Origin: Gemmatimonadota bacterium | GTDB lineage: Bacteria; Latescibacterota; UBA2968; GCA-2709665 | DNA: 64,000 bases | Assembly (NCBI GenBank): GCA_028874335.1 | Contig: JAPPJY010000095.1 | Location: forward strand, 1-64,000 | Direction: 5' to 3' | Notes under the pieces: generated by a model | The model's database searches: none | Told to the model about the DNA's origin: nothing | The model's input: only the letters and a program-made list of their open reading frames with translations | Part shown: piece by piece, positions 1 through 64,000 of the stretch | How positions within the stretch are numbered: the first letter of the stretch is position 1 | How the letters are laid out: the number at the start of each line of letters is the position of its first letter | Position numbers and translations under genes: made by a program

Positions 1-119
1 GCCCATATTTAATGTATCGTGGCTGCGCGCCCCTCGCCACTCTTGGGTGGGTTTGACCAACGCCGACCGGCGCTTTTGCAGCCGCGCGAAGACCGCTGGG
101 AATTTTAAGACAGCTTCTT
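1..119. repeat. Truncated copy 1 (long subtype) of dispersed terminal-inverted-repeat element family A
   Basis: Contains ...gggtttgaccaacgccgaccggcgcttttgcagccgcgcgaagaccgctgggaattttaagacagcttct, the reverse complement of the start of copies at 54088 and 60711; left end cut by the window. Confidence 0.8.
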
Positions 120-2097
120 AAATGAAGATTCTGTTTCCGATCGTTCCCGAAAAGTAGTCCACGATGCACCACACGCCAGCGCCGGTGGCCTCTCCCAGTA
201 TTATTCCGATGAAGAGCGGCCGGGTCCTCCGGTACAGCGTCGCCCCTCCGAATTTCAACACGGTCGCTTTCATCCACCAGGCCAAGAAGACACTGAAGAA
301 ATAGGTATCCGTGTACCAGATCGTACTCAATGGAAGCGCAACCGGGTGCAGAGGCCACCACCTGAGACGCATCCTCAGCAGGGTCAACAGACCTGCAATA
401 CCCATCCCGAGTCCGGTATAAAGCATGCCTTTCGTGAAAACGGGACTCGGCTCCAGCATGCGCGTCCCCACAAAGGCATCGAACGGGATCCGCGAATAAT
501 CACGGAAGTGCCGGTCCAGATTCAGACCGCCCCGCGCATAGCCCAGATCCAGCGTCATCGCGCTTGCGGTAACCAGTCCAACCCCCATCGCCGCGCCCAT
601 CGCCCAGATCAGGCCGCGCTTGCGCCTCATCCCCCTCGACAGCCACAGCGCCCCGAGGGCGCGGGGCATCACGTTGCTGACCCGCGTCATCGTCCAGGCG
701 TAACCGAACCCCAGCGTCACCAGCCCCGCCGGGCCGAAGGCCGACGAACCCGTTGCGCAGACCACGAACTCAGCCGGGTTGATGGGCGAATAGGTGGCTA
801 TGAATCCCGTCTCGCTCACAATCCGCGCAAGAACGAAAAACACCACGATACAAGAGAAGAACAGAAACAGGATCAGAGCGAGAGACATTCCCGCCTGGTA
901 CAACCAGCACCCAAGATATACCAGGCCCCCAAGGGTTCCGAAGACCGCGGCACGGTAGGAGATGACTTCACCGGAATCGTCGGCGGTTGACGACGTCCTG
1001 AACGCCCTGGTAAAGACCCCGCGCAGGTGGGCCCGCGCCGTCCACGCGCTGTACGCGGCCAGCACCAGCATGTATCCCATCCCTGTCAGCGCGAGAAACG
1101 ACGACCCGCGGGAACTGAACCGGCCGACCATACCCGAGACATCCGTATACTCCGCTCCGAAGACCGCCAGCGTCCCCCTGATGACCTTGGAGATGACGTT
1201 GAACACCCAGATGCTCAGGCTCACGTCCAGGTTCACAAAGTAGGAATACCCGAGAATTGCAAAGTGCATCCTCAGGGGTAACGGGGTCGTCCCCTGAAAA
1301 ATCCAGAGCATCGTCCCCATCTGGACCCGGGGCACCGTATGGAAATAGTGATTCAGACCATTGATCGTACCGATCAAAAGCGGGACGGCAAACCCCGCCC
1401 ACATCAATCGGTTCCTGAACAGCGGTCCCAGGCGCCCGGCATCCGTTTCCGTCATTTCCAGCGGCACCTGGAGAATCGGAAACGCGAACCGCTCGTGCTC
1501 CGACCACTGCCTCCGGAATATCACGGCGATGCATAACAACACTCCGAACAGCACCAAAAAAAACGACCCCCAACTTGCCAGGGGGGCCAGCCATGCCAGC
1601 CAGGGCAGGGGAACGCCGTGCGGAAGCCCCTCGTAGAATCCGCGCACCGCCTCGGCGTTACGGGGGGCCGTCCACGGCAGTATATGGGGCAGTACGGCTT
1701 CCAGGTCGGGGCGCTCCGGGGAAGCGTAGTAAGTTGCGCCAGTCAGAAAGGCGATCAGCCACTTGACCATCCACAGTGCCGGCATCGACACCAGAAGCAT
1801 CGAAAAAATGCACAGAAGCTCTCCACGTTTCAGGCGATGCGCCGGCTTCAGGACGACGTTGCAGAAAAGGATCAGTAAGAGAAAAACGAACAGGATGCCA
1901 CGGTCCACAAAATAGTAGTGGAGAGAGGTACCCTGGATCACCATACGGTTGTAGGGGATGACAACAGCCAGAAAGAGGCACAGAACGAGCCCGATCAGGA
2001 AGGCCCTGCCCGTCAGTCCGTCCCGTACCTCCTCACACACCCCGCTGCGTTCGCCAGGAGTCCCATCTCGAAGGCTCTCCGCCGGGAGGTCGGCCAT
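118..2097 (-). CDS. DUF6785/DUF6784-like polytopic membrane protein (paralog 1)
   Basis: 659-aa ORF, many hydrophobic segments; shares LTGRAFLIGLVLCLFL..YNRMVIQG....DRGILFVF and ARIVSETGFIATYSPINPAEFVVC with three other ORFs in the window. Confidence 0.85.
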   Translation of the reverse strand: MADLPAESLRDGTPGERSGVCEEVRDGLTGRAFLIGLVLCLFLAVVIPYNRMVIQGTSLHYYFVDRGILFVFLLLILFCNVVLKPAHRLKRGELLCIFSMLLVSMPALWMVKWLIAFLTGATYYASPERPDLEAVLPHILPWTAPRNAEAVRGFYEGLPHGVPLPWLAWLAPLASWGSFFLVLFGVLLCIAVIFRRQWSEHERFAFPILQVPLEMTETDAGRLGPLFRNRLMWAGFAVPLLIGTINGLNHYFHTVPRVQMGTMLWIFQGTTPLPLRMHFAILGYSYFVNLDVSLSIWVFNVISKVIRGTLAVFGAEYTDVSGMVGRFSSRGSSFLALTGMGYMLVLAAYSAWTARAHLRGVFTRAFRTSSTADDSGEVISYRAAVFGTLGGLVYLGCWLYQAGMSLALILFLFFSCIVVFFVLARIVSETGFIATYSPINPAEFVVCATGSSAFGPAGLVTLGFGYAWTMTRVSNVMPRALGALWLSRGMRRKRGLIWAMGAAMGVGLVTASAMTLDLGYARGGLNLDRHFRDYSRIPFDAFVGTRMLEPSPVFTKGMLYTGLGMGIAGLLTLLRMRLRWWPLHPVALPLSTIWYTDTYFFSVFLAWWMKATVLKFGGATLYRRTRPLFIGIILGEATGAGVWCIVDYFSGTIGNRIFI

Positions 2098-2173
2098 CCC
2101 TCACATCCTCTCTGTGCCGTACGTCCTGGTGCGGCGTCCCGCAGATATACGCCCGGCGAAGCATACATCATTC

Positions 2174-2761
2174 CTATGGATATATCTCCTTCATATAGAA
2201 CCAAAACACAAACTCCTGTCGGACCTTTCCGACGTCCATTTTCACCACCAATCCGAACTTACCTTCCTTTATATATCCTGGGATTACGTTTTTCAAATTC
2301 CAATGCATACGTACCCTTCCCTGTTGGATATGTTTCTGAGCCAATAGAACTGGGTCCTGCTCGACGTCGGGCAGTAGGGTTACCGCATGCATTTTCGGTA
2401 AGGGCATCTCATTAATCCATTTATGTCGTTTAGTTGGATCTGGCAATAATGTCTCAGGCCAGGTAATCCTTATTCGTTCTTGAGAAATATTGACAAAATA
2501 GGCTTCAACGACACGCCTTGGAAAACCAAACTGTACAATGAAATCTTTGGTTTTAAAGCCTGGTAACGCCGTCATTCGCTTCTTGACCATTCCACTCTTT
2601 GCCAAAGGGTCTTGAACCTCATGCCAACTTACTTCCGGTTCTACAATCTCACCCACTATGTTGGGTGACTCCACACCCACGAACTCAACTACATTATAGC
2701 TCCTGTTCGCCGCACAACCGCTAACAAGCAAACCGATCAATAATAACCTGGTCATAATCAA
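2174..2761 (-). CDS. putative lipoprotein of unknown function
   Basis: 195-aa ORF with signal peptide and lipobox (MIMTRLLLIGLLVSGC|AAN); lower GC than surroundings. Confidence 0.65.
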   Translation of the reverse strand: MIMTRLLLIGLLVSGCAANRSYNVVEFVGVESPNIVGEIVEPEVSWHEVQDPLAKSGMVKKRMTALPGFKTKDFIVQFGFPRRVVEAYFVNISQERIRITWPETLLPDPTKRHKWINEMPLPKMHAVTLLPDVEQDPVLLAQKHIQQGRVRMHWNLKNVIPGYIKEGKFGLVVKMDVGKVRQEFVFWFYMKEIYP

Positions 2762-2963
2762 TATTAAACGGCTCTTTAAGGCTGCGCCAACAAAGAAATC
2801 CCCCCTGGACCAAATAGACCAGACGGAGTACCTCCCTTGGGGCGAAGCCGCTAACGATCAATTCCCGTTGGCTTACATCACGATGTTGTATCGCAAACCG
2901 GTCTTAGTTGACGGCTGATCGCTCACCGGCAGCGCAGTTTTCCCGTGAGAACACCCTGCGGAA

Positions 2964-3842
2964 TCAGATTCCGATGCCGGCTTCGACGGGAGTTACCTTA
3001 CTCTCCTCGAGAACGGTCTGGATTTCATAGATTGATCCACTGCGCTCCGCAGGAGGAAGCGGTAGTCGGACAGGGGCGTCGACCATGCGCGGTTCCCGGG
3101 TGGGTTCCCCGCGGAGGATCTTTCCGTTGAATTCTTCCCAGGTAACAATGGGTTGGACCAGCGGAAAGGCATCTACCGCGCAATACATATATAGCAGAAG
3201 ACGCCGCGGCTTGCCGGATTTATTCGGGGCGGATGCGTGCAGCGTCCGGACGTGGTGGATAGAGATGCCGCCGGCCCTGATTTCGATCGGGACGGCGCCC
3301 TCACCGGTGAAGTCCGGCTCGGTAACCGCGCCGGCAAAACGGCCGTTGAGGTGGTGGTCGTGGATGCGCCCCTTGTGAGACCCCGGAATGACAAGAAGGC
3401 AGCCGTTTTCAATGGTCATATCGTCAATGGCGACGCCGACCGCGAGCAGGTCGTCGTTAGTATGGGGGTAGAACGCCCAGTCTTGGTGCCATTCCACGGG
3501 GCTGCCCACCTCCGCGGATTTCATGTTGAGCTTGTCTCCGTTGGTCCGTATACCGGGACCGATGAGCTGCGCGGTGATGTCCAGGATATTTCGGTGGCGC
3601 AGGCCCCGGGCGTACACGTCGTGGCTTCCGGACGGATTTACGAGGCGGCGCAACTGCGGGTTTTCCGGCGTATGGCCCGGTTCCAGATCGAATACGTCGG
3701 TGGTTTCGGTGACCTGCCGTGAAGCTTCGACAAACGCATCGGTGACCCGGCGAAGTTCCTCGACTTCCTCGTGTGAGAGGACGCCCTCCACACCCAGATA
3801 GCCGTTGGTGTGGTAGTAATCAATCTGTTCCTGAGAAAGCAT
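2964..3842 (-). CDS. phytanoyl-CoA dioxygenase (PhyH) family protein
   Basis: 292 aa; VEWHQDWAFYPHTNDD (HxD) and CLLVIPGSHKGRIHDHH..; distal His in HHVRTLHASAPNKS. Confidence 0.9.
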   Translation of the reverse strand: MLSQEQIDYYHTNGYLGVEGVLSHEEVEELRRVTDAFVEASRQVTETTDVFDLEPGHTPENPQLRRLVNPSGSHDVYARGLRHRNILDITAQLIGPGIRTNGDKLNMKSAEVGSPVEWHQDWAFYPHTNDDLLAVGVAIDDMTIENGCLLVIPGSHKGRIHDHHLNGRFAGAVTEPDFTGEGAVPIEIRAGGISIHHVRTLHASAPNKSGKPRRLLLYMYCAVDAFPLVQPIVTWEEFNGKILRGEPTREPRMVDAPVRLPLPPAERSGSIYEIQTVLEESKVTPVEAGIGI

Positions 3843-3899
3843 GGGTATGACTCCTCTTGGATGAAGTGATCGGTCCGTCAGCGCTGGACGTGCGACGCA

Positions 3900-5879
3900 T
3901 TACAGAAGGAACATATTGCCGACCTTTCCGGTGGCAAAGTCGATGAGGCTCCACGTGCCCAGGCAGACCGCCTCGCCCAGGATGATCCCGATAAAGAACG
4001 GCCTGGTCTTGCGATAGAGGGTCGCCCCGCCGAACTTCATTACCAGCGCCTTGATCCCCCATGCCAGAAAGATACTGAAATAATAGTGTTCTGTCATCCA
4101 TATCGTGCTTACGGGCAGGGCGATCGGGTGAATGGGCCACCATGACAGGCGCGTTCGCAGGACCATGAGCAGCGCGGCAAGGCCCAGCCCCAGGCCGGTA
4201 TATACGAATCCGCGGTAGAACACCGGGCTGGGATCCAGCAGCCGGCGTCCCACGTATTCGTCGAACGGCAACGCGGCGTCGTTCACGTCGCGGAACCAGT
4301 AGTCGAGGTTCCGGCCTCCGTGTGCGTAGCCGAGATCCAGCGTCGTGTGGCTGGCGACAACCAGCCCCACGGCCAGGGCGGCGCCCATCGCCCAGATCAG
4401 TCCCTGCGTCCGTCCCATTTCCCGCGCCAGCCTGAGCGCCGCGGATGCGCGGGGCATCAGCGTGTTCAGCCGTGTCATCGACCACACGTAACCCACGCCT
4501 GCGGTTACCAGACCGGTGGGACCGAACGCCGACGAACCGACCGCGCATACGACGAACTCCGACGGGTTCAACGGCGAATAGGTCGCGGCATAACCGGTTT
4601 CGCTGACGATTCTGGCAAGGACGAGAAAGACGACAAAGGAGGCGATGAACAGGAGTGCGATTACATGCGGCGGCAGTCCCGCCTGGTAGAGCCAGCATCC
4701 AAGATACAGCGTGCCCATCAAGACACAGGCCACCGCCGTCCGATAGGGTAGCACCTCCTCCGAATCGACGAGACGAGACGGGCGTCCCAGAACCTTCGTC
4801 CAGACGGCTTTCAGGTGGCCCCGGGCAATCCACAGGCTGTACCCGGCCAGCGCCAGCATATACCCCATGCCCATGAACGCCAGGAACTCCGACCCCTGGG
4901 AGCTGTGCCGCCCCACCATCCCGGATACGCCGTAGCGTTCCGCGCCCAGCATTGCAGACACGCCGTTTATGCACTTGGCGATAACGTTCAGGAGCCAGAT
5001 GCTGAGACTCACGTCCAGGTTCACGAAATAAGCATAACCCAGCAGGGCGAAGTTGAGCCTGATTGACATCGGAATCGCGCGCCGGAAGATCCAGATCACC
5101 GCGCGCAGGCTTATCCGGGGCAGTGTGTGGTAATAGCTGTGCAGCGCGTTCATCGAACCGATGGCGAACGGAATCGCAAACCCCGACCACATCATCCGGC
5201 CGCGGAACAGCGGTCCGATCCAACCGTCGCCGCGCTCGCCCATCGCTAGAGGAACCTGCATGATGGGGAAGGCGAATCGCTCGTGCTCCTCCCACTGTTT
5301 TCTGAGGATCACCGCCACACAGCCCAGCACCACGAACAGCGCGACCAGGAACGAGCCCCAGCTCCACAGAGGGACCACCCACGCCCACCAGGGCACGGAA
5401 CCGCCCTTCGGCAATCCTTCGTACAGCCATCTGACGGGCTCGGCGTCCAGCACCGCGAGCCACGGCAGGGAGTAGGGCAGGACAGCCTCCAGGTGCCGCA
5501 TCTCCGGAGACGCATAGTAGGTTACGCCCGTCATGAACCCGAGCAATGCCTTGGTCATCGCCCACGCCGGCATCAGGAGCAACAGCATTGCATAGATGGC
5601 CATCAACTCGCCCCGGCCCAGGGCGTAGCGGCGTTTCAGCAGACCGAGCAGCGGGTTGAGCAGTACGGCCAGACAGAAAAAGAGAAAAAGCACGCCCCGG
5701 TCCAGAAAGTACCAGCCCATAAAGGGGCCCTGGACCACCATCCTGTTGTATGTCAGCCAGATTCCAAGAAGAGCGCACAGTCCGAGGCCGATCAGGAACG
5801 CCCGGGGCGACAACCCGTCTTTCGCATTCGCGTCCGGTATCCCGAAATCCTGCGCGCCCGTTCGGGGACTCAATGCCAT
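3900..5879 (-). CDS. DUF6785/DUF6784-like polytopic membrane protein (paralog 2)
   Basis: 659 aa, homologous along its length to ORFs at 118, 8182 and 48337. Confidence 0.85.
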   Translation of the reverse strand: MALSPRTGAQDFGIPDANAKDGLSPRAFLIGLGLCALLGIWLTYNRMVVQGPFMGWYFLDRGVLFLFFCLAVLLNPLLGLLKRRYALGRGELMAIYAMLLLLMPAWAMTKALLGFMTGVTYYASPEMRHLEAVLPYSLPWLAVLDAEPVRWLYEGLPKGGSVPWWAWVVPLWSWGSFLVALFVVLGCVAVILRKQWEEHERFAFPIMQVPLAMGERGDGWIGPLFRGRMMWSGFAIPFAIGSMNALHSYYHTLPRISLRAVIWIFRRAIPMSIRLNFALLGYAYFVNLDVSLSIWLLNVIAKCINGVSAMLGAERYGVSGMVGRHSSQGSEFLAFMGMGYMLALAGYSLWIARGHLKAVWTKVLGRPSRLVDSEEVLPYRTAVACVLMGTLYLGCWLYQAGLPPHVIALLFIASFVVFLVLARIVSETGYAATYSPLNPSEFVVCAVGSSAFGPTGLVTAGVGYVWSMTRLNTLMPRASAALRLAREMGRTQGLIWAMGAALAVGLVVASHTTLDLGYAHGGRNLDYWFRDVNDAALPFDEYVGRRLLDPSPVFYRGFVYTGLGLGLAALLMVLRTRLSWWPIHPIALPVSTIWMTEHYYFSIFLAWGIKALVMKFGGATLYRKTRPFFIGIILGEAVCLGTWSLIDFATGKVGNMFLL

Positions 5880-5916
5880 CTTCCCGCCACCTCCATACCG
5901 TCATGGGAAAACGCTC

Positions 5917-6079
5917 AGAAGCTGTTTTAAAATTCCTGGTGAGTCCCGAGCGCGAGCGAAAATGTGTCGGTCAAGGCGGGCAAATCCGCCCATATTTGCC
6001 TATACGGGTGGGTTTGCCCAACGCAGACCGACGCTTTTGCAGCCGCGCGAAGACCGCTGGGGGTTTTAATACAGCTTCT
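5917..6079. repeat. Copy 2 (short subtype, ~163 bp) of element family A with terminal inverted repeats
   Basis: Begins agaagctgttttaaaattcc and ends ggttttaatacagcttct; internal block matches copies 1, 3 and 4. Confidence 0.85.
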
Positions 6080-8100
6080 CAGCCTTCCATCCTTACGTGG
6101 ATCGCCAGGACGTCGCAATCGCCGGGAATATCCAGCGGTATCCGTATCGTTCCGTCTTTCGCCGATATCACGCGGTCATTCCAGTTCGCGCCGGACCAGA
6201 TCTCGACTACGTCTCGCGCGCTTTTTCCTTCGGGAAGGACGATCTCCAGCGCCGTCTCGCTCCTTACAGGGGTATATGGAAACACGATGGCCAGGAGTGA
6301 ATCGCTGTTTTTGACCATCGGGAGCAACTCGATGGTGGGCACGGCCCGCCGGTCGGTCGGCCGCAGTGTTCGGTATTCGTCCACGGGTGGAAAGGGAGTC
6401 AGCCGCGCCAGGGGCCGTCGGTCGGCCGCCCAGAGGATCAATCTCCTCAGCAACGCCACGTTGGACGTCACCTCCAGAAAGGACATTCCTGGAACACTGC
6501 CGGTATATTTCACGGCAGGCATGCCCGCCAGCCAGGCCTCGCGCCGGGACCCCTCTTCAACCAGCACCAGGGCCGGCCGGCCATCCACGGTCCCCAGCAC
6601 CTGCCCGTCCGGATACCCGCCGTCCACCCGGGTCGTCAGGATTACGGGATGTTCCAGTCCCTCCGTAAGCGGATGGTTGTGCAAGAGATCGACTTCAAAG
6701 ATGCCCGACTCAATCTCCCATGGCAGCTTGCATGCGCCATTCCCTGCCCACGGAGCGGCCGGCCGGTTGCCGATCCACAGGAGCCCCTCTCCACGTTCCG
6801 CAACCGCGTTGACAACGTCGAGCTGGGACTGCGTGAGGCAATGCACCTCGGGGAGGATGACCGGGCCGCTCAGCTGATCGCCCGCGTCGTCCAGCCGCTG
6901 GTCCCAGAACCAGCGCCATGGCAGGCCGGTACGATAGACCATATCTACAATAGGGAGCAACCCATGATGTCCCCAGTTGGACTCGTAGTGGCCGGTGATC
7001 TCGGACTGCTGGGGCATGATCATCGTGGCGAAGCCGTAGGGGCGGTGGGACGCGAACATTGGCATGAGTCGCCGGGTTTCGTCGAAGGCCTCGAAATATC
7101 CGGGGATGATCTTCATCTGCTCGTAAGTGAACGGCATCACCAGATCCGCGCCGAGCGCAAACGGCACCACGCCGGCCAGCAGGCCGTCCTGCCGGCCCAT
7201 CGGAACGGCCTGCTCCGGCGGCATGAAGCCCTGCGGATAGATATCCACCTGCCGGTCCATACACGCGCCCATCAGGCTTCTGGTCGTCTCCGAAAGGATC
7301 CTGCGGTGGGGGCGGTGCAGGATGAGATCGTCGTGATTGAAATGATACGGGTCCGTCGCGATAACGTCCTGTGAACGCGCGTCGCGTGCGAGGCGGATGG
7401 CGGTCTGCCAGGCATTGTAGTTCCGCTCGGGGATGGCGGGACTGTGCTGGATGCCCACAGTCACGTCGGGACGGACGTCTTTGATGGCGCTTCGAAGCTC
7501 TGAGTGCACCGCCTCCCAGTTTTCAAAGCGGCACTCCAGCCATTTATACCACAACGGGTCATCCCAATCCGCAGCCCGGGGAGGCTTGACGCCGGTCCGT
7601 TCGCGGAATTCAGCCTCGCAGAAGCCGCAGTAACAGCCGATGGTTCCGTCTCCGAACCCGAGACACGCCTCGTCATTCAGGTGGATTTCACGTGTCGCCC
7701 GCCATTGGCAGATTTCCATAAGAAGGGACAGGTAGTGGGTCTTGTTTTCGGGGCGAAAAGGACACAACCAGCGGACCGGCAGTCCGTCCAGATCCAGCAC
7801 ATCGCCATCGCCGGCCATGTGCATCAGCCGGTGGGGTTCTTTCGCCACCAGACGTTCCTGATACTTGATGTACCCGGTGAAGGCGATGAATCCCAGGTCC
7901 CGTTCCTCACACATCCGGGCAAGCGCCTCCGACTGCGCCAGCGAAAACCCCTGCTGTTTTACCGCGGGTGTGACCGCCACCCCCGCACCCACGTCGGTGA
8001 ATCCTTCGCTGACAATCCGGTCGAGCGTCGACTCGTTCAGCACGACGTCAGGAAAGAGCAACAGCGCCGCGCGGCGGAGTTTCCGGTCAGGTTCCGGCAT
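6079..8100 (-). CDS. TIM-barrel glycosidase-like protein (GH-A/GH42-like), paralog 1
   Basis: 673 aa; REIHLNDEACLGFGDGTIGCYCGFCEAEF resembles acid/base and Cys-rich region of GH42-like proteins; paralogous to 13121 and 37896. Confidence 0.65.
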   Translation of the reverse strand: MPEPDRKLRRAALLLFPDVVLNESTLDRIVSEGFTDVGAGVAVTPAVKQQGFSLAQSEALARMCEERDLGFIAFTGYIKYQERLVAKEPHRLMHMAGDGDVLDLDGLPVRWLCPFRPENKTHYLSLLMEICQWRATREIHLNDEACLGFGDGTIGCYCGFCEAEFRERTGVKPPRAADWDDPLWYKWLECRFENWEAVHSELRSAIKDVRPDVTVGIQHSPAIPERNYNAWQTAIRLARDARSQDVIATDPYHFNHDDLILHRPHRRILSETTRSLMGACMDRQVDIYPQGFMPPEQAVPMGRQDGLLAGVVPFALGADLVMPFTYEQMKIIPGYFEAFDETRRLMPMFASHRPYGFATMIMPQQSEITGHYESNWGHHGLLPIVDMVYRTGLPWRWFWDQRLDDAGDQLSGPVILPEVHCLTQSQLDVVNAVAERGEGLLWIGNRPAAPWAGNGACKLPWEIESGIFEVDLLHNHPLTEGLEHPVILTTRVDGGYPDGQVLGTVDGRPALVLVEEGSRREAWLAGMPAVKYTGSVPGMSFLEVTSNVALLRRLILWAADRRPLARLTPFPPVDEYRTLRPTDRRAVPTIELLPMVKNSDSLLAIVFPYTPVRSETALEIVLPEGKSARDVVEIWSGANWNDRVISAKDGTIRIPLDIPGDCDVLAIHVRMEG

Positions 8101-8181
8101 CGGGTTCTCCCTCCATTTATATCGTGGCGACGATTCAGCAATCTGCGGCGCCCGTCTGCTTGCGCACCGTGGATTCGTTAC

Positions 8182-10197
8182 TCACGACGAGCTCCAATAG
8201 CCCATGAACGGCCAGGTTTTCAGCCGTCCCGTAAAGGCGCTTGCCACCGACCAGCCTCCCGAGCACATGACCTCGCCCAGGATCATCCCGATAAAGAACG
8301 GTCGCGCCTTCCTGTAGAGGTCCGCCCCACCCACCCGGAGGATGATCGCCTTGATTCCCCATGCCAGGAACACGCTGAATCCGAACCAGTCCATGTACCA
8401 CACCGTACTGAGCGGGAGCGCTGCAGGATGGAACGGCCACCACGGCAGACGCATCCTGAGCAGGATAAGCAGGGCGGCAATCGCTGTGCCCATGGCCGTA
8501 TAGAGGAAACCCATCGTGAAGACCGGGCTGGGCTCCAGCAGCCGGCGTCCGATAAACTCGTCGAACGGCGAAGCCGCGTCGTTCACGTTGCTGAACCACG
8601 GATAGTCGATGTTCACGCCGCCGTGCGTATACCCCAGATTCAACGTCGTGTAGCCCGTAGCCACCAGCCCGACGGTCAACGCGGCCCCCATTGCCCAGAC
8701 CAGGCCGCGCTTCCTTCCGATTTCGCGTGCCAGCCGAAGAGCCCCCATGGCGTGTGGCATCAGCGTATTTCTGCGCGTCATCGTCCACACGTAGCTCATT
8801 CCGAGCGTGGCCAGACCCACCGGACCGAACGCTGACGAGCCCACCGCGCATACCACGAACTCGGACGGATTGAGGGGAGAATAGGTCGCGACAAATCCCG
8901 TTTCACTCACAATCCGAGCCATCACAAAGAAGACGATGAGACTGGAAACAAGAAGAAACAGAACCAGCGGCGGCGAAATTCCAGCCTGGTAGAGCCACAA
9001 TCCGAGGTAACTCACGCCCAGAACAATGCCAAGCACGGCCGACCGGTAAGACACGATTTCGTCCGAGTCCCGCAGGTGCGACGCACGGCCGCGGACCTGT
9101 GCCAATACCTGCCGGAGGTGACCCCTGGCAACGTAGAGGCTGTACGCGGCCAGCGCGAGGATATACCCCATCCCCATCAACGCCAGAAACTCGGATCCCT
9201 GGGAACTGTAACGTCCCACGACTCCGGACACCCCCCAGGTCTGGCCCGCGCCCACCATCGCCAGCGCGCCGCGAATCACCTCTGTGACCAGGTTGATGAC
9301 CCACAGGCTGAGACTCACGTCCAGATTGATGAAGTAGGAATATGCGAGTACAAGGAAATGGACCTTGAAAGGCAGCACCATCGTCCGCCGGAAGATTCGA
9401 ACGTGTGTCCCCAGGTTGATAACGGGAATGTATGGAAAGTAATACCGGAGCCCCCGAAGGGTGCCGACCAGAGACGGGAGCGCAAACCCGGCGGCCAGCA
9501 GACGGCTGCGGAACACGGGGGCGATCCGGCCCTTTCCGGGCTCCAGCATCGCAAGCGGCACCTGCATCAGGGGGAACGCGAACCGCTCGTGTTCCTCCCA
9601 TTGCCTGCGCATCAGCACCCCCAGGCAAATGAGCACAATGAAGAGCACGATAAGGAACGACCCCCAGCTCCAAAGCGGCAGGACCCATCCCATCCACGGA
9701 ATTGTACCCCCTTTTGGCAGGCCTTCGTAGAGGTCCTTGACGACACCTTCCCCCTGAGGAACCAGCCATGGCAGCATGTTGGGGGGAACGACCTCGATGT
9801 GACGCAGCTCCGGCGTCGCGTGGTACGTGACGCCGGTCGTGTAGAGGATAACCGGCTTGGTCATCACCCACGCGGGCAGGAGAATGAGAAACATGGTGTA
9901 GATGGCGAGCAATTCGCCCCGCGTCAGGGCGAACCGGTTCCTGATCGCGCCCAGGAGCGGGTTGACGGCCAGGACAAGGAGGAACAGGACGATGAGCGCG
10001 CCCCGGTCCATGTAGTACCCGCCGCCAATGAACGAGCCCTGGGTGATCATGCGGTTGTAGGTGAGGCCAACGCACATGAGTACGCACAGGACGAGGCCGA
10101 TACCGAACGCGCGCGGCGTCAGGCCGTCGCGCGCGTCAGATTCTCTGCCAGGCGATGGAGTGGGGGGGTTCGTGGCTCTCGCGGCCGTGGTTTCCAA
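8182..10197 (-). CDS. DUF6785/DUF6784-like polytopic membrane protein (paralog 3)
   Basis: 671 aa; same conserved blocks (VMARIVSETGFVATYSPLNPSEFVVCAVGSSAFGP). Confidence 0.85.
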   Translation of the reverse strand: METTAARATNPPTPSPGRESDARDGLTPRAFGIGLVLCVLMCVGLTYNRMITQGSFIGGGYYMDRGALIVLFLLVLAVNPLLGAIRNRFALTRGELLAIYTMFLILLPAWVMTKPVILYTTGVTYHATPELRHIEVVPPNMLPWLVPQGEGVVKDLYEGLPKGGTIPWMGWVLPLWSWGSFLIVLFIVLICLGVLMRRQWEEHERFAFPLMQVPLAMLEPGKGRIAPVFRSRLLAAGFALPSLVGTLRGLRYYFPYIPVINLGTHVRIFRRTMVLPFKVHFLVLAYSYFINLDVSLSLWVINLVTEVIRGALAMVGAGQTWGVSGVVGRYSSQGSEFLALMGMGYILALAAYSLYVARGHLRQVLAQVRGRASHLRDSDEIVSYRSAVLGIVLGVSYLGLWLYQAGISPPLVLFLLVSSLIVFFVMARIVSETGFVATYSPLNPSEFVVCAVGSSAFGPVGLATLGMSYVWTMTRRNTLMPHAMGALRLAREIGRKRGLVWAMGAALTVGLVATGYTTLNLGYTHGGVNIDYPWFSNVNDAASPFDEFIGRRLLEPSPVFTMGFLYTAMGTAIAALLILLRMRLPWWPFHPAALPLSTVWYMDWFGFSVFLAWGIKAIILRVGGADLYRKARPFFIGMILGEVMCSGGWSVASAFTGRLKTWPFMGYWSSS

Positions 10198-10233
10198 GGG
10201 TGAGTACCTGTACGGAAGTATCGGTGTCGCCGT

Positions 10234-11028
10234 CTACAGCGTCCCGGGAGTCAGGGCTCCCTCTCCGAAGATGACCGAGAAGTTCGCTCCCGTTTCGGAT
10301 CTGGTGGCGGCGTCCATGTAGCAGACGCTGAAGCCGCGCCGGGAAGCCTCGGTTTTGTTCATCCCGGATCCGTGGAGCAGCCAGTTGTGCAGCAGGGCCG
10401 CTTCGCCGGCCTCCATCTCCAGGTATTCGTGCCTCTCCCTTGCCAGAACGACGGCGGCCTGCTCGTCGGTCAGAAAGGCGAAGCTGGCGGACTCATCTTG
10501 ATCGAAGGTCGCGCGATGGGATCGCGGCACAATTCCCACGCAGCCGTTCTCGACCGTCACCTGGTCGAGCGCCGTCCAGACGGTCACGATCGGATCGGTG
10601 TCGAGGATGCTGAACCGGTCCTGGTGCCAGGGCAGGTGCGTGCCCTTCCCCGCCGGCTTGTTCATGAACATCGCACGGTAGCAGGATATCGGCGTCTCCG
10701 GACCGTAGGCCCTCGCGCAGATCTCGCGGAAAACAGGTTTCTGCATGTAGGACAGGAACAGCGAATCGAACTCCAGGTCCTGGATCTTTCGATAGTTCAA
10801 CGTTGAGACCCGGTGACCTCTCGTGGTGATCCGCTTCTCCGAGTAGTCGCCCGACTCGCTGTCAAGCTGCATGAACATCTGGTCGTAGACCTTGACGTTT
10901 CCAAGCATGATGTCGTCGATGCGCTGCTGCAGGCCAGTAAGTTCGTCATCGTCCATTACCTTTCCAAGCCGAAGAAATCCTTCGTTCTCGAACAGGGCCC
11001 ACTGTTCGTCAGTGATCCCCGCAACCAT
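10234..11028 (-). CDS. phytanoyl-CoA dioxygenase (PhyH) family protein
   Basis: 264 aa; HLPWHQDRFSILD (HxD), NGCVGIVPRSHRATF, ALLHNWLLHGSGMNKTEASRRGFSV. Confidence 0.9.
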   Translation of the reverse strand: MVAGITDEQWALFENEGFLRLGKVMDDDELTGLQQRIDDIMLGNVKVYDQMFMQLDSESGDYSEKRITTRGHRVSTLNYRKIQDLEFDSLFLSYMQKPVFREICARAYGPETPISCYRAMFMNKPAGKGTHLPWHQDRFSILDTDPIVTVWTALDQVTVENGCVGIVPRSHRATFDQDESASFAFLTDEQAAVVLARERHEYLEMEAGEAALLHNWLLHGSGMNKTEASRRGFSVCYMDAATRSETGANFSVIFGEGALTPGTL

Positions 11029-11079
11029 GGCGAGTCCTCCTCTGATTGAGTTGTCAGGCTTTCGGGATGGGATGTTACA

Positions 11080-12240
11080 CTACTGATCGACCACCGAGCC
11101 GTCGACGTGCAGTCTGGTGACCATCATGCCCTCATCCAGCAGCGGCCGGTGTGAAAGAAACGGGTATTTTTCCGCGGCGCCTTCCGCGAGTTCCACGCCG
11201 ATACCGGGGGTATCCGGGATGATCAGGAATCCGTCATCCAGCGCCAGAACGCCGGACACGATCTCGCTCTTCGGGGGTTCACCTTCGCCCCGCGGGTACT
11301 CCTGCAGTGCGAAATTGGGAATGCAGGCGGCAAGCTGAACGCACGCGGCCGTACTCACCGGGCTGAGCGGATTGTGCGGTACCACGTCCACGTAGTGCGC
11401 CTCGGCGAGGGCCGCGATCTTCTTGCAATGAGTGATGCCGCCCGCCATGCAGACGTCCGGCCTTACGTACTGGACCGCGTTGCGCGTCAGGAGCATTTCG
11501 AACTCATAGATGGTGTGAATTCGTTCCCCGGTGGCGATAGGAATCGCGATCTTTTGCGCGACTTCGGCCATGGCGTCGAGGTTGTCCGGGCGGATGGGAT
11601 CCTCGTAGAAGAACGGGCGATAGGGTTCGATCGCCCTTCCCAGCACGATCGCCTCGGCCGGGTCCAGCCGGCGGTGGATTTCAATGCACAGGTCCACCTC
11701 GTCGCCAACCGCTTCCCGGTACGCGGCCACGGTCTGAACCGCATCCTGCATCTTGTCCGTATGGGTCTTGTAATAGGGTACATTTCGGGACTCGTCCAGA
11801 AACGGCGTCAGGTGGCCCACCGCGGTAAATCCCTCCGCCTTTGCCTGCACGCAGCCCTTGAGAAGCTCCTCCTTGGTGCTCCCGATCACGTGCCCGTACA
11901 CCCGGGCCTTGTCCCGGCATTTGCCGCCCAGCAACTGGTAGACCGGCACCCCGAAGTACTTGCCCGCGATATCCCAGAGGGCGATGTCCACCGCGCTCAG
12001 GGCGCCCATGATTGCCGCGCCGCGGAAGTGCGTACACCGGTACAGGACCTGCCAGTGGTGTTCGATACGCAGGGGGTCCTTCCCGATCAGGTATTCCCTG
12101 AAACTCTTCACCACCTCGCCCGAGGCCTCCAGGTATCCCCAGGCACCCGATTCACCCAGCCCCGTGATCCCCTCATCCGTATGGACCTCCACAAAGAGAT
12201 ACCGGTCGATCGGCAGGACCTTAACGTCCGTGATTTTCAT
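11080..12240 (-). CDS. mandelate racemase/muconate lactonizing enzyme family (enolase superfamily), galactonate dehydratase-like
   Basis: 386 aa; MKITDVKVLPID..FVEVHTDEGITGLGE, SAVDIALWDIAGKYFGVPVYQLLGG, IATGERIHT. Confidence 0.9.
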   Translation of the reverse strand: MKITDVKVLPIDRYLFVEVHTDEGITGLGESGAWGYLEASGEVVKSFREYLIGKDPLRIEHHWQVLYRCTHFRGAAIMGALSAVDIALWDIAGKYFGVPVYQLLGGKCRDKARVYGHVIGSTKEELLKGCVQAKAEGFTAVGHLTPFLDESRNVPYYKTHTDKMQDAVQTVAAYREAVGDEVDLCIEIHRRLDPAEAIVLGRAIEPYRPFFYEDPIRPDNLDAMAEVAQKIAIPIATGERIHTIYEFEMLLTRNAVQYVRPDVCMAGGITHCKKIAALAEAHYVDVVPHNPLSPVSTAACVQLAACIPNFALQEYPRGEGEPPKSEIVSGVLALDDGFLIIPDTPGIGVELAEGAAEKYPFLSHRPLLDEGMMVTRLHVDGSVVDQ

Positions 12241-12634
12241 ATGTCCGTCTCCTTAAGATACTGACGATAGCTTGTTAGTCGCGGACGGTGGCCTGCAACC
12301 CCATGGGATTGGGCCGATCTTGCTTTTTTTCGCCTGATGTACTATACTCTGATCTCCAGCAATGTCAAATGTCAGGCAGGGTTCCATCAGGCCGAGCCAC
12401 GTGATATCGTATCGTTCACGGCACCTACTATCTGCAATGTGATTGGAAGGTCGAGTGGCCGGTTTGGAGCTATTGGAGCGTTTGAATCGAGGCTGCATTC
12501 GCGGGAATTGTGTCAGTTTCAAGGTAACCTTATGGGGTCGAAAGAGCAACACGATTGACTACGCAGTCGGCGGCTGCGCCGCGCAAAGCGCATCCGTTCA
12601 TTATTGGCACCAATTCAACAGAGGGAGACGACGC

Positions 12635-13069
12635 ATGTACAGGGAGCTTTTATTCGGCGGTGCGGAGATCGAGTCAGACAAGGCAAATCTGGGACTGGCG
12701 ATATTGAGGGTTATTGCCGGGCTGAGTATGGCATTCGGACATGGCATCGGGAAGATCCCGCCTTCCGCCGGGCTCGTGGCGGGTACGGCCAAGCTTGGAT
12801 TTCCCCTACCCGAGTTCTTCGCCTGGGCGGCTGCTTTCGGGGAGTTCGGGGGCGGGTTGATGCTGGCGCTGGGACTGTTGACCCGGCCGGGCACGGCTTT
12901 GATGGGATTCACGATGCTGGTGGCCGCATTCGGCGTTCACGCGGCCGATCCGTTCGGCGTGAAGGAAATGGCGCTTCTTTACCTGGCCATCGCGGTGATG
13001 TTCCTGCTGGTGGGCTCGGGAAAATACGGTGTGGACGCCTGTATCAGGTCGCGACTCGATCGTTCCTGA
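12635..13069 (+). CDS. DoxX family membrane protein
   Basis: 144 aa from ATG at 12635 (RBS-like gaggg upstream); LAILRVIAGLSMAFGHGIGKI, FGEFGGGLMLALGLLTRPGT; longer ORF start at 12443 judged spurious. Confidence 0.85.
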   Translation: MYRELLFGGAEIESDKANLGLAILRVIAGLSMAFGHGIGKIPPSAGLVAGTAKLGFPLPEFFAWAAAFGEFGGGLMLALGLLTRPGTALMGFTMLVAAFGVHAADPFGVKEMALLYLAIAVMFLLVGSGKYGVDACIRSRLDRS

Positions 13070-13082
13070 TTTCCGTATGGAA

Positions 13083-13112
13083 CCCCCGCACAGGCCGTAA
13101 CCGGTGCGGGGG
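13083..13112. terminator. hairpin between convergent genes (bidirectional terminator-like)
   Basis: CCCCCGCAC ... GTGCGGGGG inverted repeat between doxX-like (+) and 13121 (-); no strong T-run. Confidence 0.5.
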
Positions 13113-13120
13113 CCTTCCGA

Positions 13121-15223
13121 TCACACCGACGCCAGGAACAAGGCGTACACCTTGAGGAAGTCCTCGGTGGTCAGATTGACGTCGATTTCCACCGCCTTTT
13201 CGTGCTGTCTGACGTCCTCCAGCGGTTGATCCGACACCAGTTCGCGAACCCCGGCGCAGTGCTTGCCGTCGGGCAGCCTGGCTTCGATCCGGAATGCGCC
13301 GGGTTCTCTGAAATACGACGGCACCGTCACCAGGATCAGGTCTTCGCCCACCGAAGGCATGATCTCCATGGTCGGCTTCCAGCGGATGTCCAGCGGTCTG
13401 ACGTCCTGCAGCGGCACCCTCGGCGGAAAGCCCTTTGCGACCACGGGCAGCCTGTCTCCCACAAGCGACAGAATCAATTGCGCCACCACCTGGCGGGAAA
13501 AGCTGAGGACGGTGGTACCCTCCGGCCTTTGGTCCACCCACCTGGACGGGATGCCCGCCACGAACACGCCGTTACCCCTTCCGAAGCGTTTCAACGTCAT
13601 CGCCGGTCGTGACGTCGGGGAACCCTCTTCCTCGTACACCGCCAGCACGTCCGTCTCACCCTCCGTTTCTACCTCTACCGCGAGATCCAGTCCAAGAACC
13701 GGGCGGTTCCTGCCCTTCCAGGGGTCCCACGCGGTTCGTTCATCCGGCCACGGGAGGTTGTTGAACGCCTCGTGGTCGGCGACGGCCTGGAAGATGCGGG
13801 TACCCCCTGCCGGTGTACACGACGAAATCCCGAATGCCTCGCAGAGAAAGGACCCGTTGAGCGGGCGACCCAACTCGTCCCTCGTGGCCGTCTCACCCAT
13901 CGCGACCAGCGTACCGCCTTCGCGCACGTACGCCAGGAGCGCGTCACGCTGGCCGGCTGACAGACACGAGGCATTGGGCAGCACCACAACCGGATAGCGA
14001 TCGAGGTACTTGGGAACCAGCTTCGACGAAGGCAGATACCCGTGTGAAAGACCGAAGTGAGCGGCCATCTGGCCCGTGGAAAACATCCGATTCATGCGCC
14101 AGTTCTCACGGCCCCGTGCGGGCAGCGACTCGTCGTGACACTGCGTTTCCAGGCTGTCCACCACGGCAACGGAGACCACGGGTTCGGTGCGCTCGAAGTA
14201 CGGGTCCAGGCGAAACGCCTCCTGAAAGGTCCGGTGCATCGGAGACACCCGCTGGAGCCGGTAGGTATAGGCCGTCACGCGATCTACGCCCAGAGCCGGC
14301 GGGACCACGGCCTGCCACCATCCGTCCCGTTCGTCCAGAGGCCGGTGGAACTCCGGGTGCGACATGCCCTGCCCCAGCATCACGCTCACCTTGTCATCTC
14401 CCAGCGTAAAGCCCTGAAGGAATCGGCAGCACTCGCTAAGGAAAGTTTCGGGAGGTGTAAACAACCCGCTTCCCACGGACGGCAACACGCATGTGTAGTA
14501 GGCATCCACGGCCAGACCGTCTATGGCTTCGACCATACCGTCGATGTCCATGCCGCAGACCCATGGGTTGATGTCCCAGAAGGGATGCGGGCCGCTCTGA
14601 AATACCGCGCGGACCCTGTGATCCCGGTTCAGGGCTGTCTTCATCTTTCCGTGCACGTCGTTCCAGCGCCTGAACCGCCAGGTAACCAGACGCGTCTTTT
14701 CATCCAGGTTCCTGAACGGCGGCATGGGGATCCTCCCGCCGAATTCGCCGTCCCAGTCTTCCTGGCAGGTCCGGCAATAGCACGCGATCAGATCCACGTC
14801 TCTGCCGAAATACGCTTCGTCATTTACCCAGACTTCCGTGAGATTCGGAATACCGCCCAATCGTTCCAGAAAGTCCATATATCGCTTTTGAAACACCCGG
14901 TTGTACGGACATCCCCATACGGCCGGCAGGTTACCCAGTTCCTCGTGGTCCGCATCCTTGCTGAAAACGGCTTTCTGTTCGGGGTGCTCGGCCAGGTGCT
15001 GGTAGGCGTATTTCATGAATCCGGTGAACGTGGAGACCTCGAGGCCGTATTCCGCTGCTCTCCCGGCCACCTCTTCTACGGCTGCTTCGTGGCCGATAAC
15101 GGCCGCCACGGTAACCTCGTGGTAGCCCAGCTCCGCTACTTCCGGAATCTCGTCCACAAGCGACTCGGGCCGGTTCCGATAGTCCTGCAGGAAAGCGATC
15201 CGCTGAATCTTCCGCTTTTTCAT
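13121..15223 (-). CDS. TIM-barrel glycosidase-like protein, paralog 2
   Basis: 700 aa; LTEVWVNDEAYFGRDVDLIACYCRTCQEDW and YPVVVLPNASCLSAGQRDALLAYVREGGTLV (beta-galactosidase trimerisation-like region). Confidence 0.65.
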   Translation of the reverse strand: MKKRKIQRIAFLQDYRNRPESLVDEIPEVAELGYHEVTVAAVIGHEAAVEEVAGRAAEYGLEVSTFTGFMKYAYQHLAEHPEQKAVFSKDADHEELGNLPAVWGCPYNRVFQKRYMDFLERLGGIPNLTEVWVNDEAYFGRDVDLIACYCRTCQEDWDGEFGGRIPMPPFRNLDEKTRLVTWRFRRWNDVHGKMKTALNRDHRVRAVFQSGPHPFWDINPWVCGMDIDGMVEAIDGLAVDAYYTCVLPSVGSGLFTPPETFLSECCRFLQGFTLGDDKVSVMLGQGMSHPEFHRPLDERDGWWQAVVPPALGVDRVTAYTYRLQRVSPMHRTFQEAFRLDPYFERTEPVVSVAVVDSLETQCHDESLPARGRENWRMNRMFSTGQMAAHFGLSHGYLPSSKLVPKYLDRYPVVVLPNASCLSAGQRDALLAYVREGGTLVAMGETATRDELGRPLNGSFLCEAFGISSCTPAGGTRIFQAVADHEAFNNLPWPDERTAWDPWKGRNRPVLGLDLAVEVETEGETDVLAVYEEEGSPTSRPAMTLKRFGRGNGVFVAGIPSRWVDQRPEGTTVLSFSRQVVAQLILSLVGDRLPVVAKGFPPRVPLQDVRPLDIRWKPTMEIMPSVGEDLILVTVPSYFREPGAFRIEARLPDGKHCAGVRELVSDQPLEDVRQHEKAVEIDVNLTTEDFLKVYALFLASV

Positions 15224-15345
15224 TGAATCCTCCCGTATAAATATCGGTATTTAACTTGCTCCTGCAGGCTGGTCCGTGGCCGTACTCATTTTGCGGATTG
15301 GTCCGTTTCGTGACGGCGAAATCGCCCGGTAGATCTCCATTTGGT

Positions 15346-16584
15346 CTACCAATAACCCCGCCACTTCCCCTCCCAGTATCCCCACAGCCATCCGGTCAGG
15401 CTGTCCATATCCAGCAGCCGGGTCTCCACCATCCACTCCGGCGGTACAGCCTGGTTTTCTTCCATCGGCATGATAAACCGAAATCTACCGAGATCCAGGT
15501 TTTCCAGAATATGCCGCGCGGTGGACGTCATGTCCTCGTCCGGGAACCAGGGTTGCGCCGCGACGCAGGCCCTGGCGAAGATGCCCGACCTGCCGGTCGC
15601 GGCCGGGCCCGCTCCCCACAGTGCGGCCGGGAGGATTTCCCGTTCACCGTTTTCCACGTCGAAGGTCCACTGGTAAGCCTGCGCCCCGTTGGGCAGTATG
15701 CCGGACCGGACCATATCGTAGCTCTGCAGCATCAGGCCGCGCCACAATGCGTGGTTTCCCGGATCGAATTCCATCAGCAGCGCCGGAAGGTACAGGGCGC
15801 GCCATCCGATACCGCCGGTCAGTTTTCCCGTGGGGCGCTCGAATCGGACGCTCGTATCGCAGGCCTCGTACCACCTCTCGATCTCCAGAAGATATTTCGG
15901 ATCTCCCGTGGCCCGCCAGGCCAGGTAGAGCAGCGGCGTATGGATGATGGCGTAGGACCACGTGGCATTGGTCCAGTTCTCGCCAAGAATGGTTTCCACA
16001 AGCGACTCATGAGTGTATCCGAAGTAGCCGTGCGGAGAGACATAGTTCCACTTGATGTCGAATTCGGCCATGTCCACGAGGATCTCGTCGACAGCGGCGA
16101 GGTCCTCCGGCGGCGCAATGGGCCGATACGCCGCCAGCCCGACCAGGATGCATTGCACCTGGTCGCCAGACGACTGGTTGCTGTACACGCCGCCATAAGG
16201 CTTGCACATGTACCCTCGCTCGCCCTTCTCCACACCGAGCCTATGGATATACCTGAGCGCCCCGAACGTGCGCCGGCAGATTGCCAGGACGCGGGGATCG
16301 CCATCGCACCGGTACCGGCAACTCATCGCGCCGAGATACCATGCCGTGTCCGTAGGCGTGTTCTCCCAGGCCCGCCAGACGTGCATCGGCGGCATCCCCA
16401 CTGCGGCCTCCGTCTTTCCCTGGAGGTGCCGGTGGCGGTACGCGCCCCGGTAGTCGTCGGCTGACGGCAGCAAGTAATCCTCGGCGCGCACCAGCATGGG
16501 CAGCATGCCGTGATCCTGCACCAGATGGTCCTCGACGACGGCCTGTATTCGGTTCGCCTTCGTTTCGAGTTCGGCGTCGGTCAT
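15346..16584 (-). CDS. six-hairpin (alpha/alpha toroid) glycosidase-like protein
   Basis: 412 aa; DTAWYLGAMSCRYRCDGDPRVLAICRRTF, TWSYAIIHTPLLYLAWRATGDPKYLLEIERWYEA repeats typical of toroid folds. Confidence 0.5.
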   Translation of the reverse strand: MTDAELETKANRIQAVVEDHLVQDHGMLPMLVRAEDYLLPSADDYRGAYRHRHLQGKTEAAVGMPPMHVWRAWENTPTDTAWYLGAMSCRYRCDGDPRVLAICRRTFGALRYIHRLGVEKGERGYMCKPYGGVYSNQSSGDQVQCILVGLAAYRPIAPPEDLAAVDEILVDMAEFDIKWNYVSPHGYFGYTHESLVETILGENWTNATWSYAIIHTPLLYLAWRATGDPKYLLEIERWYEACDTSVRFERPTGKLTGGIGWRALYLPALLMEFDPGNHALWRGLMLQSYDMVRSGILPNGAQAYQWTFDVENGEREILPAALWGAGPAATGRSGIFARACVAAQPWFPDEDMTSTARHILENLDLGRFRFIMPMEENQAVPPEWMVETRLLDMDSLTGWLWGYWEGKWRGYW

Positions 16585-16666
16585 CCGGCGCCTCCACTGC
16601 TCATACGGTTCTCTGTCTGTCCGTTACGACTTCTACTGCCATTCCCGATCGGAAACCCGACTGCGG

Positions 16667-17086
16667 TCACTCCACTTCCGATAATTTCGTTTCCTCAGGC
16701 ACATCGGTCGGGCTTTGAAAGTACAGGTTATATCCGTCGGGATCGGACATGGACGTGACCCACATCCCGTTGCCGACTTGCGGCTCCGAGGCATCTATGC
16801 CCCGGTTCCTTAAATTCCGGTAGTATCCGACCGCGTCATCGCAAAAGAAGAAAAGCGAAACGCCTTCACCCTTGTTCTCGCTGAACTGCCGCGAATCGTG
16901 TCCTTCGGTCCGGAATTCCTGGAGCATCACCGCCGCGTTACCGATGCGCAACATGCACCACCTGATAACGCCTTCGTCCACCCACTTGCCCTCCATCTTG
17001 AAGCCCAGCCCGTCGACGTAGAACGCCAATGACTTCCGCATGTCTTTCACCGCGAAAAAGGGCACGACTTCGCTGACGTTCATCAT
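16667..17086 (-). CDS. VOC family protein (glyoxalase/bleomycin resistance fold)
   Basis: 139 aa; EVVPFFAVKDMRKSLAFYVDGLGFKMEGKW, TSMSDPDGYNLYFQSP. Confidence 0.85.
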   Translation of the reverse strand: MMNVSEVVPFFAVKDMRKSLAFYVDGLGFKMEGKWVDEGVIRWCMLRIGNAAVMLQEFRTEGHDSRQFSENKGEGVSLFFFCDDAVGYYRNLRNRGIDASEPQVGNGMWVTSMSDPDGYNLYFQSPTDVPEETKLSEVE

Positions 17087-17124
17087 ATCCTCCTGTCCCC
17101 TTGAAAAAAGCGGACCAACGGGTA

Positions 17125-17541
17125 TTACCGATTCGAAATCTGCAGCGTGTTTCCATCGGGGTCCTTAAAGTCGCAGCACTCGAATTTCGACAGGATGTGA
17201 TGTTTTCCCATTCTTACGCCAGCTTTTCGAAGTTCCTCGCGCGCCGCACCGACGTCGTCGACAACGAAAACGAGCTTGTTCCGATTCCGCCCGGGGCAAC
17301 CGGGTTTTCCCGCGCGATGGATGGCAACCTCCATCCCGCCGCTGGACAACCTGACCCAGCCAGCGGGGTCGTGGTCCGTCGCTTCCGGCGGCATCATGAC
17401 CTGCATTCGCATTATGTCCCGGTAGAACGAAACCATGCGTTCAACATTGTCCGTGAAGTGAATGTATCGCGTTGCCAGCATGGGATGGATCCTCAATTCG
17501 CGTTTCGGCCTTTTGGATCTGCGTTCCGGGCGGACGGTCAT
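17125..17541 (-). CDS. VOC family protein
   Basis: 138-aa ORF; core MLATRYIHFTDNVERMVSFYRDIMRMQVM..FECCDFKDPDGNTLQISNR; true start probably internal. Confidence 0.8.
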   Translation of the reverse strand: MTVRPERRSKRPKRELRIHPMLATRYIHFTDNVERMVSFYRDIMRMQVMMPPEATDHDPAGWVRLSSGGMEVAIHRAGKPGCPGRNRNKLVFVVDDVGAAREELRKAGVRMGKHHILSKFECCDFKDPDGNTLQISNR

Positions 17542-17569
17542 TGGATTCGTAGCGACATAGAATCTGAAT

Positions 17570-17643
17570 GGGCGACCGGCCGGTCGCCCCTACAACGATA
17601 CGCGCCAATTTTGCATTTGTAGGGGCAACCCTTGTGGTTGCCC
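17570..17643. repeat. REP-like double-hairpin intergenic element
   Basis: GGGCGACCGG|CCGGTCGCCC (17570-17589) and GGGCAACC-cttgt-GGTTGCCC (17623-17643) joined by inverted CCCCTACAA..TTGTAGGGG. Confidence 0.7.
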
Positions 17644-17646
17644 GGA

Positions 17647-18540
17647 CTATGGCTTAAGCTTCTTGCGAACCGCCCGCAGCACGGCGTTCAGTTGATGTGT
17701 CAGGTACTGCGATACGTTACCGACCATACCCACCGAGTCCATCAGCGGAAACGTGGGGCCATGCCAGCCTCCGGTCCGATCGTTCACACGTCTTCCGATT
17801 GCGACCCCGTCCGGGCCAATGTGTGAACGGAGCAGGTCGAGGCCATCGTTGATCACTTCCAAGGGAAGCGCGCGTCCGGTTTTTTCGGACCACTCCGCCA
17901 GGAAGTACATCCCCCGCAGGATGTCAAATTCGAAGTAACGGGGAAACAGCGGCTTCAGCCACGCAGGGTTGATAACGCGGCCGTCTTTTTTCGAGCAGAC
18001 CAGTCGATGTTCGATGAGATAGCGTGCGCCGTCGTCCAGGAATCTCTGTTCGGCATCCGTATAGCTCCGGTTCGTGAAAAACAGAATGGCTTCCAGAGGA
18101 GGCAGCGTGGATACGATGGAGCTCTTTCCTGACCCGCGATACGCAGCTGGCGAACAGTTCAGGCCGCCGTCCGGCAACTGGTGTTTCAGGAACCACTCCC
18201 GAACCCAGGGGAGTTCGGCATCCACGTCGCAGCCGCATGACGCGAGTATCATATAGAATACGCCCAACTCACAGTGACAACAGTCCATTTTCACCCGGTC
18301 GGAATCCGTTTGCGGTGCACCAGCCGGATCGACAACAAACCTGGACCATGCACCGTCTTTGAGCAGTTTCAGCGCCCTGGCGACAGCCAACTCCGGTATT
18401 CGTCCGGATTCTCCCATCTCGTACAATGCGGCCATATGCCACCAGGGGCCGTTCCATTTCTTCCGGCTTTTCCGGTCGGGCACGTGAAAGATCTCGTCTG
18501 AATCCAGAACTTCCAATGTCAGGTCGTACGCGCGTTGCAT
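17647..18540 (-). CDS. prenyltransferase/squalene-cyclase-like alpha-toroid protein
   Basis: ~297 aa from ATG at 18540 (MQRAYDLTLEVLDSDEIFHVP); KHQLPDGGLNCSPAAYRGSGKSSIVSTLPPLEAI motif. Confidence 0.5.
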   Translation of the reverse strand: MQRAYDLTLEVLDSDEIFHVPDRKSRKKWNGPWWHMAALYEMGESGRIPELAVARALKLLKDGAWSRFVVDPAGAPQTDSDRVKMDCCHCELGVFYMILASCGCDVDAELPWVREWFLKHQLPDGGLNCSPAAYRGSGKSSIVSTLPPLEAILFFTNRSYTDAEQRFLDDGARYLIEHRLVCSKKDGRVINPAWLKPLFPRYFEFDILRGMYFLAEWSEKTGRALPLEVINDGLDLLRSHIGPDGVAIGRRVNDRTGGWHGPTFPLMDSVGMVGNVSQYLTHQLNAVLRAVRKKLKP

Positions 18541-18599
18541 TCCGGCTCCTGTTGCGCCACCCCGATTTTTCAACCGGGCCGATGCCAGAGACGCTGGAA

Positions 18600-19601
18600 T
18601 TACAGCCTGTCTTTGGACAGGGTCGCGACGGCGATGTGCATCCCCTCGCCGTTGTCCCCACCCTCGAACAGATTGAAATTTGTCTTCAGATTGCACCCCG
18701 CGTAATACAGCCGCAACGTGTCACCGACCTCCACCACGCACGGCGTCGAGACCGTCTTCCAGTCAAAACGTCCCAGGTCACGAGATGCGGCAAATGCGGG
18801 GGTCTCGTGGTTCAGAGTCCAGGTAACGCCATCGTCCGATGTGTCACAGAAGATCTCGTGGTAGACCATATTCATCGGACCGTCCTTCTTCTTCAGATGT
18901 CCGATATGCCACATGTAATAGGTCCCATTGATCTTATGAACTTCCGGATAGACGCACGACTTCGTGTTGCCCGTTGCCTGAACCGCAGGGTGTTCACGCC
19001 GCGTCCATGCAATCCCATCCTCCGACGCGTATTCGTAGACGTACCCGTAGGCCGTTTCCCACGAGTCATCGGGATTGGGACTGGCATTGAGCCACATACG
19101 ATAGCGGCCATCTTGCTTGTGAACGCACGGCGCCCGGCATTCCCGGATCAGGGGTTCCTGCAGGAATTCCCAGTGTAAACCGTCGCAACTGGTCGCATAC
19201 CCCATGGCCGAACTGATGTTCTTCGCCAGGATACCGTCGTCTCGATACTCCACGTGGGTCGTGCTCAGGAACCACATCTTGTAATGTTGCTCGTCCTCGT
19301 CGTACAGCACTCTGGGCGTATTCAGGTTCTGACCCCATGTAAGACTGTCGGCCGTCAGAATCGGATTGTCGGGGTGAAGCGTCCATTCAAAACCGTCGAC
19401 CGATTCGGCGTATCCGATACACGTCCTGTACAGCGTGGGCCGCACGGCTGAACCGGAAAACCACATTCGGTACTTGCCCTGCGCGTAGATGACACGCGGG
19501 CAGTAGATGTTGCATTTCATCCACGGCTGGGGCGGCGGCGAGTTGCTGAAAATGGGCGTGTCGGATCTTTCCCAGGGTTGTGATTGCAATGGCGATGCCA
19601 T
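18600..19601 (-). CDS. GH43/GH32-like five-bladed beta-propeller glycosidase-like protein
   Basis: 333 aa; YRMWFSGSAVRPTLYRTCIGYAESVDGFEWTLHPDNPIL, repeated MWxxG...SxDGxxW blades. Confidence 0.7.
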   Translation of the reverse strand: MASPLQSQPWERSDTPIFSNSPPPQPWMKCNIYCPRVIYAQGKYRMWFSGSAVRPTLYRTCIGYAESVDGFEWTLHPDNPILTADSLTWGQNLNTPRVLYDEDEQHYKMWFLSTTHVEYRDDGILAKNISSAMGYATSCDGLHWEFLQEPLIRECRAPCVHKQDGRYRMWLNASPNPDDSWETAYGYVYEYASEDGIAWTRREHPAVQATGNTKSCVYPEVHKINGTYYMWHIGHLKKKDGPMNMVYHEIFCDTSDDGVTWTLNHETPAFAASRDLGRFDWKTVSTPCVVEVGDTLRLYYAGCNLKTNFNLFEGGDNGEGMHIAVATLSKDRL

Positions 19602-19642
19602 GAAACCTCCCGTATGTCACGAAATGTGGGACCGCAGGACGC

Positions 19643-21841
19643 TCACTCCTCAGATTCAACGAAGCAATACAGTTGCCCGTCGTATGCGCCCACGCAGAAT
19701 CCGTCTTCGGTCAGGCAGGGCGCTGCCGCGATCGGGGAGCCCAGGTCAGTACGGCTGACGCAGGCGCCGGTCCGCGCGTTCAGGACGTAAATGCAACCGT
19801 CACCGCCACAGATGAGCAGACAGTCCCCATAGATGACCGGCGGCGCGAGAATGGATCGGACATCGCGGCGGGCCGGGACCATGTCAATCAGGTCATCGCC
19901 CGTTTGAAAGCGCCACAACAACGCGCCCGATTGGAGATCCAAACAGAATGCCTCGCCGTCCGGCGTGGTCGCGTACAGCCGGTCATCCCGCACCGCGAGC
20001 CCGGTGGGATACCTCGAAGGAAGCACGGCCCTGTTCCACACCACCTCGCCCGTTCCGGCGCTAAGGACCGCCAGTTGCGCGGGCTCGCCCCCGTACCAGT
20101 GAAGAGCCGGAGCGCCGCTGCCGGTGACCAGCAGGCCGCCGTCCACCACAGGCCGGGCGTAGGGATTCTCGACGCCCAGGGTCCGTTCCCAAACCACTTT
20201 CCCGCTACGTCTGTCCAACGCCAACAGCCCGCGTCGCTGGACGAGCAGGATGAGCAGTTCGCCGGAGATCCGCGGGCTCGCGTAGCACGGCCAGCCGTCG
20301 CCGCCTTCAATCGACGTGTACCACCGCTGCTCGCCGGTTTTCAGGTCGTAAGCGCCTATGCCGGCCTTGCCACCCGCGTATACCGTGTGGCCGGCAATGA
20401 CCGGAGAAGTATAGATCCAGCGTTCCGGAAAACCGGGCAGATCAACCGTCCAGCGAACGCATCCCGAGTCTGTTTCGATGACGTACAATCGCCCGGCAAC
20501 GGACACCGCCGCACAGAGATCGGTCCCATTGTCTTCAGTTGGTGAAGGTGGAGTGATCGCCACGCTGTTCTTGACGGCTGTGTCCGTTGATACTCGCCAC
20601 GCCAGCGCGCCGCTTCGAGTGTCGATACACGCGACGCCGTTTTGCGCTGGATATCCTTCGTCCGCCAGGCTCGCGAGGATCCGGTTGCCGGAACGTACCG
20701 GCGCGGCGCGGTGCAGCCCCACCGGAAGGCGATGCGTCCAGAGCAGGCGCAGGCCGTTGCCTGTTTCATCTAACGAAATCGACTCGTTATCCTCGCGCGG
20801 CTGCGGGCTCGCCGTCCGCACAAGGGGCTTGAGCCGGAACTCGAGATCCTCCTCTCGAAACTCAACGAGTCGATATCCACGCGGTCGCGTATCGAGGCCG
20901 CCGAAACAGAGCGGAGGAACGGCCGCGACGACCATCCCGTCCCGGGTGAACACCTTGCTGGAGTGCCAATGCCCATGCATCACCAGCTTTACACGATACC
21001 GGCGCAACGAGTTCAGAAAAGGAATGGACGGTGGCTTGTGAAGGAAGACGACGATTCCACGATCACACGGTTGTTGCGACAGGTCCGCCCACAGCCAGTC
21101 TTCCTTACGCTTCCGGTCCCGCGCCGGGTAGAAATTATCCTCGTTCGGATAGAGGACGAAATGCCAACGCCCGCAATCGAAACTGTAATACGGCGGGCCG
21201 AGTACCCGTTCATAGTGGCGCGTGAAGGGTTCACCTTCGCGCTGCTTCAGGATCTCCTCAATCTTCGCGTATTCCCTCCTGTGTTTCAATGCGACGAGTT
21301 CGTCGACAGTCAGATCGCCGAAACGCTCCTGATTCCCGTCGTGTCCGCCGAACATGGGCATTACGGGCGTCGAAACGCATTTAATTGCAGCGTAAAACTG
21401 TTCGAGTTCCTCAAGTGTTCCCCAATCCGTCAGGTCCCCGCTCGCAACAATCAGGTCCGGGCTGGCCTCCCGTTCAAGCTGTCGCAAATCCTGCGACAAT
21501 GTCTCGCCCTGAATCTGGCCTTCGTCCAACACCACGTGGGTATCGCTGATATGGGCCATTGAAAAAGTCCGTCGGTCCCCGTCCGGCAGCCTCTCGAGTT
21601 CGAAATCGACCCCGTGCTGTTCGCGGGTCCACCCAATCGTCGAACGATAGAATCCCTCACCGGGCCGGAAGCCGTCCGGAACCGTCACGAAAACGAACCG
21701 GTTCCCGCCCGGAGAGACCTCCAGCGCGTAGCGTCCGGCCGAATCCGTCCGCACGACGTGCTCACCGTTGGAAACGGGTACACCTTCGAGTCCGGTCCCT
21801 GAGGTCGCGTCCCGGACCTGGCCTTCGATAGGAATTGTCAT
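19643..21841 (-). CDS. metallophosphoesterase with N-terminal CarboxypepD-regulatory-like domain and C-terminal PQQ-like beta-propeller
   Basis: 732 aa; MAHISDTHVVLDE...IVASGDLTDWG...FGGHDGN...MHGHWH (calcineurin-like), then ACIDTRSGALAWRVS / YDLKTGEQRWYTS / LALDRRSGKVVWERT repeats. Confidence 0.85.
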   Translation of the reverse strand: MTIPIEGQVRDATSGTGLEGVPVSNGEHVVRTDSAGRYALEVSPGGNRFVFVTVPDGFRPGEGFYRSTIGWTREQHGVDFELERLPDGDRRTFSMAHISDTHVVLDEGQIQGETLSQDLRQLEREASPDLIVASGDLTDWGTLEELEQFYAAIKCVSTPVMPMFGGHDGNQERFGDLTVDELVALKHRREYAKIEEILKQREGEPFTRHYERVLGPPYYSFDCGRWHFVLYPNEDNFYPARDRKRKEDWLWADLSQQPCDRGIVVFLHKPPSIPFLNSLRRYRVKLVMHGHWHSSKVFTRDGMVVAAVPPLCFGGLDTRPRGYRLVEFREEDLEFRLKPLVRTASPQPREDNESISLDETGNGLRLLWTHRLPVGLHRAAPVRSGNRILASLADEGYPAQNGVACIDTRSGALAWRVSTDTAVKNSVAITPPSPTEDNGTDLCAAVSVAGRLYVIETDSGCVRWTVDLPGFPERWIYTSPVIAGHTVYAGGKAGIGAYDLKTGEQRWYTSIEGGDGWPCYASPRISGELLILLVQRRGLLALDRRSGKVVWERTLGVENPYARPVVDGGLLVTGSGAPALHWYGGEPAQLAVLSAGTGEVVWNRAVLPSRYPTGLAVRDDRLYATTPDGEAFCLDLQSGALLWRFQTGDDLIDMVPARRDVRSILAPPVIYGDCLLICGGDGCIYVLNARTGACVSRTDLGSPIAAAPCLTEDGFCVGAYDGQLYCFVESEE

Positions 21842-22035
21842 TGATCAAACCTACTGATTACCTGTGGATGGGACACGAAACAGGCCCCTTCTCCGCCGCG
21901 AAAAGGGACCCGTATAGGCAAATCTATCCGGTGAATCGACCGATCATTATCGGTTCGGCGTTCGGCACTCATCGGGACCTCCGCGATTCCCGTGCCGGCT
22001 TCCTTTTATCCTGATTCGGCGAGGCGTCGCTTGAT

Positions 22036-22356
22036 TCACTCGCCAGGCAGACGGTACGGCACGCTCTTGTTCACCGCTTCGTCGATGGTCTCCGGCGATA
22101 CGAGGACCGTCGTTGAGACTTCAAGAGCGCCTGCCGCCGCGATGTTGAGGGCGATGGCCGCAGCGGTGGCTTCATCGGGAATCTCTGCGAGCAGGATGAG
22201 GTCGTCATCGCCCATCGCGTAGTAGAAGCCCTCCAGCTTGCCGCCCATCCCTTCCACGGTCTGCGTCAAAGCCGCCCGCCGTCCCGTGCCTCCCTCTCTG
22301 AGCAGGCCCTGAAGACCCGACCGCGTGTACCTGGTGCGGAACATGTAATTGGCCAT
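22036..22356 (-). CDS. GYD domain-containing protein
   Basis: 106 aa; MANYMFRTRYTRSGLQGLLREGGTGRRAALTQTVEGMGGKLEGFYYAMGDDDLILLAEIPD. Confidence 0.85.
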   Translation of the reverse strand: MANYMFRTRYTRSGLQGLLREGGTGRRAALTQTVEGMGGKLEGFYYAMGDDDLILLAEIPDEATAAAIALNIAAAGALEVSTTVLVSPETIDEAVNKSVPYRLPGE

Positions 22357-22567
22357 GGTTCTACCTCCTGTCAGGTGGTGTTTATTAATTATCGGCGCTG
22401 CATCGTTGGCCGAAGATGCGGATACGGACCGAAGAAGATATCGTAGATTTGTGCCAGCAGTTCATCATTATTGTCGATGACATAACACCAGCCGCTCGAT
22501 TCAGCCTTCGCCGGCCACGTGCACAGCCTAATATGGGAAACAATCGAGGTGAAGTAAAGGGTTGTAT

Positions 22568-23665
22568 TCACTCATTCACGTCCCCTCTGTACCATCGGCC
22601 AAGTACCTCTTCCGCCGGTTTGCCCTGCGGCGTAAACCCGCGTTCCCTTTGAAGGGCCCGGCGATGCGCGCGGCGTCCTCCGAATCGCGTGCTTCCCTCG
22701 GGGAACCACTTCCAGACGTGCGTGCCGGCGAACCAGGGCTTGCGCCAGAACGTTTGAAACATCGCCTCGTAACACGTCGCCTGCAGCTCAACGTCCACGG
22801 ACGCCGCCGACCGCCAGACCCAAGGCTCCACGGCCGCATCCGCGGTACTCCGGTAGCCAACTTCCGTGAAGAGCACCGGCTTGCCCACCCGCCGCTGCAC
22901 TGCTTCGATCAGCTTTACATGGGGCGCCCACGCAGCCTTTAATTCGTCGAGCGTCAAGGCGGCGTCCGCGCTGTCCGCCAGCGGGAAGTAGACCTGGAGT
23001 CCGATGTAATCGAGCGCGTCCCAGAAGGGCACCTCCTCGAACTCCCGGTACCAGTTCGCCGAATAAGTGAGTTCGCCCCCGTACACCGCCCGCACGTCCG
23101 CGATCAGCCTGCGCCAGGCATCGGGGCGGTTCAACACGGCGCTGCGCAGTTCCGTCCCGATGCACAGCGCCTCCATCCCTGTGGATTCCGCAAGTTCGGC
23201 GTAATGGAGGATGAACCGCCGGTAGCTCGCCCACCATCTGTCCCATTCCTCGGGCGTCGAAAAGTCAATATTTCCCCGCCATCTCCCGTCGTTCCGGTCC
23301 CGGATCCAGACGTGCGGCTTTAGTATGGTCCGGATGCCTCGCTTCCGCGCGCGCTTGGCCGCATCCGCCAGTCCCTCGTCCGATTCCCCCCACCAGACCC
23401 GTCCCGAAGTCGCCAGGACCACCTCCGGGGCGCCGGCGCTTCGCTGCCACCCGAACGGCGTCTGGGAAATCCAGTTCACGTTCAGCGCGGCCAGGCGGTC
23501 GAACGCCGCATCCGCGGGGCGTCCCGGTCCGGCCACGAAACAGACGCCGCGATGTCTTTCCGTCAATAGCGACGCCGTGAAAGCCGGGGTCGGCGTCTCA
23601 GCCCATAACGCCCCGCTCGAGAGAGCACAACCAACAAGCACAATTGCCCGTCGCATCCGCGTCAA
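22568..23665 (-). CDS. secreted GH113-like TIM-barrel glycosidase
   Basis: 365 aa; signal peptide, RGVCFVAGPGRPADAAFDRLAALNVNWISQTPFGWQ, GMEALCIGTELRS, KPVLFTEVGYRS. Confidence 0.7.
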   Translation of the reverse strand: MTRMRRAIVLVGCALSSGALWAETPTPAFTASLLTERHRGVCFVAGPGRPADAAFDRLAALNVNWISQTPFGWQRSAGAPEVVLATSGRVWWGESDEGLADAAKRARKRGIRTILKPHVWIRDRNDGRWRGNIDFSTPEEWDRWWASYRRFILHYAELAESTGMEALCIGTELRSAVLNRPDAWRRLIADVRAVYGGELTYSANWYREFEEVPFWDALDYIGLQVYFPLADSADAALTLDELKAAWAPHVKLIEAVQRRVGKPVLFTEVGYRSTADAAVEPWVWRSAASVDVELQATCYEAMFQTFWRKPWFAGTHVWKWFPEGSTRFGGRRAHRRALQRERGFTPQGKPAEEVLGRWYRGDVNE

Positions 23666-23771
23666 TGCTGCGTCCCTTCTCGAGTCAATCCGTTCATGCG
23701 GGTGGTTATCCGAACCTCCGTTGTCCGACCTGGCGCATCAGACTGCCCGGACAGATCGTGCAGGACGGGTG

Positions 23772-23804
23772 TTGACTATGCCAATGTAAGACGTTATCTT
23801 ACAT
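23772..23804 (+). promoter_or_regulatory. putative vapBC promoter with overlapping operator
   Basis: TTGACT (23772-23777) - 17 bp - TATCTT (23795-23800); inverted repeat ATGTAAGA-cgtta-TCTTACAT (23784-23804) overlaps the -10. Confidence 0.65.
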
Positions 23805-23807
23805 CCT

Positions 23808-24041
23808 ATGAAAACAGTACTTTCAACCAGGGGTCAGATTGTCATTCCGGCCGAGTTTCGACACCAGGACAAGCTCGAACCGGGCCAGTCGTTTGCAATA
23901 GAACGGGTGGACAGAGGCGAATATCGTCTGGTTGTTGCCGACCCCCCGAGGAACCACGGCCTGGTGGACACACTCCTCGCGTGTCCCCAAAATGGCTGGT
24001 TCGCGCCAATCGAATCGGAGTCAACTGACTCGCTCGGATGA
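23808..24041 (+). CDS. vapB: AbrB/MazE/SpoVT-fold antitoxin (VapB-like)
   Basis: 77 aa; MKTVLSTRGQIVIPAEFRHQDKLEPGQSFAIERV; 4-bp ATGA overlap with PIN toxin. Confidence 0.85.
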   Translation: MKTVLSTRGQIVIPAEFRHQDKLEPGQSFAIERVDRGEYRLVVADPPRNHGLVDTLLACPQNGWFAPIESESTDSLG

Positions 24042-24454
24042 TCACCGTGATGTTTCTCGTCGACGCCAATGTACTGTCCGAGGCGACCCAGCCAGGGCCG
24101 GACCCGAGGGTGATCGAGTGGCTCGCGCGAAACGAACGCGACCTGGCCGTCGATCCCGTGATCCTGGGAGAAATCCGCTTCGGGATCCTTCTGCTGCCGC
24201 AAGGGCGTCGGCGTCGGGCGCTCGAGCGCTGGTTCGACGACGTCGCCCGTCGCATTCACTGTATCCCGTGGGATGCCGAGACCGGATTGCGCTGGGCGGA
24301 ACTGCTGGCGCATCTTCGTCTTGTGGGAAAGCCGATGCCGATCAAGGACAGTTTAATTGCCGCCACCGCACTGACCCACGGACTACCTCTGGCGACCCGA
24401 AATCGTCGCAACTTCGAAGTCAGCGGCGTCAAACTCGTCGATCCGATTGCCTGA
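24038..24454 (+). CDS. vapC: PIN-domain toxin ribonuclease (VapC-like)
   Basis: 138 aa; MFLVDANVLSEATQPGPDPRVIEWL, DPVILGEIRFGI, PMPIKDSLIAATALTHGLPLATRN. Confidence 0.9.
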   Translation: MITVMFLVDANVLSEATQPGPDPRVIEWLARNERDLAVDPVILGEIRFGILLLPQGRRRRALERWFDDVARRIHCIPWDAETGLRWAELLAHLRLVGKPMPIKDSLIAATALTHGLPLATRNRRNFEVSGVKLVDPIA

Positions 24455-24577
24455 AAGGGGAGTGTGGAAATAAGGGTCTGTGGGCTGCCTCTTTAGAGAA
24501 TCAAGGTCAACAGTACCGCATCCTCGTTTGATCCGGCTTCGCGTCGTCTGTTGTGGCTTAAATTCGAGAATTGAAAA

Positions 24578-24607
24578 CAGGGGAAGGGGCGATCGCCCCT
24601 TCCCCTG
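24578..24607 (-). terminator. perfect 30-bp palindrome, Rho-independent terminator-like on minus strand
   Basis: CAGGGGAAGGGGCGATCGCCCCTTCCCCTG followed by TTTTC on minus strand, downstream of DUF4160 gene. Confidence 0.7.
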
Positions 24608-24710
24608 CAGTTTGCCTGTCAACGCCGTGACCCCGCTCCAATCAATCCGTCCACCTCTGCTTCGTAAGCGGCACACCGCCCGATCCTCATGGAATCGTTG
24701 GTTTGAATTA

Positions 24711-24977
24711 TCATTCCAGTGGAGCGATTTTACCAGGCGATTCGAGGCGTTGTGCCTTCTGCCACGCTTGCCGTAACTGAAGCCGTCGCAAGAGTGCCCA
24801 TTCCATTACGAGACCCTGTGCGCGCGGCGGCAGGCGCCCACCCAGAACCGACGGTGTTTCTATACTGATCACTGCCTCGTCCCCACTGTACTCAGCGTGG
24901 AAATGTGCGGGCGCGTGGTCATTGAAATACATTCGAATAACGATTCCGTAAAATCGGCAGAGTTCAGGCATTTTCAA
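24711..24977 (-). CDS. DUF4160 domain-containing protein (putative toxin-antitoxin partner)
   Basis: 88 aa; MPELCRFYGIVIRMYFNDHAPAHFHAEYSGDEAVI. Confidence 0.85.
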   Translation of the reverse strand: MKMPELCRFYGIVIRMYFNDHAPAHFHAEYSGDEAVISIETPSVLGGRLPPRAQGLVMEWALLRRLQLRQAWQKAQRLESPGKIAPLE

Positions 24978-25251
24978 CCGATACCAATGTGTCGGACATC
25001 ACCTCCACAACCGATTTGCCGCTGAGCTGCAGATACAGGGCATCGGGGCAAAGTTCCAATTCCTCACCCCAAGCCACAGCGCCATGATCCTCAATTCGTA
25101 CGGCTTCAAAAAAGGAGCGATCTTCCCAGGCATCGAATACGCCGCGTCCAGCCATGTGCGCCAGGTCAATTTCACCCTCGACACCGTCCGAATAGCGCAG
25201 CCAGATGTGGTAGCCTTCTCGGGCTTCCACTGCAATTGGTCGTATCATCAT
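24964..25251 (-). CDS. DUF2442 domain-containing protein
   Basis: 95 aa; YHIWLRYSDGVEGEIDLAHMAGRGVFDAWEDRSFFEAVRI..VAWGEELELCPDALY; overlaps DUF4160 ORF by 14 bp. Confidence 0.85.
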   Translation of the reverse strand: MMIRPIAVEAREGYHIWLRYSDGVEGEIDLAHMAGRGVFDAWEDRSFFEAVRIEDHGAVAWGEELELCPDALYLQLSGKSVVEVMSDTLVSVENA

Positions 25252-25295
25252 ATATTCCAGCGAACAACCTTGTAATGGGGCTCCATTCGTTGGAT

Positions 25296-25333
25296 GAAAA
25301 AGGGGAAGGGATCGCTGCCCCTTCCCCCTTTTC
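25296..25333 (-). terminator. hairpin terminator similar in sequence to 24578-24607
   Basis: gaaaaaggggaaggg-atcgct-gccccttcccccttttc; T-run follows on minus strand, downstream of 25383 gene. Confidence 0.65.
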
Positions 25334-25382
25334 GGATTCGCATTGTACGTCCACCAGCGGAGATGGATTTCCGTTGAAGCCG

Positions 25383-26258
25383 TTACTGCATCAGGCTTCC
25401 GGTGTAGGAGATCCCGAACAGGAACGTGGAGCCTGCGAAAAACGTATATGGCGCTCCCAACGAGGGGTCAGCCCGGCCGAGAACGGACACGCGCGCCGCG
25501 GCTTCAAGGGCGATGCCCTGCGGCAGGCTGACGATCGCAGTCGGTATCGCATAGGTGACCCGCCGGCCCGCGCCCGAGATCCCTTCCAGCTTGAGGGCAA
25601 CGTTCAACATCTCGACGGGGCTGCCACCGATCTCGACATTGTAGATCAACTCGTCGTCCGGGTTGTGGTGAATGGTTTCGTTGGTCTCTCTGAGGCGATA
25701 TCCCAGGTCGATGTTGGCGTATATCGGGATGGGCCAGTAGGACTTGCCGATTTGCGCGACCAATTCAACGTCCCACTGGCCGTTGCCGGCGGACATGGCC
25801 TCGGGCGCAGCGCGGAAATCCCCGGTTGGCGCCTTGATGCCGAGCATCAGGGTGCCCACGACGGGCTCATGAACGAGGTTGACCTTGCCGAAGACACGGA
25901 TATCGCCAAGTCCTGACTCCTTTGCGCGGTATCCGAACATCTCTCTGTGCCTGTTCGAAGTGAAATTTTCAAACTTCCTGTTGATCGCCCCGAACTGAAC
26001 GCCGAGATCGAAGCGCTTGGTCACCCCGTAGTACACGTCGAGATACACCTCCTGCGAAGTATAATCCGCGGGAATCCCACTCGGTTCTCCATCCTTGTCG
26101 TAGTGTTCATCGGTGGCCTGGTACAGGCCGGTAATCTTGCTCCACACCTGTCCCTTTTCAAGGGTCCACGCACCCGCGTACGCGGCCTGTGGCGCAATAA
26201 GTCCGACGGTGAGGACGAGTAAGGCGACCATACGCGAGAGGGTTCTCTGGATCGTCAT
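25383..26258 (-). CDS. outer-membrane beta-barrel (transporter/MetA-like) protein
   Basis: ~291 aa from ATG at 26258; signal peptide MTIQRTLSRMVALLVLTVGLIAPQAAYA, amphipathic strands, YYGVTKRFDLGVQFG. Confidence 0.6.
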   Translation of the reverse strand: MTIQRTLSRMVALLVLTVGLIAPQAAYAGAWTLEKGQVWSKITGLYQATDEHYDKDGEPSGIPADYTSQEVYLDVYYGVTKRFDLGVQFGAINRKFENFTSNRHREMFGYRAKESGLGDIRVFGKVNLVHEPVVGTLMLGIKAPTGDFRAAPEAMSAGNGQWDVELVAQIGKSYWPIPIYANIDLGYRLRETNETIHHNPDDELIYNVEIGGSPVEMLNVALKLEGISGAGRRVTYAIPTAIVSLPQGIALEAAARVSVLGRADPSLGAPYTFFAGSTFLFGISYTGSLMQ

Positions 26259-26570
26259 CTTCGCGTACGGGAACGAGATTTCAGTTGATTGGCTCAACTC
26301 CAGCTCCTTTTCGATACGTCCCCCGGCCTGCCGGACAGCGTCGGGCAGACGTAGAAGACAATCGTGAATAAAGCATCTGAACGCCGGGGGATTTTCTGCC
26401 GCCGCCACGGCCCGCGTGAAACGGCAAATTCACCTTTAATTCTACAATATTCATATCCGTACCGCAATAGGCATCTTCACCAAATGGCGGTTCACTATTG
26501 CAAAACGCGACAGCGCTGGCTGCGGACCCGTTCCGACGTCGCCCCTCACGACTCCCTTTCCCCCCTTTGG

Positions 26571-27641
26571 TCAATTTGGATATTCGAACTCCTCGTAATC
26601 GTCTTTCTCGATCGGATGCAGGTATAGCCTCATCTTTCGATCTCTCGTGGTTGCGAACATCACCTGGCAGGAGATGAGGTCTCCAACGTTCAGACCATGC
26701 GTCTGCAGGATGCGCCCGGGCGCGTGGACGTCGAACGAGAAATCGATCAATTCCTGAAGGGTCTTCATCCGGGCGAAGACATTTCGATAGTGCGCGAAAT
26801 ACATGATGCGCGCCTGGGAGTTGTAATAGTAGGGCCCGTCCCAGAATTCGGGGTCCGCCTCACGGGACGGATTCTGTAGCTTGGGATGCTGCCAGTGATT
26901 CACCTCCAGGAGCATCCCGTCCTGCGCCTCCGAAATGGCGACGTTTTCCGATTCCAGTTCCAGCCCCAGTATATTCCCTCCAGCGTCGACCGTGACCAGG
27001 TTCATCCCCTTCTGCCCGGAGAGGCGGTACTGTTCCACGAAATGCCGGACGTCGTCGCAGTCGCCGCAGTGCTGCGCCAGCAGGTGAACGACGAAGTACA
27101 GGTTCAGGTGTTCGGGGTTGGAGACGAAGTTGAACTTCCGATGCCCGGAATTGGCTCCGACCGCCAGTCCGGCGTCATTCACAGCCATCCCCAGCGTGAC
27201 CTGTCGCCTGGTGCCGAACCCCATCATTCCATGAGGTTTCGTGTCCGGAAAAAATGAGACGACGGAATTGGAAACGGTTCCGGGCACCGTATCCGTGCCT
27301 CCGTCGTTGGTGGACAACATCGCCGGGCCGTCGTCTTCCAGGACGATTCCAAGCGTGGAACAGGCATCCCCGACTGGCCCCGTCCAGAGAATGTGTCCGA
27401 AGTATGCATGGTCGAAGGACGCCATTCCGGCGGCCTCGCCGAACGCCTCGATCTGATCGATCATATCCGGAAACTCACGGCGCATAAATGCCATGTTCCG
27501 TCGAAAGTAGGCGTTGTCGAAATCGTGCGGGCGGGCCTGCCAGAACTTCAGGTAGTCACGGGCGGCCTCCGGGTTCATGGAACCCTGCGCCCTGCCGATC
27601 TCCGCGGGATTTCCGCGAAATGTACGTGTCTCCATAAACAC
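26571..27641 (-). CDS. C45-family autoproteolytic acyltransferase/hydrolase-like protein, paralog 1
   Basis: 356 aa; DACSTLGIVLEDDGPAMLSTNDGG, GFGTRRQVTLGMAVNDAGLAVG; paralog at 32577. Confidence 0.7.
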   Translation of the reverse strand: MFMETRTFRGNPAEIGRAQGSMNPEAARDYLKFWQARPHDFDNAYFRRNMAFMRREFPDMIDQIEAFGEAAGMASFDHAYFGHILWTGPVGDACSTLGIVLEDDGPAMLSTNDGGTDTVPGTVSNSVVSFFPDTKPHGMMGFGTRRQVTLGMAVNDAGLAVGANSGHRKFNFVSNPEHLNLYFVVHLLAQHCGDCDDVRHFVEQYRLSGQKGMNLVTVDAGGNILGLELESENVAISEAQDGMLLEVNHWQHPKLQNPSREADPEFWDGPYYYNSQARIMYFAHYRNVFARMKTLQELIDFSFDVHAPGRILQTHGLNVGDLISCQVMFATTRDRKMRLYLHPIEKDDYEEFEYPN

Positions 27642-27711
27642 CTCCTTATCTGCACAATGCTTCGTTCAGCCAAGCTTCGGGCCCGGCCTCAGATCAATCG
27701 CATTCAAAGTT

Positions 27712-28788
27712 TCATGCCAGTAGGGCCGCTTCGACCGATGGCCGAATTGCTTTGGCCATGCGCAGGAATCCAAGGTCGTTCGGATGAACCCCGTCGACGG
27801 TACACGCATCCTGATCGGCATCGCCAAAGAGGGTCTCCCCATCCACAAACCAGACCCTGTCGTCTCCCCGCTTCAGGGCATTCTCATACGTCTCGCGAAC
27901 GATCTCTCGCCTCGCAACCCAGCGTGACGGATTGGCATTGATCGACGGGCTCGAGACGATAACAATGGGCAATTTGGGACGTGCCTCCCTCACAATCCGG
28001 AAGAACGCTTCGTGCGTCTGCTTCAGATAGTCGGCGTTCGGCGCGTTGTGGTCGTAGTCCATTACAAACACACGCATATCCACCGTCGCGATGAGGCGGG
28101 CCATGGCTGGTTCGGCCCGGGCGCTCCCGCTGAATCCGAAGTTGATCAGCTTCGCATCCAGCCAACGGGACAGGAAATTGGGGTAGGTGTTCCCGGGACG
28201 GGACGCGCAGCCTCCGTGCGTGATCGAGGAACCGTAGAAGAGAAGCGGCTTCTCGTCCGAGAACCGCGAGGGCGGCTCGACTCTCGCGCCGGGGTCCAGC
28301 CCGAGAACGACTTGATTGACGCCGTTGTAGACCGGAAAATTCAGCGTCCACTCGCGCATTCCGCCGTCCTGTCGATCCACCAGGACCGTTTCGTATGCCC
28401 GTTCGTTCATGGGGGGTCTCGCGGCGTTTATGAACCGCTTCTCCGTCCCGGTTCCCACGTAGATGTCGAATCCGGAATTCCCGGACCGCGGCATGTGCGG
28501 CATGTCCACGACTTCCGCCAACTCCGCCCGGATGGCGATCGTACGGGAATCCGACCTGAAACGGGCCATCCCGCCCGACGTACACCAGGCCAGCCTCCGG
28601 ACGGCTTCGCTCATGTCCGGCAGGGCGTCGACCGGCAGCCGGCAGAACCGTCTCTCCCGGTCCAGCCAAGGGAAGCCCGACACCTCAACAGGTGCTTCCA
28701 GGACATCCATGCAAAGCATCTCCCTGCCCTCGATTTCCACGGACTTCAGGCCAGGTCCTGCGCTGTCGGACATCGATTCTCCCTTCAC
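27712..28788 (-). CDS. SGNH/GDSL-type hydrolase
   Basis: 358 aa; LLFYGSSITHGGCASRPGNTYPNFLSRWL; VDGVHPNDLGF (DxxH). Confidence 0.85.
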   Translation of the reverse strand: MKGESMSDSAGPGLKSVEIEGREMLCMDVLEAPVEVSGFPWLDRERRFCRLPVDALPDMSEAVRRLAWCTSGGMARFRSDSRTIAIRAELAEVVDMPHMPRSGNSGFDIYVGTGTEKRFINAARPPMNERAYETVLVDRQDGGMREWTLNFPVYNGVNQVVLGLDPGARVEPPSRFSDEKPLLFYGSSITHGGCASRPGNTYPNFLSRWLDAKLINFGFSGSARAEPAMARLIATVDMRVFVMDYDHNAPNADYLKQTHEAFFRIVREARPKLPIVIVSSPSINANPSRWVARREIVRETYENALKRGDDRVWFVDGETLFGDADQDACTVDGVHPNDLGFLRMAKAIRPSVEAALLA

Positions 28789-30614
28789 GACTTCCAGACG
28801 GGCAGTTGAACGTACGAGGCGCGCCCCGCGTCGTGGTAGACGGTATTCCGCGCGATGCGCCAGTCCCTGTCGTCGGGATCGCCCGTGTTCCGGTTGATGT
28901 CATAGTTGGGAAAGTTGCTGCTGCAGATGTCCAGGCGGATGCGATGTCCGGCCCGGAACAGGTTCGCGGACGGCTGCATGTCGATTTCGACGCGGTACAC
29001 CGTTCCAGGTTCCATCGGACTCGGCCGCTCGAAGCTCTCCCGGTATCGCGCCCGCAGGATGCCCTCCGAAACCGGGAAGGCGTACCCGGTCGGATCGTCC
29101 CGGCTTGGTGGATACACGTCCAGCAGCTTGAGGAAGAAATCCGTATCCGGCGCGTCCGAGGATATCCAGAGGACCCCTCTGATGTTCCCGGCGATCGACA
29201 GGTCAGCGGTCAGTGGGTCGGTTTGAAAGACCAGCACGTCGGGCCGCGAGGCGATGGGCATGCCGGGGATGCCATGGCCGGGAAGGGTCTCGATCTCGAT
29301 CTGATCCCGGGGCCCCATCCCCTTGAACCACCCTTCCTTCATCGGACCGTATGGGATGATACACCGGCCGTTGCTGGATACCGTATTGCGCGGGTCGTAG
29401 GCGTAGGTCGCGGAGGCGTCTTCCTCCGACGGGGCATCGGGCGACAGGATACCGTTCTCATGAATGTAGTATGGTGTCTCGCGCGAGCCTTCCGGCGGCC
29501 AGCCATCCACGCTGAACCACTTTCCGCCGTGTTGCAGGAGCCCGTCCCTGTCGCGGCTTCCGTCGTCGCCGCCCATGCGGAACATTCGCACCGCGCTGCC
29601 AACGTCCACTGTGACATCCTCCTTGAGCCATCGATTGAACCAATGGAGGTAGAGGTGGAGAAAGTCCTTATGGAAATGAAGGCCGCCCTCCGGACCGAAG
29701 TGCACGTCTCCGCAGGACGGTTCGCAGTTGCCGTGGGTCCACGGACCCACCAGCAGGTGCTGATTCCCGCGTCCCATGCTCACCATCTTCCGGAAGCCGT
29801 CGATGATGGTGCGGGGATACCAATCGAACCAGCCCACCATCCAGAGGATGGGTATATCGGGAAACGAATCGAAATATTCGTCCATGGCGAATCCCGGCTG
29901 CCGCCAGAATTCGGAATAGTCGTTGTTATCGAAATAGAGCTGGAAGACCGCGTCCTCGTACTGAGGCACCGCGGCCAGCGGCGTCTGACCGCGCCGCCAG
30001 GGGATCCGGGACGCCCACTCCAGGAAGTTCTGCCCGTCTGCGGACATGGTCTGGATGGCTTCGGCAATCGCCGGGTCCGCCTGCGCCTCGTGGCCCGTGG
30101 CCGACATCCGGACCGCCCAGTTCAGGAGGCCGAGATGCAGTGCGCCGCCCTCGCGCATGCTGTAATGATACGCGTTGATGGGCCCTTCGAATGGGATCAT
30201 CGTCGCCAGGGACGGGGGGTTCTGCGTGGCCGCGTGGAATTGCACCCACGCGTCGTAGGAACACCCGTACATTCCCACCTTCCCGTTGCACGACGGATGG
30301 TCGGCAATCCATTCGATGGTGTCGTACCCGTCTTCCGGGTCGTCCCTGAACGGGAAGAACACGCCCTCGGATCCATAGCGCCCCCGGCAGTCCTGTACGG
30401 CAGCCATATAACCATGCCGCGCGAAAAAGCTCGCCGCGGCCGAACCGCCGTTCTTGTTGTAAGGCGTCCTCTCCAGGATCGCCGGGAAGGTCCCGGTACG
30501 TCGATTCGCAACCTCACCCGGGAAGTAGAGGTCGGTGGCCAGGCGCACGCCGTCCCGCATCGGGACCATCACGTCCCTTGCCACAATAACGTCAGCCGTA
30601 TGAGGCTCACCCAT
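28785..30614 (-). CDS. CocE/NonD family hydrolase (Xaa-Pro dipeptidyl-peptidase S15-like)
   Basis: 609 aa; VPMRDGVRLATDLYFPGE, ERTPYNKNG, GKVGMYGCSYDAWVQ; stop overlaps start of 27712 gene by 4 bp. Confidence 0.9.
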   Translation of the reverse strand: MGEPHTADVIVARDVMVPMRDGVRLATDLYFPGEVANRRTGTFPAILERTPYNKNGGSAAASFFARHGYMAAVQDCRGRYGSEGVFFPFRDDPEDGYDTIEWIADHPSCNGKVGMYGCSYDAWVQFHAATQNPPSLATMIPFEGPINAYHYSMREGGALHLGLLNWAVRMSATGHEAQADPAIAEAIQTMSADGQNFLEWASRIPWRRGQTPLAAVPQYEDAVFQLYFDNNDYSEFWRQPGFAMDEYFDSFPDIPILWMVGWFDWYPRTIIDGFRKMVSMGRGNQHLLVGPWTHGNCEPSCGDVHFGPEGGLHFHKDFLHLYLHWFNRWLKEDVTVDVGSAVRMFRMGGDDGSRDRDGLLQHGGKWFSVDGWPPEGSRETPYYIHENGILSPDAPSEEDASATYAYDPRNTVSSNGRCIIPYGPMKEGWFKGMGPRDQIEIETLPGHGIPGMPIASRPDVLVFQTDPLTADLSIAGNIRGVLWISSDAPDTDFFLKLLDVYPPSRDDPTGYAFPVSEGILRARYRESFERPSPMEPGTVYRVEIDMQPSANLFRAGHRIRLDICSSNFPNYDINRNTGDPDDRDWRIARNTVYHDAGRASYVQLPVWKS

Positions 30615-30728
30615 GGGAATTCACCTTGAGAAAAACCATTGGCCGGTGGGAGGCATCCCCGGAAGGCCGTGAGACGGAATACGTTAGAATAAAGGCGGGT
30701 AGACGGGAGACGTTAGAGGTTAGAAGAA

Positions 30729-30862
30729 ATGCGGGGAGACGGGAGAGGGTAGACGGTAGAAGAAGCCCTTGCCAGGTAAGTTATCCCTAATTGCCTTCGG
30801 CGCGAGAGGAAATATCGCTGGGCAGGCAATCTCTCCCTTCTCTCGTCTTACGACTCTCTCCT
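30729..30862. repeat. Element family B copy 1 (~134 bp, imperfect palindrome)
   Basis: atgcggggagacgggagagggtagacggtag...ctctcccttctctcgtcttacgactctctcc, aligns throughout with 52886-53015. Confidence 0.75.
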
Positions 30863-32587
30863 TGTCGGCATTTTGCCCTTCGCCTTTGCTTCTGGCTGAC
30901 GGCATTGTCTGTTGGTCCCGCTTCTGCTCTTCGCCTCTGTTTTTTCTCTTCCTTCTTCCTTTTTCCTTCTTCCTTTCCTTCGCGTCTCCCCGCTATTCGG
31001 CATTTTGCCCTTCGCCTTTGCTTTTAGCTGACGGCTGACGGCTGATAGCTGCTTCTGAAACCGGTAGCCGTACAGCCGGGCCGCTCCATAGAGATGGAAG
31101 CGCAGCCTGAAGCGGTCCCGCCCGATGCCGGCAAGACCATTGTCACCCCAGGTGACGCGGCGCCGCAGCCCGTCGACGTCGATATCGTTGCAGTCCCCGC
31201 ATCCATATCCGGGAATGGGCTCGCAGGAATCCGCGTCCAGCACCTCGACTTCGAGCCAGTTGCGGTTGCGCCGGACGTCGCCTACGTTGACCGTCAGTTC
31301 GGTCGACCTGTCGGTCAGCGCCAGCGGGGAGGTGGTCGCGTGTCCCGGCGTTTCCCGGTCCGACGTCTCCAGACAGGTAAAGCCGTCTTCGCGAAGCGTG
31401 GCCAGGCCCATCCGCGCCATGCGCGCGCTCCCGCTCCCCATCTCATGGATGAACTCGGGGACCTCGTTTTCCGGCGGCCAGCTCGTGAACTCTTCGCCCG
31501 CCCCGCCGTAGAACAGGTAGATGGTCCCGTCCTTGACAGCCGGCTTATCCGTAATAATGAGCAACCCTCCGTCCCACTCGCCGTGAGCGCCGCGGGCGAT
31601 GACCTTCTGGTGGGGTTTGACGCGATCGAAACTGAGCCCGTCGCCGCTCACCGCCAGCCGGATGTCGGCCGAATACATCCCGTAGCGGCCGTAACCGTTC
31701 GGCACGTACCAGCCGTACTCGTAGCAGATGATCCAGGCGCCGCCGTACGGCGACATCATGATGTGATGGTCTTCGTACTCGAGCCCGTCGGCGGGGGAGA
31801 GCAGGGGGTTCTCGTCAGCCCTCCGGAAGTTTTCGACGTCCGGGCCGTACGCCAGAATCTTGGCGCGCCCGAGGCCGCGGTACCGATCGGCGCGGCGCTT
31901 GATATCGGGCTTGTCGAACGGCACCATCTCCTGGAAGACGGTCTTGTACCGGCGCGAGGGATCCGGGTCCTGGTCGTCGCGGACGAGGACGCCGATGTCG
32001 GGCGGTCCGCGAAACCATTCCGGCAGGTCGATGTTAGGGCCCTCGGTCCAGTGGACCCCGTCGGGCGAGTAGTTGGCCCGGGCGCCCTTTCCGGCATAGA
32101 CCTTCTGTCCGCCGAAGCTGCGCTTGATCCCCTTGAAACGCCTGTTCGGGTCCGGCTCGGTATCGTCCTTGATGATCGGACCGCGTCCGTCCAGGACGAT
32201 GTTGTTCTTCCTGCTCCCGTTGTATTCGTACAGGCCCAGTTCGGGTTTGTGCCAGTTGATCCCGTCCTCGCTGACGGCGTACCCCATCGCCCACCACCTC
32301 GACGTCGCGATGTCCGATCCGGCGTACCAGGCCTTGAACAGCCCGTCTTCGTCGTCGTAGATGACCGTGGGCGAGGACCACGGCGCGCAGTGGGTGGAAT
32401 CCCACTCGTGCGAGTCGCCCACGGGCAGTACGGGATTCAGCGGGTGTTTTTCCGCTTCGCACACGGTTTGCGTGACATGATGAACCGACTCGATCCCGTC
32501 CATCAGAAGGAACCCATCCGCGCTGCCGGGGTTCGTGTTCAGCCGATCCATGTTTCCTCCCGTTTCGCGGTTTCCGTCACTCCCCAT
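30848..32587 (-). CDS. GH43/GH32-like beta-propeller protein with repeat-derived C-terminal extension
   Basis: 579 aa; SPTVIYDDEDGLFKAWYAGSDIATSRWWAMGYAVSEDGINWHKP; C-terminus KQLSAVSRQLKAKAKGKMPNSG... encoded by low-complexity direct repeats. Confidence 0.7.
   Translation of the reverse strand: MGSDGNRETGGNMDRLNTNPGSADGFLLMDGIESVHHVTQTVCEAEKHPLNPVLPVGDSHEWDSTHCAPWSSPTVIYDDEDGLFKAWYAGSDIATSRWWAMGYAVSEDGINWHKPELGLYEYNGSRKNNIVLDGRGPIIKDDTEPDPNRRFKGIKRSFGGQKVYAGKGARANYSPDGVHWTEGPNIDLPEWFRGPPDIGVLVRDDQDPDPSRRYKTVFQEMVPFDKPDIKRRADRYRGLGRAKILAYGPDVENFRRADENPLLSPADGLEYEDHHIMMSPYGGAWIICYEYGWYVPNGYGRYGMYSADIRLAVSGDGLSFDRVKPHQKVIARGAHGEWDGGLLIITDKPAVKDGTIYLFYGGAGEEFTSWPPENEVPEFIHEMGSGSARMARMGLATLREDGFTCLETSDRETPGHATTSPLALTDRSTELTVNVGDVRRNRNWLEVEVLDADSCEPIPGYGCGDCNDIDVDGLRRRVTWGDNGLAGIGRDRFRLRFHLYGAARLYGYRFQKQLSAVSRQLKAKAKGKMPNSGETRRKGRRKKEEGREKTEAKSRSGTNRQCRQPEAKAKGKMPTRRES
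30866..30902. repeat. 37-bp direct repeat, unit 1
   Basis: cggcattttgcccttcgcctttgcttctggctgacgg; second unit at 30998-31034 differs at about 3 positions. Confidence 0.8.
30998..31034. repeat. 37-bp direct repeat, unit 2
   Basis: cggcattttgcccttcgcctttgcttttagctgacgg, followed by gctgacggctgatagct. Confidence 0.8.
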
Positions 32588-33644
32588 ACGCCATTTCCGT
32601 GGACCGTTCCTTTTCCAGCGGATACCGGTGGACGCGCAGCTTCCTGTCCCGCGACGTCATGAAGATCCCGTGGGTCGTGAACCAGCCTCCGATATTGGTT
32701 TCGGGGCTTTGCAGAATCCTGCCCGGCGCGTGCACGTCGAACGAAAAATCCGTCAGTTCGCTTACGGTGCGCATTTCTTCGAACACGTCCCGGTGGCAGG
32801 CCAGGTACTGGACCCGGTTCTGGGAGTTGTAGAACGAGGCACTCGCCCACCAGTCCGGATCGGCCTTTCGAGACGGGCGCTGGAGGTCCGGGTCCTGCCA
32901 GTGGTTGGTCTCGAGAACCATTCCGTTTTCCGGTTCCCGAAGGGCGATGTTCGCCGATTCCAGTTCGAACCCAACCATGTCGCCGGACGCGTCCACGGCC
33001 ACGCCCGTGAGGCCCTTGATCCCCGAAATCCGGTACTGCCGGAGGAAATGCCTGACGTCGCCGCAGTCAGAGCAATATTGCGCGAGAAGATGCGTGGTGA
33101 AATAGAGATTGACGTGTTCGGGGTTGGCGCCCGGATTGAATTTCCGGTGACCCGACGCGCAGCCCACCAGCAGCCCCGCGTCGTTGATCGCCGTGCCGAC
33201 GGTGACGCCGAACCGCTCTCCGATGCCGATCAGACCGTGCGGCCTGCCGTCCGGCAGTCCTATCAGAATCTTGTCCTTTACGAAATCCTCGACCCTGCCG
33301 ATCGAACTCGTATCGTAGGTTCGCAACATCGCCGGACCGTCGTCCTCCAGCATGATCCCGAGCGCCGAACATCCGTCCAGGTCGGCAGCGGTGAAGTAGA
33401 CGTGCAGGAGATACGTATGGTCGAAATCTTCGATCCCCGCGGCTTCGCCGTAGGCCTCCATCTGGGTCACCAGTTCCGGGAATTCCCGCCGCATGAAAGC
33501 CATGTTTTCGCGGAAATAGCTATCCTCGAAGTCCTGGGACTGCTTTAGCCTCTTCTCCAGCTCACGGCGGGCGTATTCGGGATCGAGCGCGCCCTGTGCC
33601 CGCCCCGCTTCAGCAGGACCTCCCGCAAAGATGTACTTTTTCAC
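32577..33644 (-). CDS. C45-family autoproteolytic acyltransferase/hydrolase-like protein, paralog 2
   Basis: 355 aa; DGCSALGIMLEDDGPAMLRTYD; collinear with 26571-27641. Confidence 0.7.
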   Translation of the reverse strand: MKKYIFAGGPAEAGRAQGALDPEYARRELEKRLKQSQDFEDSYFRENMAFMRREFPELVTQMEAYGEAAGIEDFDHTYLLHVYFTAADLDGCSALGIMLEDDGPAMLRTYDTSSIGRVEDFVKDKILIGLPDGRPHGLIGIGERFGVTVGTAINDAGLLVGCASGHRKFNPGANPEHVNLYFTTHLLAQYCSDCGDVRHFLRQYRISGIKGLTGVAVDASGDMVGFELESANIALREPENGMVLETNHWQDPDLQRPSRKADPDWWASASFYNSQNRVQYLACHRDVFEEMRTVSELTDFSFDVHAPGRILQSPETNIGGWFTTHGIFMTSRDRKLRVHRYPLEKERSTEMAYGE

Positions 33645-33695
33645 AACAGCGGCCTTTCAACGAGTGCTCCGAGTCAATTCCGACCGGATTCTTCC

Positions 33696-33734
33696 CTGAC
33701 AGATCCTTTCATTGTTGCTACATTGTAGCTACAA
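33696..33734 (+). promoter_or_regulatory. putative promoter plus palindromic operator of relB-like gene
   Basis: CTGACA - 17 bp - TACATT; 12-bp palindrome TTGTAGCTACAA at 33723-33734. Confidence 0.5.
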
Positions 33735-33750
33735 AGTGGAGGCTATTAAA

Positions 33751-34017
33751 ATGGGTAACGATAGTGTGGTCCGCGCGCGAATCGACAGTGATACCAAGGC
33801 ACGGGCGACCGAGGCGCTTGAAGTCATGGGCCTTTCCGTTTCCGATGCGATCCGTCTGCTGTTGTTGCGGATAGCCGAAGAGAAACGGCTGCCATTCGCT
33901 GTGAAAGTCCCCAATTCCACGACTGTCGAGGCGATGAAGGAACTGGAAGAGGGAAAGGGCAAACGATTCCGTAATTCCCGGGAGCTACTCAGGGATCTCA
34001 GACTTCTGGATGACTGA
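33751..34017 (+). CDS. RelB/DinJ family antitoxin
   Basis: 88 aa; MGNDSVVRARIDSDTKARATEALEVMGLSVSDAIRLLLLRIAEEKRLPF; RBS gtggagg upstream. Confidence 0.9.
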   Translation: MGNDSVVRARIDSDTKARATEALEVMGLSVSDAIRLLLLRIAEEKRLPFAVKVPNSTTVEAMKELEEGKGKRFRNSRELLRDLRLLDD

Positions 34018-34083
34018 CTCCGGTTCGCGCGCTGCGCCACACCTGGTGGCAGCTGAACAATCGGCACGTCTTAAGACACGAAA

Positions 34084-34106
34084 AGGGCGATCACAAGGAT
34101 CGCCCT
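34084..34106 (+). terminator. hairpin downstream of relB-like gene
   Basis: AGGGCGATC-acaag-GATCGCCCT; weak T-tract. Confidence 0.45.
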
Positions 34107-34253
34107 AACCGTTTCAATACCTTGTTGAATGGTTGTCTTCGTTGAATTGATCGAAATTGGTCTGACAGATAGTCTATTGTGTCCAGCTATTCTATCATAC
34201 TACAGTGGAATCTCAATCGGAGACTTCCAATCTTAATTTGCCATTTACTTCGA

Positions 34254-34628
34254 TCAGCTTTCTGTTCCTTCGGATGTCCCCTGTTGCGAAGACGGGATTA
34301 AAGGCTCCAGTTGGACGATTAACTCGGGAATTTGATCGACAGTCAATGCCCACATACGCGATTGAATGATCTCGCCATATTCGTGCGCCAGAACGTTGCG
34401 CATCCCCACAATCCTCCGCCACGGAATCTCAGGGTGTGCCTTCTTGAATGGATCGGATACGCGTCTTGCCGCCTCGCCGAGGATTTCCACTTGCCGTTCT
34501 ACCGCTGCCTGAACCATTCGATTCTGAAGAAACTGCTCGGATGTCAGATCTTTGACAAACTCCCTGACAGAAACGGCCGCTTCCAGCATATCCCAGAGGT
34601 AGGCGGCATCCCGGCTTTCAGGCCGCAT
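34254..34628 (-). CDS. hepT: HepT-like toxin (DUF86, HEPN ribonuclease)
   Basis: 124 aa; HEPN catalytic motif R-NVLA-H-E-Y (MRNVLAHEYGEI). Confidence 0.9.
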   Translation of the reverse strand: MRPESRDAAYLWDMLEAAVSVREFVKDLTSEQFLQNRMVQAAVERQVEILGEAARRVSDPFKKAHPEIPWRRIVGMRNVLAHEYGEIIQSRMWALTVDQIPELIVQLEPLIPSSQQGTSEGTES

Positions 34629-34923
34629 AAATCACCTCTTTGGTGCTCAGAATGCCCTTCCGACGGAAAGGATTTCGGAGCCCCTGCTCTTCTATGAGGT
34701 CAACAGGCCGTTCGAGAATTTCCGTAATTTCCTCCTGCATCTGCACAAGGTCGAGTAAACTGTGTTCGGCGCCCGGGGTGAACGTAACCAGAAGGTCAAC
34801 GTCGCTGTCCATTGCAAAGTCATCGCGAAGGACAGAGCCAAACGCAGCCAATTCAGTAATTCTCCAGCGACAACAGAAATCCTCGATCCGGGCTTGCGGC
34901 AAATCTATCCGGAGCGGCGCCAT
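34618..34923 (-). CDS. mntA: MntA-like minimal nucleotidyltransferase antitoxin
   Basis: 101 aa; AAFGSVLRDDFAMDSDVDLLVTF = GSX10DxD; overlaps hepT by 11 bp. Confidence 0.9.
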   Translation of the reverse strand: MAPLRIDLPQARIEDFCCRWRITELAAFGSVLRDDFAMDSDVDLLVTFTPGAEHSLLDLVQMQEEITEILERPVDLIEEQGLRNPFRRKGILSTKEVIYAA

Positions 34924-34969
34924 ACCTACCCCAATTGGCAGCTATTTGTGAGCGATCTTTTCGGAAGAA

Positions 34970-34984
34970 CGTATATAATATACG
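34970..34984. promoter_or_regulatory. palindromic candidate operator upstream of mntA-hepT
   Basis: CGTATAT-A-ATATACG, ~47 bp before mntA start. Confidence 0.4.
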
Positions 34985-35028
34985 CACAAGTGTGTTGTAT
35001 CGCTACTCGGTAGATGCGCCGCTGGTGT

Positions 35029-35538
35029 TCACAAATACGCGTAATAGATGACCTCTTTGCGCTCGATGTTGAAGCCCGCCTTCTCATAGGCCCGCCGGGC
35101 GCCGGCCTGCGCGTCGTTCAGGCCCGTTCTTACCTGGGCGTATTTCAGCCCCGCCTTCCGGAACCGGTCCATGACGAAGTTGTACATCATGGTCCCGATT
35201 CCCTGCCCCTGCAACCCGGCCTCGACGGCGTTCAGGCCGACGATTCCAATCCCTTTCTTCATATCCAGCAGATAGGTGATGAACGCCGCGACCTCGCCGG
35301 TTTCGCGTGACTCGACGACGAACGCCCATTCCGGGTGTTCCGCCAGGTGGCGCCCGACGCTGGCCTTGATGTTCTCCGGCCAGTTCGCATAGAGGGCGCC
35401 GAAGAGCTCCTCGCCCCAGTTCTCTTCGTGCAGCCCGAAAATCGGCTCCCACGCCTGGCGGACGATCTCGCCTATCCGGTCCAGGTCGGCTTCGGTCGCG
35501 GGGCGAATTCGGTATCGGTCGTCCATATTTCCTCGCAT
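35029..35538 (-). CDS. GNAT family N-acetyltransferase
   Basis: 169 aa; YRIRPATEADLDRIGEIVRQAW, IVGLNAVEAGLQGQGIGTMMYNFVMDRFRKAGLKYAQVRTGLNDAQAGARRAYEKAGF. Confidence 0.9.
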   Translation of the reverse strand: MRGNMDDRYRIRPATEADLDRIGEIVRQAWEPIFGLHEENWGEELFGALYANWPENIKASVGRHLAEHPEWAFVVESRETGEVAAFITYLLDMKKGIGIVGLNAVEAGLQGQGIGTMMYNFVMDRFRKAGLKYAQVRTGLNDAQAGARRAYEKAGFNIERKEVIYYAYL

Positions 35539-35553
35539 CGAGATAGCGTCGGA

Positions 35554-36672
35554 CTACAGAGTATCCGGGAAACGTACGCCCAATCGCTTTGCCCACTCCT
35601 CCAGTTCCTGGCGCACATCCGGTTCCAGCGGCACGCCGTGAATCTCGCATTCCCGCCGGGTCCGCTCCATTCTCTCGCCGGGCAGCCGGATCTCATCGGA
35701 CTCGCCGTCCAGGGGACTGCCCTTGAGGTCCGCGACAAAATCCGCCATCCGCGCTTCGAAATCGGCCACGGGCATAAACGCCGCGACGTCAATTGCGATG
35801 CAGCAATGGCTGACCGCGTGGGTCTTGTCCGTGCGGTCCGCCTGGTCGCGTGGCGTGATGTCGCTCAGGAAAGCGGCCCCGCCCAGCACCCCCGTCAACG
35901 CCTCAACGAGAATGGCCAAACCTGCGCCCTTATGGCCGCCGATCGGCATCGTGGTCCCGCCGCCGATGACGGCCCGTGGGTCGTCGGTGGGCCTGCCGTC
36001 CCGGTCGAAGCCCCGAATATCCCGGGGAATCCGCTTACCTTCCCGGATCCACTGCCGCATCCGGCCCCCCGAGGCGGTCATGCACGCGTCGAACAGGATG
36101 GGGAAGCCGCCGGCTGTCGGAATGCCAAACCCCATCGGCGTGTTGCCGATCACAGAGCCGCGGGCGCCGGGATATCCCATGGATCCCTTGGTGTTCGAAA
36201 ACGCCATGCCGATCATGCCCGCGTTGGCCGCTTCCAGGCAATACGGTACGGCGGCGAGAAAGTGGTTGTTGCGTACGATCAGCGCGACGCCGATGCCACC
36301 CTCCCGGGCCTTGGCGATCGCAAGCCGCATCCCCTTCATGCAGCCGACGATCCCCACGCCGTGGTCGCCTTCGATAACCGCGGTCATGCCCCGGTCGCTC
36401 AGAACAGGCTGGTCCGGGTTGGCCCGGATCGTCCCATCGTCCAATCCCCGAAGATTGAAATGAACGAGCCGGAGCCCGTGGGTCGTATTACCGCGGGTCT
36501 CCTGGCAGAGGGTCGCCCCGGCGATCGTTTGCGCGTCGTCGCCGGGCACGCCGGCGGCCAGATACAGGTCGCGTACGAATGTTTCCAGGACGTCCGCCGC
36601 CACACGGGTCGAGGCCTGGCCGGGTCCGTTCATGTTCACAGCCTCCAATATCCGGTTGTCGCCGGCGTGCAA
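35554..36672 (-). CDS. Ldh family oxidoreductase (malate/L-lactate dehydrogenase, type 2)
   Basis: 372 aa; TTHGLRLVHFNLRGLDDG, VALIVRNNHFLAAVPYCLEAANAGMIGMAFSNTKGSMGYPGAR, NTPMGFGIP. Confidence 0.85.
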   Translation of the reverse strand: MHAGDNRILEAVNMNGPGQASTRVAADVLETFVRDLYLAAGVPGDDAQTIAGATLCQETRGNTTHGLRLVHFNLRGLDDGTIRANPDQPVLSDRGMTAVIEGDHGVGIVGCMKGMRLAIAKAREGGIGVALIVRNNHFLAAVPYCLEAANAGMIGMAFSNTKGSMGYPGARGSVIGNTPMGFGIPTAGGFPILFDACMTASGGRMRQWIREGKRIPRDIRGFDRDGRPTDDPRAVIGGGTTMPIGGHKGAGLAILVEALTGVLGGAAFLSDITPRDQADRTDKTHAVSHCCIAIDVAAFMPVADFEARMADFVADLKGSPLDGESDEIRLPGERMERTRRECEIHGVPLEPDVRQELEEWAKRLGVRFPDTL

Positions 36673-36676
36673 CCCT

Positions 36677-37786
36677 TTAATCGATCTTCAACCGCACCCA
36701 ACGCGTATGCGTCACGCCGCCGACCGTACACCAGAAATACGTCATCAGGTCACCGTCGTCAAGCCGGATGCCGCCAGGTTTGCCGAAAGCGATCTGCATG
36801 TGTTCGGCCAGGAAATTGTCGGTCTCCGGCTCACCGAGCGTGGCCTCGGCCCCGGCGTCGAAAACGACGATCTGGCCATCCGTATCGAACGTCTCCAGGT
36901 CGTCGCTGAGCGCCACGCGAATCCCATGCGGTTCGTGGCGGAAGTTGTAGATGGCCGCCACCCGTCCGTCTGCCAGCGCGATGGGGGAGCAGACCTGCCC
37001 GCGCAGGTTGGTTGGCCGGGGCGGCGACCAGGTCCGCCCGCCGTCTTCTGAAACGGTCCAGTGATTGGGAAGATCCTCGGAGGTACCATAGACGTGGGTC
37101 CAGAGCATGGTGTAGATTCTGCCGTCCGGCAACACCGTATTCATCTGGTCCCACCAGAGCAATGCCCCCGAAGGATCGTCGGCCACCACCGTAAACTCAC
37201 CCCAGGTCCGTCCCTGGTCGGCGGAGAAGACCGCCGCGGCCTTCTGATCGGGGGGCCCCTCATATCCTTCCGGCTTCCAGGTCTCCAGTGGGTACATCCA
37301 CCGGTCCGGAGCGAGTTGAAGAAGCACACCGGCGCCATTGCACGTGTATTTCACCGGCGGCAGATCCACGTGAACGACCTGAGGCGGTGACCAGGTGCGG
37401 CCCTTGTCATCCGACCGGAACAGCAGCATCTCCGGGCGTTGCAGCACCTCCGAGTTCGGATCGAACAGTTCTTCACCCTGCATCTCGAAACGCGTCGCGG
37501 TCATGACGAGCCGGCCGCCGGGCGCCTCGCTGACGTGGGGACTTCTGTAGCTCCAACCGTCTTCCGCCGGCCCGTCGCCGTGGATGCTGCCTTCGTTCAT
37601 CCACGATGCGGCCCCGTCGGAGGAGCGAAGGACTTCGATATGGTTGTCCGAGGAACCCAGGCTCTCGCCCACGTGCTGGCAGGCAATCATGCTGCCATCG
37701 GACAACGGGGTGATGGCGGGCATGAACGCCCCTGTCCCGCGACGCCATGAAAGGATGCCTCCGTCAACGGTCTGTATCATCGCCAC
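36677..37786 (-). CDS. exo-alpha-sialidase/neuraminidase-like (BNR/Asp-box) protein
   Basis: 369 aa; Asp boxes RSDDKGRTWSPP, SADQGRTWGEF, VSEDGGRTWSPP. Confidence 0.85.
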   Translation of the reverse strand: MAMIQTVDGGILSWRRGTGAFMPAITPLSDGSMIACQHVGESLGSSDNHIEVLRSSDGAASWMNEGSIHGDGPAEDGWSYRSPHVSEAPGGRLVMTATRFEMQGEELFDPNSEVLQRPEMLLFRSDDKGRTWSPPQVVHVDLPPVKYTCNGAGVLLQLAPDRWMYPLETWKPEGYEGPPDQKAAAVFSADQGRTWGEFTVVADDPSGALLWWDQMNTVLPDGRIYTMLWTHVYGTSEDLPNHWTVSEDGGRTWSPPRPTNLRGQVCSPIALADGRVAAIYNFRHEPHGIRVALSDDLETFDTDGQIVVFDAGAEATLGEPETDNFLAEHMQIAFGKPGGIRLDDGDLMTYFWCTVGGVTHTRWVRLKID

Positions 37787-37895
37787 GCATCCCCGTCAGC
37801 ATATTTGTCGACAAAAAGGAACTTACATGGATGGAATGGATCGACAGGATCAACCCCAAACAACCGGAAGCATGCACCTGAATCAGGATAGGAAA

Positions 37896-39929
37896 CTATC
37901 GCCACGTCAGTTCCACGGCCAGGTATTCGGTCTGATTCGACATTCTGACGGGCATAACGACCTCGCTGCCGTTGATTTCGGAGACGGCGAGCGCGTCGGC
38001 TCCCGTGAAAATGTCGGTCAATGACAGAATCCGCGCGCCTTCTGGCGCGCGCATCACGAGATTCGTCCGGTAGGCCAGCCCCACGTAATTGAAGATGAGG
38101 CAGACAAGGCAGCCGTCGCCGATCATCGGAAACAACTCCATAGTCGGCACGTCCCGGCGGTCCCACGGCCGCAAATTCCGGTAGGCGTTGTCGGGCGGGT
38201 AGGGTGCGAGGCGGGCGACCGGTTCGTCCCGCGCCAGCCATTTCAGGATATTCCTCAGCAGGGGTATGCCGTCCGTGGGCGTCCGGACGCCGCCGTGGTC
38301 GCCGCGCGTCACGTAGCTGAACTCGGGGACCCCAGCCAGCCAGACCTGTCGGCCGCCGTTTTCCTCGTTCACCACCAGCGCCGGCCTCCCGTCGATCTCG
38401 CTCACTGTCTCCCCTTCGATTCCCGGTTCGGAAAACGCGGACTGCAGCATGACGGGGTGCGAAATGCCCTCCAGGAAAGGATGGTCCCGTCCTGCGGGCC
38501 GCATTTCCGCGCTGTCGATGGATATCCCCTGCGGCGGCGGACTCGGCCCGCTGCCCGGCCAGTCCCGGTTCGGAGTCCGCCCCACCCAGAGCAGACCGTT
38601 GCCCGATGCTGCATGCGACTGCAGTACGGCCTCCTGTTCTCGGGTCAGGCAGTGGGTATCCGGCAGAATCGCCGGCCCTTCCAGCGCCTCCCCGGCATCC
38701 GCGAGGCGACCGTCGAAGTGCCAGCGCCACGGCAGGCCCACGTGGTTCATCACGTCGGGCCAGACCGCCAGCGCCTTCCGGGCCCAGCCGGTTTCCGGAT
38801 GCCCGTAGATTTCCGTCTGCGTGGGATTGATGACGGTCGCGGACGCGCAGGGTTTCGTCTTCTCGAAACAGGGAATGAGCTTCCCCGCCTCGTGGAATCC
38901 GTCCAGAAATCCGGGAAGGATGCGGGCGAGATCGTTGGAATACGGCGTAATGTTGTCCGCGCCGAGCGCGTAGGGAACCGCGCCGGCCATGAAACCGTCT
39001 CTGCTGGTCAACTCCGGCCCGCCCAGGGGCGGCCTGAAAGCCTGCGGATAGATATTCATCGAACGCCCGACCGTGGCGCCGGCCAGCGTCCGGGTCGCCT
39101 CGGTCAGGATCCGGCGCGCGGGCCGATAGGTGAAATGCGACGTATGGTTGTAGTGGTAGGGATCCGTACAGAGCACGTCCTGGGCCAGCGCGTCCTGCGA
39201 GAGATCGATCCCCGCGCGCCAGATGTTGTCGTTGAAGGATACGACCACCGGCGAATACTGAATGCCGACCAGGACGTCCGGGCGCTCCTTCCTGATCTGC
39301 TCGCGGAACCAGGCATGGACTTCGGTCCACCGCGCCATCCTGCGCTGCACCCACGCCCACCACGCATCCGAGTCCCAATCGAAGTCCGAAGGCGGCGCCG
39401 AGCCGTATTCCCTTTCGTATTCGGATACGCAGTGGTCGCAATAGCAGCCGATGTCGCCGTTTGCGAACCCGATCGCGGCTTCGTCGTTGAGGTGAATCTC
39501 CCGGAGCGCGGGCAGCCCGATCACTTTCCTCAGGAGATCGAGGTATTCCGCTTTGTTCTCCGGCTGAAACGGGCACAGCCATTTGGTGCGTACCAGGTTG
39601 TCGCTGTCCAGCGCGGTACCCGAACCGCCGACGCAAACCATGGCCCGCTCCGGATACTCGCGCAAGAACGTCTCCCGGTACTTCATATAGCCGGTGAATA
39701 CGGTCATCCCCAGGCCGAATTCCTGTGCCCACGCGCCGAAGTGACCCACCTGCTCCCAGTCAAATCCCTGGCCCGTGAATTTCCGCTCGCCCGCTTTCAG
39801 TGAGACGCCGATATCCGTGAACCCCTCGCTCCGGACTCGCGCCACGTGGTCGCGGGAATAGCTCACCTTCTGGATGTTCAGAAGCGCCGTACGGCGAATC
39901 GTTCGTTTCATTCGATTTCCTCGCGACAC
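37896..39929 (-). CDS. TIM-barrel glycosidase-like protein, paralog 3
   Basis: 677 aa; LREIHLNDEAAIGFANGDIGCYCDHCVSEYEREYG; collinear with 6079-8100. Confidence 0.65.
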   Translation of the reverse strand: MSRGNRMKRTIRRTALLNIQKVSYSRDHVARVRSEGFTDIGVSLKAGERKFTGQGFDWEQVGHFGAWAQEFGLGMTVFTGYMKYRETFLREYPERAMVCVGGSGTALDSDNLVRTKWLCPFQPENKAEYLDLLRKVIGLPALREIHLNDEAAIGFANGDIGCYCDHCVSEYEREYGSAPPSDFDWDSDAWWAWVQRRMARWTEVHAWFREQIRKERPDVLVGIQYSPVVVSFNDNIWRAGIDLSQDALAQDVLCTDPYHYNHTSHFTYRPARRILTEATRTLAGATVGRSMNIYPQAFRPPLGGPELTSRDGFMAGAVPYALGADNITPYSNDLARILPGFLDGFHEAGKLIPCFEKTKPCASATVINPTQTEIYGHPETGWARKALAVWPDVMNHVGLPWRWHFDGRLADAGEALEGPAILPDTHCLTREQEAVLQSHAASGNGLLWVGRTPNRDWPGSGPSPPPQGISIDSAEMRPAGRDHPFLEGISHPVMLQSAFSEPGIEGETVSEIDGRPALVVNEENGGRQVWLAGVPEFSYVTRGDHGGVRTPTDGIPLLRNILKWLARDEPVARLAPYPPDNAYRNLRPWDRRDVPTMELFPMIGDGCLVCLIFNYVGLAYRTNLVMRAPEGARILSLTDIFTGADALAVSEINGSEVVMPVRMSNQTEYLAVELTWR

Positions 39930-39932
39930 CGG

Positions 39933-40919
39933 TCAGGATAATCCTTTGTGGCGCCGCACGTTGAGAGCCTTCCATTCAAGAAGCGGCTGGGATTGGATGC
40001 GACTCTGTAGGGATCTATCGTCGGTTAATATCGACGCATCGATCTCGCCTTGTTCCAGCAGAAGATCGAGAAATGCGAGCTCGGCGTCAGTAAAGGGCAG
40101 CACCGCTGAAATCCCCAGCCGGCATTCTTTGACCAGCATCTCCCCGTAGGTCGTCGCTTCCCGGGAGCCCTGTATCGAACCCACGTGGAGCGACGGCACA
40201 AGCTGGCTGGCCAACTCTGCAACGTCCAGATCCACGTCCGCGACCGAAATCCCGCGCCAGTCTTTACGGTCCATGGCGCCATAGACGACGAAAGCGATTC
40301 TGAGTCGATTGCGGTCGAGATCTTCCATGGAGAAGATCAGACGGCTGTCGAACAGGTCCCTCGCCCTGCGGCGCGCCAGCAGCGCGGAGAGCTTCCCTGC
40401 CGCGAGCTCATGAATGTCCATCACGGGGATGTCCGTGACCTGCCAGCTTCCAAGCGATCGGGAATCCATCTTGGTAATGGGCCACAAGGGAACGCGGTAC
40501 ATGAAGTTGATATCCACGTCGAGATTGCCGCTCACCCCGGATGCGCTCTGATAGCGGAGCAACCATTTCCCGCCGGCGTGTTCTTCAGGCATCCGCCTGA
40601 CTGTGAAATCCTCTCGACGGAACACGTCCTGTACCGCTTTTTCGATCCTGGGACGCTCCTCCAGCATGGCGTCCCGTTGCCGGGTCCCCACGTAGTTCAA
40701 ATCTATGTCGACCGAAAGTCTGGGGACGTCGAAGACGAAGAGGTTCAAAGCCGTCCCGCCCTTGAGGACCAGCTTACCCTTGAGGAAGGGGTGACTGTGC
40801 AAGGCCTCGAGCAGTTCGAGCAGTCGGACCGCCTTTTCCAGCATGTCGGCTCGAAATTTCGTCGCTTCGGCTTCGGCGGCCAGCTTCTCGGGGGAGATTC
40901 TCAAAGGACCTCCGCCCAC
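39933..40919 (-). CDS. abiEii: AbiEii/AbiGii family nucleotidyltransferase toxin
   Basis: 328 aa; LVLKGGTALNLFVFDVPRLSVDIDLNYVG (GGTALN...DIDL). Confidence 0.9.
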   Translation of the reverse strand: MGGGPLRISPEKLAAEAEATKFRADMLEKAVRLLELLEALHSHPFLKGKLVLKGGTALNLFVFDVPRLSVDIDLNYVGTRQRDAMLEERPRIEKAVQDVFRREDFTVRRMPEEHAGGKWLLRYQSASGVSGNLDVDINFMYRVPLWPITKMDSRSLGSWQVTDIPVMDIHELAAGKLSALLARRRARDLFDSRLIFSMEDLDRNRLRIAFVVYGAMDRKDWRGISVADVDLDVAELASQLVPSLHVGSIQGSREATTYGEMLVKECRLGISAVLPFTDAELAFLDLLLEQGEIDASILTDDRSLQSRIQSQPLLEWKALNVRRHKGLS

Positions 40920-41716
40920 GACCGTTCCATTACGTCATCCGGTACCACCAGGTTCCAGTTCGCCACGAGGCATCCGGATCTCCGTCTGGCGCGGTCCAGG
41001 TAATGGGGCTGAAGGGGGCGCCGGTCACGAAGCGGCCTTAGATGACGCTCGTCGATCATCAAGGCGTCACGATGCTGATCCAGGAAGAAGCCCACCTTCG
41101 CGATTGTCGTCGCATTCCCAAGCAGGAGCGCATACGCCACGACCTGGTCGACGTTGAAGAATTCCACCGATTCCAACGACCGCCAGATTTCCTCCCAGCC
41201 TCCCGCCAGGTCCGGACGATGCAGCACGTCCACGAGCGTCCGCTCCAAACTCGTGGCACGCATCGCAACACCCAAACGTTCCGTGTTCAGAACGCCAAAG
41301 TGCTCCGCACCCTGGCGGAGAAGCGCTTCGGGAAACCTGACGCCCCGGTAGACTTGAGACCGAAACACAAGCGTATCCACCGGACGGGATGCGGAATAAA
41401 CCAGGTGGCGCCAGACCGAATACGCCCGACCATAAAACTCAAGCGCCGTGTGATGTGATACGACAGCATCGCCTGTCAGTCTGGCGGCGATCAGGTAGGG
41501 GTCCACCGGGTAGGAATCGGGGTCAGCTCCCGGCGGTATGACCGCGTACAGACCGCGCCGCACTCGAATGACCCGGCCGGTTTTCCGGTAATAGGCCAGA
41601 AACGCTTCCTTTCCTCTTGTCCCGCCCCCCCCTCGGCGGGCGAGGTGCGTGGCTAGCGTCTCTCCGGTGAAGACCGGATGCAGGCGAAGAAACGCCTCGT
41701 GTTTTACGACGGGCAT
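40901..41716 (-). CDS. abiEi: AbiEi family type IV antitoxin
   Basis: 271 aa; FLAYYRKTGRVIRVRRGLYAVIPPGADPDSYPVDPYLIAARLTGDAVVSHHTALEFYG; overlaps AbiEii by 19 bp. Confidence 0.9.
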   Translation of the reverse strand: MPVVKHEAFLRLHPVFTGETLATHLARRGGGGTRGKEAFLAYYRKTGRVIRVRRGLYAVIPPGADPDSYPVDPYLIAARLTGDAVVSHHTALEFYGRAYSVWRHLVYSASRPVDTLVFRSQVYRGVRFPEALLRQGAEHFGVLNTERLGVAMRATSLERTLVDVLHRPDLAGGWEEIWRSLESVEFFNVDQVVAYALLLGNATTIAKVGFFLDQHRDALMIDERHLRPLRDRRPLQPHYLDRARRRSGCLVANWNLVVPDDVMERSWAEVL

Positions 41717-41809
41717 ACTTGACTTTCTGTCCCGTTTCCCGGGGTTTTGTTATGGACTTACCGATTTCTAAACCGGCCTATTTGATACTGTAACACAAAT
41801 CCCATAAAT

Positions 41810-41838
41810 ATTATATGGATTTTTCGATGAATTGTCAA
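41810..41838 (-). promoter_or_regulatory. perfect sigma-70 consensus promoter upstream of abiEi-abiEii
   Basis: Minus strand TTGACA (41838-41833) - 17 bp - TATAAT (41815-41810); inverted repeat TGTCAA-tt-TTGACA (41833-41846) overlaps the -35. Confidence 0.75.
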
Positions 41839-41904
41839 TTTTGACATTCCCGAATTCGGCAACTGTGTCCCGCGAATCGATCGTTTCATCCGCCGTGATC
41901 GCAA

Positions 41905-43719
41905 CTATCGTCCCGCGGTCTCCATGCGAAGGGTACGCGGCGTTTCGGCGACCAGATCCAGGGACACGGCCCGCTGGGACCGTCCCTCCAGCACAACCTC
42001 GCGGATTTCCAGAGGCTGACCCGTTTCGGCAACGCGGACCCCGGTCACGCGATCGGGCAGCAGCAGCGTGAGGCCCTGGAGGTCGCCAGGGGAAGCCATC
42101 GTCAGAAAGACGGCCTTGCCGTCCTCCCGCCGCCCCTCGAGGCGCACGTCGGCCCTGGCCCGGGAGAATCGCGACCACCGCTCCTGGTTCTCGAACCGGC
42201 ATCCCGCCGCCCGTGCGCCGTCGAGGCCCATCTCCAGCGACCGGCGGGACGCCCCGGGACGGTCCTGGGGCATGGCGACGTAGCTCGGGTGAAAGTTGGC
42301 GATCTGCACCCCGTGCCAGCGATTCGCCGCGTCGTCGGCGAACCGGGTGAGTTCCTTGCCGTACGCTTCCGCCGAAAGGCCCACCCTTCCGGTGGACTTG
42401 GGATCCGAAGCGTCCCGTTCCCCCAGCGTCTGACTCTCGTCCCACTGCGCCGGCATGTGCCACAGGTCGAGGACCCCCACACCGTGTTGAAAATAGCGAA
42501 GAGGCAGCGCGGTCGAAATCATATACGGCCCGTAGCGCTCATCGTGCCGCATCCGCGGATCGTGGGAGACGAAGTGGGTGGGTGTGTACCAGCCGAGGTC
42601 GACCACAATCTCCGCCATCGGTTGCCCCGACCACTGGCAGCCGTGAATGCAGATCGAGTCCATCTCCAGACCGGTGTCGCGGAAGAAGCTGTCGCGGTGC
42701 GCCTCGAGGTTGGCGCGGATATCGGGAAGCGCGTTTTCGTTCAGGTCCTGCGCGGTTCGCGACCGACGGACCTTCTGTCCCGAGATCTCGACGACGGGCC
42801 TGGTGACGTCATCCAGATTGGCTTCGATGGTGATGCCGTGCCCCCGTTCGTGCCAGTCTCTCATCAAATCACCGCCGTACCGGCTTACGGGGGGTCTGTT
42901 GAATGTCAGTAAGGCGTCGTACTCCTCGACGACTTCCACCTCCACGTCGGCGCCGGCTTATCCGCAGCCGTCGCCCTTCACGAACCAGAGCGCGGGGGCG
43001 GCGTCGGGAAAGTGCCAGAGTCGTGGAAGACCCGTATCGGCCAGAGATTCCAGAACAAGCGTCCTGAGGATATCCTGATGCAGATCGCACACCGGCACGT
43101 CCCGGGGCAGCTTGTCGGAGAGGTCGAAGAATCCGTAGATGTGCCGGGGCCCCGTGAGCGGCCCCATATCCTTCGCCGGCCGTTCCCGCACGTCGCCCGT
43201 ACCGTGACGCAGCGTGGCCACGGTTCGGCAGAGGTCGTAGCCGTAAATCCAGGCCGTTCCACTTCCCACGCGGGCGGAAACGAGTCCGGATCCGCATCGC
43301 TCTCCGTCATCGGCCCGAAGCGCCGCCGTTTCCTGTCCCCCGCGAAGGGGGCGGGCGGTGTCGTCCGGGCACAGCAACCTCACGTCGCCGTGTTCCCAGC
43401 CGTTCAGCGCGGTTACGGCCACGTGGGCATCGGTAACGGCATCCGAGACCGAGACGCCGAACGCTGTCGCGACGGCGGGGTCGGGCGCGGTCGAGATCAG
43501 CGTCACGCCCGCGGCGACAGCCCTCGCCAAGCGTTCCGCGGTCGTATGGCCGAAGCCGGTGCCAGCGAGAACGACCAGCCTCACGCCGGGAGACACACCG
43601 TCAAATCCCGATGCGGGGCGCTCTTCGAGCCACGGAAAGCCCTCACATCGGAGTACCTCGGCGCACAGACCTTCCGACGGGTCGTTGTCCGCGCGCAATA
43701 TCAGGATGGGTTGTTCCAT
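41905..43719 (-). pseudogene. polysaccharide-deacetylase-like protein split by an in-frame TAA
   Basis: ORFs 42958-43719 and 41905-42945 share one frame; reads ...PALWFVKGDGCG-TAA-AGADVEVEVVEEYDALLTFNRPP... Confidence 0.65.
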
Positions 43720-43829
43720 GCAGGTACCGTTTCTACTTTACAAGTGAAATCATTATTGATACCATATTAAAGGGCAAGCACCCATGTCCGCCAGGTGATC
43801 AAGGCAATCGAAAAACTCGAGGAGTTAAG

Positions 43830-44156
43830 ATGACCGACCATTACACCTACCGGATCACGTGGTCCGCGGAAGACAGCGAACACGTGGGTCTCTGCGCGGA
43901 ATTCCCGTCGCTGAGCTGGCTCGCAACGTCTCCCATCGAGGCATTGTCCGGCATCCAGCGGCTCGTTCGGGAATCCGTGGACGACATGCGCGCCACTGGT
44001 GAGCCAACGCCGGCGCCATTGGCGGACCGCGTGTACAGCGGCAAATTCCTGGTGCGCCTGCCGCCGGAATCGCACCGGGCCCTCGTCATCGAAGCGGCGG
44101 AACAGGGCGTGAGCCTGAACCGGCTGGTGAGCGCGCGGCTGGCGGGCGTCTCATAA
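43830..44156 (+). CDS. HicB-like antitoxin
   Basis: 108 aa from ATG 43830 (RBS-like gaggag upstream); YRITWSAEDSEHVGLCAEFPSLSWLA...GKFLVRLPPESHRALVIEAAEQGVSLNRLVSARL. Confidence 0.85.
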   Translation: MTDHYTYRITWSAEDSEHVGLCAEFPSLSWLATSPIEALSGIQRLVRESVDDMRATGEPTPAPLADRVYSGKFLVRLPPESHRALVIEAAEQGVSLNRLVSARLAGVS

Positions 44157-44198
44157 TTGGTTGCGGTTGAGGAAACGAAGCCGCATCAGGCTGCATAG

Positions 44199-44335
44199 CC
44201 TCAATGCGAAAAAAGACAACAGTCAAATTGGCCACAAAAGGCACAAAAGACACAGAAGGGACCGGTGCCAAACGGGGTATCGAGGTCGTCCATATGGATG
44301 ATATTTCCGTTCACGTCCAGCGACCTGGTGTATCC
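44199..44335. repeat. Dispersed repeat family C copy 1
   Basis: cctcaatgcgaaaaaagacaac..cacaaaaggcacaaaag..ggggtatcgaggtcgtccat..atgatatttccgttcacgtccag, similar to 51389-51530. Confidence 0.75.
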
Positions 44336-44412
44336 TGGTAATCCGCCTTCTAATCGCCTTGATCAACTTGCACATTTACGAACTAACGTCACCGAAAAAC
44401 GACGAATCCTGG

Positions 44413-44958
44413 TCAGATCTTGTCGACTCCCCAGAGGTGCCCAAGCAGGAAGTTGTTGATATTCCCTCGCTGCCCGCCAATGCCGCCCAGGTGATAGGCG
44501 CCTTCCACGGGATTTGCGGTGATGTAGTCGACGATGGCGTCCCGTTCCCGGACAAGACGCTTCAAGTGCGCCTGGTCTCGCGTCCGGTGGTAGGATTCCG
44601 CGGTCCGTCTCGCGCCCATCAGCCGATCGATCAGCTCATACGCGGCATACAGCGTGCCACGCGCGTTGGCGCCCGCCAGCGCGATCCTGCCCGGCTTTAC
44701 GCACAGCACATAACCGTCGTCCCGCACTTCATTCAGCGGCAGGTCGCCAATCTCCACGCTGGCCCTTGCACCCACCAGAATCCTTACAGGCGCGCAGCTC
44801 TTTTCCCCGTGATGCAGACCGATGGGCGCACCGGCGAGCTTCCCGATGTAATGCGCCAGTTCTTCCCCGGCCGTCTTTTCAGCCGGTTCGGGTTTCGCCG
44901 GTACCTCCACCGCACAACGCGCGCGGCGGTCGGCGGCCAGGATCACGGTCCTATCCAT
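44413..44958 (-). CDS. short or truncated glycosidase-like protein with GH20b/GH67-N-like (DUF4838-type) N-terminal domain
   Basis: ~181 aa; AEKTAGEELAHYIGKLAGAPIGLHH...VRILVGARAS...DGYVLCVKPGRIALAGANARGTLYAAYELIDRLMGAR, then an unrelated-looking tail. Confidence 0.5.
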   Translation of the reverse strand: MDRTVILAADRRARCAVEVPAKPEPAEKTAGEELAHYIGKLAGAPIGLHHGEKSCAPVRILVGARASVEIGDLPLNEVRDDGYVLCVKPGRIALAGANARGTLYAAYELIDRLMGARRTAESYHRTRDQAHLKRLVRERDAIVDYITANPVEGAYHLGGIGGQRGNINNFLLGHLWGVDKI

Positions 44959-46228
44959 TGCCAGCTTCCACTTCCCACGTGTACGAGGCTGACCCGTTGC
45001 CATTTTCCACGCGGCAGGTTACCGAATGTCTTCCCGCCCTGTCCGCGACGAATCGCAATGATCCGCCGTTTCCGGGTATTGCCCTGCCATTGGACGTCCA
45101 CGAAAACCGGAGGTCCGGATCGTCGACTTCGTCGGCCGCCAATTCCGCGCACCCGACGTGGCGATACACCCCGTCGGCGTCCCGCTGGCGCGAGCCGTCC
45201 GGCGCGACCCAGCCGTCGTCCATGTCCCGCGCGGAATAGTACATCAGGTATCTGCCCGGCAACTTCAAGACGTGCGGGGTGGACGTGTACCGGCCGTCGA
45301 ACGCTTCCCTTCGCGGGTTCGGGGGAAAGGTCGGCACGTCGTTCTGATAGTACCAGGTGCCGCCGTCACGGGTCCTCCCGAACGAGATATCAAAGAGTCC
45401 GCCCGCCCGGTGACCGCCGAACCACATTGCGAGTTCGTCCCGATCGCGCATCACGAAGGGGTACACGCACGAGCGATAGATCCCGCCGTACCGCACCGCG
45501 TCGCCTTCGTGTTCCCAGTGCAGACCGTCCCCGGACCGGGCGGAAATGATGTTTTCGGTCATCTTCAGGTCCGGCGTCTCGGTCGATGGCGCGTTCACCC
45601 ACATCCTGTATGTCCCGTCGTCCAGTTTCAGGACACACGGCCGCCGCCCGGTACGAAACACCGGCTCCGGGTGGAACGTCCATGAAATCCCGTCGGGACT
45701 CTCGCCGTACCCCACCCGCTGGTTCAACCACGGGCGTCCCTCAGTGTCGATTTCATCGACGGCGGTAAACCACATCCTGTAAATCTTCGTCTCGAGGTCG
45801 TACAGCACGTACGGCGTCTGGAATCGCCAGCCCCACGGAATCGCGTCGTCGGTGGCGATCGGATTATCCGGCCGCGGGTCCCAGCGCAGCCCGTCCCTCG
45901 ACGTGGCGTACCCGAGATGGATGTACGAAGGGTTTCGCGCGTGGTCGGAACTGCCCACGTACCACATCTTGAATATGCCGTCCACCCTCAGCACACAGGG
46001 CATGTAGAGGATCACCCGGCACCAGTTCTGTCGGGTCGTGGCTGCCGACAGGAGTGGCTCGGGCAGTCGCTGCCAGGGCTGTGCTTTCGGGAGGCATTGA
46101 CAGGGCTCTATCTCGAGACGAAGGTCGACGGTCTCACCGGCCTTGACCGAAATCGTCCGCCCCGTCGGCTCGACGCCGCAGATGCGGGGCACATACCAGG
46201 CCGGGACCTCGGGAACTCGCGCCGCCAT
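44951..46228 (-). CDS. GH43/GH32-like beta-propeller protein with C-terminal Ig-like domain
   Basis: ~425 aa from ATG 46228; LLSAATTRQNWCRVILYMPCVLRVDGIFKMWYVGSSDHARNPSYIHLGYATSRDGLRWD; C-terminal RHSVTCRVENGNGSASYTWEVE. Confidence 0.7.
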   Translation of the reverse strand: MAARVPEVPAWYVPRICGVEPTGRTISVKAGETVDLRLEIEPCQCLPKAQPWQRLPEPLLSAATTRQNWCRVILYMPCVLRVDGIFKMWYVGSSDHARNPSYIHLGYATSRDGLRWDPRPDNPIATDDAIPWGWRFQTPYVLYDLETKIYRMWFTAVDEIDTEGRPWLNQRVGYGESPDGISWTFHPEPVFRTGRRPCVLKLDDGTYRMWVNAPSTETPDLKMTENIISARSGDGLHWEHEGDAVRYGGIYRSCVYPFVMRDRDELAMWFGGHRAGGLFDISFGRTRDGGTWYYQNDVPTFPPNPRREAFDGRYTSTPHVLKLPGRYLMYYSARDMDDGWVAPDGSRQRDADGVYRHVGCAELAADEVDDPDLRFSWTSNGRAIPGNGGSLRFVADRAGRHSVTCRVENGNGSASYTWEVEAGNG

Positions 46229-46360
46229 TTCATCATCCTTCCGTTGCGAGAAGAGAGTGAAGAGGAGTGAGGAACGAGAAGTGAGGAAAGAGAGAAAGTC
46301 TACAGCGCTGGGAAGGCCGGGGCGCTTTCTCCACTCTCCCCTCAACAATTACCCCTGCGC

Positions 46361-47314
46361 TCATTCCCCCCGAGGTCGGTACCTCGGCGTAAACGCCCGT
46401 CCATAGAACAGCGGCATCAACTCATGCGGTACCTGGTCGGTCTGCCCCAGCGACGCCATCTGGCCGAACTCGTAGTCGGAATGGACCAGCCGCGAAAGCA
46501 TGATAAGCCGTTCCTTATCCGTCTCGATGTTGATGGTGCGGTGCATCAGCGGACCGTCGGCGAACAGCAGCGCAGACCCCCGCCTGGCCGTGGTCTGATG
46601 GAAGAACTCGGAATCCGGATGGTCCGTGATATACTGCTTCAAATCGTCGTACGAGAGGTCGAGTCTGTGACTTCCCGCGAAGATCCCGGTTCCGCCGTCG
46701 CCCGGGCCCACGTCTGTGAGATAGAGGATCAAACCGAGGATCTGCGTATGGAACCAGCCATTCTTGCGGACCGCCCGGTCCTTGTGTCGCGTGACCCCGC
46801 CGTGCCATCCCAGGACCGGGGTATCGGAACGCCGGTTGAAGCGGACGGCGACCTGATGGAACCGGAACGTCCCGCCCAGCAGTTCGGTCGCGATCCCCAG
46901 GACGCGCGGCCTGGTCAGCACTGACAGGTAGACGGGGTCCAGCCCCAGCACGTTCTCAATCTCAAGACGTTCCAGGTGAAGCTCGCCCGAAGCGGTCCTT
47001 CTCCGGTTCGCCCGCCAGATCGCCCCGTTCCTGAAGTCCTCGTATTTTCTGGGCGGCGGAGGCGGCGTGATCTCGTTGTCGCCGGCCGCGTCCAGGATTT
47101 CCGCCTTCAATTTGCTGGCTGACGCTTCTATGGACTGCAACTCCGGCTCGGTAAACAGGTCTTCGACGATGGTGTACCCGAAGAGCTCGAATCGCATCCG
47201 CTGTTCCAGCGTCAGGGCAGGGAATGGATAGTCGAATTCCGTTTGCGGCACATCCGAGAATCCGAACCCGGGATTCGGCGCGGAATATCTGGTTTTCGTC
47301 GCTATCTCGGCCAT
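46361..47314 (-). CDS. phytanoyl-CoA dioxygenase (PhyH) family protein
   Basis: ~317 aa from ATG 47314; RRSDTPVLGWHGG..., GGTGIFAGSHRLDLSYDDL, RRGSALLFADGPLMHRTINIETDKERL. Confidence 0.8.
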   Translation of the reverse strand: MAEIATKTRYSAPNPGFGFSDVPQTEFDYPFPALTLEQRMRFELFGYTIVEDLFTEPELQSIEASASKLKAEILDAAGDNEITPPPPPRKYEDFRNGAIWRANRRRTASGELHLERLEIENVLGLDPVYLSVLTRPRVLGIATELLGGTFRFHQVAVRFNRRSDTPVLGWHGGVTRHKDRAVRKNGWFHTQILGLILYLTDVGPGDGGTGIFAGSHRLDLSYDDLKQYITDHPDSEFFHQTTARRGSALLFADGPLMHRTINIETDKERLIMLSRLVHSDYEFGQMASLGQTDQVPHELMPLFYGRAFTPRYRPRGE

Positions 47315-47458
47315 CTCGATGCACCTCCAAAGACAATCTGTCCGTTTCGACAGGCTCAACGAACCTTATTGAACCCCTGGCTGTACCTCGAACTGAACCC
47401 ACGGCCGTAACTCGAACTGCCAGTTCGAGCTACCTGATCAAGCAGCCTCATTCCCGAG

Positions 47459-48283
47459 TCAATCCCCTGCCCGCACCCAGTGCCGGAAAAGGGGCTTCAC
47501 CTTTTCGGGCATCGAATCATAGACTTCCTGCGGAACAGGCGGGACCTCTGGCGCATTGAGTCCGGTGGCCTCCAGCATCCGCTCGCGCGCTTCGGAGCCG
47601 GGCATCAGGACACCGGTATCGAGCCACCAGGGCGCGTAGCGAATGACGACCGACACGCGCGGCTCGTCGGAACGGTTGGGGGCCGTGGCGTGCCACAGCC
47701 GGCTGTCCAGCATCAGCACGCTTCCCGCTTCGCCTTCCGCGTTGCATTCGCCGGGAATGGCGCCGAGCGGGTCGAATCCGTTTCCCCCGCTTGGATTGTT
47801 GTTCGAACGGTGGCTGCCGGGAAGAATGAGGGTTCCTCCGTTTTTCGCACTGAAGGGGGAGAGCATCCATAGCGTGGTGAGGTGCATCACCGCGTCGGGA
47901 TAGGGCGCGGAGATATGTCCGGCGTTGTTCTGGTTGAAGGGCCAGTCGGCGTGCCACGCGCCGCGCGGATTACCCGGGAAATTCACCGTTGCGGTTGTGA
48001 AGGAGATCCGGACGTGTTCGCCCAGCATTCCCTCGACGACGCCCATGACCCCGGAATCCGCCACATAGGGCGCGAAAGACTGCTCCCGGGCGACGAAACC
48101 GGAGACGTGGCCGATGCCCTTGTCGTCGAGCGTTTCGGCATTCGCGTGCCGGTGGACGGCATCCATGACGCTCTCTCTCACCGCGGTGACCCGGTCATTG
48201 GGCACAACGTCCTTCACGACACACCAGCCGTTGACGCGCATCTGGTCCAGTTCGCTTTGCATCCGATTGGCTCCAGAATCCAT
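47459..48283 (-). CDS. phytanoyl-CoA dioxygenase (PhyH) family protein
   Basis: ~274 aa from ATG 48283 (longer ORF overlaps next gene); GAWHADWPFNQNN (HxD), NGGTLILPGSHRSNNN, RLWHATAPNRSDEPRVSV. Confidence 0.9.
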   Translation of the reverse strand: MDSGANRMQSELDQMRVNGWCVVKDVVPNDRVTAVRESVMDAVHRHANAETLDDKGIGHVSGFVAREQSFAPYVADSGVMGVVEGMLGEHVRISFTTATVNFPGNPRGAWHADWPFNQNNAGHISAPYPDAVMHLTTLWMLSPFSAKNGGTLILPGSHRSNNNPSGGNGFDPLGAIPGECNAEGEAGSVLMLDSRLWHATAPNRSDEPRVSVVIRYAPWWLDTGVLMPGSEARERMLEATGLNAPEVPPVPQEVYDSMPEKVKPLFRHWVRAGD

Positions 48284-48336
48284 AAACGTAGCGTCTCCGT
48301 TAGATTTGACGGCACGCAAGCCGCCCGTCCCCGTGC

Positions 48337-50331
48337 TCACGGCTGCAGGATCCAGATCCCGCCCACTTTGCCCGTGATGCTGTCGATGACGATCCACATC
48401 CCAAGGCAGACCGCCTCCCCGAGGATGATCCCGACAAAGAACAGCCGGGTCAGCCTGTACAGGTTGGCGCCTCCGAACCGCAGCACGAGCGACTTGATTC
48501 CCCAGGCGAGAAACACGCTGAAGAAGTAGTTGTGCGTATAGGCGATCGTGCTCACGGGCAGCGCAACCGGGTGCAGCGGCCACGACGGCAGCCGGGAGCG
48601 GAGCGCCATCATCAACACCACGACACCCACGCCCAGACCCGTATACAAGAAGCCGGGATAGAAGATGGGCGAGGGTGAGAGCAGCCTGCGACCGATGTAT
48701 TCGTCGAACGGCAGCGCGCAGTCGTTCACGTCCCGGAACCAGTAGTCCAGGTTGCGGCCGCCGTGTTCATATCCCAGCTGGAGCGTGGTATAGCTCGCCG
48801 CGATCAGGCCGGCGGCCAGCGCGGCGCCCATCGCCAGCACGAGACCCCGCTTGCGTCCGATCTCCCGTGCGAGTCTCAGCGCGCCCGAGGCCCTCGGCAT
48901 GAGCGTATTCAACCGGGTCATCGTCCAGGCGAAGCTGACGCCGAGAGACGTCAGCCCCGTGGGGCTGAACGCCGCGGAGCCCACGGCGCACACCACGAAC
49001 TCAGACGGATTCAGCGGAGAATAGGTCACGGAATATCCGGTCTCGCTCACGATGCGGGCGAGCACCAGAAAGACGACGAAACTGAAGAAGCCCAGCAGCA
49101 GGACGAGATGGGGAGCAATGCCCGCCTGGTAGAGCCAGCATCCGAGATAGAGTGTCCCCGCAACGATCCCGGCCACCGCGGACCGGTAGGGGATCACCTC
49201 GTCCGAATCGTCCAGGCGCGAGGGGCGGCCCATTGCCCTCGCCCACACCTCGCGCAGGTGCCCCCGCGCGATCCACAGACTGTAGCCCGCCAGGCCGAGC
49301 ATGTATCCCATGCCCATCATTGCCAGGAATTCGGATCCCTGGGAACTGTGCCGGCCTACGACCCCCGAGACCCCGTATGTCTCCGCCCCGACAACGGCCA
49401 GAACGCCGCTGATGCACTTCGCGATGACGTTGAACAGCCAGATGCTCAGACTCACGTCCGTATTCACGAAATACGAGTACCCAAGGATCGCGAAATGCAG
49501 GCCGATATGCAAGGGAATCGCCCGGCGGAAGATCCAGAGAACCGTTCGCAGCTGAATCCGCGGAAGCGAATAGTAGTACCTCTGAAGCCCGTTCAACAAT
49601 CCGATCAGGAACGGTACTGCGAACCCGCCCCACATCATCCTGCTGCGGAACAGGGGCCCGACCGTCCGCACCCCCATCATGCTCATCTCCAACGGCACCT
49701 GCATGATTGGGAACGCGAAGCGCTCGTGCTCCTCCCACTGCTTTCTCATGAGAACCGCCAGGCAGACGAGCACGACGTAGAGCACGACCAGAAACGACCC
49801 CCAGCTCCACAAGGGAACCACCCACGACCACCATGGCACCGGGTCGCCGGCGGGAAGGCCGTCGTACAGCCCCCGTACCGCTTCCGTATCCAGGATCGAC
49901 AGCCACGGCAGGGCATTGGGCAACACGGCTTCCAGGTGCCGCATTTCCGGCGAGGCGTAGTAGGTGACGCCCGTCATGAAGCCCAGCAGGGCCTTGGTCA
50001 TCTTCCATGACGGCATCAGAAACATCAACATGACGTAGACGGCCAGCAACTCGCCCCGCCCCAGTGAGAAGCGGCGCTTCAGGGCTCCCGCCAGCGGGTT
50101 GAGTACCAGCACGAGTACAAAAAAAACGAACAGCACGCCCCGGTCCATATGGTAATTGCCCATGAAGGGCCCCTGGACGACCATCCGGTTGTAGGTCAAC
50201 GCAACGCCCATGAACGCGCAAAGACCCAGTCCGATCAGGAACGCGCGAAGGGTCAGACCGTCTTCCGAAGGTTCCGGCTGACTCTCCGATTGCGCGTGTT
50301 GCTGTGGGTCTTTCGCTCGAGCGCTTTCCAC
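48337..50331 (-). CDS. DUF6785/DUF6784-like polytopic membrane protein (paralog 4)
   Basis: 664 aa; near-collinear with 3900-5879 (TKALLGFMTGVTYYASPEMRHLEAVLP identical block). Confidence 0.85.
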   Translation of the reverse strand: MESARAKDPQQHAQSESQPEPSEDGLTLRAFLIGLGLCAFMGVALTYNRMVVQGPFMGNYHMDRGVLFVFFVLVLVLNPLAGALKRRFSLGRGELLAVYVMLMFLMPSWKMTKALLGFMTGVTYYASPEMRHLEAVLPNALPWLSILDTEAVRGLYDGLPAGDPVPWWSWVVPLWSWGSFLVVLYVVLVCLAVLMRKQWEEHERFAFPIMQVPLEMSMMGVRTVGPLFRSRMMWGGFAVPFLIGLLNGLQRYYYSLPRIQLRTVLWIFRRAIPLHIGLHFAILGYSYFVNTDVSLSIWLFNVIAKCISGVLAVVGAETYGVSGVVGRHSSQGSEFLAMMGMGYMLGLAGYSLWIARGHLREVWARAMGRPSRLDDSDEVIPYRSAVAGIVAGTLYLGCWLYQAGIAPHLVLLLGFFSFVVFLVLARIVSETGYSVTYSPLNPSEFVVCAVGSAAFSPTGLTSLGVSFAWTMTRLNTLMPRASGALRLAREIGRKRGLVLAMGAALAAGLIAASYTTLQLGYEHGGRNLDYWFRDVNDCALPFDEYIGRRLLSPSPIFYPGFLYTGLGVGVVVLMMALRSRLPSWPLHPVALPVSTIAYTHNYFFSVFLAWGIKSLVLRFGGANLYRLTRLFFVGIILGEAVCLGMWIVIDSITGKVGGIWILQP

Positions 50332-50357
50332 TCGTCCTCCTCTTCAAGCCCGACATT

Positions 50358-51380
50358 TCAAGTCCTGCCGCACTCGGCCACGCCGATGTGGCGGTAGATT
50401 CCGGCCCTGTCCATGCCAAGCGTGTCGGCGCCCGTCCTGTAGAGGGTACCCCAGTCTCGGGCGGAGTAGTACATCAGATAGCGGTCCCCGCCGTCGACGA
50501 CGCACGGCGTGGAGGTATACCGCCCGTCGTAGTCATTGGGATCCCGCGTCGCGGGCAGGGCAGGTGTGTCGTGGTGGTGGGTCCAGGCAAGGCCATCGGA
50601 CGACGTGGAGCAGTAGATCTCAAACACGGGGCGGACCAGCGGCGATTCGGACCCCGCGTCGATCACGACTTCGCCGCCGGCGGGCCAGGCGCCGTACCAC
50701 ATGATGTATCCCTCGCCGTCGCGCATGACGAATGGATAGACCGTTCCCCTGAGTTTCTCGTTGAAGCTCACGGCGGGTTCGGGGTCGCGCGTCCAACGGA
50801 GGCCGTCCGTGGATTCGAAGCGATAGATGTGATGTACCAGGTCGTCGAAGCATCCGTCGGGCGTTGGGGATGAGTTCATCCACATCCGGTAGGCGCCCGG
50901 ACCGTCCTTGATCACGCACGGACGTCGCCCGCTGTGATAGATCGGCTCCGGATGTACGTCCCATTTCAGCCCGTCGAGGCTGGTGGCATAACCGAGTTGC
51001 TGCTCGAAGCTCACGAGCCAGGTTGGACCGCCCCGGACAACGGAGGACATGATGAACCACATCTTGAACAGCCCCTCGTCCGCGTCGAAGATCACGTGGG
51101 GCGTCTGCCAGGCGTCGCAGGCCGGCAGATCGTCGCGGGTGAGGATGGGGTTGTCCGGGTGCTCGTTCCAGTGGATTCCGTCGTCCGATTCGGCGAAGCC
51201 CACGACCGAATCGTCTGTACGGGTAGCGGTGCCGTGAGCGATGTACCACATCATGTACCTGTCCGCGACGCGGAGCACCGTCGGGTTGTAGAGTTCAACC
51301 CGGCACCAGTCCTGGCGGGTGGTCAGCGCGGACAGAATCGGTTTTTCGCGACGACGCCACTTTGCAAGATGAAGGGACAT
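50358..51380 (-). CDS. GH43/GH32-like beta-propeller protein
   Basis: ~340 aa from ATG 51380; ILSALTTRQDWCRVELYNPTVLRVADRYMMWYIAHGTATRTDDSVVGFAESDDGIHWNEHPDNPIL; related to 44951. Confidence 0.75.
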   Translation of the reverse strand: MSLHLAKWRRREKPILSALTTRQDWCRVELYNPTVLRVADRYMMWYIAHGTATRTDDSVVGFAESDDGIHWNEHPDNPILTRDDLPACDAWQTPHVIFDADEGLFKMWFIMSSVVRGGPTWLVSFEQQLGYATSLDGLKWDVHPEPIYHSGRRPCVIKDGPGAYRMWMNSSPTPDGCFDDLVHHIYRFESTDGLRWTRDPEPAVSFNEKLRGTVYPFVMRDGEGYIMWYGAWPAGGEVVIDAGSESPLVRPVFEIYCSTSSDGLAWTHHHDTPALPATRDPNDYDGRYTSTPCVVDGGDRYLMYYSARDWGTLYRTGADTLGMDRAGIYRHIGVAECGRT

Positions 51381-51388
51381 ATATTCGA

Positions 51389-51530
51389 CCTCAATTCGAA
51401 AAAAGACAGCAGGCAAATTTACCACAAAAAGCACAAAAGGTACAAAGGGTTGCAGCGCGAAAGCGGGGTATGGAGGTCGTTCATAAGGATGAAATTTCCG
51501 TTCACGTCCAGTGGTCTCAAGTGTCCAGAA
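51389..51530. repeat. Dispersed repeat family C copy 2
   Basis: cctcaattcgaaaaaagacagcaggcaaatttaccacaaaaagcacaaaag..ggggtatggaggtcgttcat..gatgaaatttccgttcacgtccag. Confidence 0.75.
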
Positions 51531-51612
51531 ACTTTCACATCAATTCGCCTCTGTTCTTCTGCATATTTTCGACATTCAGGTCCCAGAATAATCGCAGATC
51601 ACGGTCAATCCA

Positions 51613-52824
51613 CTAAAATCCCGTCAGGGACGTGGAAAGTTCCTCGAGCGAAACGGACTGTTTCCGCAGGGGGCGCGAGTCCATCGTGCACGCGGTTTCG
51701 CGATAGCCGGAGCCGCTGACGATTGCGACGACGACGTCTTCCAGATGGACCTGCCCAGAGTCCATCAGACGGGTTGTTCCAGCCAGGCAGGCGCCCGTCG
51801 ACGGCTCCACGAACAGTCCTTCCCGCCGGCCGCAGGCTTCCTGGGCCGAAAGGGCTTCCTCGTCCGTGACGGAAACAAAGAACCCGTTCGACGAACGTAT
51901 GGTCCCCAAGGCTTCCATGCCGTCGGGGGGGTAGCTGTGGGCGAGTTTCACCAGAATCGAAGGCGGCAGGTTGTCATAAGGCAGCGCCAGCACGTCTTCC
52001 CACCGGTTCAATCCGCGTTCGAAGGCCACCTCCAGCGCGTTGTAATCCGCGGGTACCACGCCGATCATCCTGGGAACGGAGTCGATGAGTCCGAGCGCCC
52101 GGCAGTCTCGGAATCCCCGCCAGACCCCCGAGACTGTACCGCCGCCACCCACGGGAACCACCACCCAGTCCGGCGCTTTGCCAAGTTCCTCCACGATCTC
52201 GAAGGCGATGGTCTTGTTTCCCTCGGCCTGGTACGGATTGGAATTCCGGCTGGTCGTGCTCAGATAGAGTCCCTGTTCACGGCAGACGTCGATCACACCG
52301 TGTACGATCGGATCGATCGGCGCCTTCACCTCGACAAGCGCCGCACCCAGGCCGAACATGGGGTAGAGCCGCTCCGGCGGCGTTCCTTCCGTCATGACCA
52401 CGACGCTGCGCAACCCCGCCCGCGCGGCAAGCGCGGCGTTCGAGATGCCTGCGCTGCCCGTCGATACGATCACGGACACATCCGCGCCGATGGCCTTCGC
52501 ATGCGTGATCGCGACCGAGAGCGAACGGTCCTTGTGGGATCCGGTGGGGTTGCGGGTCTCGTCCTTCAGATAGACCCGATGTTCCTCGAAACTCCGTGCC
52601 CGCAGCAGCGGGGTACCGCCTTCGCCCAGGGTTACGGCTCCATCGGGGGGGTCTACAGGAAGCAGGGGCCAGTAGCGCCACATGGTACCGTCGAAGCGGT
52701 CGTCCCATGATACGTCGTGATAGCGGTATCGAAACCCCAGGGAACCCGCGCAGATGCCGCAGTTCAAGGCGGGGGCATCCTGTTGCGCACCGCACGTCAA
52801 ACAGATCTTTCGAAATCGACTCAC
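51613..52824 (-). CDS. thrC: threonine synthase-like PLP-dependent enzyme
   Basis: 403 aa; N-terminal CxxC zinc ribbon, GEGGTPLLRA, RNPTGSHKDRSLSVAITHAKAIG, VVPVGGGGTVSGVWRGF. Confidence 0.85.
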   Translation of the reverse strand: MSRFRKICLTCGAQQDAPALNCGICAGSLGFRYRYHDVSWDDRFDGTMWRYWPLLPVDPPDGAVTLGEGGTPLLRARSFEEHRVYLKDETRNPTGSHKDRSLSVAITHAKAIGADVSVIVSTGSAGISNAALAARAGLRSVVVMTEGTPPERLYPMFGLGAALVEVKAPIDPIVHGVIDVCREQGLYLSTTSRNSNPYQAEGNKTIAFEIVEELGKAPDWVVVPVGGGGTVSGVWRGFRDCRALGLIDSVPRMIGVVPADYNALEVAFERGLNRWEDVLALPYDNLPPSILVKLAHSYPPDGMEALGTIRSSNGFFVSVTDEEALSAQEACGRREGLFVEPSTGACLAGTTRLMDSGQVHLEDVVVAIVSGSGYRETACTMDSRPLRKQSVSLEELSTSLTGF

Positions 52825-52885
52825 CGTGGACCCCTAACCTTGATTCGATTCGAGATAACCGTTAAAATGACCGCAAAGTGCATGA

Positions 52886-53015
52886 ATGCGGGGAGACGGG
52901 AGACGTAAGACGGTAGATGAGATCATTGCCGGGTATGTTAATCCTCGTTGCCTCCGGCACGAGAAGAATCCCTACAAGGCTGGAAATCTCTCCCGTCTTA
53001 CGTCTTGCGTCTCAC
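52886..53015. repeat. Element family B copy 2 (~130 bp, terminal inverted repeats)
   Basis: gagacgggagacgtaagacggtaga ... tctcccgtcttacgtcttgcgtctc; aligns with 30729-30862. Confidence 0.8.
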
Positions 53016-53043
53016 CATGTGGTGGGGCGGGGTGTGGATAAAA

Positions 53044-53075
53044 AGAAATGGCAATCCCTGAGGACCGCCATTTCT
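53044..53075 (-). terminator. Rho-independent terminator of porV-like gene
   Basis: minus strand GAAATGGC-N16-GCCATTTC followed by TTTTT. Confidence 0.75.
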
Positions 53076-53100
53076 CTTTTACAAGATGCTTCCTGAAAAC

Positions 53101-54054
53101 TCAGAACGCGCCGCTCAGCGTGAACCGCAGCGGGGCATCCAGATACGTGCCGAAGTCGCTGTACGCGACGTCGGCCTGCACGATCCGTCCGTTCGGCATC
53201 GAGAATTTCAATCCCGCTCCGAGCGTCCACGATTCTTCGTCGAAGTTCGCCTTATAGCCCGCCCGGAGGGCGAAGTTGTTCTGAAGCCAGAGTTCGCCGC
53301 CGAACCGGTACTGCGGGTCGGCGAAATCCGTGGCGTAGGAGTTTTCGAAGGTTACCGTGATATATGTGGGGTCGCCGGTGGCGCCGACAATCTCCATTGC
53401 CGCGGCCGTGCTGAAGGCAACCGGCATCTTTCTGACGTCCTCGATCACCTTGACGTCCTTGCCCATGTTCTCGAACGTCATGCCGAGACGCAGGCTCCTG
53501 AAACCGGTGTAGAAAAACGTGGATACGCCCACGTCCCACGCGTTCAGGCGGTCGGTATCGAGGGTCTGTTGGGTCCAGCGGAACATCGAGCCGACGGAGA
53601 GTTTGTCCGTCAGTTTCCTGGCGTAGACCACCCCCAGTGAGAGATCGCCCATATCGGGGTACCGTCCGGTCCCGGTGGGCTGGAAAATGGTCGTCTCTTC
53701 GAACTCGTGGGGGCTGAAGGTAACGACGTTAACACCCAGAACGCCGTACGCCGTGTTGTAGGCCATCCCACCCGTAAGGATGTGGTCGTTCATCAGCCAC
53801 CGGGTGTACCCGAGCGTAAACGCGGCGCGTTCGATATGGGTGAGTCCCGCGGGATTCGAAAATATGGCATCGATATTGTCCGATACGGCCACGAACGCAC
53901 CGCCCATACCGGCCATTCGTGCTCCATGATCGATCTTCAGAACAGGGAGGACCATCCGCGCCAACCGCCGCTGGTCCTGGGCGTCCGCCCCCCGGGGGTA
54001 GAGCAGGGCGCAGATCACCGCCGCTGTCAGTCCGATCCACAACGTCCGTTTCAT
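53101..54054 (-). CDS. PorV/PorQ family outer-membrane protein
   Basis: 317 aa; GARMAGMGGAFVAVSDNIDAIFSNPAGLTHIERAAFTLGYTRWLMNDHILTGGMAY. Confidence 0.85.
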   Translation of the reverse strand: MKRTLWIGLTAAVICALLYPRGADAQDQRRLARMVLPVLKIDHGARMAGMGGAFVAVSDNIDAIFSNPAGLTHIERAAFTLGYTRWLMNDHILTGGMAYNTAYGVLGVNVVTFSPHEFEETTIFQPTGTGRYPDMGDLSLGVVYARKLTDKLSVGSMFRWTQQTLDTDRLNAWDVGVSTFFYTGFRSLRLGMTFENMGKDVKVIEDVRKMPVAFSTAAAMEIVGATGDPTYITVTFENSYATDFADPQYRFGGELWLQNNFALRAGYKANFDEESWTLGAGLKFSMPNGRIVQADVAYSDFGTYLDAPLRFTLSGAF

Positions 54055-54087
54055 CGCGTCATCTCCTTAAGTTTCAGTATGGACCTG

Positions 54088-54279
54088 AGAAGCTGTCTTA
54101 AAATTCCCACGCGGTCTTCGCTCGGCTGCAAAAGCGCCGGTCTGCGTTGGTCAAATCCACCCAAGAGTGGCGAGGGGCGCGCAGCCACGATACATTGGAT
54201 ATGGGCGGGTTTTCCGGCCTTGACCGCCGCTTTTTCGCTCGCGCTCGGGAACTCACCGGTAATTTTAAAACAACTTCCT
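54088..54279. repeat. Copy 3 (long subtype, ~192 bp) of element family A
   Basis: agaagctgtcttaaaattcccacgcggtcttcgctcggctgcaaaagcgccggtctgcgttggtcaaa ... aattttaaaacaacttcct. Confidence 0.85.
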
Positions 54280-54305
54280 AGCCGAGCAGAAATAGAGATC
54301 TGCCC

Positions 54306-56573
54306 CTACTTGATGATCATCAACGTTCCGCGCTGTGTCTGGCCCGCACTCCCCGGCATCTGGGATTCGACAATCCAGTAGTAGACGCCGGCGGGCACGT
54401 CACCGCCGCGCGAGTGGGGGATCTGGTTCCATCCGGCTTCGCCCCGGGCGGGGTCTTCGTGTTCAATCAAGGCGGCAAGCTCGCCCGCCACGGTGTAGAT
54501 CCGGATCGTACACTTTTGCGGGATATTCGTAAACCGTATCAACCCCGCTGACGGATAGTTGTGGGCCCCGTCCACCTTGTGCGGATTGGGGACGACGATC
54601 ACGTCCCGCGCCAGCTGGTCCGCCGAAGCGTTGGCCGGAACGAAGGGAACGCTGGTCATAATGCCGCCCGCCCACTGCTCGGGCGCGCTGTTGCCGCCCT
54701 CCATGGACGGAATCGCCATCCCGGTACCGTTCCAGTCGTCGTGGCCCGAGTCGTAGGCGGCCACGCGGTAGGTGTACTCGAAACCCGCAACGGACCTCCG
54801 GTCTTCAACCTGGTACGTGCCTCCGCTATAGTACTCCGGGTCCTTCAGCGGAATATCGGCCATCAGCTTCCAGTCGTCGATCTTGTAGTCTGATCGGTAG
54901 ACCCGGTAGCCCACGATGTCCTGCGCCTCGGCGCCGGTGTAGTCCGGGTCGGTCGCGTCGTCGCCTGCGTCGGTCCACTTGACAAGGTTGAAACCGTCGA
55001 CCGACGCGGTGGTTTCCGCCTTGACGTCAGGCGGGGGATCGGGCAGATCGTAGTTCCACCTGAAGGCGTCGGCCGCAGCCTTGTGGTGTTTGAGCAAATT
55101 GTTCATGGGCTTGTCCGAGAGCATATCTTCCTGCCTGCTCTGCTTGGCCCAACCCCAGATGTTCTCCTCCACCGGCGCGGCTGCCACCAGGGCAAAGACG
55201 ATTCTCACCTTGTCTCCGGGGGCCATGTCGTACGGCCCGTAGGCGAAGGAAGCGACGAGCCCGTCTATCGTGGTGGGATTGTCCTTGATGAATGGCGCGG
55301 GGCTCGTCAGTTCGTTGTAGATCTGCTCGGAGCTCATGTTCTCCGAACCGGGTTCCGAAAAATCCGTTCGGTCCCTGTAGTCCCACCATTTGACCGTGTG
55401 GGGCTGGTCGGCCACCCGTGGCGAGATAAAGCTTGCATCTCCTCCGGTGTCGAAGGTAAAGGTCGAGGCATCGTTGACCGACCCGGGCGTGTAGGCCAGC
55501 GGGGCGGCGCCGATGTACTGGAAGGCCCCCATCTCGCCTTCGATTTTCGTCTGCTGGAGACAGCATTGGTGCCAACTCTGGTTCGCGCGTTCCTCACTAT
55601 ACGGTTTGCCGATGTCGTTTCCCGGAAGGTCGGGATTCTCACCGTCAAAGGCGTACCACATCTTGAGACCCAACGCATCTCCCGGCCCGTCGAAATTGGC
55701 CGCTTCCGTATACTTGTACCAATCGTCCAGCGCGACCGGAATGGTGCGCCGGAAGAACGAATCCCCCGCATAGTGGGCCTGACCGCACTGGGAGGCGTAA
55801 AAGCGGGTGGAGAAAATCAGGAACGTATCGTTCAGCTGCAGCCCGCCGCCGAGGTCGGCCACCCCGTCGCCGTCGGAATCTCCGGTGTTCTCGAACGTAT
55901 ATTCCATTATCTGGAAGTCGTCGAAGTCCGGATAGCTCCATGCGTAAGCCTTCTTGGTTACGGTGATGCCCTTCTTCGTGGTCCATTTGCTGACGATAAT
56001 GCTCTCCGGAAAATTGTCCTTGTCGGCCTCCATATATTCGCTGTACCGGTAGTTGTGGATCTCCACCGGCGAAGCGGGACCCGGCGCGGGCTGGCCCGGC
56101 CACCAGTTGGCCATATCGGGACCCAGGGGCGATACCTTCCGGTAGCCGATATTGCTCTCCGGCCCCTGCGAAGGATCGTAGGCCATGGGGACCACGTCCT
56201 CCGATTCAAGCGTGGCCTTCGATTCGGAAACGTGGTAATCGCCACCGACCCGTGTCGCGATGAACTGGTTCCAGCCGGGCATGGTGCCGCACAGTTCGTT
56301 GTAGTAGACCACCCACTCGGACCGGACGCCCCAGGTCCGGGTGCCCCAGTAGTCGATGAATTCCTGCGGGTACTGCACCCAGAACCTTCCCGGATAAGAC
56401 ATGCCAACGGGCCGGTACCAGCTCATGGGCGTGGCGGCGCGCACACCCTGGGTGCCCGAGTTCCAGTAGATGTCCCATGCCTTCGCACGGGACTGCACCC
56501 GGAGTTCCGCGTGTACCGCGGTGCTGAACACCAGAGCCAGGAGCGCAATCCCGCTTACGATATTCCTTTTCAT
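54306..56573 (-). CDS. secreted protein with T9SS/FlgD-like C-terminal sorting-type domain
   Basis: ~755 aa from ATG 56573; signal peptide; C-terminus LIRFTNIPQKCTIRIYTVAGELAALIEHEDPARGEAGWNQ...GDVPAGVYYWIVES...RGTLMIIK. Confidence 0.7.
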   Translation of the reverse strand: MKRNIVSGIALLALVFSTAVHAELRVQSRAKAWDIYWNSGTQGVRAATPMSWYRPVGMSYPGRFWVQYPQEFIDYWGTRTWGVRSEWVVYYNELCGTMPGWNQFIATRVGGDYHVSESKATLESEDVVPMAYDPSQGPESNIGYRKVSPLGPDMANWWPGQPAPGPASPVEIHNYRYSEYMEADKDNFPESIIVSKWTTKKGITVTKKAYAWSYPDFDDFQIMEYTFENTGDSDGDGVADLGGGLQLNDTFLIFSTRFYASQCGQAHYAGDSFFRRTIPVALDDWYKYTEAANFDGPGDALGLKMWYAFDGENPDLPGNDIGKPYSEERANQSWHQCCLQQTKIEGEMGAFQYIGAAPLAYTPGSVNDASTFTFDTGGDASFISPRVADQPHTVKWWDYRDRTDFSEPGSENMSSEQIYNELTSPAPFIKDNPTTIDGLVASFAYGPYDMAPGDKVRIVFALVAAAPVEENIWGWAKQSRQEDMLSDKPMNNLLKHHKAAADAFRWNYDLPDPPPDVKAETTASVDGFNLVKWTDAGDDATDPDYTGAEAQDIVGYRVYRSDYKIDDWKLMADIPLKDPEYYSGGTYQVEDRRSVAGFEYTYRVAAYDSGHDDWNGTGMAIPSMEGGNSAPEQWAGGIMTSVPFVPANASADQLARDVIVVPNPHKVDGAHNYPSAGLIRFTNIPQKCTIRIYTVAGELAALIEHEDPARGEAGWNQIPHSRGGDVPAGVYYWIVESQMPGSAGQTQRGTLMIIK

Positions 56574-56639
56574 TTCCTTGACCTCCTCAAAGATGACCAA
56601 TGAGTTCCGTCCATCCGTCTCCGGAAGGGCTCACTCACT

Positions 56640-59600
56640 TCAGAAGCTCAACCTGATTCCCATGTGGGTAATCCGGGGATTGCCTATGTAGCGCGAACGG
56701 TCGGAAACGTCCCCGTAATTGAGGTACGTCGCGTCGTTGGGCCTGGGCTGCTGGAGCCCCCACCACATGTAGTCCGTACCGGTGACGCCGCTGGCGTCCT
56801 GCTGGTTGAACAGGTTGAACACTTCCACGAACACGTCGGCGTTCACGTTCCCGAAGCGGAAGTGCTTCTGCAGGTTCAGGTCGGCCTCCGTATGCAAGGG
56901 CCGTCTCGCCGGCGTGTTGGCTCCGGTCAGCTTGATGTAATTGAACTTGCTGCCCGTGTAGATCCGGTAGATCAGGTTGGCATTGATGCCGCCGAACAGC
57001 GTGGCGCCCGCGTACTGCTTGCCCGGACCGTAGTCGAGCGGGGAGGAGAAGAACATCTGAAGGCTGCCCTGGCTGCGGCGACCGCGCGTGAAGATATTGC
57101 CGGTGCTGAACCAGAACTTCTGAAACCAGATGCCCTGAAGCCATTCTCTCGCTTCGTCCGTCAGGCCCTCGACTTCCCACGCCGGCTGGAGAGGCGCCGA
57201 GCCACGGGCGTTGAAGGCATTCACATTCTCCCGGACCTTTTGCAGGTTCTCTTCCGCCTTGTCTCCAAGCGTCTTGATCTCCTCCGCCGTAAGCGGAACG
57301 GGTTCCCTGCGGCCGCCCGCGACGCGCCATTCCTTGTGATACCTTCCGCTGGCGATGAAACTACGGTCGGGATAGATCAGGACGCTGGCAACCGTCTCGG
57401 CGTCGCCCAGCCAGTGGATGGCTTCCAGCCACTCCAGGTTCAATGCGGCGCGGAACGCGAAAAAGTTGCTGAAGCCTTTCCGCATGCTGAACTCGAAGCC
57501 CTTGACGTCTTCCGTGCGTTCGGAACCGTACGTGCCCCCGATGGCGCCCGTCCTGCCCGTGACAGGATCGACGGCGTCGTGCCAGATGCCGGTACTCTGC
57601 AGATGTCCGCTCTTGTAGAACGCCGCCAGAGAGAAGACGTAGTCGCTTACGAAGTTCCAGTCCGTACCCACCTCGAAACTGGTCGTGGGGTGACCGTGGT
57701 CCCAGACCGGGCTGATGACGTTGGCGCCGTAGCTTTCGTCTTTCGCGTTGAAATGACTCCACGGGACGCCGGGAATCCCGTCCGGGCCGGAAGCCGTCTC
57801 CCAATGGCTGCCGAACTGCTGCCGGAAGGAGGGGATCATCATGTATCGGCCGTAATAGAAGTGCATGCTGGACCTGGCCGTGATGGGGTGTGAGATACCC
57901 AGCCTGGGGCTCCATCCCTGTATGGTCCGCATGGGCCCGGTGGGCGCCTGGATGAACGTATCCATCGCGTTGTACCACCCCGACGTGAACGACGGCAGCA
58001 ACTGCACGTCCTGACCCCACAGGCGGTCGTAGCGCAGGCCGACGTTGACGATCAGCCCCTCGAACTCCATTTTGTCCTGGACGTACGCGCCGAACTGGCT
58101 GGGCGTCACGGCTTCGCCGGGTTCGGGCTGCCCGATGTAGCGGATATCCCGCTTCGCGTCGCCGGGCGTCATGCCGGTCCACGTCCACCAGTTCTCGAAC
58201 GTCATGAACTCGAAGCCGGTCTTGGCGAAGTGTCCGCGGGTCATCTGGCTTGACACGTCGGCCTTCAGACTGAATCGGTTCTGCTCGCCGACCTTGAATG
58301 CCCAGACGTCCTCCCGGCCGATGTAGAAATAACCTTCGCTGTCGGTCCTGACACCCGTGGTCTTATTCCCCACGCCGCTGGTGTCCGTCCGGCTTCCATA
58401 GCGCGATACGCTCACTTCGTAGAACGTTCTGGGGCTGATGGTGTGGGTGATCACGCCGTAGATCATGTTGTCGGTCTGCTTTTCCTCCCCCGCGATCGAT
58501 CCATCGGGGATGAAGAGGTCGCGTCCCGTTCCCCGGATGACGTTCGGGAAGCTGTATCTGGACAGCCTTCCGTTGTTGAAATTCTCCGCGAAGTCGTACA
58601 TCCAGCCGATTCGCAGCTTCATGTTCGACCCCGCCGGTACCGTCAGCTTTGCCGTGGTCCTCAGGTTTGCCGGCCGGGTTCGCCACGGCCCGGGAAGCAC
58701 GGCGGCGTCACGCAGGTGCCGGGCGCTGGCGAAGAAAGACGAGTTCCCGAACAGGGGACCGCTAAGAAACCCATCCAGGTAGTGGCCCCGCCAGTCCGTG
58801 TAGTTCGTTCGCGGGTGGACGAGATTCCCCGTCTCGGGGTCCACCTCGGACGTCCACGCCGGATCGTTCCACTTCGCGTTTCCACGCAGTTCCGGCGCCT
58901 CGTAGACATTCTCGCCCCAGTGCTTCTTGCCGGCAGGGGTGAGACGATATTCCGCCTCGCCGTGATATTGCGCGCCGCCGTCGCGCGTGACGATCTGGAT
59001 GACGCCTGCCTGCGCGTTTCCGTACTCGGCGTTCATACCGCCCGTGATGACCGAGACCTCCTGCACCGCCTTGAGGTTGACGCCGTACCACTGTCTCTCG
59101 CCGCCGTCGCCCCATCCGCCGCCGATGCCTCGCCCGTCTCTGCCGGAAACAGGAACGCCGTCGACGTAGACGACGTTGTGGCTGGCCACCCAGCCCCGGA
59201 TCGCGCCGCTGCCGTCAACGGCATAGCCCGGCTCCAGTTCCAGGACCTCGGTGACGTTTCTCAGAATGGGCGTTCGTTCGATCTCCTCGGCGGTCACGAC
59301 GTAACGGCTGTCCGTCTTGTCGGGATCGACAGGCGGTCTCTCGGCGACCACCACCATCTCTTCCAGTTCCAATTCGGTTTCACGAAGCTGAAAGTCAATC
59401 GTCGTGGTGAAGTCCACCCGTACGCCTACCTGCTCTTTGACTACCGAGTGATACCCCACCATCGAGGCCGTCAATTTGTACTGGCCGGGCGTTACGGAGA
59501 CGATCACGTAGAATCCGTCCGCATCGGTCGTTCCGCCCAGCCGGGCTTCCTCAATCGCCACACTCGCGCCCGGCAGGGGTTCCCCCTGCTCGTCCGTCAC

Positions 59601-59705
59601 GCGGCCGACGATCTTGCCGGTTGTCGCGGCCATTACCGCATTGGCGGCAAAGAACACGGTACACAAAACGACCACAGCGCCCGTCAAAAACCTGAGCCTG
59701 CTCAT
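56640..59705 (-). CDS. TonB-dependent receptor with CarboxypepD-regulatory-like N-terminal domain
   Basis: ~1021 aa from ATG 59705; GKIVGRVTDEQGEPLPGASVAIEEARLGGTTDADGFYVI, plug SVITGGMNAEYGNAQAGVIQIVTRDGG. Confidence 0.9.
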   Translation of the reverse strand: MSRLRFLTGAVVVLCTVFFAANAVMAATTGKIVGRVTDEQGEPLPGASVAIEEARLGGTTDADGFYVIVSVTPGQYKLTASMVGYHSVVKEQVGVRVDFTTTIDFQLRETELELEEMVVVAERPPVDPDKTDSRYVVTAEEIERTPILRNVTEVLELEPGYAVDGSGAIRGWVASHNVVYVDGVPVSGRDGRGIGGGWGDGGERQWYGVNLKAVQEVSVITGGMNAEYGNAQAGVIQIVTRDGGAQYHGEAEYRLTPAGKKHWGENVYEAPELRGNAKWNDPAWTSEVDPETGNLVHPRTNYTDWRGHYLDGFLSGPLFGNSSFFASARHLRDAAVLPGPWRTRPANLRTTAKLTVPAGSNMKLRIGWMYDFAENFNNGRLSRYSFPNVIRGTGRDLFIPDGSIAGEEKQTDNMIYGVITHTISPRTFYEVSVSRYGSRTDTSGVGNKTTGVRTDSEGYFYIGREDVWAFKVGEQNRFSLKADVSSQMTRGHFAKTGFEFMTFENWWTWTGMTPGDAKRDIRYIGQPEPGEAVTPSQFGAYVQDKMEFEGLIVNVGLRYDRLWGQDVQLLPSFTSGWYNAMDTFIQAPTGPMRTIQGWSPRLGISHPITARSSMHFYYGRYMMIPSFRQQFGSHWETASGPDGIPGVPWSHFNAKDESYGANVISPVWDHGHPTTSFEVGTDWNFVSDYVFSLAAFYKSGHLQSTGIWHDAVDPVTGRTGAIGGTYGSERTEDVKGFEFSMRKGFSNFFAFRAALNLEWLEAIHWLGDAETVASVLIYPDRSFIASGRYHKEWRVAGGRREPVPLTAEEIKTLGDKAEENLQKVRENVNAFNARGSAPLQPAWEVEGLTDEAREWLQGIWFQKFWFSTGNIFTRGRRSQGSLQMFFSSPLDYGPGKQYAGATLFGGINANLIYRIYTGSKFNYIKLTGANTPARRPLHTEADLNLQKHFRFGNVNADVFVEVFNLFNQQDASGVTGTDYMWWGLQQPRPNDATYLNYGDVSDRSRYIGNPRITHMGIRLSF

Positions 59706-59794
59706 GGTTCCTCCTTTTCGCGGCGTCTGTTTCACTTGCAAGACATTCCAACTGAGATCCAACGGGCTACCTCTTTAATGTCACCCCTGCGTTG

Positions 59795-60511
59795 TTATTT
59801 CTTGAAGTAGAACCGGATGCCCCCGCGCGCATTCAGGAACTGCATCGGAAACGTCTGGCCTTCGAGACCCCACGCCTCCATCGGTCTTAACTCGCCCAGC
59901 AGGAGATTGTACCGCGCGCGCACATCCAGCGAAATGTTATCGAACACGAACGCCTCCACACCCAGGCCCACGTTGGCGCCCAGCGCCGTGCGCGAATCGC
60001 TGAACGGCTCAATCACCAGTTCCTTGTCTAAAGGCGCCTCGCGCTGCCCCGGAAAGATCAGGCCGCTTACGTCCGTCTTGTAGTCGTAGAAGCCCGCGCC
60101 CACGGTCACGTAGGTGGAATACTTCTCCTTGGCAAGGATGCCTCCGCCTCCTCGTCTGACCACTGCGTTCACCAGAAAGCTGCTGATACGCATCTCGCTC
60201 GCAGCATCAGGTGACTTATAGTCTCTGCCGTCTATGGGCCAGGTAAACGGGGTGTCTTCCAGTGCTCCGTTCTCGAATATGGACCGGTGAAACTCCATCT
60301 CCACGCTGGTCCTCGGACTCATCACGTAGGTGAACACCACGCCTGCCTGCCCCCGGCCGGTTTCATACCAATCCTTCAGCTTGAAGATCGACCGGTTGTA
60401 GTCCAGGAACGTCCCGAGCCCCCAACTTCCGGCCACACCGCCCGCGTAGACCGTTCCCGCCGAAAGCAGCAGCAGCGCCGCCGCCATACATACCAACACA
60501 CCGTTACGCAT
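59795..60511 (-). CDS. outer-membrane beta-barrel protein
   Basis: ~238 aa from ATG 60511; signal peptide MRNGVLVCMAAALLLLSAGTVYAG; FVFDNISLDVRARYNLLLGEL...GGIRFYFKK C-terminus. Confidence 0.65.
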   Translation of the reverse strand: MRNGVLVCMAAALLLLSAGTVYAGGVAGSWGLGTFLDYNRSIFKLKDWYETGRGQAGVVFTYVMSPRTSVEMEFHRSIFENGALEDTPFTWPIDGRDYKSPDAASEMRISSFLVNAVVRRGGGGILAKEKYSTYVTVGAGFYDYKTDVSGLIFPGQREAPLDKELVIEPFSDSRTALGANVGLGVEAFVFDNISLDVRARYNLLLGELRPMEAWGLEGQTFPMQFLNARGGIRFYFKK

Positions 60512-60710
60512 ATTCAACCTCCTCCAAAATTCAGATGTCACGAGCGACATCCGGAGACTCCGGTGCCATTCTGCAAAACGCACCATCAATCCTGTCGGAT
60601 CATCACCTCCTTGCAGTGTTGTTGTCCGGCGCCTATGCGTAGTTGTTCGATGAAAGGGTAAATCGGGAAACATCGATCAGATCCGTATTCATTCTTATCC
60701 AGACTGCCTT

Positions 60711-60874
60711 AGAAGCTGTCCTAAAACCCCCAGCGGTCTTCGCCCGGCTGCAAAAGCGTCGGTCTGCGTTGGTCAAAACCACCCGTATACCCAAATATGG
60801 GCGCCTTTGACCGCCTTGACCGACACATTTTCGCGCGCGCTCGGGACTCGCCAGGAATTTTAAAACAACTTCCT
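60711..60874. repeat. Copy 4 (short subtype, ~164 bp) of element family A
   Basis: agaagctgtcctaaaacccccagcggtcttcgcccggctgcaaaagcgtcggtctgcgttggtcaaa ... aattttaaaacaacttcct. Confidence 0.85.
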
Positions 60875-60932
60875 ACAGGCAATAATACAGTCAGGGAAGG
60901 CGGATGCGTTTTTCCCTGGTCACGTATCTCAC

Positions 60933-61739
60933 TCAACGCGTAACGTATCCGTGGGAACGCGACGGCGTCCCGTTACAGAAATGGCTGGTTCCGTCGTTAT
61001 TATCCACAAGACCGCGCGTCAGTGCGCGGACGCTGGCCATTTGTTTGTACATGATTGTGGTTGCCTTTGCGCCGTCCCGTTCGCATAAAGCGTCGACCAG
61101 GTTCCGATGCTCGGAGATCGCGATCCTCCCGAAATCTCGATTCCGGAGGCGCTCGCCGAATATGGGGATATCTATGTCGTAAGCCTTGAGCCGCAACGCC
61201 TCGGTAACGACATCCGCAAATCGCTGCAGCGTCGAGTTGTGCGTTGCCCGCAACAAAGCGCGATGAAAGCGTATTTCGTACGCCATCATGCCCTGGTCGA
61301 AGTCTCGCTCTTTGAAGTCGGCAATCGCTTTCAATTCCACCAGATCTTCATCCGTTGCGTTTTCAGCCGCAAAAGCAACGGCCGCCGTCTCGATTGAAAC
61401 TCGCAACGCATAAATGTCGGCGCGGTTTGGAACAGATGGGAAAAAAGTCAGATGGCCGTTTGCTGGACTCTCGCCAACGGTAGATCTGACAAATGTGCCG
61501 CGCCCCTGCTGCCTGACAACGATGCCTTCAGCCACAAGTGCCGAAAGCGCCTCGCGGATCACCCGGCAGCTGACGCCTAGATTTGCGGCCAGTGTACGTT
61601 CGGGCGGCAGCTTATCGCCCTTCTTCAGCTTTTCAACAAATATGAATCGTTTGAGAATGGTGACGACCTGGTCTGCCAGCCGTTCTCTGGAGACCGGTTT
61701 CAGTTGGTGCGTGTTCACGTCCTGGCGAACTTCTATCAT
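60933..61739 (-). CDS. FadR/GntR family transcriptional regulator (FCD domain)
   Basis: 268 aa; wHTH GDKLPPERTLAANLGVSCRVIREALSALVAEGIVVRQQGRGTFV. Confidence 0.9.
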   Translation of the reverse strand: MIEVRQDVNTHQLKPVSRERLADQVVTILKRFIFVEKLKKGDKLPPERTLAANLGVSCRVIREALSALVAEGIVVRQQGRGTFVRSTVGESPANGHLTFFPSVPNRADIYALRVSIETAAVAFAAENATDEDLVELKAIADFKERDFDQGMMAYEIRFHRALLRATHNSTLQRFADVVTEALRLKAYDIDIPIFGERLRNRDFGRIAISEHRNLVDALCERDGAKATTIMYKQMASVRALTRGLVDNNDGTSHFCNGTPSRSHGYVTR

Positions 61740-61747
61740 AATGATAG
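61733..61747. promoter_or_regulatory. palindrome over start of GntR-type regulator gene (candidate operator)
   Basis: CTATCAT-A-ATGATAG spans the ATG (61739). Confidence 0.4.
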
Positions 61748-61958
61748 CAATTTATGAACGATATTAGTTTTGTCAAGTGGTTTTCAACCTAGTTGAAAAA
61801 AAATCCCGGAACGCGCCGACCCCGGACCCATTGATTCGGATGGCGACGGAGGCGCTGACAGCCTGGCTGCCTGCGGAAACCAGCAGGCAGGAATGTCTGC
61901 CCCACCTTCACACACAGCCTCCAAGCGTGAGATGAAGTCCGGATGCCGGTACAGGTGG

Positions 61959-62756
61959 TCATCCGTCGATGTATCCCTGCAGCAGGCGCGCCGTTTCCGA
62001 CGCGACGCGAGAGGGGTCGTCGTCCTTCGAATACGGCTCGAGGACGTTGACGTAACCTGCATATCCGATGGTTTTCAGATTCGATATGAATTGCGGGATG
62101 TCGAGATGGTCCTCGTCGCACAGGTACGCCCTGCGGAATGTCGGCGTGGACCTTCGATAGTACCTGCGGATGGTCTGATCGCCCTGGTGCAGTACGCCGC
62201 CCTGTACGTTGACGATGCTCAGCAGGTCCCGCACCTGTTCCAGGGTTGCCAGGCCGTAGTCCTGCTCGGCCATGTGGATGTTCAACGGATCAACATTCAG
62301 CCCGAGATTCGGTCGGTCGACCTTGCCGATGAAATCACGGGCGCGGAGGATATCCTCGAACATGCTGTTGAAATGACAGGCGATGACAAGCGTGATTTCC
62401 TGCCGTGCGGCCAGGTCGCACCATTCACGGATCAATTCGATATCCGTGGGATACCCGATCATCAACTGGTCCAGTCCGACACGCGGCAGAAGCGCCAGTT
62501 TCTTCCGGGTCAGGTCCGCGTCGAACGAAGCCGAATCCAGCCGTCCCCAGAGCATGCTGCAGCCCAGCCCACGCCCGGCATAGAGGGCTTCAACCTCATC
62601 GAAGCGTTCGTCCCTGATGAGGTGATCGATCTGACCGTCCCTCAGGTGTACGCCCTCATAGCCCGCGTTCACCGTAAGCGCCAGGAATTCTTCCACCGTC
62701 ATCGCATAGGACTGCTTCGTCATTTCAATCAGCCGACCGGACAGCGATAGCTTCAT
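61959..62756 (-). CDS. sugar phosphate isomerase/epimerase family (xylose isomerase-like TIM barrel)
   Basis: 265 aa; FLALTVNAGYEGVHLRDGQIDH, LVIACHFNSMFEDI, NLGLNVDPLNIH. Confidence 0.8.
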   Translation of the reverse strand: MKLSLSGRLIEMTKQSYAMTVEEFLALTVNAGYEGVHLRDGQIDHLIRDERFDEVEALYAGRGLGCSMLWGRLDSASFDADLTRKKLALLPRVGLDQLMIGYPTDIELIREWCDLAARQEITLVIACHFNSMFEDILRARDFIGKVDRPNLGLNVDPLNIHMAEQDYGLATLEQVRDLLSIVNVQGGVLHQGDQTIRRYYRRSTPTFRRAYLCDEDHLDIPQFISNLKTIGYAGYVNVLEPYSKDDDPSRVASETARLLQGYIDG

Positions 62757-62945
62757 CGGGTTCTCCTTAGCAGCCCGTTGAAAAAGCCCATCCGGGCTGC
62801 GGCCGGCCCTTGCGGTCGAAATACTGCGTTGCGCGCCCTCGCCGAATCGCAGGATGGGACTCGGTTGCGCGCCTTGTCTTCGACCACAATGGCTCGGCCT
62901 CGCCTGCAGAGCGACTTTATAAACGGAGTGTTAGACGAACGGATT

Positions 62946-63938
62946 TCAGAATGAATTCTTCACGCGTACGGGTTTGCCGGTTTCGATGGACTCCGCGCCC
63001 GCGATGCAGGTGGCCGCGGATTTCGCGCCGTCCCGCACGTCGATCATCGGCGTCCCGTCGTTCAGAATGCAATCCACGAAGTGCGCCATCTCTTCCCCGA
63101 ACGTGGGGTGCTCGGCAAGAATCGTAATCGGGAGCCGGATGAAATCCTCCAACTCTTCAATCTTGCTGAGGTACAACCTGTCGTTGATCGCGGTTCCCCT
63201 TGTGCCGTATATGGCGAGGTTCAGTTCGTATGGACGCTGGCATCCAAGAAATGCGGCCATCTTGCCCATGCATCCGTTCTCGAATCGGAAATTCATCAGG
63301 TACGCATCGTCGTGCGGAAAATCGGCGAGGACCTTGTGGTTGGAAATCGCGAATACCTCTTCGATATCTCCCACGATCCATCGCAGGAGATCGATGGGGT
63401 GGACGCCGCCGCCCATCAATCCGAAGTGCGGATTCCGGTCGTCGACCCACCAGTCCTTGATCCGTTTCCCGATATTGTGCAGGTAGTCCGCCTCGGCGTA
63501 GAAGGCTTCCCCCAGTTCTCCTTCTTCGTACATGCGTTTGATGGTCTTGCAGATGGGATTGAACCGCGCGCTCTGCCCCACCATGAACTTCAGTGAGGGT
63601 TTCGTGTCGGCCATCCGTACGATCCGCTCGCAGTCCTCCAGGGTGGTCGCCAGGGGTTTCTCGCAGATGACGTGCTTGCCGGCTTCCAGCGCCGCAACCG
63701 CCTGATCGGCGTGCGCGTAGTTGGGGCTGCACAGGGAGATTATGTCGATATCGTCACGCTCCAGCATCGACTCGTATGTCGAGGTAAACAGGTCCATGGA
63801 GCCGGGGAACAGGTCCAGCCTGCGTACACTCGGCGCCCAGGCCGCACGCACCTCGGCATCCGGGTTCTCGTCAAACGCCTTGAAATGTTCCCGGCCCGCG
63901 TGTCCGATGCCCACAATCCCAACGCCCAGTTTTTCCAT
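62946..63938 (-). CDS. Gfo/Idh/MocA family oxidoreductase
   Basis: 330 aa; LGVGIVGIGHAGREHFKAF (Rossmann), AGKHVICEKPLATTLEDCERIV, GGGVHPIDLLRWIVGD. Confidence 0.92.
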   Translation of the reverse strand: MEKLGVGIVGIGHAGREHFKAFDENPDAEVRAAWAPSVRRLDLFPGSMDLFTSTYESMLERDDIDIISLCSPNYAHADQAVAALEAGKHVICEKPLATTLEDCERIVRMADTKPSLKFMVGQSARFNPICKTIKRMYEEGELGEAFYAEADYLHNIGKRIKDWWVDDRNPHFGLMGGGVHPIDLLRWIVGDIEEVFAISNHKVLADFPHDDAYLMNFRFENGCMGKMAAFLGCQRPYELNLAIYGTRGTAINDRLYLSKIEELEDFIRLPITILAEHPTFGEEMAHFVDCILNDGTPMIDVRDGAKSAATCIAGAESIETGKPVRVKNSF

Positions 63939-64000
63939 TTCAGGCCCTCCGGCGCAGACCTCGGAATCAGGCCGCGATTCCGGGGCGTTTCATCTCGTTT

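Follow-up and report, generated by a model that had tools for sequence, protein, structure and literature searches.

Duplicated DUF6785 membrane proteins with a predicted OPT/YSL fold in a lineage-specific catabolic island with accessory PhyH dioxygenases

To our knowledge, OPT proteins carry peptides, glutathione, folates or metal chelates, and not sugars. Among the members with solved structures is barley YS1 (HvYS1; PDB 7wsr/7wst; OPT, PF03169), which imports Fe(III)-phytosiderophores by a proton-coupled, elevator-type mechanism (PMC9691689). The PhyH family of Fe(II)/2OG dioxygenases is known to be expanded in Poribacteria (Kamke et al., 2014; PMC3909097), and two further described systems, the polysaccharide utilisation loci of Bacteroidota and the GH42 β-galactosidases, offer themselves for comparison with the locus described here. 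This locus lies in a Latescibacterota-type genome of 5.43 Mb in 96 contigs, which holds 22 DUF6785 and 76 PhyH genes; the window that we analysed is the first 64 kb (64,000 nucleotides) of its contig C71 (85 kb). By analogy with the sponge Latescibacterota of the literature (PMC12993501, PMC8163846), the host may be sponge-associated. In the literature searched, we found no paper naming the DUF6785/DUF6784 family and no description of a DUF6785-PhyH linkage.

The minus-strand operon at the start of the contig runs in the order 11080 (dehydratase), 10234 (PhyH), 8182 (DUF6785), 6079 (GH42-like), 3900 (DUF6785), 2964 (PhyH), 118 (DUF6785), with 11080 as the probable first gene (Table 1). Its intergenic gaps are 36–199 bp (51 bp between 11080 and 10234), with the exception of 866 bp between 2964 and 118, and in relatives it continues past the point where our contig ends, with an amidohydrolase, a 570-residue protein and a hexapeptide protein. 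The original prediction had placed four DUF6785-like genes at 118, 3900, 8182 and 48337, and PhyH genes directly downstream of 3900 and 48337 (2964 and 47459) and directly upstream of 8182 (10234). All of this held: the membrane proteins match Pfam DUF6785+DUF6784 at E 7e-99 to 4e-110, the PhyHs match their own Pfam model, and all of the genes are on the minus strand, so that the downstream and upstream relations are as had been described. Likewise, a glycosidase-like gene, 6079, does lie directly downstream of 8182, and the others, 13121 and 37896, turned out to be its paralogues (26–41% identity). As listed, the open reading frame of the PhyH at 47459 (47459-48583) runs into the DUF6785 gene; this PhyH probably starts at 48262. 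The stretch between 2964 and 118 (2098-2963) is low in GC (0.47) and contains, within 2174-2761 on the minus strand, a lipoprotein-like reading frame (MTRLLLIGLLVSGCAANR...); it had no match in the other sequences compared, and in two relatives (L024 and L025) the orthologues of 118 and 2964 are about 80 bp apart.

Table 1. Genes of the operon, the second cluster and the GH42-like family on contig C71, with the evidence for each.
Feature	Position	Strand	Evidence
DUF6785+DUF6784 membrane protein, clade A copy 1, OPT/YSL-like transporter (predicted)	118-2097	-	Pfam E 4e-110
PhyH-type Fe(II)/2OG dioxygenase, HxD at 119-121	2964-3842	-	Pfam E 5e-38
DUF6785+DUF6784 membrane protein, clade A copy 2, AlphaFold2-modelled	3900-5879	-	Pfam E 2e-102
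GH42-like two-domain enzyme: TIM barrel and trimerisation-like domain	6079-8100	-	GHL10 28.5 bits, cut-off 27.9
DUF6785+DUF6784 membrane protein, clade A copy 3	8182-10197	-	Pfam E 7e-99
PhyH-type Fe(II)/2OG dioxygenase, HxD at 135-137	10234-11028	-	Pfam E 6e-30
Galactonate-dehydratase-type enolase-superfamily enzyme	11080-12240	-	PRK14017 332 bits, cut-off 311
GH42-like paralogue of 6079	13121-15223	-	26% identity to 6079; Glyco_hydro_42M E 6e-8
GH42-like paralogue of 6079	37896-39911	-	41% identity to 6079; profile search of genome
PhyH-type protein	46361-47314	-	Pfam E 9e-8; 89% to L026 PhyH
PhyH-type Fe(II)/2OG dioxygenase directly downstream of fourth DUF6785	47459-48262	-	Pfam E 4e-18
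DUF6785+DUF6784 membrane protein, clade A copy 4	48337-50331	-	Pfam E 7e-107; 73% to 3900
GH130-like protein, upstream of 48337	50358-51380	-	partial profile match Glyco_hydro_130 E 6e-6, at cut-off
PorV/FadL-like outer-membrane barrel, second cluster	53101-54054	-	Pfam PorV E 6e-5, below cut-off; G007 homologue in same place, 58%
Secreted protein (probable), weak CHU_C/PorZ-like C-terminal match	54306-56600	-	G007 homologue 54%
SusC-like TonB-dependent receptor	56640-59705	-	Plug E 3e-11, CarbopepD_reg_2 E 2e-20; TIGR04056 61 bits, below cut-off
Fourth GH42-like paralogue of genome	G000:C71:65267-67279, just outside window		profile search of genome

The protein encoded at 3900 was modelled by AlphaFold2 with a pLDDT of 87.6 and a pTM of 0.89, and in a comparison of this model with the PDB the only protein below E 0.001 was barley YS1, found in two entries (E 9e-8 and 2e-7; probability 1.00, TM 0.64–0.71). 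A second model, of a copy 26% identical to 3900 (L030:7909-9963; pLDDT 83.4), again had barley YS1 as its sole match below E 0.001 (E 2e-7, probability 1.00, TM 0.55–0.63), and the next PDB match for both models was at E 0.04–0.06 with probability 0.11. Because two separate models of such distant copies lead to the same single match, DUF6785 very likely has the elevator-transporter fold of the OPT/YSL proteins. Common descent with the OPT proteins is probable and rests on this predicted fold, since a profile-profile comparison (hhalign, DUF6785 against eight OPT proteins, shallow profiles), which covered 332 columns, was not significant (P 0.08), and of 56 DUF6785 family members a single one reached even E 5.4 against Pfam OPT (PF03169). 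None of the window proteins matched that model at E 0.1; eight DUF6785 genes in relatives did so below its cut-off, at E 1e-4 to 9e-4 per genome, which lends the fold weak support from sequence. Sequence searches of the PDB with DUF6785 matched no solved structure. Like HvYS1, the DUF6785 proteins are many-helix membrane proteins of about 660 residues, with the predicted fold extending over the whole length. Unlike it, they are only about 13% identical to HvYS1, have no significant OPT profile match in the window, stand among diverse catabolic neighbours and are massively multicopy, with 22 genes in the host and as many as 50 in the genome of a relative. The fold assignment would make DUF6785, an unknown membrane family that is this abundant in uncultured bacteria, sponge symbionts included, a testable set of importers, and the operon of the window provides defined transporter candidates with catabolic neighbours. 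A third OPT-like group, found in two relatives (L100:994-3045 and L101:820-2877; Pfam OPT E 5e-13 and 7e-9), was missed by the DUF6785 profile and is weakly related to both the OPT and the DUF6785 groups.

The three glycosidase-like proteins of the window form one GH42-like family with invariant NDE and CYCxxC motifs; C113, C156, C158, C161 and N142-D143-E144 are the same in all nine sequences that were aligned, a comparison at the sequence level. Family profile A6 matched the β-galactosidase LacZ 9ta3 at E 4e-4 with the CYCxxC and NDE/NNE motifs aligned. At this level the family resembles the GH42 β-galactosidases in its Cys-rich CYCxxC, its NDE/NE motif, its trimerisation-domain match and the LacZ alignment, and differs from them in that the Pfam profile of the GH42 catalytic domain found no match (GHL10 or the trimerisation domain alone was matched), in an uncertain nucleophile position and in a very narrow distribution: it was present in 7 of 47 genomes of the class, and all four host copies are on contig C71. 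A sequence search of the PDB with 6079 found nothing. No signal peptide was obvious by eye in the GH42-like proteins or in the PhyH sequences, so both are presumably cytoplasmic and would act on an imported solute.

The wider island measures about 80 kb and includes all four GH42-like enzymes of the genome, the SusC-like receptor and a GntR regulator, together with GH113 (22568), a BNR propeller (36677), GH130-like genes, C45 acyltransferases and Ldh_2 on the same contig. The receptor has a homologue (54%) in a genome of another family, G007, with conserved gene order, and a single 15-kb run of that genome brings together homologues of the receptor and of its two companions with a clade-A DUF6785, a GH42-like gene, Ldh_2 and a C45 acyltransferase, which argues that this transporter clade is part of a shared catabolic cluster. 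The GH42-like enzyme tracks clade-A DUF6785 better than PhyH does, though not universally: in G063 a GH42-like gene stands without DUF6785 within the approximately 45 kb read, so that the link is not absolute. Compared with the polysaccharide utilisation loci of Bacteroidota, the island is similar in its SusC-like receptor, its several glycosidase-like genes and its GntR regulator, and dissimilar in that no SusD, and hence no SusC/SusD pair, was found among the window proteins scanned and that the inner-membrane step apparently falls to DUF6785 carriers. The island runs past the window, where the fourth GH42-like gene is followed by metallophosphatase, pectate-lyase-like and rhamnogalacturonan-lyase-like matches; a pair of AbiEii/AbiEi-type toxin-antitoxin genes lies inside it (39933-41716).

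We consider it fairly probable that DUF6785 is an undescribed large branch of the OPT/YSL fold, that one of its clades has been duplicated in a lineage-specific catabolic island importing a sugar-derived solute, and that PhyH is an accessory there. Gene order, conservation and the enzyme families are observations, to which the predicted fold of DUF6785 is added; from these we infer the direction and coupling of transport, the substrate and the order of reactions. In the best-supported route, a sugar-derived solute passes the receptor and a DUF6785 carrier and is then hydrolysed, oxidised and dehydrated. The SusC-like receptor, which the second cluster ties to the fourth DUF6785 copy, and the DUF6785 carriers would take in a small solute containing a sugar or sugar acid, with the DUF6785-DUF6784 proteins acting as elevator-type carriers of the inner membrane, probably proton-coupled importers. 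GH42-like enzymes would cleave the imported solute in the cytoplasm, the PhyH-type 2OG oxygenases may hydroxylate or dealkylate the solute or a breakdown product, and the dehydratase and other oxidoreductases would feed the product into central metabolism. Since the known OPT cargoes named above do not include sugars, the sugar step leans wholly on the neighbouring genes. A wider version, in which DUF6785 would be a separate, massively expanded bacterial OPT-fold branch that imports sugar-derived solutes and provides many specialised uptake pathways of Latescibacterota and neighbouring phyla with their inner-membrane step, is a tentative extension and, in our judgement, rather doubtful.

The main rival to a sugar-derived solute is a substrate of the kind that the known OPT carriers take, either peptide-like or a chelate. 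What the island imports and degrades would then be a conjugate resembling an amino acid or peptide, such as a metal-chelating compound or an amino acid with an acyl or glycosyl group, taken up in the manner of a classical OPT/YSL system, and PhyH would hydroxylate the amino acid or acyl moiety. Such a substrate would suit the predicted fold of DUF6785, the weak siderophore-receptor plug matches of the SusC-like receptor and several genes of the island, namely C45 acyltransferase/hydrolase genes (26571 and 32577), an S15 peptidase (28785) and a PLP enzyme resembling threonine synthase (51613), but a GH42-like and a galactonate-dehydratase-type enzyme are among the immediate neighbours of the transporters, and the GH113, GH130-like and BNR genes of the island also speak against it. 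We therefore regard a peptide-like or chelate substrate as possible but unlikely, and continue to favour the sugar-derived solute.

The original prediction had gone further, and took the repeated linkage within the window to suggest a functional unit of DUF6785, PhyH and glycosidase. In the host genome, 3 of the 22 DUF6785 genes stand immediately beside a PhyH and a fourth (118) is separated from one by the 866-bp gap, where gene order leads one to expect about 0.7 pairings (our arithmetic). The pairing thus exceeds chance in the host, but all of it falls inside this window and within one DUF6785 clade, and the remaining 18 copies have no PhyH inside 2.6 kb (the nearest is at 2.7 kb). The window's four copies (59–73% identical to each other), C62 and copies in relatives make up a single clade A (SH-aLRT 100), and so cannot be counted as four independent cases; when genes are duplicated locally within an island, the result can mimic a recurrent module. 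Chance levels for the relatives were taken from random non-overlapping placement and from gene order, a naive circular-shift test having been dropped because it permitted physical overlap and overestimated chance. In three relatives with complete, single-contig genomes (G037, G007 and G010), 10 of 133 DUF6785 copies (about 7.5%) had a PhyH within 1 kb among the matches listed, compared with 3.3 expected from placement and about 4.9 from gene order (our arithmetic), a 2–3 fold excess in which observed and expected values use the same lists. For G010, the count of PhyH within 800 bp by gene order was 6 against 2.5 expected, and that of the control, GFO_IDH_MocA, 2 against 1.7, again among the matches listed. 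Only 2 of 45 non-redundant DUF6785 copies outside the window had a PhyH within 1 kb, and a Pfam tally of 85 immediate DUF6785 neighbours, which are very diverse across genomes, revealed no partner that dominates (PhyH accounted for 5, of which three are in this window). Adjacency of DUF6785 and PhyH is a weak excess and no rule; the pairing is best read as a lineage-specific feature of one catabolic island and not as a general two-part system, and PhyH as a lineage-specific accessory and not an obligate partner of DUF6785. What stands of the functional unit is the membrane transport part, through the predicted OPT/YSL fold, and an operon kept in genus and family; the general linkage is not supported.

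The PhyH proteins themselves are diverse. Those at 2964, 10234 and 47459 have the domain above the cut-off, with an HxD...H metal triad and a distal Arg, and in 46361 the position of the triad is less clear (HKD at 177-179). The best solved relative is EvdO2 for 2964 (E 3.5e-18) and phytanoyl-CoA dioxygenase 2a1x for 10234 (E 5e-16). The Pfam matches above the cut-off with HxD plus distal His/Arg, and the host's total of 76 PhyH genes, recall the PhyH family as it is expanded in Poribacteria, from which the present case differs in its Latescibacterota-type host and in the three window PhyHs that directly adjoin DUF6785 genes. The partner PhyHs of the window are about 22–25% identical to each other, as against 59–73% for the DUF6785 proteins, so we rejected the idea that DUF6785 and PhyH were duplicated together as one cassette. 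In a tree of 57 PhyH rows the partners are scattered (13 label changes, where shuffles gave 14.2 and 129 of 500 were as low) and no dedicated subfamily of DUF6785 partners was found; the closest sister of 47459 is a non-adjacent PhyH of the same genome. A role in phosphonate metabolism was rejected at 49 bits against the methylphosphonate-hydroxylase cut-off of 500, and an ectoine role on curated cut-offs; nothing points to the phosphono-substituted or methylated substrates that had been suggested.

Lastly, relatives in the genus and the family of the host keep the operon. The pair 2964-3900 is kept in 4 of 4 relatives (L023, L024, L025 and L029), in all of which the orthologue of 118 is the last DUF6785 of the operon; 11080 is conserved in L023-L025, and the pair 10234-8182, with PhyH upstream, in five genomes of family f1. 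The PhyHs of L023 and L029 lie under opposite-strand open reading frames and were located by nucleotide and six-frame searches; at several loci of G010, PhyHs were taken from six-frame open reading frames. Separately, a PhyH of the 10234 type is linked to a different DUF6785, an arrangement kept in eight genomes of genus g13, and in both families it is upstream and on the same strand; one PhyH type became linked to DUF6785 at least twice independently, after which the linkage lasted within each clade. This double origin, the four local pairings, the short gaps that suggest co-transcription, the 2–3 fold excess in three complete genomes and the G010 count above its control all lend something to a recurrent unit that would accompany DUF6785 everywhere and act on unusual glycans, but over 90% of the DUF6785 copies lack an adjoining PhyH, the partner PhyHs are unrelated to each other, the operon persists where the 10234 orthologue is broken, and the window copies are a single clade, all of which makes such a unit improbable. 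The broken orthologues, apparently split or truncated in an operon that is retained, are L025:5014-5807 and G002:C25:51377-51967. In L026 the orthologue of 46361 directly adjoins DUF6785, with no 47459 in between.

Follow-up and report, generated by a model that had tools for sequence, protein, structure and literature searches.

MITEs of the Correia/NEMIS, RUP and Chunjie kinds are elements of about 100–240 bp that lie between genes, carry terminal repeats flanked by a target duplication and fold into a full-length hairpin; the duplicated target is TA. Insertion sequences of the IS1031 group of the IS5 family duplicate TNA within YTNAR. Correia elements come in two sizes, 107 and 155 bp, through a central block (PMC2229807), and size diversity has also been described for Chunjie and QMITE (PMC10969869). 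The Rickettsia palindromic elements insert in frame within genes (PMC10969869). The repeat considered here, termed family A, shares the listed features of Correia/NEMIS, RUP and Chunjie, but its duplication is TNA rather than TA, and it has several alternative loops, present in either direction, which appear swapped at orthologous sites. With the Rickettsia elements, it shares a palindromic structure, a size of about 150 bp and some open frames.

The window, i.e., the whole stretch of 64,000 nt analysed, is C71:1-64000 of its own draft genome (G000; 5.43 Mb in 96 contigs). The original prediction had pointed to four intergenic loci with common ends and a shared internal block, in both orientations, and had proposed a search for further copies. 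Ends and block are indeed present at all four loci (Table 1), and the terminal repeat matches seven times within the window, against 0.18 matches expected. In the whole of G000, a 20-bp terminus gives 214 matches (105 forward and 109 reverse; none for the reversed control) and a 25-bp arm core 115 (56 + 59; control 0). More than 100 family A copies thus reside in this genome, in both orientations, and the sister species (G001–G003) harbour comparable numbers; plasmid records searched for family A yielded no copy. Several G000 contigs start or stop within a copy, and copy a is truncated because the window start is itself a contig break inside the element.

Table 1. Family A copies of the window and the target triplets beside them (window positions; copy limits set at GAAGC...GCTTC)
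Feature	Position	Strand	Remarks
Copy a	1..117	-	189-type loop; cut off by the contig start (window base 1 is the first base of G000:C71)
Target triplet TTA beside copy a	118-120		Stop codon of minus-strand gene 118-2097
Copy b, left target duplication TCA	5915..5917	.	
Copy b (feature under study)	5918..6078	-	161 bp; 163-type short loop; full-length hairpin
Copy b, right target duplication TCA	6079..6081	.	Stop codon (TGA) of minus-strand gene 6079-8100
Copy c	54089..54277	+	189 bp; 189-type loop; flanks TGA/CTA, decayed duplication
Copy d	60712..60872	+	161 bp; short loop; flanks TTA/CTA, decayed duplication

Two DUF6785/DUF6784 paralogs occur within 6 kb (window positions 118-2097 and 3900-5879); the former terminates right at copy a, and the latter has copy b immediately upstream of it.

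Family A elements are 161–213 bp long, with size clusters at 161–163, 186–189 and about 213 bp. The 15-bp terminal repeat, GAAGCTGTYTTAAAA, runs on into two imperfect arms of about 70 bp, which pair along the whole element with single mismatches at regular spacing. The terminal inverted repeats predicted originally are therefore present, but the inverted repeat spans the entire element as an imperfect hairpin. The consensus RNA fold is predicted at -64.8 kcal/mol, and copy b, folded as single-stranded DNA, at -44.6 kcal/mol (z = -6.35). Consistent differences between the two arms allow copies to be oriented. The element holds no transposase gene and has no coding capacity; the earlier claim that it lacks ORF content stands as far as any sign of coding is concerned, but some frames are stop-free through the element.

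Outside the ends there is a 3-bp direct repeat, TNA, within YTNAR. This repeat is exact in 30 of 54 copies in G000, compared with a mean of 10.1 and a maximum of 19 when right flanks were shuffled over 2000 rounds; the corresponding counts are 25 of 41 in G003 (8.4 shuffled) and 11 of 22 in G001 (3.1 shuffled). At window positions 54278-54280 and 60873-60875, and also in L100, the right junction reads AACTTCCTA instead of the expected TNA. In copy c, the departure from the duplication is conserved in G001, and such a departure recurs among copies.

The empty sites in relatives that the original prediction had proposed to look for were found for copies a, b and c. Pairwise alignment at the copy b site shows the element in G000 and G003; it is missing from G001 and G002, where TCA occurs once. 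Copy a shows the same distribution, with G000 and G003 filled and neither G001 nor G002 carrying it. The copy c site is filled in G000 and G001 (with a short loop in the latter), and G003 has the exact empty site, CAGTATGGACCTGAGCCGAGC, uninterrupted. All three of the four window insertions that were checked in the sister genomes are, therefore, polymorphic; the flank of copy d is not colinear in G003. Since dispersed copies with target duplications and polymorphic insertions, empty sites included, are accompanied by a same-ended transposase family in related genomes (see below), we are all but certain that family A is a high-copy hairpin MITE, probably moved in trans by an IS5-type transposase, and the MITE reading first offered for the four loci is borne out.

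When genes were predicted from codon usage on the joined flanks, 8 of 112 copies fell well within a gene, compared with 1439 of 2288 YTNAR control sites (63%). A caller relying on ORF length and GC3 had put 58 copies inside genes, which proved an artefact. The intragenic copies examined, in L111 and L119, both break the reading frame, and in this respect family A differs from the in-frame Rickettsia elements. These two copies (L119:2856-3017 and L111:1688-1849) interrupt long ORFs in RHO MAGs and are likely knock-outs. Two further copies (L134:3911-4098 and 6276-6437) are located in an apparent ribosomal protein/rpoA cluster of RHO1_bin_28.

Sixteen of the 84 non-coding insertions fall exactly on a stop codon, compared with 31 of 506 controls (Fisher p 2.7e-4, a value that is optimistic, as orthologous copies were not fully removed from the count); copies a and b in the window belong to this group. 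Every TNA triplet is a stop on one strand (TAA and TGA, or TTA and TCA), and the gene stays intact at such an insertion because the TNA duplication restores the stop. Surviving copies would thus be those between genes or placed exactly on stops.

DUF4096 insertion sequences that occur elsewhere in the class have the same 15-bp ends as family A. L174 (in G009) is 928 bp long, with ends GAAGTTGTTTTAAAA and GAAGCTGTTTTAAAA and TTA on both sides; it is laid out as TTA-GAAGTTGTTTTAAAA...TTTTAAAACAGCTTC-TTA, and its transposase is about 266 aa in length. L159 (G016) has the left end GAAGCTGTCTTAAAACCC and a damaged right end, and L161, L172, L173 and L177 (G038 and G042) share the end GAAGCTGTCTGAAAACCC. 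The L174 and L159 proteins belong to the IS5 family NF033580 (E 3e-72 or better). We consider a DUF4096/NF033580 transposase the likely mover of family A, judging by these shared ends: it would recognise the 15-bp termini and move the element in trans by cut-and-paste.

The transposase with matching terminal repeats, which the original prediction had suggested searching for, was found in related genomes of the class (the six loci above) and not in the element's own genus. No same-ended insertion sequence was found in G000–G003 or G005, for which reason the mover is inferred from relatives. Screening the own genome for PF01609, PF13359 and PF13340 revealed no insertion sequence with family A ends, and a protein search with the L174 transposase gave none in own-genus assemblies, its matches being confined to the same-family genome G004. 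The DUF4096 copy in G004 (L061) was rejected as mover, as its end differs (GAGGGTGTGTGAAAA). Of the long terminal-repeat pairs of 0.3–2.7 kb near copies, those inspected enclosed ordinary genes or were pairs of MITEs, with no transposase discernible by eye. The IS5 mover may have been either lost from the genus or not binned; its absence from own-genus drafts says little for loss because a repeated insertion sequence of 0.9 kb easily drops out of bins.

Family A resembles IS1031-kind IS5 elements (NF033580, with DUF4096 and DDE_Tnp_1) in that it shares the 15-bp ends and TNA in YTNAR with L174, where the TNA duplication is seen directly, but it is without a transposase gene and its interior is apparently unrelated: by eye, nothing except the ends matches L174. 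On this comparison, family A may not be a deletion derivative of L174. G007, a closed genome from the same order, contains 49 DUF4096 matches; none of the copies inspected has the GAAGCTGT end, which marks them as a separate IS5 lineage that has expanded.

Among 65 genomes of the phylum, six contain the arm core, which is present in the genus (G000–G003), in G004 and, as a single stray match, in G038. The terminus alone is more widely spread because other elements have the same terminus. One of them, in the single-contig genome G010, is a different hairpin element of 184 bp, which is similar to family A in its ends (GAAGCTGTTTTAAAA), its TNA duplication (exact in 44 of 49 copies, against 17.8 shuffled) and its central loop modules, but has an unrelated arm interior (TCATGCTGAGCGTAGCCGAAGCATC). 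Among the approximately 50 copies read (L205–L274), nested central modules bring the lengths to 184–255 bp, and these modules assort freely with arm variants.

Apart from differing loops at orthologous sites, family A is an ordinary kind of MITE. Its arms vary little (94% mean column identity in the short-loop set), and the centre that they enclose is a short loop, the 189-type block in either direction, or a 186-type loop. Orthologous copies were compared at 13 loci (14 automatic pairs at 12 loci, plus copy a read by hand). All 14 automatic pairs are in the same orientation, and in seven of them the arms are most like those of the ortholog (rank 1). Nevertheless, the loops differ at 10 of the 13 loci while the arms are kept, the loop being sometimes inverted; copies b and c are examples. 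A literature search among open-licence papers returned no paper dealing with family A, nor any describing an exchange of loops at orthologous sites.

Copies would swap their central loops with one another, the most likely route being recombination or repair acting at the tip of the hairpin. A specific form of this proposal, which we hold with even confidence for and against, is a cassette-like MITE, in which the arms are inherited with the site and the loop is repeatedly replaced, in either direction, from other copies; an SbcCD-like activity (the enzyme is a guess) would cleave the hairpin tip, with subsequent repair from another copy. Alternatively, the loop differences could be errors of short-read assembly in a plain MITE with stable loops, as two of the genomes compared are drafts whose contigs carry SPAdes-style NODE_ names, and there are contigs that end within copies. 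This explanation deserves some credence, but we find it doubtful: in single-contig G010, each of the main loop types of the sister element is combined with both variants at the left and right arm positions, combinations which need recombination or repeated loop change, and loop variants are non-random within subfamily arms (the ATACC loop goes with the CCCCC end).

The original prediction had also considered that the conserved interior could be a structured RNA. A regulatory RNA or a terminator-like intergenic element, with a hairpin selected in the transcript, would account for the very stable predicted fold and for six pairs changed on both sides, compared with 1.3 in shuffles, over the full hairpin. 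However, both orientations relative to co-directional genes are equally frequent (36 versus 33), with no fixed gene orientation; only 5 of 104 sites are convergent and a terminator scan gave no match; an Rfam scan of the window was also without a match; and presence varies between sister species. The RNAalifold covariation term, -0.17, amounts to almost no covariation, and none was found beyond shared descent: the doubly changed pairs are few and sporadic, mostly confined to single sequences, and variable pairs are as often broken. Such pairs could also arise from exchange between the arms. We do not regard them as support for an RNA function, and the structured-RNA alternative is very improbable; what folds into the hairpin is the transposon's own inverted repeat. 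A REP/REPIN-type element moved by a Y1 (TnpA-REP) transposase, which would likewise be palindromic, intergenic and of high copy number, can practically be dismissed, as REP elements are shorter (20–40 bp; PMC3733652) and family A has 15-bp terminal inverted repeats matching a DDE IS5 family, and a 3-bp duplication.

Family A, as a MITE, is a major repeat in a family of uncultured bacteria (its named carriers are MAGs deposited under Gemmatimonadota and Latescibacterota), and it explains where the draft genomes of its carriers break. The transposase to test for its movement is now named. Insertion on stop codons illustrates how simply a transposon can persist in a gene-dense genome without harming it. 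If the loop exchange is real, orthologous copies would constitute a natural record of palindrome repair, with only the hairpin tip changing at known ancestral sites, and gene conversion would be concentrated at the centres of genomic palindromes.
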